A DNA stretch of 64,000 bases from Gemmatimonadota bacterium (lineage in GTDB: Bacteria; Gemmatimonadota; Gemmatimonadetes; Palauibacterales; Palauibacteraceae). This document shows positions 1 to 64,000 of this stretch, piece after piece. How positions within the stretch are numbered: position 1 is the stretch's first letter; every line of letters begins with the position of its first letter. The notes below the pieces were generated by a model. It was not told the origin of the DNA and ran no database searches. It saw nothing but the letters and a program-made list of their open reading frames with translations. Both the position numbers and the translations under genes were made by a program. Location of the stretch: contig JAJEEM010000071.1 in NCBI GenBank assembly GCA_022820995.1, positions 1 to 64,000 of the forward strand, written 5' to 3'.

Positions 1-48
1 CCGCTTCTTCCCCTCGTACTCCACATCCGAAAACGTCACCTGGTCCAT
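1..48 (-). CDS. IS5-family transposase, N-terminal fragment cut by window edge
   Basis: The last 48 bases on the minus strand read as an open frame beginning with ATG at 48 and running off the window: MDQVTFSDVEYEGKKR. This resembles the N-terminus of IS5-group transposases, which usually open with a short aromatic/charged stretch followed by KKxTRRExFL. A G-rich ribosome-binding-like stretch (GGTGGGGACG) directly precedes the ATG. Only 16 residues are visible, so the DDE domain cannot be checked and the inverted repeat that should lie somewhere in 50-126 could not be identified. Moderate to low certainty. Confidence 0.45.
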   Translation of the reverse strand, partial: MDQVTFSDVEYEGKKR

Positions 49-126
49 CGTCCCCACCCCAGTCTCCGCCTCGTCCGAACCGCTGTTCGACTCCCACGGT
101 CCATCAATCTGGCGGTGGTGACTTGT

Positions 127-219
127 TCAGACCATCCCTAGATCGGCTTTAATCGTGAGGGGGATGATCGCGCCAGCGAACGCGATGACGGCGGCTGCGA
201 ATAGGCGCTTTCGGATCAT
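127..219 (-). CDS. Small 30-residue hydrophobic ORF coupled to the anti-sigma gene
   Basis: Too short for most gene callers. The ATG at 219 overlaps the TGA stop of the preceding anti-sigma gene as ATGA, and a GGAGGG ribosome-binding site sits about nine bases upstream, inside the end of that gene. The product is 30 residues: a basic start (MIRKRLF), a hydrophobic stretch of about 15 residues rich in Ala and Ile, and a short polar tail (KADLGMV). It could be a one-helix membrane peptide or a signal-peptide-like fragment. I do not recognise it. The coupling geometry is the main support; it could also be the remains of a longer exported protein truncated by the neighbouring transposable element. 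Confidence 0.4.
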   Translation of the reverse strand: MIRKRLFAAAVIAFAGAIIPLTIKADLGMV

Positions 220-2417
220 GGGTGCATTCCCTCCAGGTTCGTGGTGACATCCGCAGACGCGAGTTCTTGCGTCGCGAGTACGAAGGAAACGCGGAGAGCG
301 GCTTCAAAATCCTCTCCGCGGTGGCGGAGCCTACCATCCGGGTCCAACACGAAGTACTGGACGGCACGCCATGCTCCCAGATCTTCCCACACCTGGTGCG
401 TGGTATCGTGCAGGAAGCGTGATTCGATTCCGGAGCGCTGGCGCGAGACGGGAGAAGGTTGCTGCCCGACGAACACGATCCGCACACCGGCCCCAGTCAA
501 CGGTTCGGAGTTTGAGCCCAGGAGCGCGAGTACTTCGTCTGATACCATGTCTGGCCGAATGGCTTGGACCAACAACACGTGCTTTCCGCGAACGATATCG
601 CGGAGTCTTGTCTCTTCTCCGGTGAAGGACCGCACGCGTGCGTCGAGGTTCACATGCTCATCGAGTAGCGCCGAGCCGAAGCGCTCGTACATGATCCTTC
701 GAGCAACGGCCAGTTGCGCTTCCGAGGGCTCGGGGAGCCCCCCCAACCGCCTGACGTTCGGAAACCCCGTCAAGGGCGTAAGCGGGTCGACCAGTGACAG
801 TGCCAGCAACTCGGCGGCGCGAAGATTGGATCCGGCAGTGCGATGAATCTCGGCCAATTGAGCGAAGAGCTCCGGGCTCCAAGCCTGCTCGACGGCGCGC
901 TCGGCCGCGTTGATCGCGGCTGATACCTGTCCGCGTGCGAGGCGTAGGCGGGCAAGATAAAGGTTGAGTCGGGCAGAGCGTTGGCTTGCTTCAGCTTGAG
1001 AGTTCCTACGGGACTGATCGAGCGGGCGCTCCCAGCCGATTTCGCCTCGGCTTTCGGCAAGACGGTCGAGTATCCACAACTCAGCCAACGGTTGCAGGGC
1101 CGGAACAACCGCCAGATCTCGCGCAATCTCCGTATCATAGCTCAGATCGCGAAATACGGAAGCCTGGGCATGGCGAGCCAACCAAGTCTGCGCGAGGGCG
1201 GGATCGGCAAGTTCGATGGACAGTCGGAGCCCGACCTGGGCTATCGCTGGCGCTTCCGAATTGGCCCAAATCTCGTCGAGGTCGTCTAGCTTTGTCTGGA
1301 TGCCCGCAGAGGAACCGATGACCGCTTGCAAACGCACCAAGGCGGCCGCGCCGTGTTGCGGATAGCGGTTCACCAACTGGTTGGACCAATAACGTACGAG
1401 GTCGGGTCGTTTGAGAAGCACCGCGTAGCGATGGAGGGCGTCCAGCTCCACCGGTCCGGGCTCAGCCGCCCGGGCGGCGCGATCCAAATCCACAAGGCGA
1501 ACGTTATGTTCTTCGAGGAAGGCGTCGCGACCCGCCGGTGGAACGGCGCCTTGTGCGAACAGAAGCTGACGGACCCAGAACTCGGGCTGATCCGGGAACT
1601 GCGAGGCGGCTTCCTCGGCGACGACGGCGGCCCGCGCGACACTCAGCTCGCCGGTCGCCAGCAGTTGGTAGCGGCGCGCCTGCAGCGTCGGCTGCCCCTC
1701 CGCGTCCGTTTCAAGGTATTCCCAGAAGCGGCCGAAATCGGCGTCGATGTGTTCGCCGTTCACGTCTTCGACGGCCGCGGCCGCGTACGCGGTGCCCGGC
1801 GGCAACGCGAGGGATCCCGAGAAGAGCCCGGGTGCCTCGCGGGAGAGTTCGACCACGGCATAGCCCGGCTCAGTCTGCGCGAAGCGGTTGGGGTCCGGGA
1901 CCCAGTAGCGCATCCGCGCGCGAAGAGAAGGTTCCGCCGCCAGGGCGGAGGACGTCTGGTATTCGAGGGCCAGCGTCTCCGGCGTCTCCCATGCGAAGCG
2001 CAGCGTGCTTGCGCCCGCCATGAGCCGGTCGGGGCGGACGGTGAGCAGGGCAACGACCGCCACCACCACGGCGAGACCGGCCGCCGCTACGAGGACCACG
2101 TGGCGGGGGAACGCCGCCACCCGCCCCGACGGAACGGGCACCGGGACGCTCGCGGCGGCCTCGGGGGGCTCGGGGAAGATCTCATCGAACAGGCCCTCGG
2201 GCGGCCTCGGCGCCGGGATCGCCCGGATGGCGGCGCTTATGGCGCGGAGGACCTGCACCTCGCGGCGACACGCCGCGCAGGAGCGGAGATGTGCTCGCGC
2301 CCTGGCGGCCGCATGTCGGCGCAGGCTCCCGTCCGCGAGGCGGGTCAGGGTCGTTTCGTCCAGGTGTTCGTCGCGCCCGTTGCGCTTGTCCGATTCCATC
2401 CTACCTCTCCCTGCCAT
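216..2417 (-). CDS. Anti-sigma factor with zinc-finger, TM helix, TPR region and redoxin-like C-terminus
   Basis: Follows the ECF sigma gene by one base, so it is almost certainly its antagonist. The N-terminal 60 residues contain the anti-sigma zinc-finger signature HLRSCAAC (H-x3-C-x2-C). One strongly hydrophobic segment around residues 105-127 would anchor it in the inner membrane. The long periplasmic part (about 130-590) is helical and TPR-like. Residues about 590-720 resemble a thioredoxin/AhpC-type fold (KHVLLVQAIRPD, RIVFVGQQPS, YFVLDPDGRLRHRG) but contain no CxxC pair. Inference: it sequesters the sigma factor until an envelope signal arrives. Two possible ATG starts exist, at 2417 and 2399, each behind its own Shine-Dalgarno because an 18-bp unit is duplicated there. 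Its stop overlaps the next small ORF. Confidence 0.85.
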   Translation of the reverse strand: MAGRGRMESDKRNGRDEHLDETTLTRLADGSLRRHAAARARAHLRSCAACRREVQVLRAISAAIRAIPAPRPPEGLFDEIFPEPPEAAASVPVPVPSGRVAAFPRHVVLVAAAGLAVVVAVVALLTVRPDRLMAGASTLRFAWETPETLALEYQTSSALAAEPSLRARMRYWVPDPNRFAQTEPGYAVVELSREAPGLFSGSLALPPGTAYAAAAVEDVNGEHIDADFGRFWEYLETDAEGQPTLQARRYQLLATGELSVARAAVVAEEAASQFPDQPEFWVRQLLFAQGAVPPAGRDAFLEEHNVRLVDLDRAARAAEPGPVELDALHRYAVLLKRPDLVRYWSNQLVNRYPQHGAAALVRLQAVIGSSAGIQTKLDDLDEIWANSEAPAIAQVGLRLSIELADPALAQTWLARHAQASVFRDLSYDTEIARDLAVVPALQPLAELWILDRLAESRGEIGWERPLDQSRRNSQAEASQRSARLNLYLARLRLARGQVSAAINAAERAVEQAWSPELFAQLAEIHRTAGSNLRAAELLALSLVDPLTPLTGFPNVRRLGGLPEPSEAQLAVARRIMYERFGSALLDEHVNLDARVRSFTGEETRLRDIVRGKHVLLVQAIRPDMVSDEVLALLGSNSEPLTGAGVRIVFVGQQPSPVSRQRSGIESRFLHDTTHQVWEDLGAWRAVQYFVLDPDGRLRHRGEDFEAALRVSFVLATQELASADVTTNLEGMHP

Positions 2418-2432
2418 CCTACTTCTCCCTGC
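2397..2432 (-). repeat. Tandem 18-bp duplication of ribosome-binding site and start codon
   Basis: On the minus strand the unit CAGGGAGAAGTAGGATGG is followed immediately by a second copy differing at one base (GAGAGG for GAGAAG). Each copy supplies a purine-rich ribosome-binding site and an ATG, and both ATGs (2417 and 2399) are in frame with the anti-sigma gene. The repeat also carries the stop codon of the sigma factor gene. It probably arose by slippage and would add six residues to the protein if the first ATG is used. Confidence 0.8.
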
Positions 2433-2964
2433 CGTCGAACAGTTCGGCGCGAAGACGCTTCAGCGCCTCCTGCCACCGCCTCTGGGAGGTCCTCTTCGAG
2501 ACCCCGAGCATCTCGGCGATCTGCCGGTGCGAGCAACCTTCCATTCCCCTGAGGACGGCCACCGTCCGCAGCTCCTCCGGGAGCACGGACAGCGCACGCT
2601 CCGCCGCGATCAAGTCCAGGACCGGGAACTCCGGAGAGTCCACCTGCGGCAGTTCGTCCAACGCCGCGCCAATCGGGATCTCGCGCCGCCGCTGCTCCGT
2701 TCTGACCCGGTCGAGGGCGGCGCGGGCCGTCACGGCACGAAGCCAGGGACCGAGCGGCCGAGCGCGGGCGAAACGACGGAGCGACCGCGGCAGCTTCAGG
2801 AACACGTCCTGAATCACGTCCCGGGCATCGGCCGACGACGCCGTCAAGCGGTACGCAAGGGCGAACAACCGCTCCGAATGCTCCTCGTATAAGGCTTCGA
2901 TCGCCTCTCGATCACCCCGCGCCGCCTTTCGCGCCAACCGCCGCTCCCGAGCCGAAGTGATCAC
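2419..2964 (-). CDS. ECF-type RNA polymerase sigma factor
   Basis: 181 residues, the usual size for an extracytoplasmic-function sigma factor. Region 2 lies at about residues 20-90 (LYEEHSERLFALAYRLT, DARDVIQDVFLKL) and region 4 at about 120-175 with the helix-turn-helix HRQIAEMLGVSKRTSQRRW. Starts at GTG 2964; a TTG nine codons downstream preceded by GGGAGC is an alternative. The gene is followed without a gap by the zinc-finger anti-sigma factor, the standard arrangement for self-controlled sigma/anti-sigma pairs. Subgroup and regulon cannot be read from sequence alone. Confidence 0.93.
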   Translation of the reverse strand: MITSARERRLARKAARGDREAIEALYEEHSERLFALAYRLTASSADARDVIQDVFLKLPRSLRRFARARPLGPWLRAVTARAALDRVRTEQRRREIPIGAALDELPQVDSPEFPVLDLIAAERALSVLPEELRTVAVLRGMEGCSHRQIAEMLGVSKRTSQRRWQEALKRLRAELFDGREK

Positions 2965-3255
2965 ACCGGTTCAGCCCGTAGAGGCCCGGCAACAGCGGCA
3001 ACGGCCAGCGGCCACGCCACGGGCGCCACAGGTCGTCCCGCAGCCGGACGGACTCCCGCCGAGGCCGCGCGCGACCCGCGGCTGGTCCCCGACGACGAGA
3101 TTTCCCGTGACTCCCTGCACGGGCAGCATCGCCCTCCTGTTGCAAGCCCCGACTCCGACGTCTCTGTCCCTGTCTTCCGCCGCCCGGGAACCCGATCCCA
3201 GCCGGTGCCTTGCACCCGGCCGAGACACCGGCCTCTACCTTCTATACGTCGCCCG
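2965..3255. other. Upstream region of the sigma factor gene, no gene recognised
   Basis: About 290 bases between the sigma factor start and the terminator at 3256-3306. Several frames are open because of the GC content, but none has a convincing ribosome-binding site or recognisable protein. It must hold the sigma promoter; a T-rich stretch followed by GTATAGAAGG near 3235-3250 on the minus strand is the only candidate I see, and it is weak. Confidence 0.4.
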
Positions 3256-3306
3256 AAGAAAAAAGCCGCCACGGACCCGACGCGCGTTCGTCCGGGGGGC
3301 GGCTTT
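3256..3306 (-). terminator. Rho-independent terminator, minus strand
   Basis: AAAGCCGCC (3262-3270) pairs perfectly with GGCGGCTTT (3298-3306), and an inner stem CGGAC/GTCCG (3272-3276 with 3290-3294) extends it. On the minus strand the hairpin is followed by a run of six T residues. The plus strand has no T run after the stem, so it acts on minus-strand transcripts. The nearest coding sequence upstream is the mini-ORF at 3643-3684 and, beyond it, the plug-protein operon ending at 3831. Confidence 0.85.
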
Positions 3307-3642
3307 GGAAGGGGTTTCACTGCTGCGTAAGTGTATATCCTGCAATTTGATGGGCGCGTGCAGAGACTAACTCGACCCGCCCTGAAGGCTCAGAACCGCT
3401 CCGGCAGCGGCCGGTGATCGTCGTCCTTCTGCTTCGGCGTCGCGAAACGCTAGCAGCTGATATGGCAGGGCCTCTTTCAAGGGTCATTCAACTTCGTCCG
3501 AGAGAGGCGCCGCACGTAGGGCGCCGCCGACGTGACATGTCGGCCGCGCTCAGTTCATCGCACGGCGGCCTGCCCCAGGCTACGGGAGCAGGCCCGCCGA
3601 GTGCTTCACGTGGCTCCGCGCGGAGCCGTGATGCGCGCGCGT
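3307..3642. other. Intergenic stretch with strong hairpins, no protein gene recognised
   Basis: Between the mini-ORF and the terminator. Two stable hairpins are visible: 3606-3631, a near-perfect stem around CTCCGCGCGGAG, and 3565-3600, where GGCGGCCTGC pairs with GCAGGCCCGCC across one bulge. No tRNA, tmRNA, RNase P or 6S signature was found on either strand. With the downstream terminator this could be a structured untranslated RNA expressed on the minus strand (inference). Confidence 0.35.
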
Positions 3643-3684
3643 CTAGTCGAGACGGATGACACCGCGGGCGCGGTTGCGTCGCAT
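3643..3684 (-). CDS. Mini-ORF of 13 residues with strong ribosome-binding site
   Basis: ATG at 3684 behind an excellent AAGGAGAG site with seven-base spacing encodes MRRNRARGVIRLD and stops at TAG. It is followed by two tandem stable hairpins and, some 340 bases on, by a rho-independent terminator. The peptide is very basic and contains no run of one amino acid that would mark it as a biosynthetic attenuator. It could be a leader peptide, a small protein, or the start of a decayed gene. Support is only the ribosome-binding site and the context. Confidence 0.3.
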   Translation of the reverse strand: MRRNRARGVIRLD

Positions 3685-3830
3685 GTCTCTCTCCTTGGGG
3701 TTGGCCGTTCGTTACCGGGAAGCGCCCGAGAAAACGGCGCTCCGGATAACACAAACGCCTCGGGTCCGAAAAATCTTACATCGCATCGGCAGCGCCCGGA
3801 GAAGACGCGGCACCGGTCCCGGAGTCGGGC

Positions 3831-4967
3831 CTACTTCGTCCAGATCACGACGGCGCCGCACCTTGCGTCGGAGCCGGAGAACTCCGCCGGGAGCGACGCC
3901 GCACCCGTGTATACCTCGATCCCGGCGATTTCGGTCGGGAGGACGAGGTCGTTGATGGAGTCCCGGGGGTTCATGTCGCCGACAACTCCCGATGCGAGAC
4001 TCCAACGCTCGGCGCTTCCCCGAATGGCGAGGATGCCGTCGAGGTAGATGTTCAGCTTGCAACCCTGGTCCGAGAACCCTCGCGAGTGCGTCGTACTGTA
4101 GAGCTTGCAGCCGTGTCCGCGGAGCGTGCAGCCCGCGAGCCGGACCCCCGGTGCGTCCGCGACCATGTGCGTGATGCGCACCGGGTTTCGGCGCTCGATG
4201 TCCTCGGCCGTGAAGAACGTGCCGCCGCCAAGCTGCTCGCCCCAGTACTTGCGTTCGTAGAACCCCTTGATCTCCAGGCGGCGCGGTCTCGTCGCCGTGG
4301 CCACGATCGGCTCGAGTTCGACCGGGTCCGGGGTCAGACGCGCGTCGACCTCGGTCGTATGGCCCCGGGTCACGGTCACCGAGTGCGTCAGCGGCGAGAA
4401 TCCGATGTGCCGGAACGAGAGTTCGTGCTCGCCGACGGGAAGTCCGCTGAGCACGAACCGGCCGGTCCGGTTGCTCTGTACGACCGCCACACGGCTCCCG
4501 ACCGAAATCTCGGCCGCCACCACGGGCCGATGGGTCCGGGCATCGCGCACCTGGCCGACCACGCGCCCCGTCGTCATCTCCCCGAACAGGAGTCCGAGTT
4601 GGACTTCATGTGCCGCCCCCCGCTCGAGGGCAACCACGGCCTCTTCGCTGGAAGCATCGCCGAACTCCGCCCACAACGTGGCCTGTCCCGCGTCCCGGGG
4701 AACGCAGAGGACCAGCCGGCCGCTCCCATCCGCCTCCTCGCGCACGGGCTGGCGGACCGCGTCCGTCCAGCGCAGCACGACGGTAGCGCCCGGAATCGGA
4801 ACCAGCCCCGAATCGTCCGTCACGGTGATGACCAGCGAGGCCCGGTCGCCGCACTCGCCGCCCTGCGATGGCACGGCCTGGAGCGCGACGGCCGGATTGG
4901 CACCGAGGGAAAGAAGCACGGCCATCGAGGTGGCGACCGGGAGTGGGCGGCGGGTCATCGGCGACAT
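3831..4967 (-). CDS. Secreted carboxypeptidase-regulatory-like / TonB-plug protein, paralog 1
   Basis: 378 residues from the ATG at 4967, which has a GAGG site overlapping the stop of paralog 2; GTG 4976 is an alternative. A signal peptide covers about residues 1-30. Then come two beta-sandwich regulatory-like domains (from CGDRASL; second around GRVVGQVRDARTHRPV) and a C-terminal domain like the plug of TonB-dependent receptors, with the family signature RRLEIKGFYERK and the ending LPAEFSGSDARCGAVVIW. No beta-barrel follows, so it cannot be a complete transporter. Probably periplasmic or outer-membrane attached; function unknown. It shows the same architecture as four other genes in the window and is probably co-translated with paralog 2. 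Confidence 0.85.
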   Translation of the reverse strand: MSPMTRRPLPVATSMAVLLSLGANPAVALQAVPSQGGECGDRASLVITVTDDSGLVPIPGATVVLRWTDAVRQPVREEADGSGRLVLCVPRDAGQATLWAEFGDASSEEAVVALERGAAHEVQLGLLFGEMTTGRVVGQVRDARTHRPVVAAEISVGSRVAVVQSNRTGRFVLSGLPVGEHELSFRHIGFSPLTHSVTVTRGHTTEVDARLTPDPVELEPIVATATRPRRLEIKGFYERKYWGEQLGGGTFFTAEDIERRNPVRITHMVADAPGVRLAGCTLRGHGCKLYSTTHSRGFSDQGCKLNIYLDGILAIRGSAERWSLASGVVGDMNPRDSINDLVLPTEIAGIEVYTGAASLPAEFSGSDARCGAVVIWTK

Positions 4968-4977
4968 CGTCAACACC

Positions 4978-6006
4978 TCACTTTGTCCAGATTACGATGG
5001 CCCCGCAGCGTGTATCGGAGCCGCCGAACTCGGCCGGAAGCGATGCCGGCCCCTTGTATATCTCGACGCCCGCTACCTCCACCGGTAGGACGAGAGTGTG
5101 GATGGGGACGTCGCTCACATCGGCATTGTCGAGGAAGGTCTTGATGTTGCAACCCTCACCGGAAAACCCGGCCGACAGCCTCGTGCTGTAGAACTTCCCG
5201 TTCGGCCCCAACCGGATTCCAGACATGTCGGCGATCATGTGGGTGATGCGCTGCGGCCGCCGACGCTCAATGTCGGCTTCGGTGAAGAACGTGCCCCCGC
5301 TCACGAGTTCACCCCACAGCTTCCGCTCGTAGAACCCCTTGATCTCCAGGCGGCGAGATCTCGTCACGGTCGCCACGATCGGCTCCATTTCGACCGGCGT
5401 GGGCACCAGCCCGATGTCCACTTCCGTGGTGAGCCCGCGCGTCACCGTCACGGAGTGGCCAAGAGGGGCGTAGCCGATGCGTCGCACCTCCAACTCGTGC
5501 TGCCCTTCCGGGACGCCGGACAGAATGAACGCACCCCGCCGATTGCTCTCGGCCAGCCGGTTACGACCCCGGACCGAAACGGCGGCGGTGGCGACGGCAT
5601 CGCCCGTCACGCCATCGTATACGCGGCCGATGATCCGTCCCGACCGCACCTGCCCCAGACCGACGCGGAGTTCCACCTCGCTTGCGGCCCCGGGTTCGAA
5701 GACGACGACCGCCTGATCGCTCGTCGCGTCTCCCAACTCGGCCCAGAGCGTCGCCTCCTGCGCGTCGCGGGGAACGCAGAGGAAGAAGCTGCCCTGGGCA
5801 TCGGCGGCTTCACGCACCGGCCTCCGCCTCGCCTCGTTCCAGCGGAGCACCACGGTGGCCCCGGGCAGGGGGACGGTCCCGGATTCGTCCAGGACCGCGA
5901 CGCGGAGCGAAGCCCGGTCGCCACATTCGTCCCTGTCCTGTCCGGCGGCGGGCGTAACGGCAGCCAGCAGCAGCGATACCGCCGCGATCGTCATCGTCCG
6001 GGCCAT
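4978..6006 (-). CDS. Secreted carboxypeptidase-regulatory-like / TonB-plug protein, paralog 2
   Basis: 342 residues. ATG 6006 was chosen because GGAG lies nine bases upstream and it puts a clean signal peptide (MARTMTIAAVSLLLAAV) at the N-terminus; ATG 6015 lies too close to that site. Two regulatory-like domains are followed by a plug-like domain with RRLEIKGFYERK and the ending LPAEFGGSDTRCGAIVIW. Paired cysteines (CGDRASL, LCVPRDA, GCNIK, RCGAI) are shared with the other copies and could form disulfides in the periplasm. The second regulatory domain and the junction to the plug are nearly identical to paralog 3, implying recent duplication or gene conversion. Spacing to paralog 1 is 10 bases. 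Confidence 0.85.
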   Translation of the reverse strand: MARTMTIAAVSLLLAAVTPAAGQDRDECGDRASLRVAVLDESGTVPLPGATVVLRWNEARRRPVREAADAQGSFFLCVPRDAQEATLWAELGDATSDQAVVVFEPGAASEVELRVGLGQVRSGRIIGRVYDGVTGDAVATAAVSVRGRNRLAESNRRGAFILSGVPEGQHELEVRRIGYAPLGHSVTVTRGLTTEVDIGLVPTPVEMEPIVATVTRSRRLEIKGFYERKLWGELVSGGTFFTEADIERRRPQRITHMIADMSGIRLGPNGKFYSTRLSAGFSGEGCNIKTFLDNADVSDVPIHTLVLPVEVAGVEIYKGPASLPAEFGGSDTRCGAIVIWTK

Positions 6007-6044
6007 TCGCGTCATCTCCAGGCTGTGGGCAAGGCGCTCCACGT

Positions 6045-7076
6045 TTATTTCGTCCAGATCACGACGGCGCCGCAGCGCCCGCCGGAGCCGCCGAACTCCG
6101 CCGGGAGCGTCGCCGGGCCCTTGTACACCTCGACGGCGGCGAGCTGCGACCAGGGTATGTTTGGCCACCCACCCCACCCAACCCCATCGACGATGATACT
6201 CATCTTGCACGTCAAGCTCGAGAAACCTGCGCTCATGCGCCGATTGTTGCCCGACCAGGTGATCCCGGGGACGTTGCTCACGACAAGGAAGCGGGCGTTG
6301 CTGGGTCGCCACCGCTCGATGTACTCGGGCGAGAAGAAGTAGCCGTTTCCGGTCAGCTCACCCCAGTACTTCCGTTCGTAGAAGCCCTTGATCTCGAGCC
6401 GGCGCAGTCTCGTCACCGTCGCCACGATCGGTTCCATCTCGACGGGCGTCGGCACCAGACCGATGTCCACTTCCGTGGTGACGCCCGGCGTCAGGTCGAT
6501 CCGATGGCGGAGCGGGGCGTAGCCGATGCGTCGCACCTCCAGATGACGCACGCCGGGCCGCACGTCGCTGAGGATGAACCGGCCCTGCCGGTTGCTCGCG
6601 GACTCCTGCGCGTGACCCGTCACGGATACCGCCGCCGTGGCCACCGGCTTCTCCGTCATCGCATCGTACACGCGACCGATGAGGCGCCCCCGGCGAACCT
6701 CGGACAGGAGCACCCGGAGTTCGACCTCCCGCACCTCTCCGGGCGTCAGGGCCACGGTCGCCTGTTCGCTCGAATCGTCGCCCAGTTCCGCCCACAGCAC
6801 CGCTTCCGTCGCCTGCGGAGGGGCGCAGAGCAGGAAACGCCCCTCCGACCCGGCCGTTTCCCGCAGCGGTCTCTCCTCGACATCGGACCAGTGGACCACC
6901 AGCATGGCGCTGGGGATCGGAATGGCGCCGGACTCGTCGACGACGGTCACCTGGAGAGAAGGCCGGTCCCCGCACGTTTCATCTTGCGCCAGCACGGGCC
7001 TGGGCGAGGCCCCGAGGAGAAGGGAGAGGGAAACGACCGCCGCCGGCTTGGCTCCGAACATGGTGATCGCTTTCAT
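6045..7076 (-). CDS. Secreted carboxypeptidase-regulatory-like / TonB-plug protein, paralog 3
   Basis: 343 residues from ATG 7076 (MKAITMFGAK), giving a signal peptide that ends near VLAQ. Same layout as the neighbours: CGDRPSL opening domain, second regulatory-like domain (GRLIGRVYDAMTEKPV), then the plug-like region with RRLEIKGFYERKYWG. The plug part is the most divergent in this cluster: the usual FFTAEDIERR motif reads FFSPEYIERWRP, and several Gly/Trp-rich insertions (GWGGW) occur near the end. It lies 38 bases from paralog 2 and 62 bases from the upstream outer-membrane protein, consistent with one operon. No barrel domain. Confidence 0.85.
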   Translation of the reverse strand: MKAITMFGAKPAAVVSLSLLLGASPRPVLAQDETCGDRPSLQVTVVDESGAIPIPSAMLVVHWSDVEERPLRETAGSEGRFLLCAPPQATEAVLWAELGDDSSEQATVALTPGEVREVELRVLLSEVRRGRLIGRVYDAMTEKPVATAAVSVTGHAQESASNRQGRFILSDVRPGVRHLEVRRIGYAPLRHRIDLTPGVTTEVDIGLVPTPVEMEPIVATVTRLRRLEIKGFYERKYWGELTGNGYFFSPEYIERWRPSNARFLVVSNVPGITWSGNNRRMSAGFSSLTCKMSIIVDGVGWGGWPNIPWSQLAAVEVYKGPATLPAEFGGSGGRCGAVVIWTK

Positions 7077-7138
7077 CGAGGTTCGTGGCACGCTCGAACG
7101 CGAGGCTCGGCTCCAAGACGGTTCGGGCCGGAACAACG

Positions 7139-7771
7139 TCACTTCATCTTCAACACCACGCCCACCTGCAGGGACAGAAGGCGCGTGTACTCCTTCCCCT
7201 CGACCGTGAGGCCGATTTCGGGGGGAGGATAGTCGATGACGTCCTTGAGTCCGTACGAGTAGAGCGCATCGAAACCGATGAGGAGGCCGTCCGCGATCCC
7301 GTAGTTGAGCCCGAGCCCGCCCGCCAATCCGTAATCCACGGCCTCGGCCCCCGGATCCGAACCTTCGCACAGCCCGGGACCGAAGGTGCCGGAGGCGTCG
7401 CACGCCACCTTGACCGCGAACCACGGACCCGCCCGGACCCCGAGAGACACCCTGTCGCTGCCGACGACCGACCGGGCGACGAGCGACGACGCCTGCAGAT
7501 AATCGATCGAGCGGCGACCCGTCCACTCCTGGCCCCCCGCATAATACCGTGTCTTCGTTCCCGTGGCTGCGTACGACACTCCCGGGCGCAGGGACAGGCC
7601 CGCGCTCAACGGAAACCCGACGTCCACGCCGACCGCGGGCGCGATGATCGGGTCGCCTCCGTTTCCCACGATGGATGAGATCGCCATGCCCGCCCGGAGC
7701 GCGACATCCTCCTGCGCCGCCAGCGGCGAGGCCAGCAGGATGCCGGTCGCGATGATGAGTTTCGTCCTCAC
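7139..7771 (-). CDS. Small outer-membrane beta-barrel protein
   Basis: 210 residues. GTG 7771 is preceded by GGGGAGGGG and gives a typical signal peptide (RTKLIIATGILLASPLAAQ). The mature part shows alternating hydrophobic and polar residues with many Gly and aromatic positions and ends in LSLQVGVVLKMK, as in 8-stranded OmpA/opacity-type or porin-like barrels. It is placed upstream of paralogs 3, 2 and 1 with short gaps, so it is likely co-transcribed with them. A physical partnership between this barrel and the barrel-less plug proteins is possible but is inference only. Confidence 0.75.
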   Translation of the reverse strand: MRTKLIIATGILLASPLAAQEDVALRAGMAISSIVGNGGDPIIAPAVGVDVGFPLSAGLSLRPGVSYAATGTKTRYYAGGQEWTGRRSIDYLQASSLVARSVVGSDRVSLGVRAGPWFAVKVACDASGTFGPGLCEGSDPGAEAVDYGLAGGLGLNYGIADGLLIGFDALYSYGLKDVIDYPPPEIGLTVEGKEYTRLLSLQVGVVLKMK

Positions 7772-7852
7772 GTCCCCTCCCCTCGTCGCGGTGAAATCCC
7801 GGTCGGCGGCCGTCGCCGCTGGATGATGCGACCGCACTGCCCATACGCCTCC

Positions 7853-8055
7853 GGGCGGTAGAGGGTCCGCGGGGACGGCCTTCGGCGCGTCGATGTAGCG
7901 TCCCACCGTCGCGGTATTGATCGCGAGGCTGCGGGCCAGTTCAGAGGTGCGGAGAAGCCCGCCCTGCCAGTGGGCGAGCCCGAATGAAGTGCTTGGAAGG
8001 CGAAGCTGTCTTCACCGCTGGCGGCCAGGAAGCGGTCGGGCAGACCGCCCCGAAC
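7853..8055 (-). pseudogene. Relic of an AAA/DUF4143-type ATPase
   Basis: Two minus-strand fragments in different frames match the signature region of ATP-binding DUF4143 proteins. First, VRGGLPDRFLAASGEDSFAF (from 8055), equivalent to the family's RGGFPxSFLAxSD segment. Second, LAHWQGGLLRTSELARSL and TATVGRYID (about 7977-7885), equivalent to MLAHxxGxLxNxSELAxSLGVsxxTVxRYLD. The segment that normally joins them is deleted and the frame shifts near 7978. No Walker motifs and no C-terminal half remain. The gene is clearly dead. The last codons run into one copy of the 33-bp direct repeat. Confidence 0.65.
7861..7893. repeat. 33-bp direct repeat, copy A
   Basis: Starts GAGGGTCCGCGGGGACGGCC and ends in GGCGCGTCGA. 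It matches positions 8132-8164 at 31 of 33 bases in the same orientation. In copy A the sequence forms the tail of the DUF4143 relic. Confidence 0.85.
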
Positions 8056-8076
8056 CCCGCTCCCCTGGGTATCTCC

Positions 8077-8118
8077 ATCCTTGCAATTCATCTAGTGCAC
8101 TACGTGATTTGCAAGGAT
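8077..8118. promoter_or_regulatory. 42-bp nested palindrome (operator or recombination site)
   Basis: Arms ATCCTTGCAA (8077-8086) and TTGCAAGGAT (8109-8118) are perfect inverted repeats, and the same centre (8097.5) carries a second perfect palindrome, TAGTGCACTA (8093-8102). Eighteen of 21 half-site positions pair. It is noticeably more AT-rich than its surroundings and lies between the end of paralog 4 and the outer-membrane protein gene. There is no T run, so it is unlikely to be a terminator. Candidate roles are binding of a dimeric regulator or a recombinase target. Confidence 0.7.
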
Positions 8119-8131
8119 ACGACAGGAGAGG

Positions 8132-8164
8132 GAGGGTCTGCGGGGACAGCCTTCGGCGCGTCGA
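8132..8164. repeat. 33-bp direct repeat, copy B
   Basis: Second copy of the 7861-7893 sequence, with two substitutions, 271 bases away and in the same orientation. The two copies bracket the DUF4143 relic and the 42-bp palindrome, consistent with a small insertion or duplication event. Confidence 0.85.
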
Positions 8165-8206
8165 ACGGCCCGCAGCTGGTAGTCCCGGCGCGGGGCCGAG
8201 CAGAGG

Positions 8207-9325
8207 TCATTTGGTCCAGACGGCAACCACGCCGCATCTCGAATCGGATCCCCCGAATTCGGCCGGGAGCGACGCTGGCCCCTTGTACACTTCTACTCCG
8301 GCCACCTCGATCGGAAGTACAAACGCGTCGAGGTCGAGACCGACCCTTACGTTGTCCAGATAAACGCTTAAGCGACAGCCCGCACGGGCATTATGGAGCC
8401 CCCTCCGGATGCTGGGAAGCTCTTCGATCATGTGCGAGATTCGCAGCGGGTTCCGGCGCTCGATGTCTTCGGCCGTATAGAAGGTCCCGAGGCCGAGCAA
8501 CTCCCCCCAGTGCTTTCTCTCATAGAAGCCCTTGATCTCCAGCCGGCGCGACCGTGTCGTCGACACCACCAGCGGCTCGAGTTCCACCGGCTCCCGCACA
8601 AGGCCAACCTCCAGCTCGGTCGTGCGGCCGCTGGTCACGTCGACCGCGTGGCGAAGGGGCGCGTAGCCGAGCCGCCGGACCCGGAGTTCGTGCCGGCCGG
8701 CCGGCACGCCGGTCAGCCGGAACCGTCCCTGTCCGTCGCTTGCGGATTCCGCCGGCCGGCCGACGACGCTTACGGCCGCCGTCGCCACGGGACGGCCGGT
8801 CTCCCTGTCCACCAGGCGCCCGATCAGACGTCCCGATGGCACCGAACTCAGGATTCGCAGCCGGACCTCGCGCTCCTCCCCGGATACCAGCGCCGCGGGT
8901 GCGGCCTGTCCGCTCGAATGGTCCCCGAACTCCGCCCAGACGACCGCCTCAGTCGCGTCGCGCGGAACGCAGACGCGAAGGCGACCGTCGGCATCCGCAG
9001 CCTCGCGCACCGGCATGCGCTCCGCATCGGTCCAGCGAAGAACCACCGTGGCTCCGGGCAGCACGATGCTCCCGGACTCGTCCAGCACCGTGACGAGAAG
9101 AGAGGCCCGATCCCCGCAGTCCGCCTCCTGTCCCGCAGCCGCAGTCGCGCCGACCGCGAGCGAGGAGGCAACGATCAGCGCAGCGAAGACGAAAGATGAG
9201 ACGATAGAGACTCGCCGCGTTCGGCGTGGCTCGTAACGGGGACCTCCGGGTTCGTCGCCCAAGGCCGTTCCTTTCGCTTTGTGCGGCGCAGGTGTGCTCT
9301 GGTCGCGGACACATGCCTCCAGCAT
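8207..9325 (-). CDS. Secreted carboxypeptidase-regulatory-like / TonB-plug protein, paralog 4
   Basis: 372 residues from ATG 9325. This start leaves about 45 residues before the hydrophobic signal segment (SFVFAALIVASSLAVGA). A TTG at 9262 preceded by AAAGGA would give a more usual signal peptide and 351 residues, matching the paralogs, and may be the true start. The domains are the same: CGDRASL regulatory-like domain, second domain (GRLIGRLVDRETGRPV), plug-like domain with RRLEIKGFYERKHWG and the ending LPAEFGGSDSRCGVVAVW. It sits 29 bases after dctM on the same strand, so it may be read through from the TRAP operon. No barrel. Confidence 0.83.
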   Translation of the reverse strand: MLEACVRDQSTPAPHKAKGTALGDEPGGPRYEPRRTRRVSIVSSFVFAALIVASSLAVGATAAAGQEADCGDRASLLVTVLDESGSIVLPGATVVLRWTDAERMPVREAADADGRLRVCVPRDATEAVVWAEFGDHSSGQAAPAALVSGEEREVRLRILSSVPSGRLIGRLVDRETGRPVATAAVSVVGRPAESASDGQGRFRLTGVPAGRHELRVRRLGYAPLRHAVDVTSGRTTELEVGLVREPVELEPLVVSTTRSRRLEIKGFYERKHWGELLGLGTFYTAEDIERRNPLRISHMIEELPSIRRGLHNARAGCRLSVYLDNVRVGLDLDAFVLPIEVAGVEVYKGPASLPAEFGGSDSRCGVVAVWTK

Positions 9326-9354
9326 AGGACGCCGCCCGAGAGCCGGGCGTCACA

Positions 9355-10638
9355 TCAGTGGTAGAAGACGTTCACCAGGGCGAGGGGGATCGCGGGCACG
9401 TACGTGACGAGGAGCAGGACGGCGACGAGGACGGCGACGAAGCGGAGGTTGACCTTGCTCACCTCCCAGATGTCCGCCTTCGCGACGGAGCAGGCGGTCA
9501 CGAGCACGCTCGCCACCGGGGGCGTCTGCTGGCCGATGCCGAGGTTGAGCGTGACGATGAGGCCGAAGTGCACGGGGTCGATCCCCGCCGCGCGCACGAG
9601 CGGCATCACGATGGGGACGACGAGGATGATCGCCGCGGCCGAGTGCAGGAAGAGGCCGATGACGAGGAAGAAGACGTTGAGGAGCGCGAGGATGAGCCAC
9701 TTGCTCTCGGTGAGCCCCATGATCCCGGCCGCGACCTGCTGCGGGAGCCGCTGTTCCGTGAGGTAGTCGCCGAGCAGGGCGGAGGTCGCGACGAGGAGCA
9801 TGACGACGGCGGTCTGCACGCCGCCCTCGAGCATCGCCTCGCGCAGGTGGGCGAGGTCGAGTTCCCGGTAGATGAGACCGCCCACGACGAGCGACGCGAC
9901 GACCGCGAGCCCCGCCCCCTCCGTCGCCGTCACCCAGCCGCTGAAGATCCCGCCGAGGATGATCGCCGGCAGGAGGAGGGCCCAGCCCGCCTCGCGCGCC
10001 GTCGTCCACACGCGGCGGAGTTCGAACCGTCCCTCGACCGGGAAGTCGTGGCGGCGGGCGTAGAGCCAGGCGACGAACATCAGCAGCAGACCGCCGAGCA
10101 CGCCGGGCACGATTCCGGCGACGAACAGTTCGACGACCGAGGCCTCGGCCATGACGCCGTACAGGATCATGGGGATGGACGGGGGGATGATGACGGCGAG
10201 CGTGGCCGAGGAGGACATCACGGCCGCGGCGAAGGGCGTCCGGTAGCCGCGCTTCTTCATGGCCGGGATGAGGATCGAGCCGAGGGCGGCGACGTCGGCC
10301 ACGGCGGAGCCCGAGATCTCGGCGAAGAAGAGGGAGGCGGAGATGCCGACCATCGAGAGGCCGCCGCGGATGAACCCGACGAGCGCGGAGGCGAAGGCGA
10401 TGAGCCGGCGCGAGATCCCGGTCGCGTTCATGATCGCGCCCGCGAGGATGAAGAGCGGGATCGCGATGAGCGGGAACGAGGTCGCTCCGTCGAACAGCAC
10501 GAGGCCCGCATTCGGGAGCATGGCGAAGCCGCCCGAGGCGAGCATCGCGACGAGCGCGACGATCCCGAGCGCGACCGCGATGGGGATGCCGAGGGCGATG
10601 AGGAGCAGCAGGCCGACGAAGAGCGCGAGGAGCGTCAC
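9355..10638 (-). CDS. dctM: TRAP transporter large permease subunit
   Basis: 427 residues, almost entirely hydrophobic with about 12 membrane segments, the standard size for DctM. It forms the ion-coupled translocation channel in the inner membrane. GTG 10638 overlaps the stop of dctQ as GTGA, which fixes the start. Recognisable family blocks are GIPIAVALGIVAL near the N-terminus, FAEISGSAVADVAALGSILIP about residue 110, and LNLGIGQQTPPVAS near residue 370. Downstream by 29 bases is plug-protein paralog 4. Confidence 0.95.
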   Translation of the reverse strand: MTLLALFVGLLLLIALGIPIAVALGIVALVAMLASGGFAMLPNAGLVLFDGATSFPLIAIPLFILAGAIMNATGISRRLIAFASALVGFIRGGLSMVGISASLFFAEISGSAVADVAALGSILIPAMKKRGYRTPFAAAVMSSSATLAVIIPPSIPMILYGVMAEASVVELFVAGIVPGVLGGLLLMFVAWLYARRHDFPVEGRFELRRVWTTAREAGWALLLPAIILGGIFSGWVTATEGAGLAVVASLVVGGLIYRELDLAHLREAMLEGGVQTAVVMLLVATSALLGDYLTEQRLPQQVAAGIMGLTESKWLILALLNVFFLVIGLFLHSAAAIILVVPIVMPLVRAAGIDPVHFGLIVTLNLGIGQQTPPVASVLVTACSVAKADIWEVSKVNLRFVAVLVAVLLLVTYVPAIPLALVNVFYH

Positions 10639-11153
10639 GGCTCCCCCTCCCCGGCCGCGACCGTCTCCGAGCGGGCGTCCTCCGGGGAAAGGGCGTCCTC
10701 GGGGGCAAGCGCGTCCTTCAGGCTCAGCAGCTGCGCGAGGATGAAGAGGACGGCCCCGATGGGGATCACGGACTGCGCCAGCGCGGCGGGCACGGAGGGC
10801 AGGCTCACGAGCGTCGTCCCCTCGAGCACGCGCACGACCTGCCAGCCGGCCCACGCGACCGCCGCGAAGAAGGCGATGATCGCGCCCTCGGCCACGAGCA
10901 CGACGGCGATCCGGGCACGCCCCGTCAGGCGCTGGGTCAGCGTGGGCACGCCGATGTGCGCCCGGCGGAGCGCCGCGAGCGCGGCCCCGTAGTAGGTGAG
11001 CCAGGCGAGGAGGATCGACGCGACCTCGTCGTACCACACGAGCGCCGCCCCCGCCTTCCGGAACCCGACGCCCACGACGACGACGGTGGCGAGCGCCGCC
11101 AGGAGGACGAGCACCGCCCCCTCGAGGAAGCGCCGGACGCCCGTCTTCACCAT
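10635..11153 (-). CDS. dctQ: TRAP transporter small permease subunit
   Basis: 172 residues with four predicted membrane helices and the DctQ-type motif DEVASILLAWLTYYGAALA. It pairs with DctM in the inner membrane. ATG 11153 lies seven bases after the dctP stop, and its own stop overlaps the dctM start. The C-terminal tail contains a short acidic repeat (ALAPEDALSPEDA) with no obvious role. Confidence 0.92.
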   Translation of the reverse strand: MVKTGVRRFLEGAVLVLLAALATVVVVGVGFRKAGAALVWYDEVASILLAWLTYYGAALAALRRAHIGVPTLTQRLTGRARIAVVLVAEGAIIAFFAAVAWAGWQVVRVLEGTTLVSLPSVPAALAQSVIPIGAVLFILAQLLSLKDALAPEDALSPEDARSETVAAGEGEP

Positions 11154-11160
11154 GGCCCGG

Positions 11161-12183
11161 TTATGAGCCGGCCTCCGGGACTCCCGCCGCGCGCGCCCGG
11201 TCGATGAGGGACTGTCCGCCTTCGACGGTCGCAGCGAACTCCTCGTACACGGGCTCGCTGGCGGACTCGAAGCGCGCCGGATCCGCCTCGTTGATCTCCA
11301 TCGCCGTGGCCTCGAGTTCGGCGAGCAGTTCCTCGTCCATGCGTGCCGCCGTCTCGTACACGAACGCCTGCATCTCCCGCGCGATCGCCTCCACCTCGGA
11401 GCGAACGTCCTCGGGATGACGCTCCCAGGGCCCGGCCCCCGTCGTGACGAACGCCGGGCTGTACACGTGTCCGGTGAGGGAGAGGTAGTCCTGCACCTCG
11501 TGCAGTTTGGAACTCGTCACCTGCGTGAGCGGGTTCTCCTGTCCGTCCATCACCCCCGTCTGGAGCGCGACGAAGACCTCGGAGAAGGGCATCGGCGTCG
11601 GGTTCGCGCCCAGCGCCTGGAAGAGCTTCACGCGCCATACGCCGCGCGGCGTGCGCAGCTTGATCCCGCTCAGGTCCTCCGGCCCGTGGATGGGTCGGCG
11701 GGAGTTCGTGATGTGACGGAATCCGTTCTCCCACACCGCGAGGACGCGGTAACCGCCCTCCTCCGCGCGCGGAGCCAGCTCCGGCCACACGACGGCCTCC
11801 TCGATCCGCTTCATGTGCTCGCGGTCGCGGACGAGGTACGGCATCTCGAACAGGCCGAAGGCGTCGACCACCGAGGACATGATCGTGGAGGGGATGGACA
11901 TGTCGAGCGTGCCGAGCCGCAGCCGCTGAAGCATCGCGTCGTCGCCGCCGAGCTGGCTCGCGCCGTAGACGTGGAGTTCGGCCCGGCCCGCGAGGCGTTC
12001 GTTCACGCGGCGCGCGAACTCGTTGGCCGTCACGTCGTAGAGCGAGCCGGGGGAGCCGACGTGCCCCAGGGAAAGTTCGACGACCCCCGGTTCCCCGCCC
12101 TCTCCCCCGCACCCGAAGGAGAGGAGCGCCGCGGCGGCCGACGCGACGGCGAGCACCGGAGTCCGTCCCACGGGCGGCTTCAT
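11161..12183 (-). CDS. dctP: TRAP transporter substrate-binding lipoprotein
   Basis: 340 residues. ATG 12183 overlaps the stop of the upstream aminotransferase as ATGA. A signal peptide ends in a lipobox-like LSFGC, so the mature protein is probably a lipoprotein facing the periplasm. Family features: LSLGHVGSPGSLYDVTANEFARRV at the start of the mature domain (ligand-binding lobe), the region around IKLRTPRG containing the conserved Arg that binds substrate carboxylate, and the long C-terminal helix. The substrate is an organic acid; the adjacent dehydrogenase and aminotransferase suggest a 2-hydroxy- or 2-oxoacid (inference). Confidence 0.93.
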   Translation of the reverse strand: MKPPVGRTPVLAVASAAAALLSFGCGGEGGEPGVVELSLGHVGSPGSLYDVTANEFARRVNERLAGRAELHVYGASQLGGDDAMLQRLRLGTLDMSIPSTIMSSVVDAFGLFEMPYLVRDREHMKRIEEAVVWPELAPRAEEGGYRVLAVWENGFRHITNSRRPIHGPEDLSGIKLRTPRGVWRVKLFQALGANPTPMPFSEVFVALQTGVMDGQENPLTQVTSSKLHEVQDYLSLTGHVYSPAFVTTGAGPWERHPEDVRSEVEAIAREMQAFVYETAARMDEELLAELEATAMEINEADPARFESASEPVYEEFAATVEGGQSLIDRARAAGVPEAGS

Positions 12184-13349
12184 GCCCCGGCCAGGAAGTC
12201 GGCGGCGGCGGACAGGCCGCCGGGTTCGTGCGCGATTCCGCTCGTCTTCAGTCCCATTTCCACCCCGGCCAGCGCTCCCATCAGCGTGAGTTCGTTGAGG
12301 TCCCCGAGGTGTCCGATCCGGAACACCTTCCCCTTGAGGGGGCCGAGACCCGTCCCCAGCGACATGTCGAAGCGTTCGAGCACGGCGAGACGGAACGCGT
12401 CCGCGTCCTCCCCGTCCCCCACCATCACCGTCGTCCCGGCGCTCGACACCGCCTTCGGGTCCTGACAGTAGTTGCGCAGACCCCAGGCGGCGACGGCGCG
12501 GCGCGTGGCCCCGGCGTGGCGGGCGTGGCGGGCGAAGGTGGCGTCGGCCCCCTCTTCGCGCAGCATCGCGAGCGACGCCTCGAGCCCGTAGAGGAGCGTC
12601 GTGGGCGGCGTGTATGGAAAATAACCGCCCTCGTTGTCCCGCAGCATCGCCGTCCAGTCGAAGTAGGAGCGCGGCGCCTCCGGCCCCGCGCGGTGGCGGG
12701 CGAGCGCCTTCTCGCTCACGGCGCAGAACCCGAGGCCGGGCGGGAGCATGAGTCCCTTCTGGGAGCCGCAGACGGTGACGTCCACGCCCCACTCCGCCTG
12801 CCGGTAAGGGGTGGCGGCGAGCGAGGAGACGGCGTCGACCATGAGGAGGGCGGGATGGCCGGTTTCGTCGAGCGCCTCGCGCACGGCGGCGATGTCGCTC
12901 GTCACGCCGGTCGAGGTCTCGTTGTGGACGACGAGCACGGCGCGGATCCGCCCCTCCCGGTCGTCCGCGAGCCGCGCCGCGATCCTCTCCGGGTCCGCCG
13001 GGCGCCGCCAGTCCCCGTCGATGGCCTCCACCCGCAGGCCGAGGTCCCGTCCCACCTCTCCCCACTTCGAGGCGAAGAACCCGTTGTTCCAGAGGAGGAC
13101 GCGGTCGCCGGGGGAAAGGACGTTGGCGAGCGCGCTCTCCCAGCACCCGGTCGCGGAGGAGGGGAAGATGAAGACGTGCGCGGGGTCTCCGAACACCCAT
13201 TTGAGTCCCTCGAACAGGCCGAGCACCATCTCGCCGAACGCGGGTCCGCGGTGGTCGATGACGGACCGGTTCATGGCCTGGAATACGCGCTCGGGCACCG
13301 GGGTCGGGCCCGGAAGCTGGAGGAAGTGTCTTCCGCCGCGGTAGGTCAA
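12180..13349 (-). CDS. Serine/alanine--glyoxylate-type aminotransferase (class V)
   Basis: Fold-type I PLP enzyme of the SGAT/AGAT group. The N-terminus GRHFLQLPGPTPVPERV and RSVIDHRGPAF are diagnostic; the PLP lysine lies in VCGSQKGLMLPPG (about residue 195), and VDAVSSLAA carries the Asp that contacts the PLP ring. TTG 13349 gives 389 residues, the family size; the frame stays open to TTG 13412. Likely reaction: amino transfer from serine or alanine to glyoxylate. It is the first gene of the TRAP operon (ATGA overlap with dctP) and lies back to back with the FAD/Fe-S dehydrogenase. Cytoplasmic. Confidence 0.88.
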   Translation of the reverse strand: MTYRGGRHFLQLPGPTPVPERVFQAMNRSVIDHRGPAFGEMVLGLFEGLKWVFGDPAHVFIFPSSATGCWESALANVLSPGDRVLLWNNGFFASKWGEVGRDLGLRVEAIDGDWRRPADPERIAARLADDREGRIRAVLVVHNETSTGVTSDIAAVREALDETGHPALLMVDAVSSLAATPYRQAEWGVDVTVCGSQKGLMLPPGLGFCAVSEKALARHRAGPEAPRSYFDWTAMLRDNEGGYFPYTPPTTLLYGLEASLAMLREEGADATFARHARHAGATRRAVAAWGLRNYCQDPKAVSSAGTTVMVGDGEDADAFRLAVLERFDMSLGTGLGPLKGKVFRIGHLGDLNELTLMGALAGVEMGLKTSGIAHEPGGLSAAADFLAGA

Positions 13350-13351
13350 AG

Positions 13352-16300
13352 GTGGCTCGCTCTTGTCAGGTCGGGGCTTCCGCCGATACAACTTGGCTCG
13401 TGACCCGCCCAATCTCTCACGACCGCGCCGGTTCGCAACGGCCCCGGCCCGGACCCGACGCTCGACGCGAGGCTCGGCTCGAAGCTCGACTTCGGGCGGG
13501 GCTCCGGGGAGAGGTCCGGTTCGACCGGTTCACGCGCGGGCTGTACAGCACGGACGCCTCGATCTACCAGGTCGAGCCGCTGGGGGTCGCGTTCCCGGAA
13601 TCCGCCGGCGACGTGCGGCGGGCGGTGGAACTCGCCGGCGAGCACGGGACGTCGGTCGTCGTGCGGGGGGCGGGGACGTCGCAGAGCGGCCAGTCGATCG
13701 GGCGGGGGGTGATCCTCGACACGAGCCGGGGGCTGGACGGGGTGCTCGACTTCGATCCGGCCGCCCGGCGCGTGGTCGTCGAGCCGGGGATCGTGCTGGA
13801 TCGGCTGAACGCGTTCCTGCGGCCGCACGGGCTCTTCTTCCCCATCGACGTGGCGACGGCGAGCCGGGCCACGCTGGGGGGCATGGCCGGCAACAACAGC
13901 GCGGGGTCGCGGTCGGTGCGGTACGGCCACATGGTCGAGCACGTTCGCGGCATCGACGCGGTGCTCGCGGATGGTCGACGGGTCGAGTTCCGCCGCGACG
14001 CCCCGCCGGGCGCGGCGCCCGGGGGCGGGCTCGGAGCCGACATGCGGGCGCTCTACCGGCGCGAGGCGGAGGAGCTGGCGCGGCGGGTGCCGGATGTCCC
14101 GCGGCACGTGGCCGGGTATGCGCTGCACCGTCTGGGCCGGGAGGGCACCGGGCTCTCGGATCTTCTCGTGGGTTCGGAGGGGACGCTCGCGCTCTTCACC
14201 GCGCTCGAACTCGACCTTCAGCCCATTCCCGCCGTGCGCGCGCTCGGCGTGTGCCGCTTCGATGGGACCGGCGAGGCGCTGGCCGCGGTTCCGGCGATCG
14301 TCGCGCTCGAGCCGACGGCGGTCGAACTGTTCGACGCGACCGTCCTCGGGCTGGCCGCGCAGATGCCGAGTTTCGAGCGGGTGCTCCGGCAGCTCGGCGA
14401 GGACGGGAGCGGCCCGCCGCGCGACATTCTCGTGGTGGAGTTCGCCGGGGACGACCCGGAGCGGGTCTCGACCTCCCTCTCGCGGCTCGAGTCCGTGCTG
14501 GGCGGGATCGCCGTGGGCGTCACCCGCGCGGAATCCCCCGACTTCCAGGCCCGCATCTGGGCGATGCGCAAGGCGGGGCTCAGCATTTCGATGTCCCGGC
14601 CCGCCGCGCGCAAACCGCTCGCCTTCATCGAGGACTGCGCGATCCCGCTCGTACGGCTGCCGGAGTGGTATCGCCGGCTGACGGAGATCATCGATCGCCA
14701 CGCCACCCACGCCGTGTGGTACGCGCACGCGTCCGTCGGCTGTCTCCACGTGCGTCCGGCGCTGGACCTGCGGGATGGGGACGACGTGGAGCGGCTGCGC
14801 GCGATCGCGGTGGACGCCTTCGCGCTCGCGGGCGAACTGGGCGGCTCCCATTCCGGCGAGCACGGGGACGGCTGGATTCGGTCGGAATTCCTCGAGCCGA
14901 TGCTGGGTGCGCGCCTCGTCTCGGCTTTCGGAGAGATCAAGCGCCGGTTCGATCCGGAGGACGTCCTGAACCCGGGGAAGATCGTCGACCCGCCCCGCAT
15001 GAACGAACCCTCGCTCCTGCGGGCCCGCTACGGGCTGGAGACCCGAAGGCTGCCGACGGCGCTCGACTGGGGAGCGTGGGGCGGCTTCTCGCCGGCCGTC
15101 GACATGTGCAACAACAACGGGACGTGCCTCAAGCGGAGCCCCGGCGTGATGTGCCCGTCCTTCCGCGCCACGAACGACGAGCGGCACTCCACGCGCGGGC
15201 GCGCCAACGCCCTGCGGCTGGCGCTGTCGGGACAGCTGGGGGAGGACCCGTGGACGTCGCCGGAACTGTACGAGGCGATGGACCTCTGCCTGGGCTGCAA
15301 GGGGTGCCGCCGCGAGTGTCCGACGGGCGTGGACATGGCGCGCATGAAGGTGGAGTTCCTGCACCGCCTGCGCGCCGAGCAACCGCTCTCGCCGCGGGAC
15401 CGGGCGCTCGCGTACCTCCCCCGCTACGCGCCGCTCGTCTCGCGCGCGGCCCCGCTCGTCAACCTGCGGAACCGGATCCCCGCGCTCGCCCGCCTCGGGG
15501 AACGCGTCGGGGGTCTGGCGGCGGACCGGCCTCTCCCGCGCTGGTCGTCGCAGCCGTTTTCCCTGCCCTCCCGGCCTCCCGCCGCGCTTCCCTCCCCGAT
15601 TCCCGCCCAGATTCCCACCCAGGGGAACGGCGCGCCGAGTGTCGCGCTCTTCGTCGACACCTTCACACGCTATTTCGAGCCCGAGAACGCCCACGCCGCC
15701 GTTCGCGTGCTGTCGAGGGCGGGCTACCGGGTGGAGGAGGCCGTCACGGCGGGCCGACCGCTGTGCTGCGGGCGCACCTTCCTCAACGCGGGTCTCGTCG
15801 AGGAGGCGCGGACTGAACTCGACCGCACCGTCCGCGCGGTGAACCGGTTCATCGAGCGGGGGATTCCCGTGGTGGGACTCGAACCGTCGTGTCTCCTCAC
15901 GCTGCGCGACGAACTGCCGGCGCTGGACCCGGGGCCCGAGGCCGCGGCGGTCGCGGACCGGGCCCGGCTGCTGACCGAATGGCTCGTCGACGCTGCGGCG
16001 CTCGACCGGCTCGACCTCGCTTTCCTCCCCGTCCGGCGCGTCCGCGTCCACGGCCACTGCCACGAGAAGGCGTTCGGCGCGGACGGCCCGACGCTGGAAG
16101 TCCTCCGCGCGATCCCCGACCTCGAGGTCCAAGCGATCCCCGCCGGGTGCTGCGGCATGGCCGGCTCGTTCGGCTACGAGGCGGAACACGCCGAAGTCTC
16201 GCGGCAGGTCGCCGAACTCGAACTCCTCCCCACCGTCCGCGCGCTCGCCGACGACGAATGGCTCGTCGCCAACGGCACAAGCTGCCGCCACCAGGTCGCC

Positions 16301-16363
16301 GACCTCGCCGACGCCACGGCCCGCCACGTCGTCACCGTCCTCGACGCCGCCACCGAAGCTTGA
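13352..16363 (+). CDS. FAD-linked oxidase fused to Fe-S (CCG-domain) reductase, 2-hydroxyacid dehydrogenase type
   Basis: 1003 residues. The N-terminal half is a PCMH/VAO-type FAD domain (VVRGAGTSQSGQ about 103-114, GGMAGNNSAGSRSVRYG) with a GlcD-like C-terminal lobe (GGSHSGEHGDGWIRSE). Two 4Fe-4S motifs follow, near 585 (CNNNGTCLKRSPGVMCPS) and near 646 (CLGCKGCRRECP). Two CCG cysteine-rich domains end the protein (CCGRTFLNAG about 805, CCGMAGSFGY about 933). This is the layout of YdiJ-like D-2-hydroxyglutarate or D-lactate/glycolate dehydrogenases, feeding electrons to the membrane pool. GTG 13352 has a weak TAGG site; GTG 13400 is a possible later start. It is divergent from the aminotransferase/TRAP operon with essentially no intergenic space. 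Confidence 0.9.
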   Translation: MARSCQVGASADTTWLVTRPISHDRAGSQRPRPGPDARREARLEARLRAGLRGEVRFDRFTRGLYSTDASIYQVEPLGVAFPESAGDVRRAVELAGEHGTSVVVRGAGTSQSGQSIGRGVILDTSRGLDGVLDFDPAARRVVVEPGIVLDRLNAFLRPHGLFFPIDVATASRATLGGMAGNNSAGSRSVRYGHMVEHVRGIDAVLADGRRVEFRRDAPPGAAPGGGLGADMRALYRREAEELARRVPDVPRHVAGYALHRLGREGTGLSDLLVGSEGTLALFTALELDLQPIPAVRALGVCRFDGTGEALAAVPAIVALEPTAVELFDATVLGLAAQMPSFERVLRQLGEDGSGPPRDILVVEFAGDDPERVSTSLSRLESVLGGIAVGVTRAESPDFQARIWAMRKAGLSISMSRPAARKPLAFIEDCAIPLVRLPEWYRRLTEIIDRHATHAVWYAHASVGCLHVRPALDLRDGDDVERLRAIAVDAFALAGELGGSHSGEHGDGWIRSEFLEPMLGARLVSAFGEIKRRFDPEDVLNPGKIVDPPRMNEPSLLRARYGLETRRLPTALDWGAWGGFSPAVDMCNNNGTCLKRSPGVMCPSFRATNDERHSTRGRANALRLALSGQLGEDPWTSPELYEAMDLCLGCKGCRRECPTGVDMARMKVEFLHRLRAEQPLSPRDRALAYLPRYAPLVSRAAPLVNLRNRIPALARLGERVGGLAADRPLPRWSSQPFSLPSRPPAALPSPIPAQIPTQGNGAPSVALFVDTFTRYFEPENAHAAVRVLSRAGYRVEEAVTAGRPLCCGRTFLNAGLVEEARTELDRTVRAVNRFIERGIPVVGLEPSCLLTLRDELPALDPGPEAAAVADRARLLTEWLVDAAALDRLDLAFLPVRRVRVHGHCHEKAFGADGPTLEVLRAIPDLEVQAIPAGCCGMAGSFGYEAEHAEVSRQVAELELLPTVRALADDEWLVANGTSCRHQVADLADATARHVVTVLDAATEA

Positions 16364-16379
16364 CCCGCCACGCTCCATC

Positions 16380-16407
16380 TAACTAGATTTATAACTAGTT
16401 TATTACG
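16380..16407 (+). promoter_or_regulatory. AT-rich promoter/operator of the VapBC pair
   Basis: TAACTAG occurs at 16380-16386 and again at 16392-16398, one helical turn apart (12 bp). The second copy is embedded in the palindrome AACTAGTT (16393-16400), followed by a TTATTA stretch. In a genome of this GC content such an AT island right before an antitoxin gene fits a promoter with autoregulatory antitoxin-binding sites. The exact -10/-35 hexamers could not be assigned. Confidence 0.5.
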
Positions 16408-16434
16408 GACTTGGGTCGGAAGGCAGGGCACCAG

Positions 16435-16677
16435 ATGCGCGAAGTCGGCACCTTCGAAGCGAAGACGCACCTCTCCGCTCTCCTTGAGGCGGTCTCCGCG
16501 GGCGAGAGCGTGATGATCACGAAGAGGGGGCGCCCCGTAGCGCGACTGGTTCCTCCCAACACGCTCGACCGACAGGCAGTGGACGCGGCGATCGCGAGAC
16601 TGAAGGCGTTGCGCGAGCGACATGGCAGTCTCTCGGTCGAGGAAATCCTCGCCTTCCGGGATGACGGCCGCCGGTGA
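16435..16677 (+). CDS. Phd/YefM-type antitoxin
   Basis: 80 residues from ATG 16435, preceded by AGGCAGGG; TTG 16411 is an upstream alternative. Family signature at the N-terminus: MREVGTFEAKTHLSALLEAV and GESVMITKRGRPVARLVP, the DNA-binding part. The C-terminal tail (LRERHGSLSVEEILAFRDDG) is the flexible toxin-neutralising segment. It overlaps the PIN-domain toxin gene as GTGA, the usual antitoxin-first arrangement, and is likely autoregulated via the AT-rich repeats upstream. Confidence 0.9.
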   Translation: MREVGTFEAKTHLSALLEAVSAGESVMITKRGRPVARLVPPNTLDRQAVDAAIARLKALRERHGSLSVEEILAFRDDGRR

Positions 16678-17114
16678 GGTCCGCCGTCATCGATGGCTCT
16701 ACGGCCGTGGCCTGGGCGATGATGGATGAACCCTCGGCCGACGCGGACTTCGCGCTCGAACAGGTCAGGGTCCATGGCGGCGTGGCTCCGCAGCTCTGGT
16801 GGGCGGAACTGCGCAACGCCCTGCTGGTCGCGGAGCGACGGGGACGCACGACGCCCGCCATCACGGACACGGCACTCACCGCCCTCGAGACGCTCCCCGT
16901 GCAGCTGGACTACAAGCCGAATGGGCCGCTGGTGCTGCGACTCGCAAGAGCGCATTACCTCACGATCTACGACGCGCTCTATCTGGAGCTGGCGCTGCGC
17001 GAGAACCGTCCCCTGGCGACGCTGGACCGCAAGCTCGCGCGGGCCGCCGAGGCGGAGGGGGTTGAACGGCTGTGTGCGGCTACGCGGCGAGCATCTCCCG
17101 TAGCCGGCCCTTGA
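16674..17114 (+). CDS. vapC: VapC-type PIN-domain ribonuclease toxin
   Basis: 146 residues. GTG 16674 overlaps the antitoxin stop. PIN-domain acidic residues are all present: Asp in VIDGSTAVAW (residue 7), Glu in WWAELRNALL (about 45), Asp in TIYDALYLELA (about 99) and Asp in LATLDRKLARAA (about 117). They would coordinate Mg2+ for RNA cleavage. The 3' end overlaps the convergent thioesterase gene by 35 bases. The intact active site suggests a functional toxin. Confidence 0.92.
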   Translation: MRSAVIDGSTAVAWAMMDEPSADADFALEQVRVHGGVAPQLWWAELRNALLVAERRGRTTPAITDTALTALETLPVQLDYKPNGPLVLRLARAHYLTIYDALYLELALRENRPLATLDRKLARAAEAEGVERLCAATRRASPVAGP

Positions 17115-17517
17115 GAGGCGGCGGGATCTCGATCCCCTGCCAGTCCTGGCTGCCGTGTTCGCGGCGGGCGCAGACGACGGTCCAGTCGCTGCGGGCCACG
17201 ACTTCCCTGCCGCCGGCGCGTTCGACCGTGAAGTCGGCGGCGTAGCGGATCGCCTTGCGGCGCACTTCGCGCACCCGGAGTCTCACGTCGACCTCGTCGC
17301 CGTAGCGGACGGCGCCCAGGTAGTCGCAGGAGACGGAGACGCGCGGCATCCCGAACACGGAATCCTCGCCCCAGCGAAAGCCGACGAGGTCGAACGACCG
17401 GTAGAGGGCGTGCTCGGCCTCCTCCATGAACTTCAGGAGCGCCGTGAAGTGGATGAGGTTCGCGGTGTCCGTATCCGCGAACTCCACGCGCCGCGTGTAG
17501 ACGAACTCGGAAGCCAT
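17080..17517 (-). CDS. Acyl-CoA thioesterase, 4-hydroxybenzoyl-CoA/YbgC hot-dog family
   Basis: 145 residues from ATG 17517 (MASEFVYTRRVEFADTD). The hot-dog signature with the catalytic Asp is FADTDTANLIHFTALLKFME; normal proteins read YxDTDxxGxVxHxxYLxFxE, so the Gly-Val part is replaced by Asn-Leu. The rest is an ordinary single hot-dog domain. Probably hydrolyses an acyl- or aromatic-CoA in the cytoplasm; the substrate is not evident. Convergent and overlapping with vapC; divergent from the esterase gene. Confidence 0.82.
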   Translation of the reverse strand: MASEFVYTRRVEFADTDTANLIHFTALLKFMEEAEHALYRSFDLVGFRWGEDSVFGMPRVSVSCDYLGAVRYGDEVDVRLRVREVRRKAIRYAADFTVERAGGREVVARSDWTVVCARREHGSQDWQGIEIPPPLKGRLREMLAA

Positions 17518-17583
17518 CCTGCAATCTATCACCCTTCGAACCCTGGCAGCCCGCGATTCGGAGTCGGCGGGCCGGGAGGCGCA

Positions 17584-18249
17584 GTGGCGGTTGAACCCAG
17601 ACACATCACGATTGAGCGGCGCGTGCGATTCGCCGTGCTCGAGCCGCACGAGCGGCCGGTAACCGAGATCTGGTTCGCCCTGCACGGATACCACCAACTC
17701 GCCCACCGCTTCCTGCGCTACTTCCAGGCGATTCACGAGGGCGCGCGGTGCATCGTCGCCCCCGAGGGTCTGCACCGTCACTACATCGAACACGAGTCGC
17801 GCAAAGTGGGCGCCTCGTGGATGACGAGCGAGGACCGCCTCACGGACATCGAGGACTACGTCGGCTACCTCGACCGGCTGCACGCGCACATCCTCGCCGA
17901 GGAGTCACGACAGACGTCAGGCGGGTCGGCGCCCCCGCGGATCGTCGGACTCGGCTTCTCCCAGGGGGTCCACACCCTCTGCCGCTGGCTCGCGTTCGGC
18001 CGCGCCCGCATCGACCGGGCGATCCTGTGGGGCTCCACCGTCCCGCCCGACCTCGACCTGAGCGAGCACGGGGACACGCTCTCCGCCGCCGACCTCCACC
18101 TCGTGGTTGGGGATGGGGACGAGTACTTCGACCGACCCGCCATCGAGGCCCATGAGGCGCGCCTCCGGGCGGCGGGCGTCAGCTTCACATCCCACACCTA
18201 TCCCGGCGGACACCGCCTGGACGCCGGGACCCTGCGGCGGCTCGTCTGA
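17584..18249 (+). CDS. Alpha/beta-hydrolase, phospholipase/carboxylesterase family
   Basis: 221 residues from GTG 17584, which has GGAGG four bases upstream. The nucleophile motif GLGFSQGVHTLCRW (Ser about residue 126), an Asp in VVGDGDEYFDR and the His in YPGGHRLD near the C-terminus form the expected triad. WFALHGYHQ near the N-terminus is the oxyanion-hole region. It resembles the YpfH/predicted-esterase group. No signal peptide, so cytoplasmic. The substrate is unknown. Confidence 0.82.
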   Translation: MAVEPRHITIERRVRFAVLEPHERPVTEIWFALHGYHQLAHRFLRYFQAIHEGARCIVAPEGLHRHYIEHESRKVGASWMTSEDRLTDIEDYVGYLDRLHAHILAEESRQTSGGSAPPRIVGLGFSQGVHTLCRWLAFGRARIDRAILWGSTVPPDLDLSEHGDTLSAADLHLVVGDGDEYFDRPAIEAHEARLRAAGVSFTSHTYPGGHRLDAGTLRRLV

Positions 18250-18251
18250 AC

Positions 18252-19379
18252 TTATTTCGTCGTGATCACGACGGCGCCGCAGCGGGCGTCGTAGCCGGAG
18301 AACTCGGCCGGTAGCGACGCACCTCCCGTGTACACCTCGAGCCCCTCGATCTCGACCGGGAGGACGAAATCGTTGACGGTCTCGTTCACATTGCTCATGC
18401 GGGTCATTCGCAGGATCGGAAGCGGCACCTCTTCGGCGGCATGACGCTCGTCACTCCCGCGGATGACCAGGGTCCCGTCAATGTAGACGTTCAACTTGCA
18501 ACCCTGGCCCGAGAACCCCGCCGATGCCCTTGTGCTGTACAGATGGCAGCCGTGCGCCTGCAGGCCGCAGTTGCCCAGCCTGACTCCGGGAACATCCGCG
18601 ATCATGTGGGAAATCCGCATCGGGTTGCGGCGCGCGATGTCCTCCGCCGTGAAGAACTCGCCGCCACCCGTGAGTTCCCCCCACTCCCTGCGTTCGTAGA
18701 ACCCGGTGATCTCCAGGCGCCGGGACCTCGTGGCGACCGCAACCAGCGGCGCCAGTTCCACCGGGTCCGGCGACAGCCCGATCATGGCCTCGGTCGTGAG
18801 GCCTCGCGCGACTATCACTTGCTGGACCAGAGGCGCGTAGCCGAGGTGCCGAACCGAAAGCTCGTGCTCGCCCACCGGCAGCCCGCTGAGCACGAAGTAC
18901 CCGCGGTTGTTGCTCTGTGCCGCCTCGGGCCGGCCCGGTACGGACACCGAGGCCGCGGCGACGGGCCGGTCGTTCCGCGCATCCCGCACTTGCCCGAGGA
19001 CGCGCCCGGTGGCCGAAGTTCCGAACAGAAGCTGGAGTTCGACCGCGGTCGTCGCGCCGGGACGCAGGGTTACCGACGCTTCCTCGCTCGAGGCGTCGCC
19101 GAACTCGGCCCACAGGACAGCCCCCTGCACGTCGGGCGGAACGCAGAGCACGAGCCGTCCCTCGGCATCCGCAGCCTCCCGGACCGGCCGCCCCTCCGCC
19201 GCCGACCAGCGGACCGCCACCGCCGCGCCCGGGATCGGAACCAGCCCGGAATCGTCGCGCACTTCCACCGACAGCGATCCGCGGCCGCCGCACGCAGCCT
19301 CCTGCAGCGCTCCGATGGGTCCGGCGCCGACCACGACCAGCATTGCCGCCATCCACACGGCGAGCGACCCCACCCGCAT
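18252..19379 (-). CDS. Secreted carboxypeptidase-regulatory-like / TonB-plug protein, paralog 5
   Basis: 375 residues from ATG 19379; the start overlaps the stop of the upstream 73-residue membrane protein (TAATG). Signal peptide to about residue 26, then the CGGRGSL opening of the first regulatory-like domain, a second domain (GRVLGQVRDARNDRPV), then the plug-like domain with RRLEITGFYERREWG (Thr replaces the Lys of the other copies) and the ending LPAEFSGYDARCGAVVITTK. Closest to paralog 1, including the CGLQAHGCHLYST insert with paired cysteines. It lies about 9 kb from the other four, so the family was dispersed after duplication. No barrel. Confidence 0.85.
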   Translation of the reverse strand: MRVGSLAVWMAAMLVVVGAGPIGALQEAACGGRGSLSVEVRDDSGLVPIPGAAVAVRWSAAEGRPVREAADAEGRLVLCVPPDVQGAVLWAEFGDASSEEASVTLRPGATTAVELQLLFGTSATGRVLGQVRDARNDRPVAAASVSVPGRPEAAQSNNRGYFVLSGLPVGEHELSVRHLGYAPLVQQVIVARGLTTEAMIGLSPDPVELAPLVAVATRSRRLEITGFYERREWGELTGGGEFFTAEDIARRNPMRISHMIADVPGVRLGNCGLQAHGCHLYSTRASAGFSGQGCKLNVYIDGTLVIRGSDERHAAEEVPLPILRMTRMSNVNETVNDFVLPVEIEGLEVYTGGASLPAEFSGYDARCGAVVITTK

Positions 19380-19600
19380 TATTCTGAGTCACCTTTCTTG
19401 CGACGGCGCCTCCGGGCTTCGAGGCGGCGGAAGAGGAGGGGGCTCACGAGGCCCGACGTGGTGCCTCCGATGAGGGCGAGGATCCCGACGGGGCCGGGGT
19501 TCGAGAACGCCGGGAACTCGATGTAGGTGTTCATCCACATTCCGAGCGCCGCGAACACGATCGCGCCGACGACGAAGCCGAGGCAGGTGAGGCGGATCAC
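19379..19600 (-). CDS. Small membrane protein, two predicted helices
   Basis: 73 residues from GTG 19600. Two hydrophobic segments (about 5-23 and 38-56) and a strongly basic C-terminal tail (RRLEARRRRRKKG) that would face the cytoplasm. No family recognised. Coupled to plug paralog 5 by a one-base TAATG overlap and 19 bases after the RidA-like gene, so the three are probably one transcript. Confidence 0.6.
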   Translation of the reverse strand: MIRLTCLGFVVGAIVFAALGMWMNTYIEFPAFSNPGPVGILALIGGTTSGLVSPLLFRRLEARRRRRKKGDSE

Positions 19601-19619
19601 GGGGCCGTGCGCCCGGCGT

Positions 19620-20144
19620 CTATGAGCCGCCGTCCCCGTCGCCGCCGCCCGGGAGGCCGACGGTCGCGATACACTCGATCTCCACGCGCGCGTCCAGCAC
19701 GAGGCCGCCCACCGCCAACGCGCTGCGCGCCGGCCGATGGTTGGGGAAGAACTCCATGTACGTGCGGCTCATGTCCCGGAAATCGGCGATGTCGGCCAGG
19801 AAGACGGTGCACTTCACGACCTGGTCGAGCGACGAGCCGTAGCGCTCGAGCGCGTCCCCGATGTTCCGCATCGTCTGCTGCGTCTCGGGGATGATCCCGC
19901 CCTCGACGAGTCCCTCGCCGGGCACGGTCCCGAGCTTGCCGGAGAGGTAGAGGACGTTCCCGACCCGGACGGCCTCGGAGAAGGGCGAGTTGGGCCGTCC
20001 GCCCAGGTATTCGACGGAGTGCATCATCTCGGACATCTCGGCGTGCTCCTGCGCCGCGAGCGGCGTCGCGGGCACGAGGACCGTACCGAGCGCCAGGATC
20101 GCGCCCAGTGTCAGAGTCGTGCCGAAAAGCTGTTTCTCTGTCAT
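19620..20144 (-). CDS. RidA-family protein with signal peptide
   Basis: 174 residues from ATG 20144, preceded by a perfect AGGAGG. Residues 1-31 form a signal peptide (TLGAILALGTVLVPATPLAAQ), unusual because RidA (YjgF/YER057c/UK114) enzymes are normally cytoplasmic imine deaminases. The mature domain has family blocks FSEAVRVGNVLYLSGKLG, QTMRNIGDALERYGSSLDQVVKCTVFL and a C-terminal RSALAVGGLVLDARVEIECIA. The catalytic Arg of RidA usually lies in an 'R..V' segment near the C-terminus; here RPARSAL and DARVEIE are in the right area. Probably a periplasmic homolog with an unknown substrate. Confidence 0.85.
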   Translation of the reverse strand: MTEKQLFGTTLTLGAILALGTVLVPATPLAAQEHAEMSEMMHSVEYLGGRPNSPFSEAVRVGNVLYLSGKLGTVPGEGLVEGGIIPETQQTMRNIGDALERYGSSLDQVVKCTVFLADIADFRDMSRTYMEFFPNHRPARSALAVGGLVLDARVEIECIATVGLPGGGDGDGGS

Positions 20145-20181
20145 CCGTCCTCCTTCCAGGGACCGCCGGGGGCCCTGCGGT

Positions 20182-21483
20182 TCATGGCGTGATGCGGGTC
20201 ATCATCCGGGGGAACGCGATCGTCTCGCGCAGGTGATCGATTCCGCACATCCACGTCACCGTGCGCTCGACGCCCAGCCCGAACCCGCTGTGTGTGAAAG
20301 TCCCGTATTTCCGGAGATCCAGATACCAGTCGTAGGACGCCTCCGGGAGCCCTTCCTCGCGGATGCGCGCGAGGAGCTTGTCGTGGTCGTCCTCCCGCTG
20401 GCTGCCGCCGATGACCTCGCCGTATCCCTCGGGCGCGAGCATGTCGTTGCACTTCACCGTGCGGGGATCCTCCGGGTTTTCCTTCATGTAGAAGGCCTTG
20501 ACCCCCTTGGGATAGTCGAACACGAAGAGCGGCTTGTCCCGGCCCTCGACGAGCAGCGTCTCCGCTGTGGCCCCGAGATCCGCACCCCATTCGATGTCGC
20601 TCCCCTTCGACTGCAGGAAGGCGACGGCGTCCGTGTAGCTGATCCGGTCGAAAGGAGGCTGGATGGCCTCGAGTTTCGAGATGTCGCGGCCCAGTGCTTC
20701 GAGCTGATCGCGCTGGTTGAAGAGGACGCGCTTCACGATCCAGCAGATGAAGCGCTCCTGGAGCGCCATGTTCCCCTCGGAGTCGATCCAGGGGGCTTCG
20801 GGTTCCACCATCCAGAACTCGGTGAGGTGCCGGCGCGTCTTCGACTTCTCGGCCCGGAAGGTGGGGCCGAAGCAGTACACCTTGCCGAGCGCCGCGGCGG
20901 CGGCCTCCACGTAAAGCTGTCCCGTCTGCGCGAGGTACGCGGTGCCGAGGTCGAAATACTCGGTCTCGAACAGGGTGCCCGCCGACTCGCCGATGGCGCC
21001 GGTGAGGATGGGGGTGTCGACGTGAACGAACCCCTCGTGGTGGAGGAAGTCGTGGATCGCGCGGATGACTTCGTCCCGGATGCGCATGATCGCGATCTGC
21101 CGCGCGCTCCGCAGCCAGAGGTGGCGGTTCTCGAGGAGGAAGTCGACGCCGTGCTCCTTGGGCTGGATCGGAAAGTCGGTCGACGGGCCCAGCACCTGGA
21201 AGGCCGACCCGGTGAGTTCGACGCCGGAGGGGGCGCGGGCATCGGAGCGCACGACCCCCGTCACGGCGACGCACGCCTCGTGCCCCACGGTGGTCAGCGG
21301 TTCCCACACCTCGGGCGGGACCTCGTTGCGCACGAAGACGCACTGGATCTCGTCCGTGCCGTCGCGAAGCACGAGAAAGGAGATCTTGCCGCTGGAGCGG
21401 AGGGCCCGGACCCAGCCGCGGAGACGGACCTCGTCCCCGATGCGGGCGGGCAATTCGCGTATGGTGACGGTGTGTTCGGACAT
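20182..21483 (-). CDS. asnS: Asparaginyl-tRNA synthetase
   Basis: 433 residues, normal for AsnRS. An OB-fold anticodon-binding domain occupies residues 15-105 (RLRGWVRALRSSGKISFLVLRDG). Class II catalytic motifs follow: motif 2 in FRAEKSKTRRHLTEFWMVEPE and motif 3 in GFGLGVERTVTWMCG. It ligates Asn to tRNA-Asn in the cytoplasm. ATG 21483; recG ends 64 bases upstream, so it may be the last gene of that transcript, with ridA-like and paralog 5 further down. Confidence 0.96.
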   Translation of the reverse strand: MSEHTVTIRELPARIGDEVRLRGWVRALRSSGKISFLVLRDGTDEIQCVFVRNEVPPEVWEPLTTVGHEACVAVTGVVRSDARAPSGVELTGSAFQVLGPSTDFPIQPKEHGVDFLLENRHLWLRSARQIAIMRIRDEVIRAIHDFLHHEGFVHVDTPILTGAIGESAGTLFETEYFDLGTAYLAQTGQLYVEAAAAALGKVYCFGPTFRAEKSKTRRHLTEFWMVEPEAPWIDSEGNMALQERFICWIVKRVLFNQRDQLEALGRDISKLEAIQPPFDRISYTDAVAFLQSKGSDIEWGADLGATAETLLVEGRDKPLFVFDYPKGVKAFYMKENPEDPRTVKCNDMLAPEGYGEVIGGSQREDDHDKLLARIREEGLPEASYDWYLDLRKYGTFTHSGFGLGVERTVTWMCGIDHLRETIAFPRMMTRITP

Positions 21484-21547
21484 GGCGGCGACAAGTTGCG
21501 GCTCCCTTCGGGACGGGGCAAACGCAACCGCCGGGCTGCCGGCCGGG

Positions 21548-23677
21548 TCAGCCGACGTGGTAGAGGGCCTCCCGCTGGGCGTAGCGGAGATCGAGTTCGT
21601 GGCGGAACCGGCGGTGGGCCGGCTTCGAGAGCCCGGGGTCCGCGTCCACGATGGCGCGGGCCCGCCGGCGCGCGGCCTCCAGCAGGTCGACGTCGCGGTC
21701 GAGTTGCGCGAACCGGAGGAGCACGGCGCCGTGCTGTTCCTTGCCGAAGAGGTCGCCCTGGCCGCGGATCCTGAGATCTTCCTCGGCGAGCTCGAAGCCG
21801 TCGGTCTTCTTCTCGAAGGCGACGAGCCTCTCCGACGGCGTCTCGGAGGCGTGGAAGACGATGCAGTAGGACTGCTCGGCGCCCCGCCCGACGCGTCCCC
21901 GCAGCTGGTGGAGCTGCGCGAGGCCGAAACGTTCGGCGTCCTCGATGATCATCACGGTCGCGTTGGGGACGTCGATGCCCACCTCGATGACGGTGGTCGC
22001 GACGAGGAGGTTCGTGTCGCCCGCGAGGAAGCTCCGCATCGCGTCGTCCTTCTCCGCGGAGGAGAGGCGTCCGTGGAGGAGGCGCACGGCGGCGTCGGGG
22101 AAACGGGCCTGGAGTTGCTCGAACATGACCGTGGCGGCGCGGGCCTCGAGGGCCTCGGACTCCTCGACGAGGGGATAGATGACGTACGCCTGGCGGCCCG
22201 CCGCGAGCTGGTCGCCGAGGAAGTCGAACGCGGCGTCGCGGCTCTCGGGACCGCGCACGGCGGTCCGGATCGGCCGTCGCCCGGGGGGGAGTTCGTCGAT
22301 GATCGAGAGGTCGAGGTCGCCGTAGAGGACGAGGGCGAGGCTGCGGGGGATCGGCGTCGCGGACATCACGAGGGCGTCGGGGGCCTCGCCGGTCTCGCGG
22401 AGCCGGCGGCGCTGCTCGACGCCGAAGCGGTGCTGTTCGTCGATGACGACGAGTCCCGGGGACGCGAAGTCGACGCCTTCCTGGATCAGGGCGTGCGTCC
22501 CGACGACGAGACGGGCGTCGCCGGCCGCGATCCGCCCCAGCGTTTCCCGCCGCGCCTTCCCGGTGACGGCGCCGGTCAGGAGTTCGGGCTCCACGCCGAG
22601 CGGGCCGAGCATCTTCACGAACGTGCGCCGGTGCTGCTCCGCCAGCAGTTCCGTCGGGGCCATGATCGCCGCCTGCCGCCCCGCCTCGATCGCCTTGAGC
22701 ATGGCGAGCGCGGCCACGACCGTCTTCCCGCTCCCCACATCCCCCTGCAGCAGGCGGTTCATCGGCGCGGGCCGGGCCATGTCCGCCTCGATCTGTGACC
22801 AGGCGCGGCGCTGGGCCGCCGTGAGTTCGAAGGGGAGGGCGTCCAGGAGCGCGCGGGTGAGCGTGGCCGGAGCGTCGAAGGCGATGCCGCGGACCTCGTG
22901 GCGGAGGCGCGCCCGGGCCCGGGCGTGGAGAAGCTGGAGGAAGAAGAGTTCCTCGAAGGCGAGGCGCCGCTGGCAGCGCCCGACCCGGGCGACGGCGGAC
23001 GGACGGTGCAGGGTGCGAAGGGCCTCCGCGAGCGGGGGGAGGGAGAGTTCCTCGAGCCAGCCGCCGGGAATCGGGTCGTCGTCCCCGAGGTCGGAGAGGA
23101 GACGGGGGAGGTTCAGTTCGATGACGGCGCGGATCTGTCGGTGCGTGAGCCCCTCGGTGGCGGGATAGACGGGAAACACCCGCCCCGCGGCGGGACGCTC
23201 CCCGGCGTCCGCGGTTCGCTCGGCGGGCCCGTCGCCGGAGGCGCCTCTCTCGTCGGAGGCTCGGGCCAGCACGGTGTGTTCGCGCGGCTGGAGTTGTTTG
23301 CCGTGGTAGAAGCGCACGGGTCCGGCGGCGAGCAGCAGGTCGCCCTTGTCGATCGTGCGGTCGAGCCACGGGCGTCCCGGCCACGCGCACTCGATGTGGC
23401 CGCTCGCGTCGCGGAGCACGGCGCGGAAGACGCGCAGCCGGCGCCGCGTGGGGATGACGCCCTTCGAGACCACGCGCCCGATGACCGTCGCATCCTGACC
23501 GACCTTCAACCCGGAGATCGCGTCGACCGTGGTCGCGTCCTCGTACCGGTACGGGAGGTGGTAGAGGAGATCCTGTCCCGTGTGCACGTCGAGCTTCGCG
23601 AAGCGCTCCGCCCGCCGGGGGCCCACGCCCTTCAGGTACTGCACGGATCCCCGCAGGATGGAGCGCCCGGCCGTCAC
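21548..23677 (-). CDS. recG: ATP-dependent DNA helicase RecG
   Basis: 709 residues. The N-terminal wedge/OB domain (about 1-200) is preceded by the helix-hairpin-helix-like VQYLKGVGPRRAERFAKL. Helicase motif I is GDVGSGKT (about 313-320), motif II DEQH (about 411-414), motif III SATPIPRSLAL, and motif VI around QLRGRVGRGAEQSYC. It regresses stalled replication forks and processes Holliday junctions. GTG 23677, four bases from the ftsY stop, so it belongs to the same long transcript. Confidence 0.96.
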   Translation of the reverse strand: MTAGRSILRGSVQYLKGVGPRRAERFAKLDVHTGQDLLYHLPYRYEDATTVDAISGLKVGQDATVIGRVVSKGVIPTRRRLRVFRAVLRDASGHIECAWPGRPWLDRTIDKGDLLLAAGPVRFYHGKQLQPREHTVLARASDERGASGDGPAERTADAGERPAAGRVFPVYPATEGLTHRQIRAVIELNLPRLLSDLGDDDPIPGGWLEELSLPPLAEALRTLHRPSAVARVGRCQRRLAFEELFFLQLLHARARARLRHEVRGIAFDAPATLTRALLDALPFELTAAQRRAWSQIEADMARPAPMNRLLQGDVGSGKTVVAALAMLKAIEAGRQAAIMAPTELLAEQHRRTFVKMLGPLGVEPELLTGAVTGKARRETLGRIAAGDARLVVGTHALIQEGVDFASPGLVVIDEQHRFGVEQRRRLRETGEAPDALVMSATPIPRSLALVLYGDLDLSIIDELPPGRRPIRTAVRGPESRDAAFDFLGDQLAAGRQAYVIYPLVEESEALEARAATVMFEQLQARFPDAAVRLLHGRLSSAEKDDAMRSFLAGDTNLLVATTVIEVGIDVPNATVMIIEDAERFGLAQLHQLRGRVGRGAEQSYCIVFHASETPSERLVAFEKKTDGFELAEEDLRIRGQGDLFGKEQHGAVLLRFAQLDRDVDLLEAARRRARAIVDADPGLSKPAHRRFRHELDLRYAQREALYHVG

Positions 23678-23681
23678 GCGA

Positions 23682-24623
23682 TCACGGCTCCGGTGCGAGG
23701 ATCTTGTCGAGATACCGCTCGGGAGAGAACTCCTCGAGGTCCTCCGGGGACTCCCCGACGCCGAGGAAGCGGACGGGAACGGAGAGTTCGCGCACGACGG
23801 AGACGACGGTGCCGGCGCGCGCCGTGCTGTCGAACTTCGCGAGCACGAGGCCCGTGAGGTCGAGCGACGCCCCGAACTGTCGCGCCTGGTTCATCACGTT
23901 CTGTCCGGAGGTGGCGTCGACGACCAGCAGCCGCTCGTACGGCGCGCCCTCCGCCTGTCGGCCGAGCACTCGATCGATCTTGACCAGCTCGCGCATCAGA
24001 TCGTCCTGCGTGTGGAGCCGGCCGGCGGTGTCGACCAGCACCCAGGCGGCATCCCGCGCGCGCGCCGCCGCCACCGCGTCAAACGCCACGGAGGCCGGGT
24101 CCGCTCCGGGCGTTCCCCCCACGAAATCGGTCTGCAGCCGCTCCGCCCACGCCCGGAGCTGCTCCTGCGCCCCCGCCCGGAACGTGTCCGCCGCCGCGAG
24201 CAGCACGCGGCCACCCCCGGCCTGCAGGCGCGCGGCAAGCTTCGCCGCGGTCGTCGTCTTCCCCACGCCGTTCACGCCCACGAGAAGGAGGACCCCCGGC
24301 GCCCCGCCGCGCGGCGGCGAGTCGGCGGCCAGTCCGCCGGCGGGCGCCTCGGCGGCGGCCAGCGTCTCGGCGAGCCGGGCCCTCAGCGTCTCGCGCAGAT
24401 CGCTCTCCGTCGCGATCGCGCCGCGGCTCGCCGCCCGCTCGAGCGCTTCAACGAGTTCGAGCGTGATGTCGACGCCGAAGTCCGCCTCGAGCAGGACTTC
24501 CTCCAGCCGCTCCATGGCGGCGCCATCGAGCCCGCCGTCGACGAGCGTGTTCACGTCCGTGAGCGCGAAGTCGACGATCCGCCGCCACAGGCCGCGTTTC
24601 GGGCGTCGGAGAGTGCCGGTCAC
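23682..24623 (-). CDS. ftsY: Signal recognition particle receptor FtsY
   Basis: 313 residues: only the NG domain, without the long acidic A domain of proteobacterial FtsY. SRP-GTPase motifs: GVNGVGKTTTAAKL (about 115-128), DTFRAGAQEQLRAW, DTAGRLHTQDDLM (about 196), and LAKFDSTARAGTV for guanine specificity. It receives SRP-ribosome complexes at the inner membrane. GTG 24623 overlaps the stop of the vWA membrane-protein gene (GTGA); the frame is open further upstream, but that overlap and the NG-domain boundary fix the start. Confidence 0.95.
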   Translation of the reverse strand: MTGTLRRPKRGLWRRIVDFALTDVNTLVDGGLDGAAMERLEEVLLEADFGVDITLELVEALERAASRGAIATESDLRETLRARLAETLAAAEAPAGGLAADSPPRGGAPGVLLLVGVNGVGKTTTAAKLAARLQAGGGRVLLAAADTFRAGAQEQLRAWAERLQTDFVGGTPGADPASVAFDAVAAARARDAAWVLVDTAGRLHTQDDLMRELVKIDRVLGRQAEGAPYERLLVVDATSGQNVMNQARQFGASLDLTGLVLAKFDSTARAGTVVSVVRELSVPVRFLGVGESPEDLEEFSPERYLDKILAPEP

Positions 24624-26575
24624 CGGAGTCCGATCCGGTGCCGCCACACCCACTCCCCGCACAGGAGCAGAACGGCGAGGAGGAAGGGCCACACGGGCCG
24701 GGGCGACCGGACTTCGACCGGCGCCCGGGGAGAGGGCTGCGCACCGATGGCGAGCGGTTCCGATGGGGGCCCGGGGAGAAACTCGCGGGGATCGGGCTCG
24801 ACGTCGACCGGTCGGCCGAGTTCGACGGGACCGTCGGGGCCGGTCGCCGTCAGGAGCGCCTCGTAGCGACCGGGCGGGAGGCCGGGACCGACGATCTCGG
24901 CGGGGGGATCCGCGACGGAGTCGCTCCACACCTCCGCGCCCGTCTCATCGAGCAGCCGGATCGTGAGGTCCTCGGATCCCGGACGGATGCGCCACACCTG
25001 CGGCTCGCCGGGCGCCGGCGTCCGCACGAGCGAGGCGAGCCGGGGCGTCGCGTCCTCGACGAGCCAGCCGACGATGCCGCTGAACACGCCCTCGTAGACC
25101 CTGCGCGGCTCGTCCCCCCGCAGCGACCAGCGCCACCAGTCGGCGGCCGCGGAAAGCGCCCACCGGCGCGTCCCATCCTCGCCCGCCGTGAGGAGAGGTC
25201 TTCCCTCTCCGCGCCGGTTCCGGCTCGCGTCGATCACCGACCATCTCCCCGCCGGCTCCACGGCGTAGAGTTCGCGGACCGGAGGCAGGAGATCCAGATC
25301 GGCCTCGGCGAGGAGCGCCGCCGAAGGGCTCGCGGGCACCGGCCCGGCGGGGTACCACTCCCCTGGCAGAGGACCCGTCACGCGCGCCCCGACACCCGGC
25401 ACTTCACCCGGCCCCCCCGCGAAGAAAAGCGTCCGCGCATGGGTCCGCAGCGCGCCGGCCAGCCACGCCGGGAGCTCCTCCGGCGAGGCCTGGACCGCCA
25501 GCAGCCGGGCGCCGCGCACCGCTTCGCGCACCCGGGATGCCTCGACGATGCGGGGAGCGGCGCCCATCTCGAGAAAACGGCCATCCGCCAGGCGCAGGTA
25601 GCCGCGCGCTCCGCCCAGGACGAGCCGGTCGAGGGCGGGGACCAGGAAACGCGCCTCCCAGTCGGGGGCCAGCGACACGAGCACGGCCCCGGCGGAGGAT
25701 TCCGAGACCTCGATCCACGCGCCCGTCCGGCCGGAGACGCCGAAGGGATCCGGCGGATCGACGAGCACGGCTTCATAGCGTCGCCAGGCGGACTCGGCGC
25801 CTTCGTCGCGCGGCACGAAGGCGATCTGAGCCCGACCCGTCCGTCCGGCGGCCGGGCGGGACGCACGCACGGTCGCGACGACCGTGCCTTCGCGCTCGAG
25901 CTGGAAGCTCACGCTGTCGGGCAGCCCGCCCCCACCGCCCGATCCCCCGCCGGCATGAAACTCGAGCGTGGCTCGGACGGTATCGCCGGCGCGGGCCCGC
26001 TCCGGCGTTTGCAGCGCGGCGAGCGCCACCCGGGGCTCGATCGCGGCGACCCGCAGTTCGCGTACCCCGAGGCCCAGTCCCGTGGCCGTCTCGCGAGCGG
26101 CGTCACGATCCGTCAACTCGCCATCGGTGACCACCCACACGCTGTCGGCTCCGCCCAGGCGCGCGGCCTGCAGCGCCGGTTCGAGCCTACTCGCGTCGTG
26201 CGTCGCGCCGAGCGCATCCAGCGAATCGAGCCGGGCGGGGACGGGGCGGTCTCCGAACAGGTAGACCCGGTCCGGGGCGAGTTCGGGAAGCAGGGCGAGC
26301 GCCGAGTCGAGCCGCGTCGCCCCGCCGGTGTCTCCTGCGCGGACCGGGAGCGTCATGCTGCGCGAGATGTCGAGAAGCACGACGCGTTCGGGCACTCCGA
26401 CACCGCCGCCGCGCAACGCGGGCAGGGCGAGGGCGCCCAGAATCAGAAAGACGGCGGCCGCCCGGACGGCGGCGGGACCGGTGCGACCCGCGACACGTTC
26501 CTCGCGCGCGCCATAGGCCCAGCCGGCGAGTGCGACTGCGCCAAGCGCGACGAGAAGCCAGAGGCCGGGGCTCAA
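24620..26575 (-). CDS. Membrane-anchored vWA-domain protein
   Basis: 651 residues from TTG 26575, which overlaps the stop of the M23 peptidase gene (TTGA). Two membrane helices at residues about 4-20 and 35-53, then a von Willebrand A-like domain with the MIDAS motif DISRSMTLP (about 73-81) and VVTDGELTD. A large periplasmic part (about 215-620) resembles BatA/glutamine-amidotransferase-like membrane proteins of unknown function, and a final helix (VWPFLLAVLLLCGEWVW) ends the protein. Its place between the cell-wall peptidase and ftsY suggests an envelope role, but nothing more specific can be said. Confidence 0.75.
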   Translation of the reverse strand: MSPGLWLLVALGAVALAGWAYGAREERVAGRTGPAAVRAAAVFLILGALALPALRGGGVGVPERVVLLDISRSMTLPVRAGDTGGATRLDSALALLPELAPDRVYLFGDRPVPARLDSLDALGATHDASRLEPALQAARLGGADSVWVVTDGELTDRDAARETATGLGLGVRELRVAAIEPRVALAALQTPERARAGDTVRATLEFHAGGGSGGGGGLPDSVSFQLEREGTVVATVRASRPAAGRTGRAQIAFVPRDEGAESAWRRYEAVLVDPPDPFGVSGRTGAWIEVSESSAGAVLVSLAPDWEARFLVPALDRLVLGGARGYLRLADGRFLEMGAAPRIVEASRVREAVRGARLLAVQASPEELPAWLAGALRTHARTLFFAGGPGEVPGVGARVTGPLPGEWYPAGPVPASPSAALLAEADLDLLPPVRELYAVEPAGRWSVIDASRNRRGEGRPLLTAGEDGTRRWALSAAADWWRWSLRGDEPRRVYEGVFSGIVGWLVEDATPRLASLVRTPAPGEPQVWRIRPGSEDLTIRLLDETGAEVWSDSVADPPAEIVGPGLPPGRYEALLTATGPDGPVELGRPVDVEPDPREFLPGPPSEPLAIGAQPSPRAPVEVRSPRPVWPFLLAVLLLCGEWVWRHRIGLR

Positions 26576-27855
26576 TCCTGTGTGCGGCGAGCGCGCTGCG
26601 TGGGATGGATCGGCATCGGAAGGCTCCGCAACCGCGCGAGCACGGCCTGCTGCACCGCCTCGAACTGCTCGCGCAGTTCAGCGGGGACCGGCTCGGCCCC
26701 CGGCAACTGCAGACGGGCCGGGTTCACCTGCGCGCCGTTCCGGAGAAACTCGTAGTGAAGATGAGGGGCGGTCGCGAGACCGGTGTCCCCCACATATCCG
26801 ATGACCTGCCCCTGTTCCACCTGGGTCCCGGTCGAGACGCCGCGCGCGACGTTCGTCAAGTGCGCGTATCGGGTGCGGATCTCGTTCGCGTGACGAATCT
26901 CGACGGCGTTCCCGTAGTTGCCCCACCACCCGGCCCGCGTCACGCGTCCCGCTCCCGTCGCGCGCACGGGCGTGCCTCTCGCCGCCCCGTAGTCGACGCC
27001 GAGATGCGGCCGGGTACGCCGGAGCACCGGGTGGAAGCGCCTGAGGTTGAAGCCGCTCGTCACACGGACGATGTCCAGGGGCGCGAGCAGAAACTGACCC
27101 CGGAGCGCTTCGCCCGCTTCGTCGTAGTACTCCACGCGCTCGGCCGCGGCATGCTCGAATCGCACCCCCGTGAGGACCCGCCGGTCGTTCCGGAAGTCCG
27201 CAGCGAGCACCGTGGCGTCACGCACGGACCCGTCCGGCCGCACCTCGCGCTCGATGAGAATCCGGTAGGCGTCGTTCCGCCGCAGATCCCGCCAGAAGTC
27301 GATCTGCCAGGCGAAGACCTGCGAGATCCGGTACGCCACGTCGAAGCGTTCCGCGTCGCCGAGCGCCTCCACGTCACCCGACAATTCCGCGTCGAACAGG
27401 TTCGACCGGATGAGACCCGCGAGGAGAAGCGTGTCTCGCACGACCTGCACCGAATCCAGCCGGGCCGACCACAAAGGCGCGGCTCCGGCGCCGGACCACA
27501 GGTGGAGGATGCGGTCGGGGTCCAGGTGGACGCGGATGCGCGCCGGAGACTCGCCGGGTCTGCGCACGAAGTGAATCGCGACGCCGGGCCGCAGCCGGCG
27601 CGGACTCTCGAATTCGCCCATCGCCTCCGCGATGGCGTGCGTCGCGGCGGGACTCAGGCCATGATCCTCGAACACATCGCCCAGCGTCTCGCCCCGCTGC
27701 AGGCGGTGCACGACCGTGATGGGGGCAGGCGGCGTCGGCACTTCGACGACCTTGACGTCCTCCGTCCGCCCGGCCCGGGGACCGAACGCGGCCCAACCGA
27801 GGACCAGAACCCCCGCGAGAGCGAATCCAACCGCAGCAGCTAGTCTTGTTCTCAA
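26572..27855 (-). CDS. M23-family peptidoglycan endopeptidase (LytM/MepM-like)
   Basis: 427 residues from TTG 27855. An N-terminal membrane anchor or signal (about 5-25), a LysM/OapA-like segment (VVHRLQRGETLGDVFEDHG, about 48-66), a linker domain, and the zinc-peptidase domain from about 270 with ligands in HLGVDYGAARGTP and HLHYEF. The complete HxxxD...HxH set indicates an active DD-endopeptidase rather than an EnvC-type activator. Immediately after ftsZ (four bases), so expected to act in septal or growth-related wall remodelling. Confidence 0.9.
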   Translation of the reverse strand: MRTRLAAAVGFALAGVLVLGWAAFGPRAGRTEDVKVVEVPTPPAPITVVHRLQRGETLGDVFEDHGLSPAATHAIAEAMGEFESPRRLRPGVAIHFVRRPGESPARIRVHLDPDRILHLWSGAGAAPLWSARLDSVQVVRDTLLLAGLIRSNLFDAELSGDVEALGDAERFDVAYRISQVFAWQIDFWRDLRRNDAYRILIEREVRPDGSVRDATVLAADFRNDRRVLTGVRFEHAAAERVEYYDEAGEALRGQFLLAPLDIVRVTSGFNLRRFHPVLRRTRPHLGVDYGAARGTPVRATGAGRVTRAGWWGNYGNAVEIRHANEIRTRYAHLTNVARGVSTGTQVEQGQVIGYVGDTGLATAPHLHYEFLRNGAQVNPARLQLPGAEPVPAELREQFEAVQQAVLARLRSLPMPIHPTQRARRTQD

Positions 27856-27859
27856 GCGC

Positions 27860-29353
27860 TCAGTCCATCTGTCGCCGAATGAACGTCGGGATTTCGAGAT
27901 CCTCGAACTCGACGCGGGAATCGGTCCACGACTCGCGGTCCGGCACTCCGGGCTCGATGTCGGGCGTCACCTCTTCCGCGGCCCGATCCGGCGCTGCCGA
28001 TTCGGCGTCGTACCCCGTGCCTTCGCGCGTCGATCCCTCCGCCACCGGCGGCTCCGGCGCAGCGTCCGGCTCCGGCGCAGCTTCCGGCTCCGAAGCAGCT
28101 TCCGGCTCCGGCTCCGAAGCAGCTTCGATCGCGGCGTCGGCCGTCGGCTGGAACGCGGGCTCGGCCGCCGGCGCCTCGGCCGCGAGCGCCTCGAACGCGA
28201 TGCCCGCCTGTTTCACCTCCACGGGGGCTTCGACGGGCTCGGACTCCGGTCGCGTCGCCGGCGCCGGGCGATCGTCGAACACGCTCGGACGCTCGTATCT
28301 CGAGCCGATGACCACCGGGGTCGCGGGGGGCAGCGGCGACGCTTTGCGCGCAGGGATCACCCGCTCCGCGACCGGCGCCTGCTCGTCCTCCTCCATGTCT
28401 CCGAAGCCCGTCGCGATCACCGTCACGCGGAGCCTGCCCTCGAGCTGGGGATCGTGCACGACTCCGAAGATCATCTCGCCCTCGTCCCCCGCGGCCTCCT
28501 GAATGATCGAGTTGACCGTCGTGACCTCATCGATCGTCAGGTCGGGACCGCCGCTGATGTTGATGAGGACGCCCGTGGCCCCGTTGATGGATACGTTGTC
28601 GAGGAGGGGCGAGCAAATGGCTTGCTGCGCCGCCTCCACCGCGCGGTCCTCGCCCGTCGCCGTGCCGGTTCCCATGAGGGCGGCCCCGCGGTTCGACATG
28701 ACCGTACGGACGTCCGCGAAGTCCACGTTCACCTCGCCGGTCACGGAGATCAGGTCGGAGATCCCCTGGGTCGCCTGGAGGAGGACCTCGTCCGCCTTCT
28801 TGAGCGCCTGGCGGAAGGTCATCTCCTTGCCCACGACGGCGAGCAGACGCTCGTTCGGCACGACGATCATCGTGTCCACCGCGCGCCGGAGCTCCCGCAG
28901 CCCGATCTCGGCGTGCCGCATCCTCTTCTTGCCCTCGAAGTGGAAGGGCCGGGTCACGATCGCGATGCAGAGCGACCCCATTTCCCTCGCCATGCCGCCG
29001 ATGATCGGGGCCGCGCCCGTGCCCGTGCCTCCGCCCATCCCCGCCGTGACGAAGACGAGATCCGCACCCGCAATCACCGATCGTATCTCTTCGGCACTCT
29101 CGGAAATCGCCTGGCGTCCGATCTCGGGACGGGCGCCGGCCCCCAGGCCTCGCGTGAGTTCCTTCCCGATCTGGACTCTGAGGTGGGCGCCGGATTCCTT
29201 CAGCGCCTGGGCGTCGGTGTTGACCGCGATGAACTCCACGCCATCGAGTTCCTCGTCGATCATGCGGCTCACGGCATTGCCACCGGCGCCGCCCACGCCG
29301 ACGACCTTCATTTTTGCGTTACGCACGCCGTCCTCATCGAACGCGAAGACCAT
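27860..29353 (-). CDS. ftsZ: Cell division protein FtsZ
   Basis: 497 residues from ATG 29353, behind a GGGAGGGAGGGGAG site. The tubulin GTP-binding signature is GMGGGTGTGAAP (about 108-119), with N-terminal GVGGAGGNAVSRM and T7 loop NVDFADVRTVM. The globular part ends near residue 330. A long, low-complexity Glu/Pro/Ala linker (repeats of EAASEPE and EAAPEP) follows, and the C-terminal peptide DLEIPTFIRRQMD is the conserved FtsA/ZipA-binding tail. It polymerises into the Z-ring. Directly downstream of ftsA with 17 bases between. Confidence 0.97.
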   Translation of the reverse strand: MVFAFDEDGVRNAKMKVVGVGGAGGNAVSRMIDEELDGVEFIAVNTDAQALKESGAHLRVQIGKELTRGLGAGARPEIGRQAISESAEEIRSVIAGADLVFVTAGMGGGTGTGAAPIIGGMAREMGSLCIAIVTRPFHFEGKKRMRHAEIGLRELRRAVDTMIVVPNERLLAVVGKEMTFRQALKKADEVLLQATQGISDLISVTGEVNVDFADVRTVMSNRGAALMGTGTATGEDRAVEAAQQAICSPLLDNVSINGATGVLINISGGPDLTIDEVTTVNSIIQEAAGDEGEMIFGVVHDPQLEGRLRVTVIATGFGDMEEDEQAPVAERVIPARKASPLPPATPVVIGSRYERPSVFDDRPAPATRPESEPVEAPVEVKQAGIAFEALAAEAPAAEPAFQPTADAAIEAASEPEPEAASEPEAAPEPDAAPEPPVAEGSTREGTGYDAESAAPDRAAEEVTPDIEPGVPDRESWTDSRVEFEDLEIPTFIRRQMD

Positions 29354-29370
29354 ATCTCCCCTCCCTCCCA

Positions 29371-30597
29371 TCAGAAAAACTCCCGTAGCCACCCACCGAC
29401 TCTCGCGAACGCGCGGGTCGCTCCCACCAACCCTCCGGCCGAGGCCCGCGATGCGCCGTACAGCGCCAGTCCCGCGGCCGTGCTGTAGGAGGGACGCGCG
29501 ACGCCCTCCGCCATGCCCGCGAGACCGAGCGAAGGAATTCCGGTGCGAACGGGCAGGTTGAAAACGGAACGAGCCAGGTCTTCCGTGTGCGGGAGCGAGA
29601 CCCCGCCGCCGCTCAACACGATCCCCGCCTCGAGTCCGCCCAGCGTTCCGCTCGTCTCCAGTTCCTCGTAGACCAGTCCCAGAATCTCGTCCAGCCGTTG
29701 TTCGATAATGTGCAGCAGCAACTCGCGCGACACACGTCGAGCGCGTCCGTGGCGAGCCCCCGAGACGTCGAGCAGTTCCTGCGAGTCGGCCCGGTCGCGC
29801 AACGCTCCGCCGTGTCGCTCCTTGAGTTGCGCGGCTTCGTCCTCGTGCATGCCGAGGCCGCGCGCGATGTCCCGCGTCACGATCGAGCCGCCCCACGGCA
29901 GCGTCGCGGCGTGCAGGAGGCGGTGTCCTCCATACACGAGCACGTCCGTCGTTGCGCCCCCGACCTCGACCAGGGCTACGCCGGCCTCGCGCTCGGCATC
30001 CTCAAGCACGGCGAGCGCCGTGGCAAGCGGCGCCATGACCAACTCGTCCGGCCGGTACCCCGCGCGGTCGACGACCTTCGAGATCTCGTGGCAGATCGCC
30101 ACGTCCGCCGTCACGATACACACATCCGCCTCGAGACGGGCGCCGGCCATGCCGACGGGATCCCGGATCCCGTCACGATGGTCGACGCTGTACCGCTGGG
30201 ACAGGGCGTGTATCAACTCGTGCCCGGGCGGGATCGGAACGGCCCGGCCCACCTCCTGCACGCGCTTGACGTCGGCGGGCGTGATCTCCGAGCCGGCGAC
30301 CTGAAGCACGCCCTTCGATCGGGACGTCCGGACGCTCCCGCTAGGCACGCTCACGTAGGCGGCTTCGACTTCGCGGCCGGCCGTGGCTTCCGCCTGTCTG
30401 ACGGCCGTGCGAACGGCCTGGGTCGCCGCCTCGATACTCCCTATGTTCGGGCCGTTCATGCCCTCGGAACGCGTGACGCCGAGGCCGAGAATCTCGAGCG
30501 GGTCGGTGGGCTGGCGGCCCGGATGCACCGCGGCGACGACCGCACAGGTCTTCGTCGACCCCACATCCACCCCGACAATGCCCGCCCCCTGAATCAT
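29371..30597 (-). CDS. ftsA: Cell division protein FtsA
   Basis: 408 residues from ATG 30597, overlapping the ftsQ stop (ATGA). Actin-like ATPase: phosphate-1 GVDVGSTKTCAVVA, phosphate-2 VEVGGATTDVLVYGG, adenosine motif GIVLSGGGVSLP. The C-terminal amphipathic helix (FARVGGWLREFF) is the membrane-targeting sequence that tethers FtsZ filaments to the inner membrane. Confidence 0.96.
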   Translation of the reverse strand: MIQGAGIVGVDVGSTKTCAVVAAVHPGRQPTDPLEILGLGVTRSEGMNGPNIGSIEAATQAVRTAVRQAEATAGREVEAAYVSVPSGSVRTSRSKGVLQVAGSEITPADVKRVQEVGRAVPIPPGHELIHALSQRYSVDHRDGIRDPVGMAGARLEADVCIVTADVAICHEISKVVDRAGYRPDELVMAPLATALAVLEDAEREAGVALVEVGGATTDVLVYGGHRLLHAATLPWGGSIVTRDIARGLGMHEDEAAQLKERHGGALRDRADSQELLDVSGARHGRARRVSRELLLHIIEQRLDEILGLVYEELETSGTLGGLEAGIVLSGGGVSLPHTEDLARSVFNLPVRTGIPSLGLAGMAEGVARPSYSTAAGLALYGASRASAGGLVGATRAFARVGGWLREFF

Positions 30598-31358
30598 CGC
30601 TCCTCCACGCGCGTCAGTACAACCTGGCCCCTGAAACGCGCGTCCGCACGTGCGACGCGTCGATCTTCGACCTGCCCGAGCGCGATCGATACCCGGTCGA
30701 GGGCGCGCAGGGGCTCGTCGCCCGGCAGAAGCACGACATCCGCCCCGGCGCCGGGCAGGAGCAGGAAGCGGTATCCTCCCTCCGCCGCGGTCCCGACCTC
30801 GGAGACCATGGACATGAAATCGCTCCGCGTCCGATCCAGGCGCGCGAGCGCGAAGATGAGTTGCCGCATTCCCGGGTCGGTCACGAACCCGCCCTCCGTT
30901 TCGACCGGACCCCGGACGATCGGCAGGTCGAGCGACTCGGAGGAGGGGTCGAGCGGCAGCACGTAGCCATCCTCGCTCACGGGACGCAGTTCGGGCGTCG
31001 CCACGAGCGCAACCGGACGTCGCTCCACGATGGCGATTTCGAGGATGTTGAAGCCCTCCCGGCGGGCCGTGGCCTCGCGAACCATGGGGTGTGTGCGGAC
31101 GCGCGCCTCCCACGTCGCGGGATCGTCCCACACGGACGCGTCCGGGGTGACGGCGAGGGCGCGGATCTCGTCGGGCGGGACGTGCTCGGTCCCGGTCACC
31201 CGGAGTTCCGAAACCTGAAATGCGGGCAGGGTAGCGAGGAGGCGCGGCACCCAGATGGGAACGGAAAGGCCGATCGCGGCGACCATCAGGGCGAAGAGAA
31301 GTCTGCGGCGTCCGCGGCGGGTGATGCGCCCGGAGCGCGACGTCCCGCGAGCGATCAT
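30594..31358 (-). CDS. ftsQ: Cell division protein FtsQ/DivIB
   Basis: 254 residues. One N-terminal membrane helix (about 22-42) is preceded by a very basic cytoplasmic stretch (RSGRITRRGRRRLL), then a POTRA domain (FQVSELRVTGTEHVPPDEIRALA), and the FtsQ beta domain with the conserved NILEIAIVERRPVALV. Scaffold of the divisome in the periplasm. ATG 31358 overlaps the murB stop as ATGA. Confidence 0.92.
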   Translation of the reverse strand: MIARGTSRSGRITRRGRRRLLFALMVAAIGLSVPIWVPRLLATLPAFQVSELRVTGTEHVPPDEIRALAVTPDASVWDDPATWEARVRTHPMVREATARREGFNILEIAIVERRPVALVATPELRPVSEDGYVLPLDPSSESLDLPIVRGPVETEGGFVTDPGMRQLIFALARLDRTRSDFMSMVSEVGTAAEGGYRFLLLPGAGADVVLLPGDEPLRALDRVSIALGQVEDRRVARADARFRGQVVLTRVEER

Positions 31359-32248
31359 GCGGCCCCCACGCGGGCGCGTTGCGCGGGATCGAACCCCCAC
31401 AGGTGGATCTCCGGCTCCAGCGCCACGCCGAGACGCGCGAGGGCGCGGCGGCGGGTTTCCGCCATGAGTCCGATCACGTCGGCGGCGCGGGCGTCGCCGA
31501 GATTGACGATGAAGTTCGCATGCCGCTCGTGGATGCGGGCGCCCCCGACCCGGGCCCCTCTCATGTCCACCTCGTCGACGATCTTCCAGGCCGGGGGATG
31601 AGGCGGACCCGGGTTCTTCCATGTCGAACCGACCGAGGGCAGGTCGTACACCTGATCCCGGACCTTTCGCTCGCGGAAATTCAGGTGCGCCTCGCGTACG
31701 GCGTCCGCCTCGGCCGGCGTCGCGTCGAGGCGCGCGCGCACGAACACCCAGTCGGCCGGCACGCGCACATGGCGATACGCGGGCTGCGCTTCCTCGGGCC
31801 GGACCCGCACGAGTTCGCCCTCCGGCGTCACGGCGTCCGCCCATTCGACCCGATCCCAGAGCCCCTCGTCCCTCGACCCGGCGTTCATCCGCAGGCCTCC
31901 GCCGAGGGTGCCGGGGACCGCCTCCAGGAAATGGAATCCCGACCGTCCGTGGCGGCGCGCGGCCTGGGCAAGGGCGGGCAAACGGGCGCCGGCCCCCGCC
32001 TCGATGGCGGTCGCCCCGACCCGGACGGCCCCGAAATCCCCCTCGAGGACGAGGACGGGCTCCGCCACCCCGCCGTCCTCGATGAGGAGGTTCGCCCCGG
32101 TCCCCAGCACGCGGCAGCCGCGGCCGGACGTATCGCGCAGCGCGGCGTCCAGTTCCGCGATCGACCGCGGTCGCGCGAGCCGCGCGGCCGGCCCGCCGAT
32201 CCGGTAGCGGACCAGGGGCGCGAGCGGGACGTCACGTTCCCACCGCAT
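31355..32248 (-). CDS. murB: UDP-N-acetylenolpyruvoylglucosamine reductase
   Basis: 297 residues, type II (short) MurB. FAD-binding VLGTGANLLIEDGG and FLEAVPGTLGGGLRMNAGS; the active-site Ser/Tyr regions occur as SVGSTWKNP; the final proton-donor Glu is in ALEPEIHLWGF. Reduces UDP-GlcNAc-enolpyruvate to UDP-MurNAc with NADPH. Overlaps the murC end by 17 bases. Confidence 0.95.
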   Translation of the reverse strand: MRWERDVPLAPLVRYRIGGPAARLARPRSIAELDAALRDTSGRGCRVLGTGANLLIEDGGVAEPVLVLEGDFGAVRVGATAIEAGAGARLPALAQAARRHGRSGFHFLEAVPGTLGGGLRMNAGSRDEGLWDRVEWADAVTPEGELVRVRPEEAQPAYRHVRVPADWVFVRARLDATPAEADAVREAHLNFRERKVRDQVYDLPSVGSTWKNPGPPHPPAWKIVDEVDMRGARVGGARIHERHANFIVNLGDARAADVIGLMAETRRRALARLGVALEPEIHLWGFDPAQRARVGAA

Positions 32249-33650
32249 CGCCCGCCCGCCGCTGGACCGCCGCGTGCGCGAGGTCGGTGACGTCGCCGGC
32301 GCCCATGAAGACGAGCACCGCTTGTCCGGCGCCGACCTCGTGCGGAACGAGGTCCAGCGCGTCCTTCCGGTCGATCGGCGCCGCGGTCGCGCCGGCCCCG
32401 CCGATGATCAACTCCGAGGTGACGCCCGGCAGCGGCGCTTCACGCGCGGGATAGATGGGAAGCACGCGCGCCTCGTCCGCGGCCGTCAGGGCGCGGGTGA
32501 ACGCGTCCGCGAAGTCGCGCGTCCGTGTGAACAGGTGCGGCTGGAAGACGACCGTGAGCCGGGCGCCGGGATAGGCCTCCCGCAGCGCGGCAAGCGACGC
32601 CGCGACCTCGGTCGGATGGTGCGCGTAGTCGTCGAAGACCGTGAGGTCGGGCCACGCCGCGATCATCTCGAGCCGGCGCGCCACCCCGCGGAACTCGCCG
32701 AGCCCGCGCGCCGCGGCCCGCGGATCGCCGCCGAGCCGCAGCGTCGCGAGGAAGGCCGCCGCGGCGTTGAGCCGGTTGTGGCGCCCGGGCACGCGGAGCG
32801 TGAGATCGACCCTTCCATTCGGCCAGGAGAGGCGCAGCCTGCGCGGCCCCGGCTGTTCGAGCCTGCACCAGGCTCCGTCCCCGAAGCCGTACCCGAAACC
32901 GCGCCCCGTGCCGGCGAACCCGGCTGCCTCGGCGAGTCCGCGGGCGCCCTCGTCATCGTGGCAGTAGATGAGACCGTCGGCGCGCCGGCTCCGCGCGGCG
33001 AACTCCATGAACGCGGAACGGAGATGCTCCCAGTCTCCGTATGTGTCGAGGTGTTCGGGCTCGAGCGAGCTGATCACGGCGAGCGTGGGATGAAGTTCGA
33101 GGAAGGAACGGTCGAACTCATCGGCTTCCACGATGGCCGGCCCCTCCCCCAGCCGCATGAACCCCTTCCACGCGTCGACCCGGCCGCCGACGAGGACGAG
33201 GGGGTCGAGCCCGGCCGCGGCCGCCGCGTGCCCGGTCATCGCGGTGATCGTCGTCTTTCCGTGCGTCCCCGCAACCCCGACCATCGCCTGTCCGTTGAGG
33301 AGGGCGCCGAGCGCCCGCGCCCTGCGCATCACCGGAATGCCGGCGACTTCCGCCCCGACGACCTCCGGCTCGTCCGCCGGCACGGCCGAACTTCGAACCA
33401 GAAGATCGATCCCGGACGCGTGTGCCGGGGCGTGCTCCCGCTCGACCCGGATCCCGTTCGCGGCGAGGTCGCCGAGGGCATCCGCCGGGGCGCGGTCGCA
33501 CCCGCTCACGACGTAGCCGGCGCGGTCGAGGAGAAGGGCGAGTCCGCGCATGCCCGCGCCGCCGATCCCCATCAGGTGGATGCGAGCCCCGGGCGCCGGG
33601 AGATCCGGCGTCCCCACCGCACGGGGCGCACCCATCGCCGTCCCCGTCAC
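32232..33650 (-). CDS. murC: UDP-N-acetylmuramate--L-alanine ligase
   Basis: 472 residues from GTG 33650, which overlaps the murG stop (GTGA); ATG 33635 is the alternative. N-terminal Rossmann motif IHLMGIGGAGMRGLALLL, ATP-binding GTHGKTTITAMTG (about 118), DDYAHHPTEV and FQPHLFTRTRDF in the C-terminal domain. Adds the first L-Ala to UDP-MurNAc in the cytoplasm. Part of the continuous dcw operon. Confidence 0.96.
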   Translation of the reverse strand: MTGTAMGAPRAVGTPDLPAPGARIHLMGIGGAGMRGLALLLDRAGYVVSGCDRAPADALGDLAANGIRVEREHAPAHASGIDLLVRSSAVPADEPEVVGAEVAGIPVMRRARALGALLNGQAMVGVAGTHGKTTITAMTGHAAAAAGLDPLVLVGGRVDAWKGFMRLGEGPAIVEADEFDRSFLELHPTLAVISSLEPEHLDTYGDWEHLRSAFMEFAARSRRADGLIYCHDDEGARGLAEAAGFAGTGRGFGYGFGDGAWCRLEQPGPRRLRLSWPNGRVDLTLRVPGRHNRLNAAAAFLATLRLGGDPRAAARGLGEFRGVARRLEMIAAWPDLTVFDDYAHHPTEVAASLAALREAYPGARLTVVFQPHLFTRTRDFADAFTRALTAADEARVLPIYPAREAPLPGVTSELIIGGAGATAAPIDRKDALDLVPHEVGAGQAVLVFMGAGDVTDLAHAAVQRRAGDAVGT

Positions 33651-34798
33651 GCCGCACGCCCGTTCAGGAGCGTGAGCATCTCGCGGGCAATCTCGAGGGC
33701 CGCATCCGGCCGGCCCCGCTCCGCGGCAGCCGCCGACATCCGGGCCAGGCGCCCATCGTCGGTGAGGATGTCGCGGCAAAGCGACCACAGCTCGCCGGAC
33801 TCGACGCTCCCCTCCTCGCGAACCTCCGCGGCGCCCGCCGCCGCAAGCGCCCGGGCGTTCGTCAGCTGGTGCCCCCCGGCGGAGGTCGGGAGCGGCACGA
33901 GCACCGCGGGTCGGCCCGCAGCGCACAACTCGGCCAGCGACATCGCGCCCGACCGGCACAGCGCCAGCGTCACGCGGTCCAATTGCCGCCCCAGGTCGTC
34001 GATGTAGGGCACGACGCGCACGCGGTCCGCGAAGGGGAGTTCCGACGTGCGCGCGGAGAGTTCGGCCGCGTGCGCCGGTCCGGCGATCCACACGACCGAG
34101 ACGTCGTCCGGCCACGCCGGGGCGTCCCGCGCCGCCCATTCCAGATCTCGCAGAAAGGCGCGGTTGAGGCCGAGAGCCCCCTGGCTCCCGCCGAAGACGA
34201 GGAGGTTCCGGCCCGCGGGCCAGTCGAAGCGGGCCGGAGCCGGGCGGCCTGAATGGCCGGCGTCCGCCGCGCCGTCCGTCGAGGGGGCGACGGGATTCCC
34301 CAGCGCGCTCAGGCGCGTCCGGCCCCCGAGCCGGAGCCGGGCCTCGGCCTCCGGGTATCCGAGGTGGATCTGATCGACGCCCGGCGCGAACAGGCGCGTC
34401 ACGAGCCCGGGCGCCGCGTTCTGTTCCTGAATCGCCGCGGGGACGCCGCGCAGGCGGGCTCCCGCGAGCGCGGGCCCCGCCACATATCCCCCCGTGCCCA
34501 CGACGAGCCGCGGATCGAAATCCCGGAACGCGCGCCGCACGCCGGCGAGGACGGTCGGCGCCGACGCGAACAGACGCCAGTTCCGCCAGGGCCGCTGCCG
34601 GTACAGCGGTTGCAGCGGCAGCAGCCGGAACTCGTACCCGGCGTCAGGCAGCACGCGGGCCTCCAGCCCCCGCCGTCCGCCCAGGAACACGCATTCGACC
34701 TCGGGGGCCAGCCGGCCGAAGGCCGCGGCCAGGTTCAGGGCGGGATACAGGTGCCCGCCCGTGCCGCCTCCCGCAAGCAGAATACGAGGCGACGCCAT
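33647..34798 (-). CDS. murG: Undecaprenyl-PP-MurNAc-pentapeptide GlcNAc transferase
   Basis: 383 residues. GT28 fold: G-rich loop LLAGGGTGGHLYPALNLA at the N-terminus, NAAPGLVTRLF, second G-loop NLLVFGGSQGALGLNRAF and the UDP-binding ALCRSGAMSLAELCAAGRPAV with PTSAGGHQLTNA. Makes lipid II on the inner leaflet. Contains a Gly/Ala-rich insertion (APSTDGAADAGHSGRPAPA) between the two domains. ATG 34798, three bases after ftsW. Confidence 0.96.
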   Translation of the reverse strand: MASPRILLAGGGTGGHLYPALNLAAAFGRLAPEVECVFLGGRRGLEARVLPDAGYEFRLLPLQPLYRQRPWRNWRLFASAPTVLAGVRRAFRDFDPRLVVGTGGYVAGPALAGARLRGVPAAIQEQNAAPGLVTRLFAPGVDQIHLGYPEAEARLRLGGRTRLSALGNPVAPSTDGAADAGHSGRPAPARFDWPAGRNLLVFGGSQGALGLNRAFLRDLEWAARDAPAWPDDVSVVWIAGPAHAAELSARTSELPFADRVRVVPYIDDLGRQLDRVTLALCRSGAMSLAELCAAGRPAVLVPLPTSAGGHQLTNARALAAAGAAEVREEGSVESGELWSLCRDILTDDGRLARMSAAAAERGRPDAALEIAREMLTLLNGRAA

Positions 34799-34801
34799 CC
34801 G

Positions 34802-35956
34802 TCAGCATCTCCGCCGCGAAGCCACGTTGAGCAGGACGCCCGTGACGCCGAGCGCGATGACGAGCCCCGTGCCGCCGGAACTGATGAAGGGGAGGCTCAC
34901 GCCCGTCGTGGGCAGCAGCCCCATCGTGATGCCGATGTGCCCGAACGCTCCGATGGCGACGATCGCCGTAAGCCCGATCGCGATCAGGCGCCCGAACAGA
35001 TCCGGGGCGGACTTCGCGATCCGGAATCCGAGGTGCGTCCAGGCGAGGAAGAGGACGATCATCGTGACCGCGCCCGCGAACCCCCATTCCTCCGCAATGA
35101 TCGGATAGATGAAGTCGTTCTGCGCTTCGGGCAGATAGTGGAGCTTCTGTGTGCTCTCGCCGTAGCCGGCGCCCAGGATCCCGCCCGAGCCGATCGCGAT
35201 CTGCGCCTGCTGCAACTGGTAGCCGGCGCCCGACGTGTCCGCCTCCGGATTGAGAAACGCCAGGATCCGCGTGAGCTGGTAGCTGTTCGAGCGCACGAGC
35301 CACCACACCCCGGCGCCGATAGGCAGCGCGAGGAGGAGAAAATGCCGGATGCGCATCCCGGCCGCGAAGAGCACGGTCGCCGCCAGCGCCGCCGTGATCA
35401 GCGTCGCCGAGAGGTGCGGCTCCGCCACGATGAGGGCGAGAAGCGGGCCCAGCACGAGGAGGAACGGGAGCACCCCGCTCAGGAAACTGTTGAAGGCCCG
35501 CTGCTTGCGAACGGCGAGCGCGGCGGTCCAGAAGACGACGGCCACCTTGGCGAGTTCCGAGGGCTGGAAGGTCGCCGGCCCGAGCATCAGCCAGCGGCGG
35601 GACCCGTTCCGGATGGGCGCGATGTCCGTCGTGAAGGGGAGGATCATGACGACGAGGAGGGCCGCCACCGCTCCGAGGATCGGCCACGCGAACCGCCGGT
35701 ACACGCGATAATCGATGAAGGCGGCGACGATCAGCGCCACGAAGCCGACGGCGGCGCGGGCCCGCTGGCTCATGAGCACGTGATTCCCCGGAAGTCCGCT
35801 CTGCTGTGCCGCGAAGGAGCTCGCGGAATAGACGGAGAGGAGCCCGAACACGACGAGGACGAGCGTGATCCCGATGAGCGCATTCCGCACCCACGCCGGC
35901 GAACCGGCGAACTCCTGTACCCGCGGGAGTTCCCGGCTGATGGCGTGATCCGTCAC
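34802..35956 (-). CDS. ftsW: Lipid II polymerase FtsW (SEDS family)
   Basis: 384 residues with about ten membrane helices. SEDS signatures: SRRWLMLGPATFQPSELAKV, the short FILAEE-like IIAEEWGFAGA and the closing LPFISSGGTGLV. Septal peptidoglycan glycosyltransferase acting with the class B PBP encoded upstream. GTG 35956 overlaps the murD stop as GTGA. Confidence 0.96.
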   Translation of the reverse strand: MTDHAISRELPRVQEFAGSPAWVRNALIGITLVLVVFGLLSVYSASSFAAQQSGLPGNHVLMSQRARAAVGFVALIVAAFIDYRVYRRFAWPILGAVAALLVVMILPFTTDIAPIRNGSRRWLMLGPATFQPSELAKVAVVFWTAALAVRKQRAFNSFLSGVLPFLLVLGPLLALIVAEPHLSATLITAALAATVLFAAGMRIRHFLLLALPIGAGVWWLVRSNSYQLTRILAFLNPEADTSGAGYQLQQAQIAIGSGGILGAGYGESTQKLHYLPEAQNDFIYPIIAEEWGFAGAVTMIVLFLAWTHLGFRIAKSAPDLFGRLIAIGLTAIVAIGAFGHIGITMGLLPTTGVSLPFISSGGTGLVIALGVTGVLLNVASRRRC

Positions 35957-37362
35957 GTCACCCGCTCCGGGGCCGGGCCCTCGTACGATTCGCGGACGCA
36001 CTCTTCGAAGGTCCGGCCGCGCTTCCGGTAGTCCGGGAACATGTCGTAGCTGGAGCAGGCGGGGGAGAAGAGGACGACATCGCCGGGGTGGGCCGCCTCG
36101 CGGGCGAGGCGCACGAGCTGCGGAAATCCGCGAGCGACCTCGACGGGCGCCACATCGCCCAGTTCCCGCACGATCTGTGGCGCGGCCTCTCCGAACGCGA
36201 CCAGGGCCCGCGCGTTCTCGCGCAGCGCGGGCGCGAGCGCCCGGTACGACTCGCCCTTGTGCCGACCTCCGAGGAGCGCCACCAGGGGCCGGTGGAACGC
36301 GTTGAGGGCGACGCGGGTCGCGGAGACGTTCGTCCCCTTGGAATCGTTGATCCAGAGAACGCCCTCGAACTCGCCCACTCTCTGGAGTCGATGGGGAAGT
36401 CCCTGGAAGGAAGCGAGTCCGGCTCCGATCGCCGCGGCGTCGCATCCGGCGAGCGCCGCTCCAAGCCCCGCCATGAGCGCGTTCATCACGTTGTGGTCGC
36501 CGACCAGCTGCAGTTCGTCGGCCGCGATCCACGGCTGGGGCGCTCCGCCGGACTCGAGACGCTGGACGAGTTTCCCGGCTTCATCCAGCCATGCGCCCGG
36601 TTCCTCATGCGGCTCGATCGAAGCGATGTAGCGGCGCCCGGCGGCCGGTTCCGCCATGGCGAGCACGTCGTCGTCGTCCCCGTTCAGGACCCACCGGCTG
36701 TCCCCATCGGCGTTCGCGAACAGACGCGCCTTGTCCTCGTAATAGCGCTCGATGCTCGAATACCAGTCGAGGTGGTCCGCCGCGAGGTTCACGAGCAGGC
36801 CGACCTCGGGCCGGAACGCCTGGAGGTCGGCGAGCTGGAAGGAACTCAGTTCGACCACGAGCCAGTCCGGCTGTCGCTTCATCAGCGGAATCTCGGAGAG
36901 CGGGCGGCCGATGTTCCCCGCGGTTAGCGCGTCCACGCCGGCCTGCTGCAGCAGGTGCCCGCAGAGCGCAGTCGTCGTCGTCTTTCCATTCGTGCCGGTG
37001 ATGCCGATGACCTGCGAGCGGAGGTGGCGATAGGCGACCTCGATTTCGGCCACGGTGGGCACCCCCGCGTCCGCCACCGTCCGCCGGATCTCAGCCGTCG
37101 GCGATATCCCCGGACTCGTCACGACGAGGTCGGCGTTCAGAATTCGCTCCACGTCGTGCTGTCCCACCTCCGCGTCGATGCCCTCGGCGGTGAGGGCTTC
37201 CACGGCCTCGCGCTGCCGGGGACCTTCGAACGCATCGCTCGCATATACGTCCGCTCCCAGCGCGTGCAGGAGACGCGCCGCGGCGGTCCCCGACACGCCG
37301 AGTCCGAGGACGGCCACGGGCTCGCCGGGCCCGAAGAGCGGAGGGCGTCGGTCGTCTGCCAT
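35953..37362 (-). CDS. murD: UDP-N-acetylmuramoylalanine--D-glutamate ligase
   Basis: 469 residues from ATG 37362 (TGATG overlap with mraY). N-terminal VAVLGLGVSGTAAARLL, ATP loop GITGTNGKTTTTALCGHLL, NDSKGTNVSAT in the C-terminal domain, and FSPACSSYDMFPDYRKRG as the typical ending. Adds D-Glu to UDP-MurNAc-L-Ala. Confidence 0.96.
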   Translation of the reverse strand: MADDRRPPLFGPGEPVAVLGLGVSGTAAARLLHALGADVYASDAFEGPRQREAVEALTAEGIDAEVGQHDVERILNADLVVTSPGISPTAEIRRTVADAGVPTVAEIEVAYRHLRSQVIGITGTNGKTTTTALCGHLLQQAGVDALTAGNIGRPLSEIPLMKRQPDWLVVELSSFQLADLQAFRPEVGLLVNLAADHLDWYSSIERYYEDKARLFANADGDSRWVLNGDDDDVLAMAEPAAGRRYIASIEPHEEPGAWLDEAGKLVQRLESGGAPQPWIAADELQLVGDHNVMNALMAGLGAALAGCDAAAIGAGLASFQGLPHRLQRVGEFEGVLWINDSKGTNVSATRVALNAFHRPLVALLGGRHKGESYRALAPALRENARALVAFGEAAPQIVRELGDVAPVEVARGFPQLVRLAREAAHPGDVVLFSPACSSYDMFPDYRKRGRTFEECVRESYEGPAPERVT

Positions 37363-38468
37363 CAGCGGATCTTGAGCGTCGCCAGGCCGAGGAGCGCGCA
37401 GATGACGCCGACGATGTAGAACCGCGCGACGACGCGCGTCTCCGGCCAGCCGAGTTTCTCGAAGTGGTGATGGAGCGGGGCCATGCGCAGGATCCGGCGG
37501 CCCTCGCCCCAACGCCGGCGACTGAATTTGAACCATCCGGTCTGGAGCATCACGGACAACCCTTCGAGGACGAACACGCCGCCGACGATGACGAGGAGGA
37601 ATTCCGACTTCAGGAGCACGGCGACGGCGCCGATCGCGCCTCCGAGAGCGAGCGACCCGGTGTCGCCCATGATGACCTGCGCCGGATGGGCGTTGAACCA
37701 GAGAAAGCCGATCGCCGCCCCCGCCAGCGCGGCGCAGAACACCGACAGTTCACCCGCCCCGTTCAGGTACAGGACGCCGAGGTAGGCCGACGTGTCCACC
37801 CGGCCGATCGCATAGGCGAAGGCGCCGAACGTGAGCGCGGCGATCGCGGCGAGTCCCGTGGCCAGCCCGTCGAGACCGTCCGTCAGGTTCACCGTGTTCG
37901 CGCTCCCCGCCACGACGATGGCGACGAACAGCGGGAAGATCGCCGGAGCGATGACGATGGTCAGGTCCTTGAAGAACGGGAGCATCGTCTGCGTCGCCCC
38001 GAAGGAGGACAGGGGCTGCCAGAGGAGGAACCCGCCGAGCGCCAGGCCCAGCACGAACTGCCAGATGAGCTTGTACCGCGCGATCAGGCCGCGCGAGTGT
38101 CGGCGCACGATCTTCAGATAGTCGTCCATGAAACCGATCGCGCCCATCCAGGCGGTGACGACGAGGGCGACCCAAACGTAGGTGTTGTCCAGCCGTGCCC
38201 AGAGAAGGGTGGGCAGGAGACAGGCGGCGAGGATGATGATGCCGCCCATCGTCGGCGTGCCCGCCTTCACGAGGTGCGTGGCCGGCCCCTCGGCCCGCAC
38301 GATCTGGCCGATGCCGTGCTTCCGGAGTTTGCGGATCACGCCCGGCCCGATGATGAACGCGGTGAGGAGGGCCGTCACCATGGCGCCGGCCGCGCGGAAC
38401 GAGATGTACTGGAAGACGTTGAACAGGATATGCTGGTCCGCGAGCGGGAAGAGGAAGTGGTAGAGCAT
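37362..38468 (-). CDS. mraY: Phospho-MurNAc-pentapeptide transferase
   Basis: 368 residues, ten predicted helices. Catalytic aspartates are in GFMDDYLKI (DD pair, about 117) and NLTDGLDGLA (about 195), with the HHHFEKLGWPETRVV block near the C-terminus. Transfers phospho-MurNAc-pentapeptide to undecaprenyl phosphate, forming lipid I. Overlaps murF and murD by one base on each side. Confidence 0.97.
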   Translation of the reverse strand: MLYHFLFPLADQHILFNVFQYISFRAAGAMVTALLTAFIIGPGVIRKLRKHGIGQIVRAEGPATHLVKAGTPTMGGIIILAACLLPTLLWARLDNTYVWVALVVTAWMGAIGFMDDYLKIVRRHSRGLIARYKLIWQFVLGLALGGFLLWQPLSSFGATQTMLPFFKDLTIVIAPAIFPLFVAIVVAGSANTVNLTDGLDGLATGLAAIAALTFGAFAYAIGRVDTSAYLGVLYLNGAGELSVFCAALAGAAIGFLWFNAHPAQVIMGDTGSLALGGAIGAVAVLLKSEFLLVIVGGVFVLEGLSVMLQTGWFKFSRRRWGEGRRILRMAPLHHHFEKLGWPETRVVARFYIVGVICALLGLATLKIR

Positions 38469-39865
38469 CAGGCGTCCCCTCCGAAACGGGCTTCCAGTTC
38501 GTCGATGACCCGCTCGAGGCGGACGCCGCGCGAGCCCTTTACGAGCACGACCTCATCTCCTTCCAGGGCGTCCGCGAACGGTCGCAGGGCCGCTTCGGGA
38601 TCCTCCGCCCGGATCAGGGCATGCTCTTGCACGCCGTCGAACGGCGCGTCGCGGAAGAGGCCCGTCGCCGCGATGACGTCGAATCCGGCCGCCCGCATCT
38701 CGTCGCCGATCTCGCGGTGCGCCCGCGCCTCCTGCGAGCCGAGTTCGAGCATCGAGCCCGCGAACACGGCGCGGCGGCGGCCCGGGAGCAGATCGCGGGT
38801 CTGGGCGATCGCCGCGCGAAACGAATCCGGGTTGGCGTTGTAGCAGTCGGCGAGCACCGTCAGGCGCCCGATGCGGCGCAGCGCGCCGCGCAGACCGAGC
38901 GGGTGGTAGCGCGACAGCCCGCGGGCGACGGCGTCGGGCGGCACCTCCATCGATTCCGCCAGCGCCGCGGCGATCAGCGCGTCCCGCAGGTGGTGCTCGC
39001 CGCCCACCCCGAGCGCGACGCGGGTTCCGCCGCGGCGGAACTCGATCCGGTCCGCTTCGACCGCGTACGTCTCGGGTGCGAAATCGGCCCCCGGTCCGAA
39101 GCCGGCCACGATGGCGTCGGGCCGGTGTGCCCGGGCGGCGTCCGCGAGGATGGCGGGTTCCTCTCCCACGACGAGCACGCCGCGGCCCGAGGCGCCGTGC
39201 GCCAGCCCCATCTTTTCCCGCAGCACGCCGTGCACATCCCCGAAACACTCGAGGTGCGCGGCGCCGACGGTCGTGATGACGACGTGATCGGGGTACGCGA
39301 TCTCCGCCAATCGCGCGATCTCCCCGGGCTCGCTTGCCCCCGCTTCCAGCACCCAGGCGTCCGCATCGGGAGGCGCGCCCAGGATCGTGAGCGGAAGCCC
39401 CACCTGGCTGTTGTAGTTCCCTTCCGTACGGTACACGCGGCGGGTTCCGGAGAGAGCGCAGGCGATCATCTCCTTCACGGTCGTCTTGCCCGAACTGCCG
39501 GTGATCGCAACGACCGTGGCCCCGGACTCGCGCCGGGCCCGGGCCGCGAGATCGCCGAGCGCCCTCAGTGGGTCGGCGACGGGGAAGTACTCCATCCCCA
39601 GTGCGGGATCTTCCCGTCCGGCGCGAACGATCGCGCCCGGCGCGCCCCGGGCCGCCGCCTGGGGGAGGAAATCGGCGGCATCGTGCCGCGCCCCGGCGAG
39701 CGCGACGAACAGCTCGCCGGACTTCAGCGTCCTCGAATCGCACGACACCCCGGCGTACGCCCGCTCTCCGCCGTCGCCGGGGCTCCCGGCGCCGCCGGCG
39801 TCCAGGCGGAGCGCCGCCCGGATCCAGCCCGACCGTAGCGTCGGAGCCTGCGTGGCCACCGTCAC
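38468..39865 (-). CDS. murF: UDP-MurNAc-tripeptide--D-Ala-D-Ala ligase
   Basis: 465 residues from GTG 39865, overlapping the murE stop. CDSRTLKSGELFVALAGARHD is the MurE/F N-terminal domain; VAITGSSGKTTVKEM the ATP loop; ADCYNANPDSFRAAI and FAGSMLELGSQ are MurF-specific. Adds D-Ala-D-Ala. Its partner Ddl is not encoded in this dcw cluster. Confidence 0.95.
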   Translation of the reverse strand: MTVATQAPTLRSGWIRAALRLDAGGAGSPGDGGERAYAGVSCDSRTLKSGELFVALAGARHDAADFLPQAAARGAPGAIVRAGREDPALGMEYFPVADPLRALGDLAARARRESGATVVAITGSSGKTTVKEMIACALSGTRRVYRTEGNYNSQVGLPLTILGAPPDADAWVLEAGASEPGEIARLAEIAYPDHVVITTVGAAHLECFGDVHGVLREKMGLAHGASGRGVLVVGEEPAILADAARAHRPDAIVAGFGPGADFAPETYAVEADRIEFRRGGTRVALGVGGEHHLRDALIAAALAESMEVPPDAVARGLSRYHPLGLRGALRRIGRLTVLADCYNANPDSFRAAIAQTRDLLPGRRRAVFAGSMLELGSQEARAHREIGDEMRAAGFDVIAATGLFRDAPFDGVQEHALIRAEDPEAALRPFADALEGDEVVLVKGSRGVRLERVIDELEARFGGDA

Positions 39866-41448
39866 GCCGTCCCTCCGGGCAGCCCGGATGCGTCCGGAAG
39901 CGTGGGAAGGAGGTCCTCGACGATCCGGCGCTCGTCGAAAGGCAGTCGCTCTCCGCCGATGACCTGGTACGTCTCGTGCCCCTTGCCGAGGAGCGCGACG
40001 GCGTCGGCGGGGCCCGCCTCGGCGAGCCCCCGCGCAATCGCCTCTCGTCGGTCGACGACGATCTCGTAGCTGTCCGGCGGGAGCCCGACGACCATCTGAC
40101 GGCAGATCTCCGACGGATCTTCCGATCGGGGATTGTCGCTCGTGACGATCGCGACATCCGCGAGGCGCGCGAGGATGCTCCCCATCTGCGGCCGCTTGCC
40201 CGGGTCCCGGTCGCCGCCGCAGCCGAGGAGGGCGATGACCCGGCCCGGCACGATCGCCCGCAACGAGGAGAGCGCCCGCTCGCACGAATCCGGGTTGTGC
40301 GCGAAATCGCGGACGACGAAAACCGGCTCACGCGAGAGCACTTCCATGCGTCCGGGCACGGAAGGCGCCTCGGAGAGTCTGGCGGCGATCCGGTCGAGGG
40401 GCATGCCGAAGCCCCACGCGATTGCGGCGGCCGCGAGAGCGTTCCGCACGTTGAAGTCGGCCGGAAGCGGCAGCGACACGGCTGCGGCCTCGCCCGGCGC
40501 CCGCAAGGTGAAGCGCGCGCCTCCCGGGTAGAGGGAGAGTCGATCCGGCCACAGGTCCGCCGTCGACTCGAAGCCGTAGCGGAGCGTCGTGGCGTTCGGC
40601 GGCGCGATCTCCTTCCAGGCGGGCTCATCGTCGTTCACCGCGCAGACGCCACCCGACGCAAGCAGCTCGAGCAGGCGCAGCTTGGCCTCCCGATACGCCT
40701 CGAGATCGGGGTGGTACTCGAGATGCTCGCGGCTGAAGCTCGTAAAGCCCACGGCATCGAAGGAGAAGCCATCCGCGCGGCGCTGGTCGAGCGCGTGCGA
40801 CGAAACCTCGAGCACCGCCGCCTCGGCGCCACCCGCCCGCAACGCGGCGAGTTCGAGGGCCAGGTCGATCGGATCGGTGGTAGTCAGCCCCGGGGCGCCG
40901 ACTTCACCGTCGCTGGATACGGTGCCCAGGGTTCCCAATGCGGCGGCGGGTCCCATGTCGCCCAGGATCCAGCGCGTCAGCCAGGCGGTGGTCGACTTCC
41001 CGTTGGTTCCCGTGATGCCGACGAGGCGGAGTGCATCGCCGGGGTCGCCCGCGAAGAGTGAGGCGAGATGGGATACGGCGGCCCGGGCATCGCGAACGGC
41101 CAGTTGCGGTAGGTCGACATCGGCGACGCGCTCGACGACGGCGCCGCCGGCCCCGGCGCGCCGGGCGGCTCCCACGAACGCGTGGCCATCGACACGCGTC
41201 CCCGGAATCGCGCAGAAGAGGTCGCCGGCGCCGACCAGGCGGGAGTCCGAGCGCAACGCGGGGAACTCCGCGGGAGGAACCCCCTTCCATCGTGGTTCGA
41301 GGCCCGCTTCGTAAAGCCTGCGCTCAACCTGTCGGTTCGTTGCTGTCTGTTGCGGCAAAGTCCAGTGACTAACCTCCCTCCAACCTTGTATTCCCGAGGC
41401 CGTTCTTCGTTCGCTTCCGCCTTCCCCGGGGGCATCGCCCGGGGCCAT
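39862..41448 (-). CDS. murE: UDP-MurNAc-L-Ala-D-Glu--meso-diaminopimelate ligase
   Basis: 528 residues from ATG 41448 with GGGAGGG upstream; the first 35 or so residues are poorly conserved. SDSRLVGAGDLFCAIPG, ATP loop GITGTNGKSTTAWL (about 156) and the DNPRSEDP motif in the C-terminal domain. The DNPR form predicts meso-diaminopimelate rather than L-lysine as substrate, so the wall should be of DAP type. 18 bases after the PBP gene. Confidence 0.94.
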   Translation of the reverse strand: MAPGDAPGEGGSERRTASGIQGWREVSHWTLPQQTATNRQVERRLYEAGLEPRWKGVPPAEFPALRSDSRLVGAGDLFCAIPGTRVDGHAFVGAARRAGAGGAVVERVADVDLPQLAVRDARAAVSHLASLFAGDPGDALRLVGITGTNGKSTTAWLTRWILGDMGPAAALGTLGTVSSDGEVGAPGLTTTDPIDLALELAALRAGGAEAAVLEVSSHALDQRRADGFSFDAVGFTSFSREHLEYHPDLEAYREAKLRLLELLASGGVCAVNDDEPAWKEIAPPNATTLRYGFESTADLWPDRLSLYPGGARFTLRAPGEAAAVSLPLPADFNVRNALAAAAIAWGFGMPLDRIAARLSEAPSVPGRMEVLSREPVFVVRDFAHNPDSCERALSSLRAIVPGRVIALLGCGGDRDPGKRPQMGSILARLADVAIVTSDNPRSEDPSEICRQMVVGLPPDSYEIVVDRREAIARGLAEAGPADAVALLGKGHETYQVIGGERLPFDERRIVEDLLPTLPDASGLPGGTA

Positions 41449-41466
41449 CGCGCGAGGCCCTCCCGG

Positions 41467-43491
41467 CTATCTCAGCACGACGGTCTCGCCGCGGAGCAGC
41501 TCGCTCCCGGGCGCGGGGCTCTGTCCCGCGACGCTTCCCCGTCCGCGCCATTCCACGCGGAGGCCGAGCGCGTGCAGGCGGGCGGCGGCGGCCCGCGCGG
41601 ACAATCCTGACAGGTCCGGCAGCGCGACGACGCCTCTCCCGCTCGTGTCGGGCCCATCGGCGGCGCCAGCCGCGCCGGTGCCGCTGGAGGCGAAGATGAC
41701 GGCGCCTTCCGGCGCGCCGCCCGCAACTCCGCCGGACCACGGTCGGGGACGGGCGTCGGAAACGACGAGGCGCGGATCCACCTGCACGCCATCGGCCGCG
41801 AGCGCCGCCTTGAGGGTGGCCTGGCTGGTGGGCGCCGCGATCGCGCCCCCGTAGTAGACCCCGCCCTTCGGGTCCTCTAGTCGGGTGAGAATGACGATGC
41901 GCGGGTCATCCGCCGGTGCGAAGCCGACGAAGGAGGCGCGGTAGCGTCCGGGCGCGTAGCGGCCGTTCACGGCGAGGCGGGCCGTTCCGGTCTTTCCGGC
42001 CACGGCGAACCGCGCCATGCCCGCGAGCGTTCCGGTACCGTCCCGGACGACCTCCTCCAGCACTCCGCGAACGGCCGCCGCCACCTCCTCGGAGATGACG
42101 CGCCGCACGGGGATCGGGTCGAAGCGCCGCACCAGCCGCCCGGACGGGTCCCGTATCTCTCTGACGAGGCTCGGCCGCATCAGCACGCCACCGTTCGCGA
42201 TGGCGCCGTAGGCCAGGGCGAGTTGCAGGGATGTGGCGGAGATCTCGTACCCGATCGCGTGCGAAGCGGGGCTGAGCGAGGTCCACGATTCGGGCCGGCT
42301 GAGGCGTCCCGGCGATTCCGAGAGGTGCCCCAGCTGGGTCCGCATGCCGAAACCGAAGTCGCGCAGATAGCGATGCTGGACGGCAGGCGTCAGACGGGTG
42401 GACAGTTTCGCGGCCCCCACGTTGCTCGACCTGGAGATGACCCGTCGCACGCTGAGCGTGTCGTAGCCGTGGACGTCCGAGATCACCCTCGAGCCGACCC
42501 GCAGCCTCCCGTCCTCCACGTCCACGATCTCGTCCAGATCGACGACACCCTCGCTGAGGAGGGACGCGAGAAGAAACGGCTTCAGCGTGGAGCCGGGTTC
42601 GTACGGGTCGGTGAGACCGGAGATCCGGTCGGCCGCGCCGCCGGTGCGCTCGCTCGCCAGCGCGAGAATCTCGCCGGTGCGCGGGTCGAGGAGGACGATG
42701 TCGCCCCCGCCGGCCCCCGTCCTTGCGAGCGCCCGCGCAAGTTCGTTCTCGGCGATGCGCTGCAGTTCGGCGTCGAGCGTGAGCACGACATCGTGTCCGG
42801 GCACCGCCTCGATGACCTGTCCGCCGGGCGGGCGGTACGCGTTGCGATGGCCATCGAGTCGAACCTCCGCGCGGCCGGGTTCGCCGACCAGCCAGAAGTC
42901 GAGGTCGGCCTCGAGGCCCGTTCCGCCCCGGCCATCGGACCCCACGGCGCCGATGAGACGGCGGCCCATGCTGCGTGGGTATTCTCTCGCGGACCGGCTC
43001 TCGAAGTAGATCCCCTGCCCGATCGTCCTCTGCAGCCGCACGCGCTCTTCGTCGCTCACGTCGCTCGCGACGAGAGACCAGCCGCCCGCGGCTTCCGCGA
43101 TCGCGCTCCGGCGCTCCGGCGCCACGGGCACGACCGAGGCCACCGTCTCGATGGCCTCGGACCGGTCGACGCGCAGTTCGTTTACGGCGAGGAAAGCCTG
43201 GTATCGTGTGTCCGGCGCCGCGAGGACACGGCCGCGGCGATCGAGAATCCGCCCGCGCACCGCGGGCAACAACTCCCACTCCGCGCTCTGCGCGACCTGC
43301 CTCGCGCGATGCGCCTCGCTCTCGAGGATCTGGAGGTCGCCGAGACGCACGGCATACGCCAGCGCGACGAGGGTGAACGCGACGCCCAGCGCCCGATGCC
43401 GGGTGCGCTGCGTGCGTGCGAGCGCCGCCTCCTGCGCATCGCCCGCGACGCCCTCGAACTGCGTCGTGCTGTGAATGCCGAAACGCGTCAC
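41467..43491 (-). CDS. ftsI: Septal class B penicillin-binding protein with PASTA domain (FtsI/PBP2-type)
   Basis: 674 residues from GTG 43491 (GTGA overlap with ftsL). N-terminal membrane helix about 33-52, dimerisation domain with RGRILDRRGRVLA, and transpeptidase domain with SxxK in GSTLKPF (about 300), SxN in SRSSNVG (about 354) and KTGT (about 498). The last 65 residues form one PASTA domain (VALPDLSGLSARAAAARL), preceded by a Gly/Ala-rich linker. The PASTA tail makes it look like Spo VD/PBP2x-type proteins; one is uncommon in Proteobacteria but known in several other phyla. Crosslinks septal peptidoglycan. Confidence 0.94.
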   Translation of the reverse strand: MTRFGIHSTTQFEGVAGDAQEAALARTQRTRHRALGVAFTLVALAYAVRLGDLQILESEAHRARQVAQSAEWELLPAVRGRILDRRGRVLAAPDTRYQAFLAVNELRVDRSEAIETVASVVPVAPERRSAIAEAAGGWSLVASDVSDEERVRLQRTIGQGIYFESRSAREYPRSMGRRLIGAVGSDGRGGTGLEADLDFWLVGEPGRAEVRLDGHRNAYRPPGGQVIEAVPGHDVVLTLDAELQRIAENELARALARTGAGGGDIVLLDPRTGEILALASERTGGAADRISGLTDPYEPGSTLKPFLLASLLSEGVVDLDEIVDVEDGRLRVGSRVISDVHGYDTLSVRRVISRSSNVGAAKLSTRLTPAVQHRYLRDFGFGMRTQLGHLSESPGRLSRPESWTSLSPASHAIGYEISATSLQLALAYGAIANGGVLMRPSLVREIRDPSGRLVRRFDPIPVRRVISEEVAAAVRGVLEEVVRDGTGTLAGMARFAVAGKTGTARLAVNGRYAPGRYRASFVGFAPADDPRIVILTRLEDPKGGVYYGGAIAAPTSQATLKAALAADGVQVDPRLVVSDARPRPWSGGVAGGAPEGAVIFASSGTGAAGAADGPDTSGRGVVALPDLSGLSARAAAARLHALGLRVEWRGRGSVAGQSPAPGSELLRGETVVLR

Positions 43492-43847
43492 CTGTCCGCT
43501 CCCCTGCCGGAGACGTCCACCCCTTCTTCAGCCGTCGCGTATCCGGCGTCGACCTGAAGCAGCTGCTCTTCTCCGGCCCGCTGCAGGCCGAGCGCCTCCG
43601 CCGCGCGCTCTATCCGCGCCGGCGCCGCGAGTGAATCGACTCTTGTCCGCGCCGCGTCGATCCGGTCCGTGACGATCCGATCCTCCGCCTCGAGTCCGCG
43701 CAGCTCGGTCATCAACCGCCGCCCTTCCTCCCCCCGACGGACCACGCTCGCCAACGAAGCGGCCAGCGCGGCAACTGCCATTCCGGCAGTCATCCACCGG
43801 ATCAGGGTTCTGCGACGGATCCTCCGTACGCCCCCGCTCCAGTTCAT
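43488..43847 (-). CDS. FtsL-like division protein
   Basis: 119 residues from ATG 43847. A basic N-terminus (RRIRRRTLIRW), one membrane helix (about 20-38), then a periplasmic coiled-coil (MTELRGLEAEDRIVTDRIDAARTRVD) and a tail with RAAEALGLQRAGEEQLLQV resembling the FtsL/DivIC ending 'A..LGL..P...Q...V'. Sequence similarity is low, as usual for FtsL; the assignment rests on size, topology and its place between rsmH and ftsI. Confidence 0.8.
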   Translation of the reverse strand: MNWSGGVRRIRRRTLIRWMTAGMAVAALAASLASVVRRGEEGRRLMTELRGLEAEDRIVTDRIDAARTRVDSLAAPARIERAAEALGLQRAGEEQLLQVDAGYATAEEGVDVSGRGADR

Positions 43848-44806
43848 GCGCCGCCCGCCTGCTCGTCCGTCCCGCGCTTCTCCCACACTCGGAGGCGCGC
43901 GCTGCGCGCCCGCGGATTCCCGGCGACCTCCCCGGCCGAGGGACGCAGAGGCCGGCGCGTCAGCGTCCGCCCCAGCGACCTTCCCCGGCACCGGCACTCC
44001 GGGAGACCCGGAGGGCAGCGGCAGTCGGCGGACCAGTTGCGAAACGCGTCCTTCACCAACCGGTCCTCCAGCGAGTGGTACGAAAGCACCGCCAACCGTC
44101 CACCCGGAGCGAGCCGGCCCCGTATTCCCTCGAGCCCCTCGCCCAGCGCGGCCAACTCGTCGTTGACCGCGATCCGCAAGGCCTGGAACAGCCTGGCCTT
44201 CCGCTTCTCCTGCGCCGAACGACCCAGGACCGCCGACAACGCGGCCACGAGGTCGTCGCTCGTGATGAAGGGCCGGATCTTCCTCCGCCGCACCACCTCA
44301 CGTGAGAGCGTCCGCCACCTACGCTCTTCCCCATCACGGAAGACCCGGCCCAACTCGCGTTCGTCCGCGCGATTCAGCAACTCGGCCGCGGACCTTGTCT
44401 CGCGCGCCTCCTCGTCCATCCGCATGCGCAACGGCGTGCCCGGACGGAACGAAAAACCGCGCTCCTGTGTGTCGATCTGGTGTGACGAGACGCCCAGGTC
44501 CATCAGGGCTCCCGCCAGACCGTCCATCTCGGCGGCGAACCCGGGACGAGCCACGTCCCTGAAGTTCGCCCGTATCAGCTTCACCCGTTCGCCCGCCGAG
44601 GCGAGCCTCCGCCTCGCGGCCTCGATCGCCTCCGCATCCTGGTCGATCCCGATCACGCGCACGGCCGACCCGGCCTCCAGCAGCCGGATCGCATGCCCCG
44701 CACCGCCGACCGTCGCATCCAGGAAAACGCCTCCGCACTCCGGGCGAAGCCACCGCAGCACCTCATCCGGCATGACCGGCGTGTGCCGAAACGTCTCCTC
44801 TGTCAC
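43844..44806 (-). CDS. rsmH: 16S rRNA m4C1402 methyltransferase RsmH
   Basis: 320 residues from GTG 44806, chosen because GAGGAAG precedes it at eight bases and it starts just before the conserved FRHTPVMPDEVL; the frame stays open to GTG 44833. SAM-binding FLDATVGGAGHAIRLLE, DLGVSSHQIDTQERGFSFR and SYHSLEDRLVKDAF are diagnostic. The C-terminal tail GNPRARSARLRVWEK is standard. Second gene of the dcw cluster. Confidence 0.95.
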   Translation of the reverse strand: MTEETFRHTPVMPDEVLRWLRPECGGVFLDATVGGAGHAIRLLEAGSAVRVIGIDQDAEAIEAARRRLASAGERVKLIRANFRDVARPGFAAEMDGLAGALMDLGVSSHQIDTQERGFSFRPGTPLRMRMDEEARETRSAAELLNRADERELGRVFRDGEERRWRTLSREVVRRRKIRPFITSDDLVAALSAVLGRSAQEKRKARLFQALRIAVNDELAALGEGLEGIRGRLAPGGRLAVLSYHSLEDRLVKDAFRNWSADCRCPPGLPECRCRGRSLGRTLTRRPLRPSAGEVAGNPRARSARLRVWEKRGTDEQAGGA

Positions 44807-44855
44807 TCCGTCGGCTTCCTCGACTCCCCCCACCGTGCCGCGATCGGAAAACCCA

Positions 44856-45287
44856 TCAGGCGAACACCGCTTCTATCAATCGGTCGAAGTCCTCGTCCGT
44901 CGCACTCGTCACGCGCTCGAACGTCTCCGGATTCCAGATCTGGACGTGGCTGATCGCGCCGACGACCAGAGCCTCACTCCCGAGCGCGACCGCGCTTCTC
45001 ATCCTCTCCGGTATCAGGATCCTTCCCTGCGCGTCCGGCGAGACCTGAACGGCGTCCGCCGTGACGCGAAGCACCTGGGGGCGGAAATGCGGCTGCCGTT
45101 TCGACATCTCCCGGAGTTCGTCCTGCACGCCAGCCCAGGCGTCTTCCGGATAGAGCGACAGCGCGTCGGGTTGCGTCTTGAGCAGGACGAACGGCTCCCG
45201 TTCCCGGCCCCTTCGAAAAGGCGCCGGCAGGCTGACTCGACCCTGCGAGTCGAGTTGATGTCGATAACTCCCCAGAAAGCCTGGCAA
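44856..45287 (-). CDS. mraZ: Transcriptional regulator MraZ
   Basis: 143 residues from TTG 45287, which has GAAGG six bases upstream and lets the protein begin with PGFLGSYRHQLDSQGRVSLP, exactly where MraZ proteins start; an in-frame GTG at 45341 falls inside the operator and is less likely. Two AbrB-like swapped-hairpin repeats (DSQGRVSLPAPFR and DAQGRILIPERMR) are typical. It binds TGGG repeats in front of its own gene and controls the dcw operon. Confidence 0.92.
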   Translation of the reverse strand: MPGFLGSYRHQLDSQGRVSLPAPFRRGREREPFVLLKTQPDALSLYPEDAWAGVQDELREMSKRQPHFRPQVLRVTADAVQVSPDAQGRILIPERMRSAVALGSEALVVGAISHVQIWNPETFERVTSATDEDFDRLIEAVFA

Positions 45288-45320
45288 ATCGTGCCTTCGA
45301 CATTCTTCGAGGGTGTCCCT

Positions 45321-45354
45321 CCCAGAACGACCCGTTTCCACCCACCGGATCCCA
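45321..45354 (-). promoter_or_regulatory. MraZ operator: four 10-bp-phased TGGG boxes
   Basis: On the minus strand TGGG occurs at 45354-45351, 45344-45341 and 45324-45321, with CGGG at 45334-45331, so that all four are spaced by exactly 10 bp. E. coli MraZ is known to bind TGGGN repeats separated by 5 nt, the same periodicity. The first box shares its T with the last base of the -10 element, so binding would block the promoter: autorepression. Confidence 0.85.
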
Positions 45355-45382
45355 CCTTACACACCCTGGCGATGGGTGTCAA
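45354..45382 (-). promoter_or_regulatory. Sigma-70-type promoter of the dcw cluster
   Basis: TTGACA (45382-45377), a 17-bp spacer and TAAGGT (45359-45354), on the minus strand. The -35 is a perfect consensus and the spacer is ideal. It lies about 67 bases upstream of the TTG start of mraZ and abuts the MraZ boxes. No other comparable promoter was seen within the next 20 kb of closely packed genes, so this may drive the whole cluster. Confidence 0.8.
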
Positions 45383-45417
45383 CCCCTTTTCTCCCCATTT
45401 CATACCATCGCGCAAAC

Positions 45418-45453
45418 AAAAAAAACCCCGGCCCGCACTGAAGCGGGCCGGGG
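45418..45453 (-). terminator. Rho-independent terminator of the TPR gene
   Basis: An 11-bp perfect stem CCCCGGCCCGC/GCGGGCCGGGG (45426-45436 with 45443-45453), six-base loop, followed on the minus strand by eight T residues. It stands between the end of the TPR gene (45464) and the mraZ promoter and insulates the dcw cluster from upstream transcription. Confidence 0.95.
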
Positions 45454-45463
45454 TCTTCGGAGT

Positions 45464-47257
45464 TCAGCGGCTGCAGGACGCCTCGATAATCGACTCCTGG
45501 CGGTACAGCTGGATATCGATCGCCTCGCGGATCTGCTGCTGGCTGCCGGCCTGATGGCTCCCCGCCTGCCCCAGGTGCGTGCTCACGCGCTGAAAGGCGT
45601 TGAGAGCGTTGCGCGCCGGCGCGCACGCCTCGTCTGCCTCGTTGCGGCTATCGTAGGCGCTTCCCTGCAGGTAGTACCCGAACGCGAGGAAGAAGTGCAG
45701 CTGTTCCGATGCGGCCGGATCCTGGACGAACTCCGAGGCGACGGTGAACAGCTCGATCGCCGTCGCGATTTCGGCCACATCAATGGAGGCCGGGTTCGAC
45801 TGCGCCGCCCTGGACTGGGCCTCGAAGTGATTCGTGTAGGCCAAGCTGAAGATCGCGTTGCCGACCCGGTTCGCGTCCGCCCCGTCTGCCACGGCGGCAC
45901 GAAAATTGGCGATCGCCCCTTCGATGTCGCCGGTCTTCAACTTGAGCGTAGCAAGCTGCTGCCGTCCGTTCGGCACGTCCGGGTTGTAGGCGAGCGCCTG
46001 CTCCAGCTCCGTCACGCCCATCGCCGGATTCTCCATCCGATCATAAATCGTGGCGCGTGAAGCGTGGACCTGGGCGAGCAGCTGCTCGCGGGACATCTCG
46101 CCCTCGCCGCTGCCGTCGGAAGCTGAAATCGCCTCGAGCGCCTGCTCGGAGAAGTCGAGCGCGTTGTCGTACTCCTCGAGGAGCATGTACGCGTTCGTCG
46201 CGTTGGAGAGCGTCGAGGGGTTCACGGCGTCGCCCTGCAGCTCCACGAGGCTGCCCGAGGCATCGACGGCCACGCGGAGCATCGCGGGATCCGTGACGGC
46301 CCCGTCGGTCTGTCCGGCCCGCAGCGCCGCGCCCGTCAGGTACTCGAGGAGGCCCACGTTGTCCGGCGCGCGCTCGACGCCGTCCTGGAGGAGCTGCACG
46401 GTCTCGCCCCAGCGCTCGGCCTGCGTCAGCTCGTAGGCGATCCGCAGCCGCTTCTCGACGTCGTCCGGCCGGAAGTCGAGATACTGCTGGTAGTAACGAA
46501 GCGACGCGGCGCCGTCGCCCAGCTGGGCGTACGTGAACGCGAGCGATTCGAGGGCCTCGGTGTCCGATGCGTTGTTGTCCACGACGCGTTGCAAGTCGAT
46601 GACCGCGTCGCCCCACGCCTCGTTGAGCATGTGCGCGCGGCCGCGCAGGTAGTGCGCCCGGCCGCTTTCGGGGTTCAGCGCCAGGGCCGCGTTGCAGTTG
46701 GAGATCGCGTCCATGGGCTGTTCCGACGCCAGGTAGTCGCCGCAGAACGCGAGCGAACGGAGGTACTCGACGCCCTGACCGAGCTGCCCCACGATCTGGG
46801 TGCCCGCCTCCTCGTGGGAGTCGTCGTCCGCCACCGTGAACGGCTCCATCGGGAGTTCGTCCCCGCTCCGCGGCTCGACGAACGTGACGTCGACTTCAAC
46901 GCCTCCGGCGGCCGTGACCGCCGTCCCGGTCATGACGAGGGCGGCATTCATCTGCCCGCCGAGTTGCCGCCAGTCGATCGGGGTCATCGTTCTCTCGTCG
47001 AGATCGAAATCGTCGATCAGATCGCGGGCATCATTGCGTTCGATCGCGATGTAGCCGGGGAAGATCTTGAGCGCATCCCGGACTTCTTCGGCGATGCGCT
47101 CGCCGAAACGGCGGTCGACCGGCTCCGTCGCCGTGACGGGCGCGACAAGGATCAGCAGGTCGCTGGTCTGCGCATCGAGCGCCCGAGGCGCCGCCGGGAG
47201 GGAGAGGACGGCGAGCCCGGCCGCCACCCACGGGAGAATGTTCCGCGTGCTTCTCAT
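45464..47257 (-). CDS. Exported TolB-N/TPR-repeat protein
   Basis: 597 residues from ATG 47257. Signal peptide about 1-28 (ending ALDAQ). Residues 30-160 resemble the TolB/CsgG-like nucleotide-fold domain found in regulatory or secreted scaffolds (LILVAPVTATEPVDRRFGERIAEEVRDAL and NAALVMTGTAVTAAGG). From about 170 on there are at least six TPR-like repeats (e.g. SGRAHYLRGRAHMLNEAWGDAV). Predicted periplasmic scaffold. Single gene with its own strong terminator. Function unknown. Confidence 0.75.
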   Translation of the reverse strand: MRSTRNILPWVAAGLAVLSLPAAPRALDAQTSDLLILVAPVTATEPVDRRFGERIAEEVRDALKIFPGYIAIERNDARDLIDDFDLDERTMTPIDWRQLGGQMNAALVMTGTAVTAAGGVEVDVTFVEPRSGDELPMEPFTVADDDSHEEAGTQIVGQLGQGVEYLRSLAFCGDYLASEQPMDAISNCNAALALNPESGRAHYLRGRAHMLNEAWGDAVIDLQRVVDNNASDTEALESLAFTYAQLGDGAASLRYYQQYLDFRPDDVEKRLRIAYELTQAERWGETVQLLQDGVERAPDNVGLLEYLTGAALRAGQTDGAVTDPAMLRVAVDASGSLVELQGDAVNPSTLSNATNAYMLLEEYDNALDFSEQALEAISASDGSGEGEMSREQLLAQVHASRATIYDRMENPAMGVTELEQALAYNPDVPNGRQQLATLKLKTGDIEGAIANFRAAVADGADANRVGNAIFSLAYTNHFEAQSRAAQSNPASIDVAEIATAIELFTVASEFVQDPAASEQLHFFLAFGYYLQGSAYDSRNEADEACAPARNALNAFQRVSTHLGQAGSHQAGSQQQIREAIDIQLYRQESIIEASCSR

Positions 47258-47399
47258 CGAGTACCTCGGACGGTTCGTGCAACGGACAGCGCACGGATCA
47301 CAGGGCCGTGCGACACACCAAAACCGGCATCACTTCAAAACAAGGGTATCAAGGTCGATTAATGCAAGCTGCCGCCGCGCGCAAGTCGTGATCCGCGGA

Positions 47400-47867
47400 T
47401 CACCGCGCCAGCTTCTCACGCACACAGCCCGTGAAGCGGTTGAACATAACATTCGACACCGATTGAATCACGCCGCCGCGCCCGAACGACGCAAGCCGTC
47501 CGGTCAACGCGATGGACTGCGACACCCAAATCCGGGTTCCTTCGACCCCTCCCTCTCCTACAGACTGGAGATGGCTCGACATCGTCATTCTCACGTTGCC
47601 GCTGCCCCGCCGGTCCCGCCCCTCCCCCGTCATCTTCATGTGATGGCGTTGGGCGTCGAGTTCGTCGAAACGGATCTCGCCCAGGAAGCGGGTCCCGATG
47701 GGGCCGAGCTTGAGCCCGATCTCGCCCCGGTAGGTACGCTCGTCGACGGCCTCGAGCAGCGTCGCGCCCGGCAGGCACTCGACGATGCGCTCGGGATCCG
47801 TCAGGAAACTCCACACCTCGTCCACGGTCTGCGGAACATCGAACGTCTTTTCTATCTCGATCGCCAT
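47400..47867 (-). CDS. coxG: CoxG-type SRPBCC-domain protein
   Basis: 155 residues from ATG 47867, with GAGGAACG upstream. START/SRPBCC fold of the carbon-monoxide dehydrogenase subunit G family: FDVPQTVDEVWSFLTDPERIVECLPGA at the start and the GxIG...GxxxF strand pattern, ending near FTGCVREKLA. In CO oxidisers CoxG helps to anchor or mature the molybdenum hydroxylase at the membrane, but many relatives sit elsewhere. Divergent from a coxD-like MoxR gene, which supports the CoxG call. No coxM, coxS or coxL here. Confidence 0.82.
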   Translation of the reverse strand: MAIEIEKTFDVPQTVDEVWSFLTDPERIVECLPGATLLEAVDERTYRGEIGLKLGPIGTRFLGEIRFDELDAQRHHMKMTGEGRDRRGSGNVRMTMSSHLQSVGEGGVEGTRIWVSQSIALTGRLASFGRGGVIQSVSNVMFNRFTGCVREKLAR

Positions 47868-48055
47868 CGTCGTTCCTCGGGGGGTTGCACGTGTCGCCGA
47901 GCGGAGCCGGACGGGGACGGATCACGGCCGGGCGTAGTCTCCGGGGGAGCGGTTATATTGCCGGGAGCGGCTCTACCGCGGATCGGCTTCCACCGGAAGC
48001 TGAGATTGCCGCGTCGCACCCGCAACCGGCACCCGCAACCGGGGAGGTCGTCGCC
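47868..48055. promoter_or_regulatory. Divergent intergenic region between coxG and the MoxR gene
   Basis: 188 bases. Near 47955 a TTATATT stretch after a GC-rich run is the best plus-strand -10-like candidate. An upstream extension of the MoxR frame crosses this region (from 47885) but has no conserved residues and is rejected as coding. Confidence 0.4.
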
Positions 48056-48940
48056 TTGCAACCGGACATCGCGAAGATCATCGAGGAACTCGAAGCGGTG
48101 GGCTACGTCGCCGACCGGGGGATCGCGACGGCGGTCCATCTCGGCCTCGCCATGGAGAAGCCGCTGCTCGTCGAGGGGGCGGCCGGCGTCGGCAAAACCG
48201 AGATCGCCAAGGCGGTCGCCACGTGGCTCGAAGCGGAACTCATTCGCCTCCAGTGCTACGAAGGGCTCGACCTTCCCACGGCCCTCTACGAGTGGAACTA
48301 CCAGAAGCAACTCCTCCACATCCGCCTGCAGGACGGCGACCGCGATGCCGAGGCGGTCCAGCGCACGATCTTCGGGCCGGACTTCCTCCTCGAGCGGCCG
48401 CTCCTGCGCGCGATTCGCTGCGAGACGCGTCCGGTCCTTCTCATCGACGAGGTGGACCGGGCGGACGAGGAGTTCGAGGCGTTCCTGCTCGAACTGCTGT
48501 CGGATTTCCAGGTCTCGATCCCGGAGCTGGGCACCGTCGAGGCCCGGACGCGGCCCGTCGTCGTGCTCACCTCGAACGGGACGCGCGAGTTGTCCGACGC
48601 CCTGCGCCGGCGCTGCCTCTACCTGTGGATCGATTATCCCGAGCCGGCGCTGGAGGTCGAGATTCTGCGGCGGCGACGCCCGGACATCGCGGCCGCCCGG
48701 GCGCGGGAGGCCGTGAGGCTCGCCCAGCGGCTGCGGCGCGAGCGGCTCGCCAAGCCCCCCGGCGTGGCGGAGACGCTGGATTTCGCCGCGGCCCTCGAGC
48801 ACCTGGGGCCGGACCCGCTGCGCCCGGAGACGGCGCGCGACGCGATCGGGGCGCTCGTGAAGGACCCGAACGACCTGGCCGGGCTGACGGAGGAGCGGCT
48901 GGGGGAACTGCTCGCCTCAGCGGGGGACGGCGCGAGTTGA
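48056..48940 (+). CDS. MoxR/CoxD-type AAA+ ATPase
   Basis: 294 residues from TTG 48056, which has GGGGAGG eight bases upstream; the protein then begins with LQPDIAKIIEELEAVGYVA, the usual start. Walker A GAAGVGKTEIAKAV (about 40-53), Walker B VLLIDEVDRADEEFEAFLLE (about 126-137), sensor region LTSNGTRELSDALRRRCLYL. The sequence YEWNYQKQLLHIRLQ is characteristic of the CoxD subgroup that matures molybdenum hydroxylases. The stop overlaps the CoxE-like gene (TTGA). Confidence 0.9.
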   Translation: MQPDIAKIIEELEAVGYVADRGIATAVHLGLAMEKPLLVEGAAGVGKTEIAKAVATWLEAELIRLQCYEGLDLPTALYEWNYQKQLLHIRLQDGDRDAEAVQRTIFGPDFLLERPLLRAIRCETRPVLLIDEVDRADEEFEAFLLELLSDFQVSIPELGTVEARTRPVVVLTSNGTRELSDALRRRCLYLWIDYPEPALEVEILRRRRPDIAAARAREAVRLAQRLRRERLAKPPGVAETLDFAAALEHLGPDPLRPETARDAIGALVKDPNDLAGLTEERLGELLASAGDGAS

Positions 48941-50076
48941 CGCCGGAGCGGGTCGTCGACCTGGGCCGGCGACTGCGTAGCGAAGGGGTGGGCTGCGCGC
49001 TCTCCGAGTCGACGGCGGCGCTCGCCACGCTCACGCACATCGATACGGAGGATGTGGAGGACGTGAGAGCGGGCCTCCGCGCGGCGTTCTGCTCGAACGC
49101 CGCGGACCTCGAGATCTTCGAGCGCTGCTTCCCCGCGTGGTGGCGGGGAGTGCAGCCGTCATCCGCAGTCGAAGATCTCCTCTCGAAGGCCGCGCGGGAC
49201 CGAGGGGCTCGCCAGGCGGCCGGCGCGCCTTCCGGACCGGACGGGCCGCCGCCGATGGCCCGCAGCGAACTGGGCGAGGACGTTCGCGAGGAGCCGGATT
49301 CCGCCGAGCGTCCGATCGGCGCCGTCTACAGCGCCGCCCACTCGCTCGCGCGGCGCTCCTTCGCCTCGATCGGCGACGAGGAACTGCGCGAGGTCGACGC
49401 CTGGCTCGAACGGCTGATGGTGCGGCTGTCGACGCGACGCAGCCGCCGACTCGAGCCCGGCGGCCGCCGGGGGCCGATCGACGTGCGGAGAACGCTGAGG
49501 TCGCTCGTCGCCCACGAGGGTGAACTCGTCCGCCTCGCCCGGCGACGGCGGCGGCACGTGCCGCCGCAACTCGTCGTCCTCTGCGACGTGAGCGGTTCGA
49601 TGGAGCGCTACAGCCGCTTCCTGCTGCGTTTCCTCCTGGGGTGCGGGCGCGCGCGCGACATCCAGACCTTCGCGTTCAGCACACGCCTCACGCACCTCAC
49701 GCCCTGGCTGGCCGGCGAAGAGATCGATCCCGCGCTGGACCGCCTGCGGGCCCGCGGCTGGTCGAGCGGGACGCGGATCGGCGAGTGCCTGGAGACGTTC
49801 GTGACCCGGCACGGCCGGCGCATGCTCGGACGGCGGACGCTTGTGATCATCCTCTCCGACGGACTCGACCAGGGCGAGGTCGAACCCCTCCGGCGCGCCA
49901 TGGGCTGGATTCAGCGGCGCGCACGCCGGGTGATCTGGCTCAATCCCCTGCTCGAGAGTTCGCGCTACGCGCCCGAGGCCCGGGGCATGCGCACCGCCCT
50001 CCCGTTCGTGGACTACTTCCAGTCGGGACACAGCCTCGAAGCGCTGAGGACGCTACCGGGGCTGCTCAGGTTGTAA
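48937..50076 (+). CDS. CoxE-type vWA-domain protein
   Basis: 379 residues from TTG 48937, overlapping the MoxR stop. The N-terminal helical part (FERCFPAWWRGV) is typical of CoxE/YehP-like proteins. The C-terminal vWA domain has a complete MIDAS: CDVSGSMERYSRFLLRFL (about 216), GTRIGECLETF and LSDGLDQG. It works with the AAA+ ATPase as a metal-cofactor or protein-assembly chaperone (family knowledge). Confidence 0.88.
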   Translation: MTPERVVDLGRRLRSEGVGCALSESTAALATLTHIDTEDVEDVRAGLRAAFCSNAADLEIFERCFPAWWRGVQPSSAVEDLLSKAARDRGARQAAGAPSGPDGPPPMARSELGEDVREEPDSAERPIGAVYSAAHSLARRSFASIGDEELREVDAWLERLMVRLSTRRSRRLEPGGRRGPIDVRRTLRSLVAHEGELVRLARRRRRHVPPQLVVLCDVSGSMERYSRFLLRFLLGCGRARDIQTFAFSTRLTHLTPWLAGEEIDPALDRLRARGWSSGTRIGECLETFVTRHGRRMLGRRTLVIILSDGLDQGEVEPLRRAMGWIQRRARRVIWLNPLLESSRYAPEARGMRTALPFVDYFQSGHSLEALRTLPGLLRL

Positions 50077-50107
50077 CGGGAGAACGAAGACGGAGAGTGA
50101 AGGCGAT

Positions 50108-50143
50108 CGCGACGGGACCCGGGAGACTCCGAGCCCCGTCGCG
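50108..50143. terminator. Hairpin between convergent genes
   Basis: CGCGACGGG (50108-50116) pairs with CCCGTCGCG (50135-50143). It sits between the ends of the CoxE-like gene (+) and the HU gene (-). No T run on either side, so if it terminates transcription it is non-canonical. Confidence 0.4.
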
Positions 50144-50152
50144 CTGACCGAT

Positions 50153-50446
50153 CTAGGCTCGGACGCGGTCCTTGAGCCCCTTGCCCGCCTTGAAGGTGGG
50201 AACGTTCATGGCCGCAATCTGAATCGACTCGCCGGTCTGCGGGTTCCGGCCCATGCGCGCCTTGCGGTGCCGGGTTCCGAACGTGCCGAAGCCGGTGACC
50301 GTGAAGTCGCGGCCGGCGTCAAGCTCGCCTGCGATAATCCCTTGGCCCGAATCCGTCGAGAAAATGCAGTCGATCACATCCCTGGCGCTGGCTTTGCTCA
50401 GGCCGGCCTGTGAGGCGAGCTTCGCCGCGAAATCGTCTTTGGTCAT
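50153..50446 (-). CDS. HU/IHF-family DNA-binding protein
   Basis: 97 residues. Features: MTKDDFAAKLASQAGLSKASARDVID helical body, GFGTFGTRHRKARMGRNPQTGE beta-arm with the Asn-Pro that intercalates DNA, and a C-terminal FKAGKGLKDRV. ATG 50446 with GGGAGAA upstream. Nucleoid-associated, dimeric. Confidence 0.93.
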   Translation of the reverse strand: MTKDDFAAKLASQAGLSKASARDVIDCIFSTDSGQGIIAGELDAGRDFTVTGFGTFGTRHRKARMGRNPQTGESIQIAAMNVPTFKAGKGLKDRVRA

Positions 50447-50557
50447 CCTGGGTTCTCCCTGTTGAAGGTAAGCTCCGACGAGCGATCCGGGCGCATAATT
50501 CGCCCACCATCGCGGGATTGCAAGTGCGGCGCGCGATCTCGCCTGCGGAGGGGACGG

Positions 50558-50881
50558 CTAGTGGGCGTCCGCCGAGAACACTTTCCGCGTCATCGTCACG
50601 CCGGCGAGCTTGAAAACCACCTTCCCGATCCGGCCGAGCAGCATCGTCGGCAGGGCCGAGGGCACGATGGTCCCCCACACGGTGCGCAGGAATCCGCTCT
50701 CTCCGCCCAGCCCGCCGAATGCGAGCCGCAGCACCGCGAAGATGCCGAGGAAAACGACGAAGTTGAGCAGAAGCCCCAGCGCCTGGCGGCCGGGCGATCC
50801 GGTCTCCGCGTCGTAGATGCCGCCGAAGAAGACCGCAGCCACAATCCAGAAGATGCAGGTTGCGAAGAGCCAGTCGATCAA
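50558..50881 (-). CDS. Small membrane protein, unknown
   Basis: 107 residues from TTG 50881, which has GGAGG at five bases. Two or three membrane helices (LFATCIFWIVAAVFFGGIY; ALGLLLNFVVFLGIFAVLRL), a central glycine-rich loop and a basic C-terminus. The upstream extension in this frame is not conserved in composition. I do not recognise the family. Confidence 0.6.
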   Translation of the reverse strand: MIDWLFATCIFWIVAAVFFGGIYDAETGSPGRQALGLLLNFVVFLGIFAVLRLAFGGLGGESGFLRTVWGTIVPSALPTMLLGRIGKVVFKLAGVTMTRKVFSADAH

Positions 50882-51000
50882 TGGAGCCTCCGTGTCGGAA
50901 AGACGGGTCGGGTCGGGGACGGGGGAACATACATGGCCCCCGGCGATCCTCGAAAGTAGCTTGCCCCCGCGGCTTCGAAACGCTCTCTCGAGAGGGTCAC

Positions 51001-52104
51001 ATGAAAGCGCCTTCACTCACGCTCGGGATCGAAGAGGAATACCAGGTCGTCCACCCGGAGACCGGCGAACTCACGTCGTTCATCACCGAGATTCTCGAAG
51101 GTGATCCGGAGACGCGCGGGCAGATCCATCCGGAACTTCACCAGGCGTGCGTGGAGACGGCAAGCGAGGTCTGCCGGGATGTGGGGGAGGCGCGCGAGGA
51201 GGTGCTGCGCATGCGCCGCCTCGTCAGCGGGAAGGTCGCCGAGAAGGGGCTCGCCATCGTGGCTGCGGGCACGCATCCGTTCTCGACCTGGGAGCAGCAG
51301 GACATCACGCCGCTCGACCGTTACGTCGGCCTGCGGGAGGACCTGCAGCAGGTCGCCGAACGGAACCTGATCTTCGGCACCCATATCCATGTGGGCATCG
51401 AGGATCGGGACTTCATGGTCGACGCGATGAACGTCTCGCGGTACTTCCTCCCGCACGTCCTCGCCCTCTCCACCAGTTCCCCCTTCTGGGAGGGATCGAA
51501 GACGGGACTCCACTCGTACCGGAGCATCATCTGGCGCAATTTTCCGCGCACGGGCATTCCGATGAGCTTCGGAGGCTGGAGCGAGTACGAGCACTTCATC
51601 GAGACGATGGTCCGCTCGAACACGATCCCGGACCCGACCAAGATCTGGTGGGACGTGCGCCCCAACCACAAGTTCCCGACGCTCGAATTCCGCGTGTGCG
51701 ACATGTGCACGCGCGTGGAGGAGGTCGTATGTATCGCCGCCATCTTCCAGGCGCTGGTGGCGAAACTCTGGAAGCTGCGGCGGGACAACCTCACCTTCCG
51801 CCTCTACCCCGAAGTCCTCCTCGCGGAGAACAAGTGGCGCGCCGCCCGGTACGGGCTGACGGGAAAGCTCATCGATTTCGGGCGGCAGAGCGAGCACCCC
51901 GCCACCGACCTGATCGTCGAACTCATCGAGTGGTTCCTCGACGACGTGGTCGACGAACTCGGAACCCGCGCGGAGGTGGAGTACGCGCTCCGGATCCTCA
52001 GGGAAGGGTCGAGTTCGCAGCGGCAACTCGCCGTGTACGAGGAGACCGGCGACGTCCGGGCCGTGGTCCGGCACCTCATGGCGGAGACTCTCGAAGGCGT
52101 CTGA
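51001..52104 (+). CDS. Carboxylate-amine ligase, GCS2/YbdK family
   Basis: 367 residues from ATG 51001 with GAGAGGG upstream. LGIEEEYQVVHPETGEL is the ATP/Mg-binding start, THIHVGIEDRDFMVDAMN contains catalytic residues, and RPNHKFPTLEFRVCDMCTRVEEV is a diagnostic block of the glutamate-cysteine-ligase type 2 family. YbdK itself has weak gamma-glutamylcysteine activity; the real substrate is uncertain. Single gene on the plus strand. Confidence 0.92.
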   Translation: MKAPSLTLGIEEEYQVVHPETGELTSFITEILEGDPETRGQIHPELHQACVETASEVCRDVGEAREEVLRMRRLVSGKVAEKGLAIVAAGTHPFSTWEQQDITPLDRYVGLREDLQQVAERNLIFGTHIHVGIEDRDFMVDAMNVSRYFLPHVLALSTSSPFWEGSKTGLHSYRSIIWRNFPRTGIPMSFGGWSEYEHFIETMVRSNTIPDPTKIWWDVRPNHKFPTLEFRVCDMCTRVEEVVCIAAIFQALVAKLWKLRRDNLTFRLYPEVLLAENKWRAARYGLTGKLIDFGRQSEHPATDLIVELIEWFLDDVVDELGTRAEVEYALRILREGSSSQRQLAVYEETGDVRAVVRHLMAETLEGV

Positions 52105-52126
52105 ATTCAGCCCCGCGCGCCGGCCC

Positions 52127-53527
52127 TTACATCATGCCGAGGTCCCGCGCGGTCCGATCGATGCCCGCCCGGGCCTTCGTCACGAGTTCGTCGATCTCGT
52201 CGCGCGTGATCGTGAGCGGCGGACTCGTGCACATGACGTCGCGCATGGCGCGGAACACGACCCCCTCGTCGTAGAGGTGCTCGTGACAGAGAGCGCCCAC
52301 CTCGCCCATGGGCTCGAACAGTTCCCGGGTCGTCTTGTCCCTGCAGAGTTCGACGCCGGCCACGAGCCCGACGCCCCGCACTTCGCCCACGAGCGGGTGA
52401 TCGTTCAACTCCCTCAACCGCGCCTGGAAGTAGGGGCCGGTGTCCTCCCTCACCCGGTCGACCACGCCTTCCTCCCTCATGATCCGGAGGTTCTCCAGGG
52501 CCACCGCGGCGGAGACCGGGTGCCCGGAATAGGTGTACCCGTGCGGGATCACTCCCCCTTCGGCCAGCACGTCGAACACCGCATCGGTCATGAGAACGGC
52601 CGACATCGGCAGGTAGCCGGACGTGAGTCCCTTGGCGATCGTCATGAGGTCGGCCTCGATCCCGAACTTCCGGGCGCCGAACCACTCGCCCGTGCGGCCG
52701 AAGCCGGTGATGACCTCGTCGCAGACCACGAGCACGTCGTTCTCGCGGCAGATGCGCTGGATCTCGGGCCAGTAGTTGTCGGGCGGCACGATGACGCCTC
52801 CGGCGCCGATGACGGGCTCGCCGATGAACGCCGCCACGCGATCCGCGCCGAGTTCCGCGATCTTCTCCTCCACCGCCCGCGCCGCGCGCGCGCCGGTCTC
52901 CTCGGGCGTCTCGTCGGGCGTCCCCATGGCGAACCAGTACGGGGGCATGACGTGCTCGAAGCCGGGCAGCGGCAGGTCGCCCACCGCGTGCATGGCCTCG
53001 AAACCGCCGAGGCTGGCGGCGGCCATCGTGCTCCCGTGGTACGCGTAGGTTCGGCTGATGAACGTCTTCTTTTCGGGTTTTTTGCGGAGGTCCCAGTACC
53101 GGCGGACGAGGCGGACGAGGGTGTCGTTCGCCTCGGAGCCGGAACTCGAGAAAAAGGTGTGCGCGATCGCGCCGGGCGTGAGTTCCGCGAGGACCCGCGA
53201 CAGCTCGATCGTGGCCGGGGGCGCCGAGCGGAAGAACGTGTTGTAGTAGGGAAGTTCGACCATCTGGTCGTACGCCGCCCTCGCGAGTTCCTCCCGTCCG
53301 TAACCGAGGTTCACGCACCACAGGCCGCCCATGCCGTCGAGGATCCGCCGGCCATCGGAGTCGATGAGGTGGCGGCCCTCCGCGCCCACGATCACGCGTG
53401 TCCCCTTCTCGGCGACGACCCGGGGGTCGACAAAGGGGTGGACGTGGTGGCGTCGGTCGATGTCCTGCCATTGAGCCGTTGCGAGCCCGGCGGGGTTCGC
53501 CGTGGCGGTGTTCGTCGTGGCGGTCAC
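52127..53527 (-). CDS. Class III aminotransferase (beta-alanine/omega-amino acid:pyruvate type)
   Basis: 466 residues from GTG 53527, overlapping the hydrolase stop (GTGA). PLP-binding SSSGSEANDTLVRLVRRYW and HGSTMAAASLGG; Asp of VVCDEVITGFGRTG pairs with the pyridine nitrogen; the Schiff-base Lys lies in TIAKGLTSGYLPM (about 296). N-terminal HVHPFVDP is typical of omega-amino-acid:pyruvate transaminases. Coupled to an amidohydrolase, so beta-alanine or 3-aminoisobutyrate is a plausible substrate (inference). Confidence 0.9.
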   Translation of the reverse strand: MTATTNTATANPAGLATAQWQDIDRRHHVHPFVDPRVVAEKGTRVIVGAEGRHLIDSDGRRILDGMGGLWCVNLGYGREELARAAYDQMVELPYYNTFFRSAPPATIELSRVLAELTPGAIAHTFFSSSGSEANDTLVRLVRRYWDLRKKPEKKTFISRTYAYHGSTMAAASLGGFEAMHAVGDLPLPGFEHVMPPYWFAMGTPDETPEETGARAARAVEEKIAELGADRVAAFIGEPVIGAGGVIVPPDNYWPEIQRICRENDVLVVCDEVITGFGRTGEWFGARKFGIEADLMTIAKGLTSGYLPMSAVLMTDAVFDVLAEGGVIPHGYTYSGHPVSAAVALENLRIMREEGVVDRVREDTGPYFQARLRELNDHPLVGEVRGVGLVAGVELCRDKTTRELFEPMGEVGALCHEHLYDEGVVFRAMRDVMCTSPPLTITRDEIDELVTKARAGIDRTARDLGMM

Positions 53528-54831
53528 GCGGCGCCTCCTGGTTGGGTTGTCGGCGCGGACAACATATCAGCCGGCGGTGGCTCCACGAGTCCGAGCGCGG
53601 CGTGGAGAAGAACGTTGGCGCCCGCCTCCGCCTGTGCGGGCGTGATGTTCTCCGCCTCGTTGTGACTGATGCCGCCTTCGCAGGGGACGAAAATCATCCC
53701 CGTCGGCGTGACGTCGTTCGTGTGCACGGAGTCATGGCCGGCGCCGGCCACGATCGGCATGGAGGAATAGCCGCAGAGATCCGAGGCCGCCCGGACGGCG
53801 TCGATGCACCGGCCGGCGAACCGCACCGGAGGAGAGCGCCAGACGTCATCGAGCCGCCACGCCGCTCCGCGTTCGAGACAGGCGCGGTTCGCCGCCTCGC
53901 GCAGACCGTCCTCCATGTCATCGAGCGTCGAGTCGTCGGGGTGGCGGAGGTCCACGCTGACCGTGACGCGCCCGGGCACGGTGTTCCGCGACGCCGGCGC
54001 CGCCGCCAGAACCCCGAAGGTCAGCCGCCCGTGGGGCGCGAAGTCCTGTTCGATGCGGCGCTGCGCGTCGACGAGAAACCGCCCGAGCACCGCCACCGGG
54101 TCCGTCCGCCGGGACATCGGCGTCGACCCCGCGTGCGCTTCCTCTCCCGTGATTGTCAGGTCGAACCAGCGGGCGCCCTGGACGCCGGTCACCACGCCGA
54201 TCTCGCATCCGTTCTCCTCGAGAATCGGGCCCTGCTCGATGTGCAGTTCGAGAGCGGCGGCGAACGGGCGGCCCCCGACGGGGAGGGCGCCGCGGAAGCC
54301 GATGCGGTCGATGGCGTCGGAGACCGTGACCCCGTCCGCGTCCGTCGCGCCGAGTGCGTCCGCGAGGGCGAAGCGGGCCGAAAACACGCCCGAGCCCATC
54401 ATCGCGGGAGGAAAACGGGCGCCCTCCTCGTTCGTCCAGTTCACCACTTCGATCGGACGATCCGTCCGAACCCCGTGCTCCTCGAGCGTTTCCACGACTT
54501 CCAGCGCCGCGAGGACTCCGAGCGGCCCGTCGAACCGCCCGCCCGTCGGCTGGCTGTCGAGGTGGCTCCCGAGCACGAGAGGGGATCGGCCGTCGGCCGC
54601 GGCGGCGCCGGTCCCGTCCCGGCGGGCGAACATGTTGCCGATCCCGTCGACGGACACGGCGAGGCCCAGCGACTCGGCCCACGCCCGGAAGAGATCGCGC
54701 GCCCGACGGTCCTCGTCGCTCAGGGCGACGCGGTGGACGCCCCCGGCCGGAGTGGCGCCGATGCGCGCCATCTCCTCGAGGCGCCCCCAGAGCCGGTCGC
54801 CGTTCACCCGGAGTTCGGAGATCGAGGTCAC
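53524..54831 (-). CDS. M20-family N-carbamoyl-amino acid / beta-ureidopropionase / allantoate hydrolase
   Basis: 435 residues from GTG 54831. Zinc ligands in GSHLDSQPTGGRFDGPLG (His, Asp), NWTNEEGARF (Glu), ELHIEQGP (His) and the closing GISHNEAE (His). GAGHDS near residue 370 is the substrate-carboxylate part. This family covers allantoate amidohydrolase, beta-ureidopropionase and L-N-carbamoylase, which cannot be told apart by eye. Adjacent omega-aminotransferase favours beta-ureidopropionase. Confidence 0.9.
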   Translation of the reverse strand: MTSISELRVNGDRLWGRLEEMARIGATPAGGVHRVALSDEDRRARDLFRAWAESLGLAVSVDGIGNMFARRDGTGAAAADGRSPLVLGSHLDSQPTGGRFDGPLGVLAALEVVETLEEHGVRTDRPIEVVNWTNEEGARFPPAMMGSGVFSARFALADALGATDADGVTVSDAIDRIGFRGALPVGGRPFAAALELHIEQGPILEENGCEIGVVTGVQGARWFDLTITGEEAHAGSTPMSRRTDPVAVLGRFLVDAQRRIEQDFAPHGRLTFGVLAAAPASRNTVPGRVTVSVDLRHPDDSTLDDMEDGLREAANRACLERGAAWRLDDVWRSPPVRFAGRCIDAVRAASDLCGYSSMPIVAGAGHDSVHTNDVTPTGMIFVPCEGGISHNEAENITPAQAEAGANVLLHAALGLVEPPPADMLSAPTTQPGGAA

Positions 54832-54877
54832 GGTTCGGAACCCACGCGCGAGTGTCTCACCGAGCGTCTTGCCGGCT

Positions 54878-55807
54878 TCAATGGGCCGGGGGCGTCGTGC
54901 CGGTGAGGATGGCCGTGACGAGGAGAAGCAGACCCGCCGCGCCCAGCTCGACGACGACGGTCGGCGGGAGACGGGGCGGATCCCCGGCTTCCCCGACCCG
55001 GCCCGGAGCGCGCCGCCAGTTGTACGCGCCGCAACCCGCGATCGCGAGGATGACGAAGAGCTTCAGGCTCAGCATCCGGCCCCAGGGTTCGGTCCAGAGC
55101 GCCGAGACCGCCCCGAGATGGAGCCACGCCGCGAAGAGTCCGGTGACCGCGACGACCGCCGCCGAGCCCAGCGCCAGCGGCGAGAAGGCCGTGATCCAGT
55201 CGATGATGCGGCGCTTCGATACCGAAGCCCCCCGGCGCCGGCCGAGATGGAGGACCCCGGCCATCACGGCCAGCGTGCCCAGCCACACGCCTCCGGCCAC
55301 CATGTGGAAGATATCGGCGGTGATCGCGGGAGTGACGAAGTGTTCGGCTCCGGCCGCATGCCCGGCCAGCGCCGGCGTGTACGCGAGAAGGGCCACCCCC
55401 GCCGTGGCCGCGATCCAGCCGAATTCCGCCCGCGCGCCCCGCGTCGCGGCGAGCGCGAAGGCCAGGCCGGAGAGGACGACCGCCGCGACCTGTCCGAGCC
55501 ACGCCCGACCCCAGGATGTCCCCGTCACGAGCAGCCGAAGCTCCGCCCCCAGCGGTTCGAACGGATCGCGAAAGACGCTCGCCTCCGCCGCGAGGCGACC
55601 CAGGGCGCCCGCACCTGCGAGGAGTACCGCCAAGCCGCCGATCCGCGCGGCCAGCCTCTCGGGCGCCACGCCGGCGGCGCCATCCTCCTCCGGCTCGAAC
55701 CCCGGAAAGCGCCGGAGGATGACCAGTTTGAAGGCCACCGCCCCCACCGCGACGAGGAGGCCCGTGAACAACGCCCAGCGCGAGAGCGTGCCGATCAGAA
55801 ACCACAT
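54878..55807 (-). CDS. CopD-domain copper-resistance membrane protein
   Basis: 309 residues from ATG 55807; the TTG at 55819 almost touches the tRNA. Eight or so membrane helices. A CopD-type block is recognisable: ITADIFHMVAGGVWLGTLAVM (histidine for metal binding), and the ending SLKLFVILAIAGCGAYNWRRAPG. Probably exports or handles copper at the inner membrane. Between the amidohydrolase and tRNA-Val; no obvious partner gene. Confidence 0.8.
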   Translation of the reverse strand: MWFLIGTLSRWALFTGLLVAVGAVAFKLVILRRFPGFEPEEDGAAGVAPERLAARIGGLAVLLAGAGALGRLAAEASVFRDPFEPLGAELRLLVTGTSWGRAWLGQVAAVVLSGLAFALAATRGARAEFGWIAATAGVALLAYTPALAGHAAGAEHFVTPAITADIFHMVAGGVWLGTLAVMAGVLHLGRRRGASVSKRRIIDWITAFSPLALGSAAVVAVTGLFAAWLHLGAVSALWTEPWGRMLSLKLFVILAIAGCGAYNWRRAPGRVGEAGDPPRLPPTVVVELGAAGLLLLVTAILTGTTPPAH

Positions 55808-55820
55808 GTCGGTAACCAAA

Positions 55821-55895
55821 TGGGCGAAGAGGGATTCGAACCCCCGACCTCCTGCTTGTAAGGCAGGCGCTCTGAACCGGCTGAGCTATTCGCCC
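55821..55895 (-). tRNA. tRNA-Val (anticodon UAC)
   Basis: 75 bases, reading 5' to 3' from 55895. Acceptor stem GGGCGAA/TTCGCCC with discriminator A, anticodon stem CCTGC/GCAGG enclosing the loop CTTACAA (anticodon TAC), and T-arm GGGGGTTCGAATCCCTC. D-arm AGCTCAGCCGG...AGAGCG. CCA is not encoded. Overlaps no gene; CopD starts 13 bases after it. Confidence 0.95.
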
Positions 55896-55978
55896 CGAAT
55901 CGTGGCCACCCGCGCGGCGTTGCGGCGGGGCCTTCCCGGGCCGACTCCCGCAAGCGGCCCGTGGCAAAAAACCCGCTG

Positions 55979-56203
55979 CTAGCCGAGCCGGCGCCAGCCG
56001 AGGATCAGTCCGGCGGGCAGAAACACCACATAGCCCACGATGAGCAGGAGCGGCGCGGCCGTCACGGACCCGCGGTCGAGCAGCACGTACCCGGCGGCGA
56101 TCGACGTGAGGCCGAGCGCGAACGCCGCGTAGTTGGCCACTCCGAACCGGAGGCCCCGGGCCGGGGCGTCCCCGCTTCTCCGATTGCGTCTTCCCTGGTT
56201 CAT
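55979..56203 (-). CDS. Small two-helix membrane protein (DUF3098-like)
   Basis: 74 residues. Basic N-terminus (GRRNRRSGDAPARGLRFG), then two membrane helices (YAAFALGLTSIAAGYVLL; APLLLIVGYVVFLPAGLIL) separated by a short loop. The FG..NY.....G....GY.LL..G pattern resembles DUF3098 proteins. The function is unknown. Upstream of the tRNA on the same strand. Confidence 0.6.
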   Translation of the reverse strand: MNQGRRNRRSGDAPARGLRFGVANYAAFALGLTSIAAGYVLLDRGSVTAAPLLLIVGYVVFLPAGLILGWRRLG

Positions 56204-56276
56204 GCGGGGACGCTAGACGCCCCTCCGACATGCGTCAACCACGATGGGGGTGCGTTCCCGGGACGACGGGAGCACC

Positions 56277-57269
56277 TCACGAACTCGCTCGGGCCCATTC
56301 CGAGGCCTCGAGGAGCGGCGAAGGCAGCGGCGAGGCGAAGGACAGCGCCTCGCCGGTCCCCGGGTGCTCGAACGCGAGGTGCGCCGAGTGCAGGAAGAGC
56401 CGCCCGGCCCGGCGCCGGAGCGCTCCGGCCCAGCGCCCGCCCGCGCCGCCGAAGCCGCGTTCCCAGTTCGGCCCGTAGATGGGATCCGCGACGACCGGGT
56501 GTCCGAGCGATCCGAGGTGCACCCGGATCTGGTGCGTCCTCCCCGTGGCGAGCCGCACGGCAAGCAGTTCCGCGGCGTTCCAGCGTTCCAGGCGCTTGAA
56601 GTGCGTCACCGCGCGCCGTCCGGTCTCGCGCACGGCCATCCGCTTCCGGTCGCGCGGGTCGCGCCCGATCGGGCGGTCGACCGTGAAGCGCTCCTCGTCG
56701 AGGTGTCCCCAGACCGCGGCGACGTACCCGCGCTCGATCTCGCGGCGGCGGAGCGCGGCGGACAGCGTTCGATGCGCCTCGTCCCGCCGCGCGACGAGCA
56801 TGAGTCCGCTCGTATCCTTGTCCAGCCGGTGCACGATCCCGGGCCGGCGGTCCCCCCCGATACTCGACAGTCCGCCGAGGTGAAAGAGGAGGGCGTTCAC
56901 GAGCGTGCCGCCCGGATGGCCGGGCGCCGGGTGAACGACGAGTCCGGCCGGCTTCTCGACCACGGCGAGGTCGTCGTCCGCGTATCGGATCTCGACGGGG
57001 ATGTCCTCGGGCTCCAGCCGGGTGCAGACCGGGGGCGGCAGTTCGATCTCGATCCGATCTCCCGTCCGCGGCCGGTACCGCTTCCGCGTGACCCGTCCGT
57101 CGACGGTCACCCGGCCCTCGGAGATGAGTTGCGCGACCCGGGCCCGGCTCAGGGAGAGACGTTCGGCCAGCAGACGGTCGAGCCGGTCGAGAGCCGCGCC
57201 CTCGCCCTCGCCGATCTCGATGAGCCGCCGCCCTCCCGCACCCTCCGCATCGGATTCGGGCGGACTCAC
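56277..57269 (-). CDS. RluA/RluD-family 23S rRNA pseudouridine synthase
   Basis: 330 residues from GTG 57269, one base after the lspA stop. S4 domain about 28-90 (RLDRLLAERLSLSRARVAQLISEGRV), then the catalytic motif GIVHRLDKDTSGLMLVAR (Asp nucleophile, about 151), RTHQIRVHLGSLGHPVVADPIYG and LHSAHLAFEHP. Modifies uridines in helix 69 of 23S rRNA if it is RluD. Same strand as lspA-dksA-ileS. Confidence 0.94.
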   Translation of the reverse strand: MSPPESDAEGAGGRRLIEIGEGEGAALDRLDRLLAERLSLSRARVAQLISEGRVTVDGRVTRKRYRPRTGDRIEIELPPPVCTRLEPEDIPVEIRYADDDLAVVEKPAGLVVHPAPGHPGGTLVNALLFHLGGLSSIGGDRRPGIVHRLDKDTSGLMLVARRDEAHRTLSAALRRREIERGYVAAVWGHLDEERFTVDRPIGRDPRDRKRMAVRETGRRAVTHFKRLERWNAAELLAVRLATGRTHQIRVHLGSLGHPVVADPIYGPNWERGFGGAGGRWAGALRRRAGRLFLHSAHLAFEHPGTGEALSFASPLPSPLLEASEWARASS

Positions 57270-57270
57270 T

Positions 57271-57810
57271 TCACTCGGGGGTCGCCTCCGCCGCCGCAGC
57301 CGCCATTTCCCTCTCGCGCCGGCCTTCGAGCCAGAACGAGATCAGCAGCAGCACCGCGCCGACCGTCACGGCGGAATCCGCGATGTTGAAGATGGGGAAG
57401 CGGCTCGCACCGATGCCGAAGTCGAGGAAGTCCACGACCCCCGCTTCCAGCCGGATGCGATCCCAGATGTTGCCGAGGGCGCCGGCGGATACGAGCGAGA
57501 TGGCGAGGATGCGAAGTCGATCCGAGGACGGGGTGCCGCGGTAGATGGCGCCGAGCACGCCGAGCGCGATCAGGGAGAGGACGAGAAAGAAGATCCGGGA
57601 ATGTTCGCCGATGTCGAGCCCGAAGGCGGCGCCGCGGTTGTGCGTGTACGTGAAGCGGAAGAAGTCGCCGATGACCGGTGTCCGCTCGTACAGTTCGAAC
57701 GTGTTCATGACCCACGCCTTGGTCACGATGTCCAGCGCGAGGATGACGACGATCGGAACGAGCGTCAGCCAGAGGCGGACCTGGTGATCGCGTCCGGAAG
57801 CTTCAGCCAC
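57271..57810 (-). CDS. lspA: Lipoprotein signal peptidase
   Basis: 179 residues, four membrane helices. Catalytic aspartates in GNIWDRIRLEAGVVDFLDF and FNIADSAVTVG; YTHNRGAAFGL is the usual second block. Cleaves prolipoproteins at the inner membrane. GTG 57810 overlaps the 3' end of the dksA-like gene by eight bases. C-terminal tail is Ala/Glu-rich. Confidence 0.96.
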   Translation of the reverse strand: MAEASGRDHQVRLWLTLVPIVVILALDIVTKAWVMNTFELYERTPVIGDFFRFTYTHNRGAAFGLDIGEHSRIFFLVLSLIALGVLGAIYRGTPSSDRLRILAISLVSAGALGNIWDRIRLEAGVVDFLDFGIGASRFPIFNIADSAVTVGAVLLLISFWLEGRREREMAAAAAEATPE

Positions 57811-58189
57811 CCGTCTCCTCCTTCTCCTTGCACCGGATGCAGAGCCGCGCGTGCGGAAGGGCGTCGAGCCGCTCGAAGCTGATCTCCTCGTCGCAGTCCT
57901 CGCACCTTCCGAATTGCTCCGGGTTCCGATAGAGCCGCCTCAGCGCCTCGTCGATGTGGTAGAGCAGCCGACCCTCCTTGCTCGCGAACAGGAACGCCTT
58001 CTCGCGCTCCATGGCGTCCGTCCCCTGGTCCGCCATGTGGAAGCTGTAGGCGGCCAGATCGCTGTCCGCCCCCTGAAGGGAACTCGTGAACGAGTCGTCG
58101 TACTGGCCGAGCTCCCGCGTCGCGCGCGCCCGGGCCGCCAGCAGTCTCTTCTCGATGTGCTTCCGTTGTTCCGCGTTCATCCTTCTCAA
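57803..58189 (-). CDS. DksA/TraR-type zinc-finger protein
   Basis: 128 residues from TTG 58189 (TTGA overlap with ileS); ATG 58180 is the alternative. Coiled-coil N-terminal half with acidic tip residues (ADSDLAAYSFHMADQGTDA), and a four-cysteine zinc finger CEDCDEEISFERLDALPHARLCIRC. Likely binds the RNA polymerase secondary channel. The tip has Asp residues as in DksA. Confidence 0.9.
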   Translation of the reverse strand: MRRMNAEQRKHIEKRLLAARARATRELGQYDDSFTSSLQGADSDLAAYSFHMADQGTDAMEREKAFLFASKEGRLLYHIDEALRRLYRNPEQFGRCEDCDEEISFERLDALPHARLCIRCKEKEETGG

Positions 58190-61100
58190 GCAGGTTCGTC
58201 GACCCCGCCGATTCCGATGCGGACCTCGACGTCGTCGATCTTCACCACGGCCGTACTCAGGCCCCCCGAGGGGACCGACCCCGTCTGCACCTCCACGGCC
58301 AGCGTCTCGCCGGCAACGTAGTCCGCATGCGCCGACACGGCCCGTTCCAGATCCTGCGGGCCCGCCACGCCGAGGCGGATGCGGTCGGCGACCTCGAGCC
58401 CCGCATCTCGCCGCAGCCGCTGGACGCGGTTCACGATCTCCCGCGCGTAACCTTCGGCTCGCAGCGCATCATCGACCTCGGTATCCACGGCCGCGAGGTA
58501 ACCGCCTCCCGTCGCCACGGCGAGGTCGGTGAGCGTCTCCTCCTGAATCACGAGGTCTTCGCGCGTCACCCGAACCCGTTCGCCTCCGATCTCGACGTCG
58601 AGCGGCTCTCCGTCCCTGAGCCTCCTCAGGGCCGCCGCATCCAGCTTCGCGATCCCGGCAGCGACCGCCGGCGTGCGCGCTCCGTGCTTCGGACCCAGCA
58701 CCCCGAACCGCGGCTTCGCGTATAGCCGGGTAAGATCTTCGCTGTCCCCCAGCGACACAACCTTTTTGACGTTGAGTTCCTCCATCGCAAGCGCCGCCAT
58801 CGGCTCCGCGAGCGCCCGTCCCTCCGGCAGAACCGCGTGCAGCATGCGCAGCGGCTGCCGAATCCGGACCCCCGCCTTTTCCCGCGCCGCGCGGCCCAGC
58901 GCCACCAGGCGCCGAACATCGTCCATCGCCTGTTCGAGGTCGGGCTCCGAGCGCCCCTCCAGCTCCGGGAAATCCGCCAGGTGGACGGACGCTTCGTCCG
59001 TGAGCGCCCGGTACAGCCAATCGGACATGAACGGGGCGTACGGGGCGAGCAGCCGCGCGGTCGTGGCGAGACATTCGTGGAGCGTCGCGAAGGCGTCGGC
59101 GCTCGCGGCCTCGGTCCCCGGTTGCGTCGCCCAGAAGCGGTCGCGGCTCCGGCGCACGTACCAGTTCGACACATCGTCGAGCACGAACTCCTGGATGGCG
59201 CGCGCCCCGGCCGTGAGATCGAACGACTCCAGCGCCTCCCCCACGAGCCGCACGACCCGGTCGAGGCGGGCGAGCACCCAGCGGTCGAGGTCGCTCCGGC
59301 CGGAGACGGGGGCCGCCGAAGACGCGGTGTGGGACCACCCCTCCTCGTTCGCGTAGAGGGCGAAGAAGCGGTACGTGTGACGGAGCGTGGCGAACAGCTT
59401 GCGGTCGGTCTCGCGCAGCGCCGATGGGTCCCACCGCTTCGGCACCCACGGGTTGGACCCCGAGAGGAAGTAGAAGCGCGTGACGTCGGCCCCCCAGGCG
59501 TCGAGCGCGGCGCGCGGATCCACCGCGTTGCCCCGCGACTTCGACATCTTCCGCCCCTTCGCGTCGAGCACCTGGTCGTTGACGACGACGGCCCGGAACG
59601 GCGCGCGGTCGAAGAGGATGGTGGACAGCGCGAGAAGCGAGTAGAACCAGCCGCGCGTCTGGTCGACGCCCTCGGCGATGTAGTCGGCCGGGAAGTAGCG
59701 CTCGAAGGTGTCCCGGTTCTCGAACGGATAGTGCCACTGGGCGTAGGGCATGGAGCCCGAGTCGAACCACGCGTCGGCGACTTCCGGGACGCGCCGCATC
59801 GTGCCGCCGCACGCGTCGGCGGCGCACCTCCACTCGTATCCGTCGATCCCCGGGCGGTGGGGGTCGAAGTCCCCGGGCAGCCCGCCGACGCGGCGCCCCA
59901 GCTCCGCGAAGGATCCGAGCACCTCCCGGTGCCCGTCGTCCTCGGAGCAGAGCCAGATCGGAAGGGGGGTCCCCCAGTACCGCTCGCGCGAGAGCGCCCA
60001 GTCGATGTTGTTCTGCAGCCACTCGCCCATGCGGCCGGATCCCGTCTCGGGCGGATGCCAGTCGATGGACGCGTTGTGCTCGAGCAGGCGCGCCTTCACG
60101 GCGGTCGTCCGGATGTACCACGAATCGCGCGCCATGTAGAGAAGCGCGCTGTCGCAGCGCCAGCAGTGGGGATAGCTGTGTTCGTACATCTCGCGCAGAT
60201 ACAGCTGGTCGTGCGCGACGGCCCAGTCGCGGAGCGCGCGTTCGGTGGCTCGATCCTTCACGTGCATCCCGGCGAGTCCGCCCGGCACGGTGTCGAGAAA
60301 GCGCCCGTCCCCGCCGACGGTGTGCTGCATCGGCAGTCCCGCGGCCTCGCCCAGCCGAAAGTCGTCCTCCCCGTACATCACCGCTGTGTGGACGACGCCC
60401 GTCCCTTCGTCGACCGTGACGAAGTCCGCCTCGAGCACCGTCCACGCGGTATCGGAGCCGGCGCCGTCCACCGCGTCCGGGAAGAGCGGGCGGTAGCGCC
60501 GCCCGGCGAGTTCGCCGGCGCGCACCTCCCCGACGATCTCGTATGGGTGCCGGAGCACCTCGGCCACGCGGTCGCGGGCGAGGATGAGCACCTCTCCAGG
60601 CGAAGCCCCGCCGGGCCCGTCGTGCGCCCGCGCGGGGGTCGTGCCGCCGTCCGCGCCCTCGGGCAGGACGCGTACGCGGGCGTAGGGGATGTCGGGCCCC
60701 ACCGCGAGGCCGAGGTTGCCCGGAAGCGTCCAGGGGGTCGTGGTCCAGCTCAGGATCCGCGCGCCCTCCGGGTCGTCCTCGAGATGGAATTTCATGTAGA
60801 CCGCGGGCTCGGTCACGTCGCGGTAGCCCTGGGCCACCTCGTGGCTCGATAGGCCGGTGCCGCAGCGAGGACACGTCGGGATGACGCGGTATCCCCTGTA
60901 AAGGAGGCCCCGCTTCTCGATCTCCGCGAGCGCCCACCAGCCCGACTCGATGAACTCATTCGAGTAGGTGACGTATGGGTCGCCGTAGTCCAGCCAGTAG
61001 CCGATGTCCCGGGACAGCCGCTCCCAGGCGTCCTGGTAGCGGAACACGTTGTTCCGGCAGTTGTCGTTGAACTTCCGGATTCCGTAGCGCTCGATGTCCG

Positions 61101-61413
61101 GCTTGCCGGAGATGCCGAGCGAGCGCTCGACCTCGAGTTCCACCGGCAGTCCGTGCGTGTCCCAGCCCGCCTTCCGCGGCACGTGGTACCCGGACATGGT
61201 GCGGTATCGCGCCACCGCATCCTTGATCGTGCGGGCAAGGATGTGATGGACACCGGGCGCGGCGTTCGCGGTCGGCGGTCCCTCGTAGAACACGAAGTCC
61301 GGCGCAGCCGCCCGGGCCGCGAGGCTGCGCTCGAAGGTTTTCTCTTCCTCCCAGCGCTGGAGGACTTCGGCTTCGAGCCCGCGTACGGACTCCGGTATCG
61401 GCCGATAGGCCAT
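58186..61413 (-). CDS. ileS: Isoleucyl-tRNA synthetase
   Basis: 1075 residues, the long archaeal/eukaryotic-like (IleRS type 2) size. HIGH-type motif in PPTANAAPGVHHILAR (GVHH), editing domain about 190-400, KMSKS in KGRKMSKSRGNAVDP (about 615). The C-terminal domain is long and lacks the classical bacterial zinc site. Type 2 enzymes are often mupirocin-resistant; here this is only inference. ATG 61413. Confidence 0.95.
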   Translation of the reverse strand: MAYRPIPESVRGLEAEVLQRWEEEKTFERSLAARAAAPDFVFYEGPPTANAAPGVHHILARTIKDAVARYRTMSGYHVPRKAGWDTHGLPVELEVERSLGISGKPDIERYGIRKFNDNCRNNVFRYQDAWERLSRDIGYWLDYGDPYVTYSNEFIESGWWALAEIEKRGLLYRGYRVIPTCPRCGTGLSSHEVAQGYRDVTEPAVYMKFHLEDDPEGARILSWTTTPWTLPGNLGLAVGPDIPYARVRVLPEGADGGTTPARAHDGPGGASPGEVLILARDRVAEVLRHPYEIVGEVRAGELAGRRYRPLFPDAVDGAGSDTAWTVLEADFVTVDEGTGVVHTAVMYGEDDFRLGEAAGLPMQHTVGGDGRFLDTVPGGLAGMHVKDRATERALRDWAVAHDQLYLREMYEHSYPHCWRCDSALLYMARDSWYIRTTAVKARLLEHNASIDWHPPETGSGRMGEWLQNNIDWALSRERYWGTPLPIWLCSEDDGHREVLGSFAELGRRVGGLPGDFDPHRPGIDGYEWRCAADACGGTMRRVPEVADAWFDSGSMPYAQWHYPFENRDTFERYFPADYIAEGVDQTRGWFYSLLALSTILFDRAPFRAVVVNDQVLDAKGRKMSKSRGNAVDPRAALDAWGADVTRFYFLSGSNPWVPKRWDPSALRETDRKLFATLRHTYRFFALYANEEGWSHTASSAAPVSGRSDLDRWVLARLDRVVRLVGEALESFDLTAGARAIQEFVLDDVSNWYVRRSRDRFWATQPGTEAASADAFATLHECLATTARLLAPYAPFMSDWLYRALTDEASVHLADFPELEGRSEPDLEQAMDDVRRLVALGRAAREKAGVRIRQPLRMLHAVLPEGRALAEPMAALAMEELNVKKVVSLGDSEDLTRLYAKPRFGVLGPKHGARTPAVAAGIAKLDAAALRRLRDGEPLDVEIGGERVRVTREDLVIQEETLTDLAVATGGGYLAAVDTEVDDALRAEGYAREIVNRVQRLRRDAGLEVADRIRLGVAGPQDLERAVSAHADYVAGETLAVEVQTGSVPSGGLSTAVVKIDDVEVRIGIGGVDEPA

Positions 61414-61490
61414 GGAGGTGCTCCGTCTCGTTATTCCTGGATGGTCGACGCAGTCGTCGGAACGACGGGCGGGCGCAGCGGGTGCTGCGG

Positions 61491-62153
61491 TCAGGTCGAC
61501 GCGGCGCCCGAACCGCCGACGTCGACCCGGCTAATCGATGGAGGCGGGGGCTCGGTATCGGACTCCGGAGCGACGGGTTCGGCCGCGAGGGGCTCGGCGG
61601 CGATCGACTCGGCGGCGGCGACCTCGCGCGCCCCGTCTCCGCTCACTCCTCGCAGCCGCTCGATGAACCGGTCGAGATCGCCGGCTCCGTCGCCGAACCG
61701 CTCATCCTCGAAGTCGAGGTATTCGTCGAAACGCTCGAACAGTTTCCGCAGCGCGGCGAGAAAGCGGCCCCGGGTCGCCTTCAGGTCTTCGACCTTGTCG
61801 TGGCAGAGGCGGACGGCCCGCTCCGCGTCGGCGAGCACGGCGCCCGCGCGCATCTCCGCCTCGCGGAGCCGCACGGCCGCATCGCGCTCCGACTGCAGGC
61901 GGGCCTCCTCGCGCAGCTCCTGCGCGGCCAGAAGCGCTTCGTTGAGGGCCTTCTCGCGCGCCCTGTAGCTCTCCAACTGGTGCTTCTGCTGCTCGATCCG
62001 GTCGCTGAGCACGACGTGCTCGCGAACGTGGCGTTCGAGGCAGTCCGCCACGACCGCGAGAAACGCATCGACCTGCTGTGCGTCGTACCCGCGCACGGAA
62101 CGCCTGAAGTCGTCCTTCTTCTTGCGGACGTCAAGCGGTGTCAGGTCGATCAT
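61491..62153 (-). CDS. DivIVA-domain protein
   Basis: 220 residues from ATG 62153, overlapping the yggS stop (ATGA). N-terminal membrane-binding motif LTPLDVRKKKDDFRRSVRGYD(A) ending in YDAQQVDAFLAVVADCLE, then a long coiled-coil (QQKHQLESYRAREKALNEAL), and an acidic, Ala/Pro-rich tail. Positions itself at curved membranes and poles. In Gram-negative phyla DivIVA is unusual but present in some; its placement beside yggS is like that in Gram-positive genomes. Confidence 0.9.
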   Translation of the reverse strand: MIDLTPLDVRKKKDDFRRSVRGYDAQQVDAFLAVVADCLERHVREHVVLSDRIEQQKHQLESYRAREKALNEALLAAQELREEARLQSERDAAVRLREAEMRAGAVLADAERAVRLCHDKVEDLKATRGRFLAALRKLFERFDEYLDFEDERFGDGAGDLDRFIERLRGVSGDGAREVAAAESIAAEPLAAEPVAPESDTEPPPPSISRVDVGGSGAAST

Positions 62154-62848
62154 CTCTCCCCCAGTAGCACCGTGCCGAGTCGCACCCGCGTGCTCCCCTC
62201 CTCGATCGCGATCTCGAAATCGTTGCTCATCCCCATCGAAAGCGCCTTGCCCCCGAAATCCGGAATCTCCGCGCGGCAGCGTTCCAGCAGCCGCGCCGCG
62301 CCGCGAAACGCGGGCCGCACCACGGCCTCGTCCGCCGTAAACGGCGCCATCGTCATCAGCCCGGCCACCCGCAGACCGGGCAGCGCACAGATCTCGGCCA
62401 CGGCGTCGAGCGCCACGTGCGGGCCCAGGCCGGCCTTCGCCGCCTCCCCCGACGTGTTCACCTGCACGAGCACTTCGACCGGCTCGCGCCCCTCCTCCTC
62501 GACGATCCGGTTCAGCGTGCCCGCGAGCCGCACGCTGTCCACCGACTCGACGACATCGAACAACCGGGCCGCGCGCCGCGCCTTGTTGCGCTGCAGCCGA
62601 CCGATCAGGTGCCACGCGACGCCGGGCGTCGGCCCCAGCTCCAACCGCTTGGCCTCGGCTTCCGGCACCCGGTTCTCGCCGATTCGGCCCACGCCGAGAG
62701 CCTTCACGATCTCGATTCCCCGGGCGGGATGTCCCTTCGTAACGGGGAGGATCTCGACGTCGCCCGCGCGCCGTCCGGCCCGTCTCGCCGCAGCCTCGAT
62801 GCGCTCCGTCACCTCGGCCAGCCGGGCCTCGACCTGGTCTTTCGTCAC
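62150..62848 (-). CDS. YggS-family pyridoxal-phosphate homeostasis protein
   Basis: 232 residues from GTG 62848. PLP Lys in ILPVTKGHPA (about 38), family blocks GENRVPEAEAK, WHLIGRLQRNKAR, VQVNTSGEAAKAG and SMGMSNDFEIAIEEGSTRVRLG. Buffers PLP in the cytoplasm. Coupled to divIVA. Confidence 0.95.
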   Translation of the reverse strand: MTKDQVEARLAEVTERIEAAARRAGRRAGDVEILPVTKGHPARGIEIVKALGVGRIGENRVPEAEAKRLELGPTPGVAWHLIGRLQRNKARRAARLFDVVESVDSVRLAGTLNRIVEEEGREPVEVLVQVNTSGEAAKAGLGPHVALDAVAEICALPGLRVAGLMTMAPFTADEAVVRPAFRGAARLLERCRAEIPDFGGKALSMGMSNDFEIAIEEGSTRVRLGTVLLGER

Positions 62849-62922
62849 GCGGCACAGTCTACGGGCCCGCGCCCGGCGATGCGAGCCAGTCGCCGGGGGT
62901 CGGGGCGGCACCCGCCGGACCG

Positions 62923-62965
62923 AAAAAAACGAGCGCCCGGCGTCGCTTTGGCGTCGCCGGGCGCT
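62923..62965 (-). terminator. Rho-independent terminator after tonB
   Basis: AGCGCCCGGCG (62932-62942) pairs perfectly over 11 bp with CGCCGGGCGCT (62955-62965); on the minus strand it is followed by seven T residues. It ends transcripts of the tonB/exbD operon, separating it from yggS. Confidence 0.95.
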
Positions 62966-63014
62966 TGCCGTCGCTTCAGGAGCTGTGTGACGGCTGGTGT
63001 CGTGTCTCCGTAAT

Positions 63015-63677
63015 CTAGATCACTTCGAACGTCACCCACTGGGAGACCCAGACCGCCGTGACCTTGTCGCGGTTCTTCGCAGGCGTGAATCGCATCTGCT
63101 GCACGACCTTTCCCGCCGCCTCGTCCAGGAGGCCGTTATCGGAGGAGGTCTTCACCTCGAAGTTCTCGACGGCTCCGTTTTCCGTCACGTAGAGCCAGAG
63201 TTCGACCCGGCCGCCGATGCCCGCATCCATCAGCGTCCGCGGATACTCCCGCTGCAGGATCTGCTGAATCTCACCGCCGTTCAGCAGCACGGGAGGCGTG
63301 TCGTACACGATGAAGGACGGCCGGTCCGCCGGGCTCCCGGTCTCGGGAGGCGGGGGCAGGGCGTTATCCGTCGTGAACGACTCGAAGGTCGTTTCCGCGA
63401 TCGTGATGTCCTCGGAGATGTCGACCGAAGCGACCCGCGGGGTGGCCGGACGGGCGATCTGTTCCGGCGGCGGCGGGATCTTCACTTCGGGCGGCAACGC
63501 CACCGCCTCGATCTCATCGACGACGACGCCGAGGTCCGCGGCCTCGAACGGGCGTACGAGGACGAACAGCCCGAAGTGGAGCGTGGTGGCCACCATCAGG
63601 CCGATCTGCGTCCAGTTGGTGCTCGCCCGCTTGAACTGATCGTTCGCGGTAAGCCGAATTCCGGTCTCTTCCATCAT
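63015..63677 (-). CDS. TonB-family energy-transducing protein
   Basis: 220 residues from ATG 63677, with GGGAGAG upstream. One membrane helix about 22-42 preceded by a polar stretch, a proline-rich periplasmic section (ALPPEVKIPPPPEQIARP), and a C-terminal TonB domain (LLNGGEIQQILQREYPRTLMDAGIGGRVELWLYV ... FTPAKNRDKVTAVWV). It delivers energy from ExbBD to outer-membrane receptors. The exbD gene lies just upstream. Confidence 0.92.
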   Translation of the reverse strand: MMEETGIRLTANDQFKRASTNWTQIGLMVATTLHFGLFVLVRPFEAADLGVVVDEIEAVALPPEVKIPPPPEQIARPATPRVASVDISEDITIAETTFESFTTDNALPPPPETGSPADRPSFIVYDTPPVLLNGGEIQQILQREYPRTLMDAGIGGRVELWLYVTENGAVENFEVKTSSDNGLLDEAAGKVVQQMRFTPAKNRDKVTAVWVSQWVTFEVI

Positions 63678-63718
63678 TTCTCTCCCGGTCTCCAGAAGCC
63701 CGTGGTGTGCTGCTGCTG

Positions 63719-64000
63719 CTAGCGCCGAGCGCGCATCGCGCGCTGCTCGAGTCGGGTGGCGAAGGTGACGCGCACCGCGCCGGACGCCTGCAGTTCTTCC
63801 GTAATCGTATTGATCTGCTGATAAGGCACTTCGGAGTCGCCGCGAATCGCGATCACGAGTTCACGGTTCTCCGCGTAGATCGGCCGGACGGTCTCCGAGA
63901 TGTCCTCGAACGGCGTCAGCACGTCGTTGATCCACACCGAACCGTCGCGCTGAACCCAGAGGTGGAGGATGTTCTGCCGCTTCTCGTCGATCTTCTCGGT
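63719..64000 (-). CDS. ExbD/TolR-family biopolymer transport protein, 5' end outside window
   Basis: 94 residues visible; the frame is open to the right edge. The periplasmic part of ExbD: ILHLWVQRDGSVWINDVL, VIAIRGDSEVPYQQINTITEEL and a C-terminal VRVTFATRL. The N-terminal membrane helix with the essential Asp lies beyond the window. It ends 41 bases before tonB on the same strand. Confidence 0.9.
   Translation of the reverse strand, partial: TEKIDEKRQNILHLWVQRDGSVWINDVLTPFEDISETVRPIYAENRELVIAIRGDSEVPYQQINTITEELQASGAVRVTFATRLEQRAMRARR

Follow-up and report, generated by a model that had tools for sequence, protein, structure and literature searches.

Barrel-less TonB-plug proteins form an expanded, maintained family across a class of Gemmatimonadota and are fused to a TonB C-terminal domain in one of its families

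Five genes in the window, the whole 64,000-nucleotide stretch of Gemmatimonadota DNA that was analysed, encode proteins that carry the TonB plug of an outer-membrane transporter and end where the barrel should begin. They belong to an expanded family found across one class of the phylum, in which the genes are maintained and are not remnants of transporters. In the established view, the plug gates an outer-membrane pore and is pulled by TonB. Here a class-wide family keeps the gate and its handle without the pore, and one lineage joins the gate to the puller, which suggests that the interaction of TonB with the plug serves some purpose apart from the pore. The reading favoured here, tentatively, is that these proteins are not half-transporters but soluble TonB-box/plug adaptors of the periplasm, with TonB C-terminal domains (TonB_C) as their binding partners.

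The window belongs to a 3.72-Mb, 94.7% complete, Palauibacter-like draft genome, whose named relatives are Candidatus Palauibacter and other Gemmatimonadota. The reading frames of all five genes were confirmed as open on the minus strand at the coordinates below, followed by the parts of gene 1, where CpR denotes a carboxypeptidase-regulatory-like domain.

3831-4967, minus strand: gene 1, 378 aa; signal-like start, CpR1, CpR2, TonB-box-like linker, plug, stop
4978-6006, minus strand: gene 2, 342 aa; architecture as gene 1
6045-7076, minus strand: gene 3, 343 aa; architecture as gene 1
8207-9325, minus strand: gene 4; architecture as gene 1
18252-19379, minus strand: gene 5, 375 aa; architecture as gene 1
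4584-4850, minus strand: gene 1 CpR1, residues ~40-128, with C39 directly before it and C88 within
4332-4571, minus strand: gene 1 CpR2, residues ~133-212
4281-4331, minus strand: gene 1 TonB-box-like linker, residues 213-229, PDPVELEPIVATATRPR
3834-4280, minus strand: gene 1 plug, residues 230-378, with C303 and C370; terminal CGAVVIWTK, then stop

In whole-length alignments genes 2-5 are 60, 50, 54, and 64% identical to gene 1, respectively. The single architecture that a sequence-only reading had proposed for the five genes, a signal-like start, two CpR domains, and a plug without a barrel, is borne out by the reading frames, Pfam, and the family alignment. Signal peptides of the window genes were assigned by eye, and the true start of gene 4 probably lies downstream of its ORF start, nearer the signal peptide. 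The N-termini of the family look signal-like by eye, with a lipobox-like pattern in two of 70 alignment rows, neither of them a window gene. The window also contains a small gene pair (16411-17114) that by eye resembles a VapBC-type toxin-antitoxin.

Pfam finds two stretches of CarboxypepD_reg (PF13620) in each of the five proteins. Plug (PF07715) lies above the cut-off in gene 1 only (25.0 vs. 23.9 bits) and below it in genes 2-5 (E 0.002 to 0.026). The doubt over these weaker plugs is removed by a family profile of 70 rows and 327 columns which, when compared with PDB chains, matches solved transporters over both CpR and plug. Its best match is 9gbc_A, a TonB-linked outer membrane receptor (E 1.2e-20), with profile positions 99-325 of 327 aligned to chain residues 25-231. 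Positions 102-327 align to residues 30-230 of SusC (5t3r_D), while the match to PirA covers 218-326 and that to BtuB 215-281 only. The motifs GFYER(K) and LPAEF..CG recur across the family, and R239, C303, E351, and C370 are invariant in all 70 rows. The NTE (CpR) domain ahead of the plug that marks SusC/RagA proteins is present by Pfam, fold search, and profile. A full-length match to TIGR04056 (NCBIfam) is absent, with 11.6 and 12.5 bits in two of the five proteins and none in the other three at E 1, against a cut-off of 368. Neither the TonB C-terminal domain (PF03544) nor an STN domain is detected in any of the five at E 1.

An AlphaFold2 model of gene 1 reached a pLDDT of 83.7 and a pTM of 0.47. 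The result list of a fold search with the whole model was filled by CpR matches, CpR2 resembling the NTE domain of SusC and the TTR-like domain of carboxypeptidase D. Hence a plug-TonB_C relative was folded in place of a window gene. Structure prediction had been proposed earlier as the check on a plug-like fold, and a plug fold is indeed predicted in the model of this relative, the plug of gene 1 itself resting on Pfam and the family profile. Neither model fixes the arrangement of the domains, given the low pTM values (0.47, 0.52).

In all five window genes the stop codon falls at the plug/barrel border and the 22-strand barrel is absent. The same end point is found across the class: in 40 of 40 members, selected from matches at 1e-20 with five TonB_C fusions and three members close to contig ends left out, the frame stops 0-20 residues beyond the plug. 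A further 29 members have tails of at most 30 residues in 28 cases, and the 29th bears a TonB C-terminal domain. Homologues running on into a barrel had been named beforehand as the sign of truncation; none was found among the members examined. In a tree of the plugs, built by a quick method on 152 columns, 20 same-genome plugs taken to be those of transporters are split from 71 barrel-less or fused plugs by a branch with SH-aLRT 100. Of the 20, 16 have an over-cut-off barrel match in the same ORF, one has a weak match, and three have none; the 71 comprise 57 of the 70 family rows and 14 of 28 fusion rows, with one sequence entered twice (L058 as barrel-less, L096 as fusion). As the transporter plugs sit across a fully supported branch, the family does not consist of recent truncations. 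Purifying selection is evident in dN/dS values of 0.17-0.33 in all ten gene pairs. By part of gene 1, dN/dS is 0.06 and 0.11 for CpR2, 0.12 twice for the TonB-box segment, and 0.26 and 0.39 for the plug.

The expansion seen earlier in five copies extends well beyond them. The five window genes stand, but the genome holds at least 24 family genes by our count, 17 of them near the window architecture, one copy split between frames (L026 and L028, C47:159319-160360), and six variants. The split copy may be a recent pseudogene or an assembly error. Among the variants are an open frame of 669 aa that contains the CpR-plug module twice and a form with one CpR; only L027 among the six passes the Pfam Plug cut-off, and L031 has a weak plug match. 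Two variants, L133:10700-13673 and L222:2294-5057, have an internal plug with more CpR domains after it, and each adjoins a beta-propeller-like gene. Family matches at 1e-20 occur in 131 of 150 sampled genomes of the phylum, all of one class, with no match at this threshold in 13 genomes of the class and in six genomes outside it. This survey covered Gemmatimonadota and does not imply confinement to the phylum. With the 70-row profile at 1e-10, all 43 genomes searched within the taxonomic order match, a count that may include CpR-only matches. In plasmid records, gene 1 matches outside Gemmatirosa are annotated as transporters or CpR proteins or are unannotated. One match, in the cultured relative Gemmatirosa kalamazoonensis, is a barrel-less 484-aa frame that stops one residue past the match, and a TonB_C match is also recorded at its location.

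The segment between CpR2 and the plug resembles a TonB box. Same-genome transporters have DEIVVTG or QDIVVTG at the TonB-box position and gene 1 has EPIVATATR, with P at one position in most family members and D in five of the six same-genome CpR proteins shown. The EPIVATATR segment is close to DQVVTATR, proposed in PMC6118199 as the TonB box of a Pseudomonas BtuB. A TonB-box pattern fits 67 of 70 family rows, although it is post hoc, having been chosen after the alignment was inspected, and in the model of the fusion relative a TonB-box strand is predicted at residues 9-12. Conservation, in bits per column with an assumed background, is 1.85 for the linker (213-229), 1.38 for CpR1, 1.80 for CpR2, 1.65 for plug residues 247-300, and 2.53 for residues 347-378, the plug end thus being better conserved than the linker. 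The plug loops differ in length across the family.

The shared cysteines noted in the sequence-only reading hold throughout, as C303 and C370 are both present in all 70 rows. Among 28 fusion members (L119 and L123 were omitted from this alignment as cut short) the pair is kept together in 21, lost together in seven, and never lost singly; these rows are related, and the independent events are fewer than 28. Since the two plug cysteines are kept or lost jointly, a disulfide is supported. A second cysteine pair, in a loop, is complete in 34 rows and wholly missing from 36.

One family of the class has plug-TonB_C fusions, with at least 86 full-span rows and, by our count, at least 72 genomes among the matches listed. 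The TonB_C assignment was checked by Pfam and fold in one member. By eye, the fusion proteins begin with a signal peptide and lack a TonB-like anchor or proline-rich stem. The 16 genomes searched from the genus to which the window belongs yielded no plug-TonB_C match at 1e-15. These fusions strengthen the earlier idea of an adaptor for TonB, while TonB binding by the family itself stays conditional.

TonB_C and plug also meet in a different setting. The protein at L133:14991-16928 is a barrel-less combination of M56, TonB_C, and Plug in which a second plug repeat can be seen by eye. It lies in a stretch (L133:13675-17331) where two M56 BlaR1-type proteins, both with TonB_C and one also with Plug, come after a BlaI-type repressor; the stretch is matched in eight of nine sampled genomes of the genus, four at full length. 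In the window, a TonB gene at 63015-63677 has its TonB_C confirmed by domain search, and TonB, ExbD-like, and ExbB-like genes (the latter two by eye) lie in a row from 63015 past the window end. In the stretch G000:C30:4294-6240, a TonB gene lies immediately next to a propeller match (4294-5463) of the same orientation.

Two further genes lie downstream of gene 1.

2419-2964, minus strand: ECF sigma factor, with sigma domains found; kept in four of 26 related loci
216-2417, minus strand: 733-aa protein after the sigma gene, a probable anti-sigma factor with a zinc-finger-like N-terminus by eye; kept in the same four loci

The 733-aa protein has no Pfam match at E 0.01. At the other family loci of the genome no sigma family recurs, as judged by Pfam at 1e-5 on 53 of the 55 neighbour proteins, where no family exceeds two occurrences (M20 peptidase). 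An all-versus-all comparison of the 55 reveals seven related beta-propeller proteins, which come from four of the twelve regions; two of the seven reach or pass the PF17170 cut-off. A PF17170 search of the genome gives 33 rows, eight of them within 3 kb of a family gene against 1.0 expected (binomial P 5e-6); this test is post hoc, uses the same genome, assumes even gene placement, and counts tandem genes apart. Such six-bladed, PF17170-like genes lie near plug genes on L133, L136, L140, L143, and L222. None of the PF17170 rows is on the window contig, and the five window genes adjoin neither a propeller gene nor a TonB gene. Both the nearby propeller genes and the conserved ECF sigma gene may be signs of partners other than TonB.

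In the favoured adaptor reading, each protein would be the periplasm-facing half of a SusC-like transporter, with CpR, TonB box, and plug held by disulfides. The TonB box would bind a TonB C-terminal domain, candidates being those of the cell's TonB proteins or of the TonB_C-bearing BlaR1-type (M56) membrane proteins. In the fusion family this partner would be on the same chain and the contact made within it. The variable plug loops may bind differing ligands or partners, among which the adjacent beta-propeller proteins are candidates at some loci; with a different ligand for each plug, each paralogue would thus link one ligand to a shared TonB machine. The output would be that of a sensor or modulator, not a pore. 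Periplasmic location, TonB binding, ligand binding, and output are what we infer for the family proteins.

A possible alternative, though on the doubtful side, is that plug and CpR domains have been repurposed for binding, adhesion, or scaffolding in proteins that are periplasmic or secreted, that act independently of TonB, perhaps docking beta-propeller partners, and whose TonB-box likeness reflects descent only. The resemblance of CpR domains to pilin and adhesin domains fits this, as do the faster evolution of the gene 1 plug than of CpR2, the variable loop lengths, the two genes with internal plugs followed by further CpR domains, and the excess of propeller genes nearby. However, the TonB-box linker is conserved about as well as CpR2, and the fusion of plug to TonB_C in at least 72 genomes argues for a TonB connection. 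Cell-surface signalling with the adjacent ECF sigma and probable anti-sigma factors, in the manner of FecA-FecR-FecI without the transporter, is unlikely: the two genes are neighbours of the cluster both in the window and at four of 26 related loci, but the genome's other family loci have no recurring sigma family and no STN domain was found in the five proteins at E 1.

FhuA activity can be reconstituted from a plug and a barrel that are expressed apart. By this precedent, and with a plug core that is retained in the predicted model, the proteins might enter separate barrels in trans as two-piece transporters, which the sequence-only reading had also considered. The barrels of the genome argue otherwise, since they come with plugs. 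Of 19 PF00593 rows, 17 lie in an ORF that also has a Plug row; of the other two, one is in an ORF where a CpR and a plug-like segment can be seen by eye, and the other is truncated by a contig end. All four PF14905 rows are in plug-bearing ORFs. No orphan TonB-type barrel other than the ORF cut by the contig end was found with PF00593 and PF14905 in this 94.7% complete genome. The nearby 255-aa barrel (7139-7906), suggested earlier as a partner, is ruled out as a conserved one by the lack of any tblastn match at 1e-8 in 26 related loci, including L070 and L082, which hold the entire interval from the DctM gene to the sigma gene. CpR or TonB_C after the plug also leaves no obvious fit to a barrel. 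Two-piece transporters are thus improbable, and less likely than either TonB-independent binding or sigma-linked signalling. Truncated, frameshifted, or decaying transporter genes are extremely improbable; the one frame-split copy would suit them, but the class-wide common end, the single old clade, and the dN/dS values of all ten pairs rule them out for the family.

Beyond the adaptor role lies a broader and rather speculative reading, in which Gemmatimonadota would have a pore-less TonB branch of soluble plug paralogues, each with its own ligand or partner and gripped by TonB_C for periplasmic sensing or force-sensing and not as an import motor. The grip would be in cis in one family and in trans, to TonB or to M56-TonB_C, elsewhere. 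Soluble, naturally separate plug and plug-TonB proteins would open biochemistry that is hard with membrane transporters, and the proposed adaptor role gives the family a testable function. The Plug, CpR, and TonB_C domains themselves are already known. Searches of open-access literature, which took in PMC10469786, PMC11658791, and PMC6118199, turned up neither a barrel-less plug family nor plug-TonB_C fusions, and the words TonB and plug are absent from the main text of a Palauibacterales paper. The earlier statement that no function had been defined for such a family agrees with these searches.

The known systems each share part of this architecture. With SusC/RagA-type transporters the window genes have in common the CpR N-terminal extension, the TonB-box-like linker, and the plug, by profile and fold, whereas they differ in lacking a barrel and in having two CpR domains, a conserved cysteine pair, and a separate plug clade. 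FecA-type transducers likewise have an ECF sigma gene by the cluster, but no STN domain was found in the window genes, which also have no barrel. The BlaR1-type M56 protein with TonB_C and plug is also barrel-less but is a membrane peptidase, and its plug repeats resemble by eye the SusC-like plugs of the genome and therefore look separately derived. TonB energy transducers (PF03544) differ from the window genes, which have no TonB_C, yet they share with one family of the class the TonB C-terminal domain that follows its plug.
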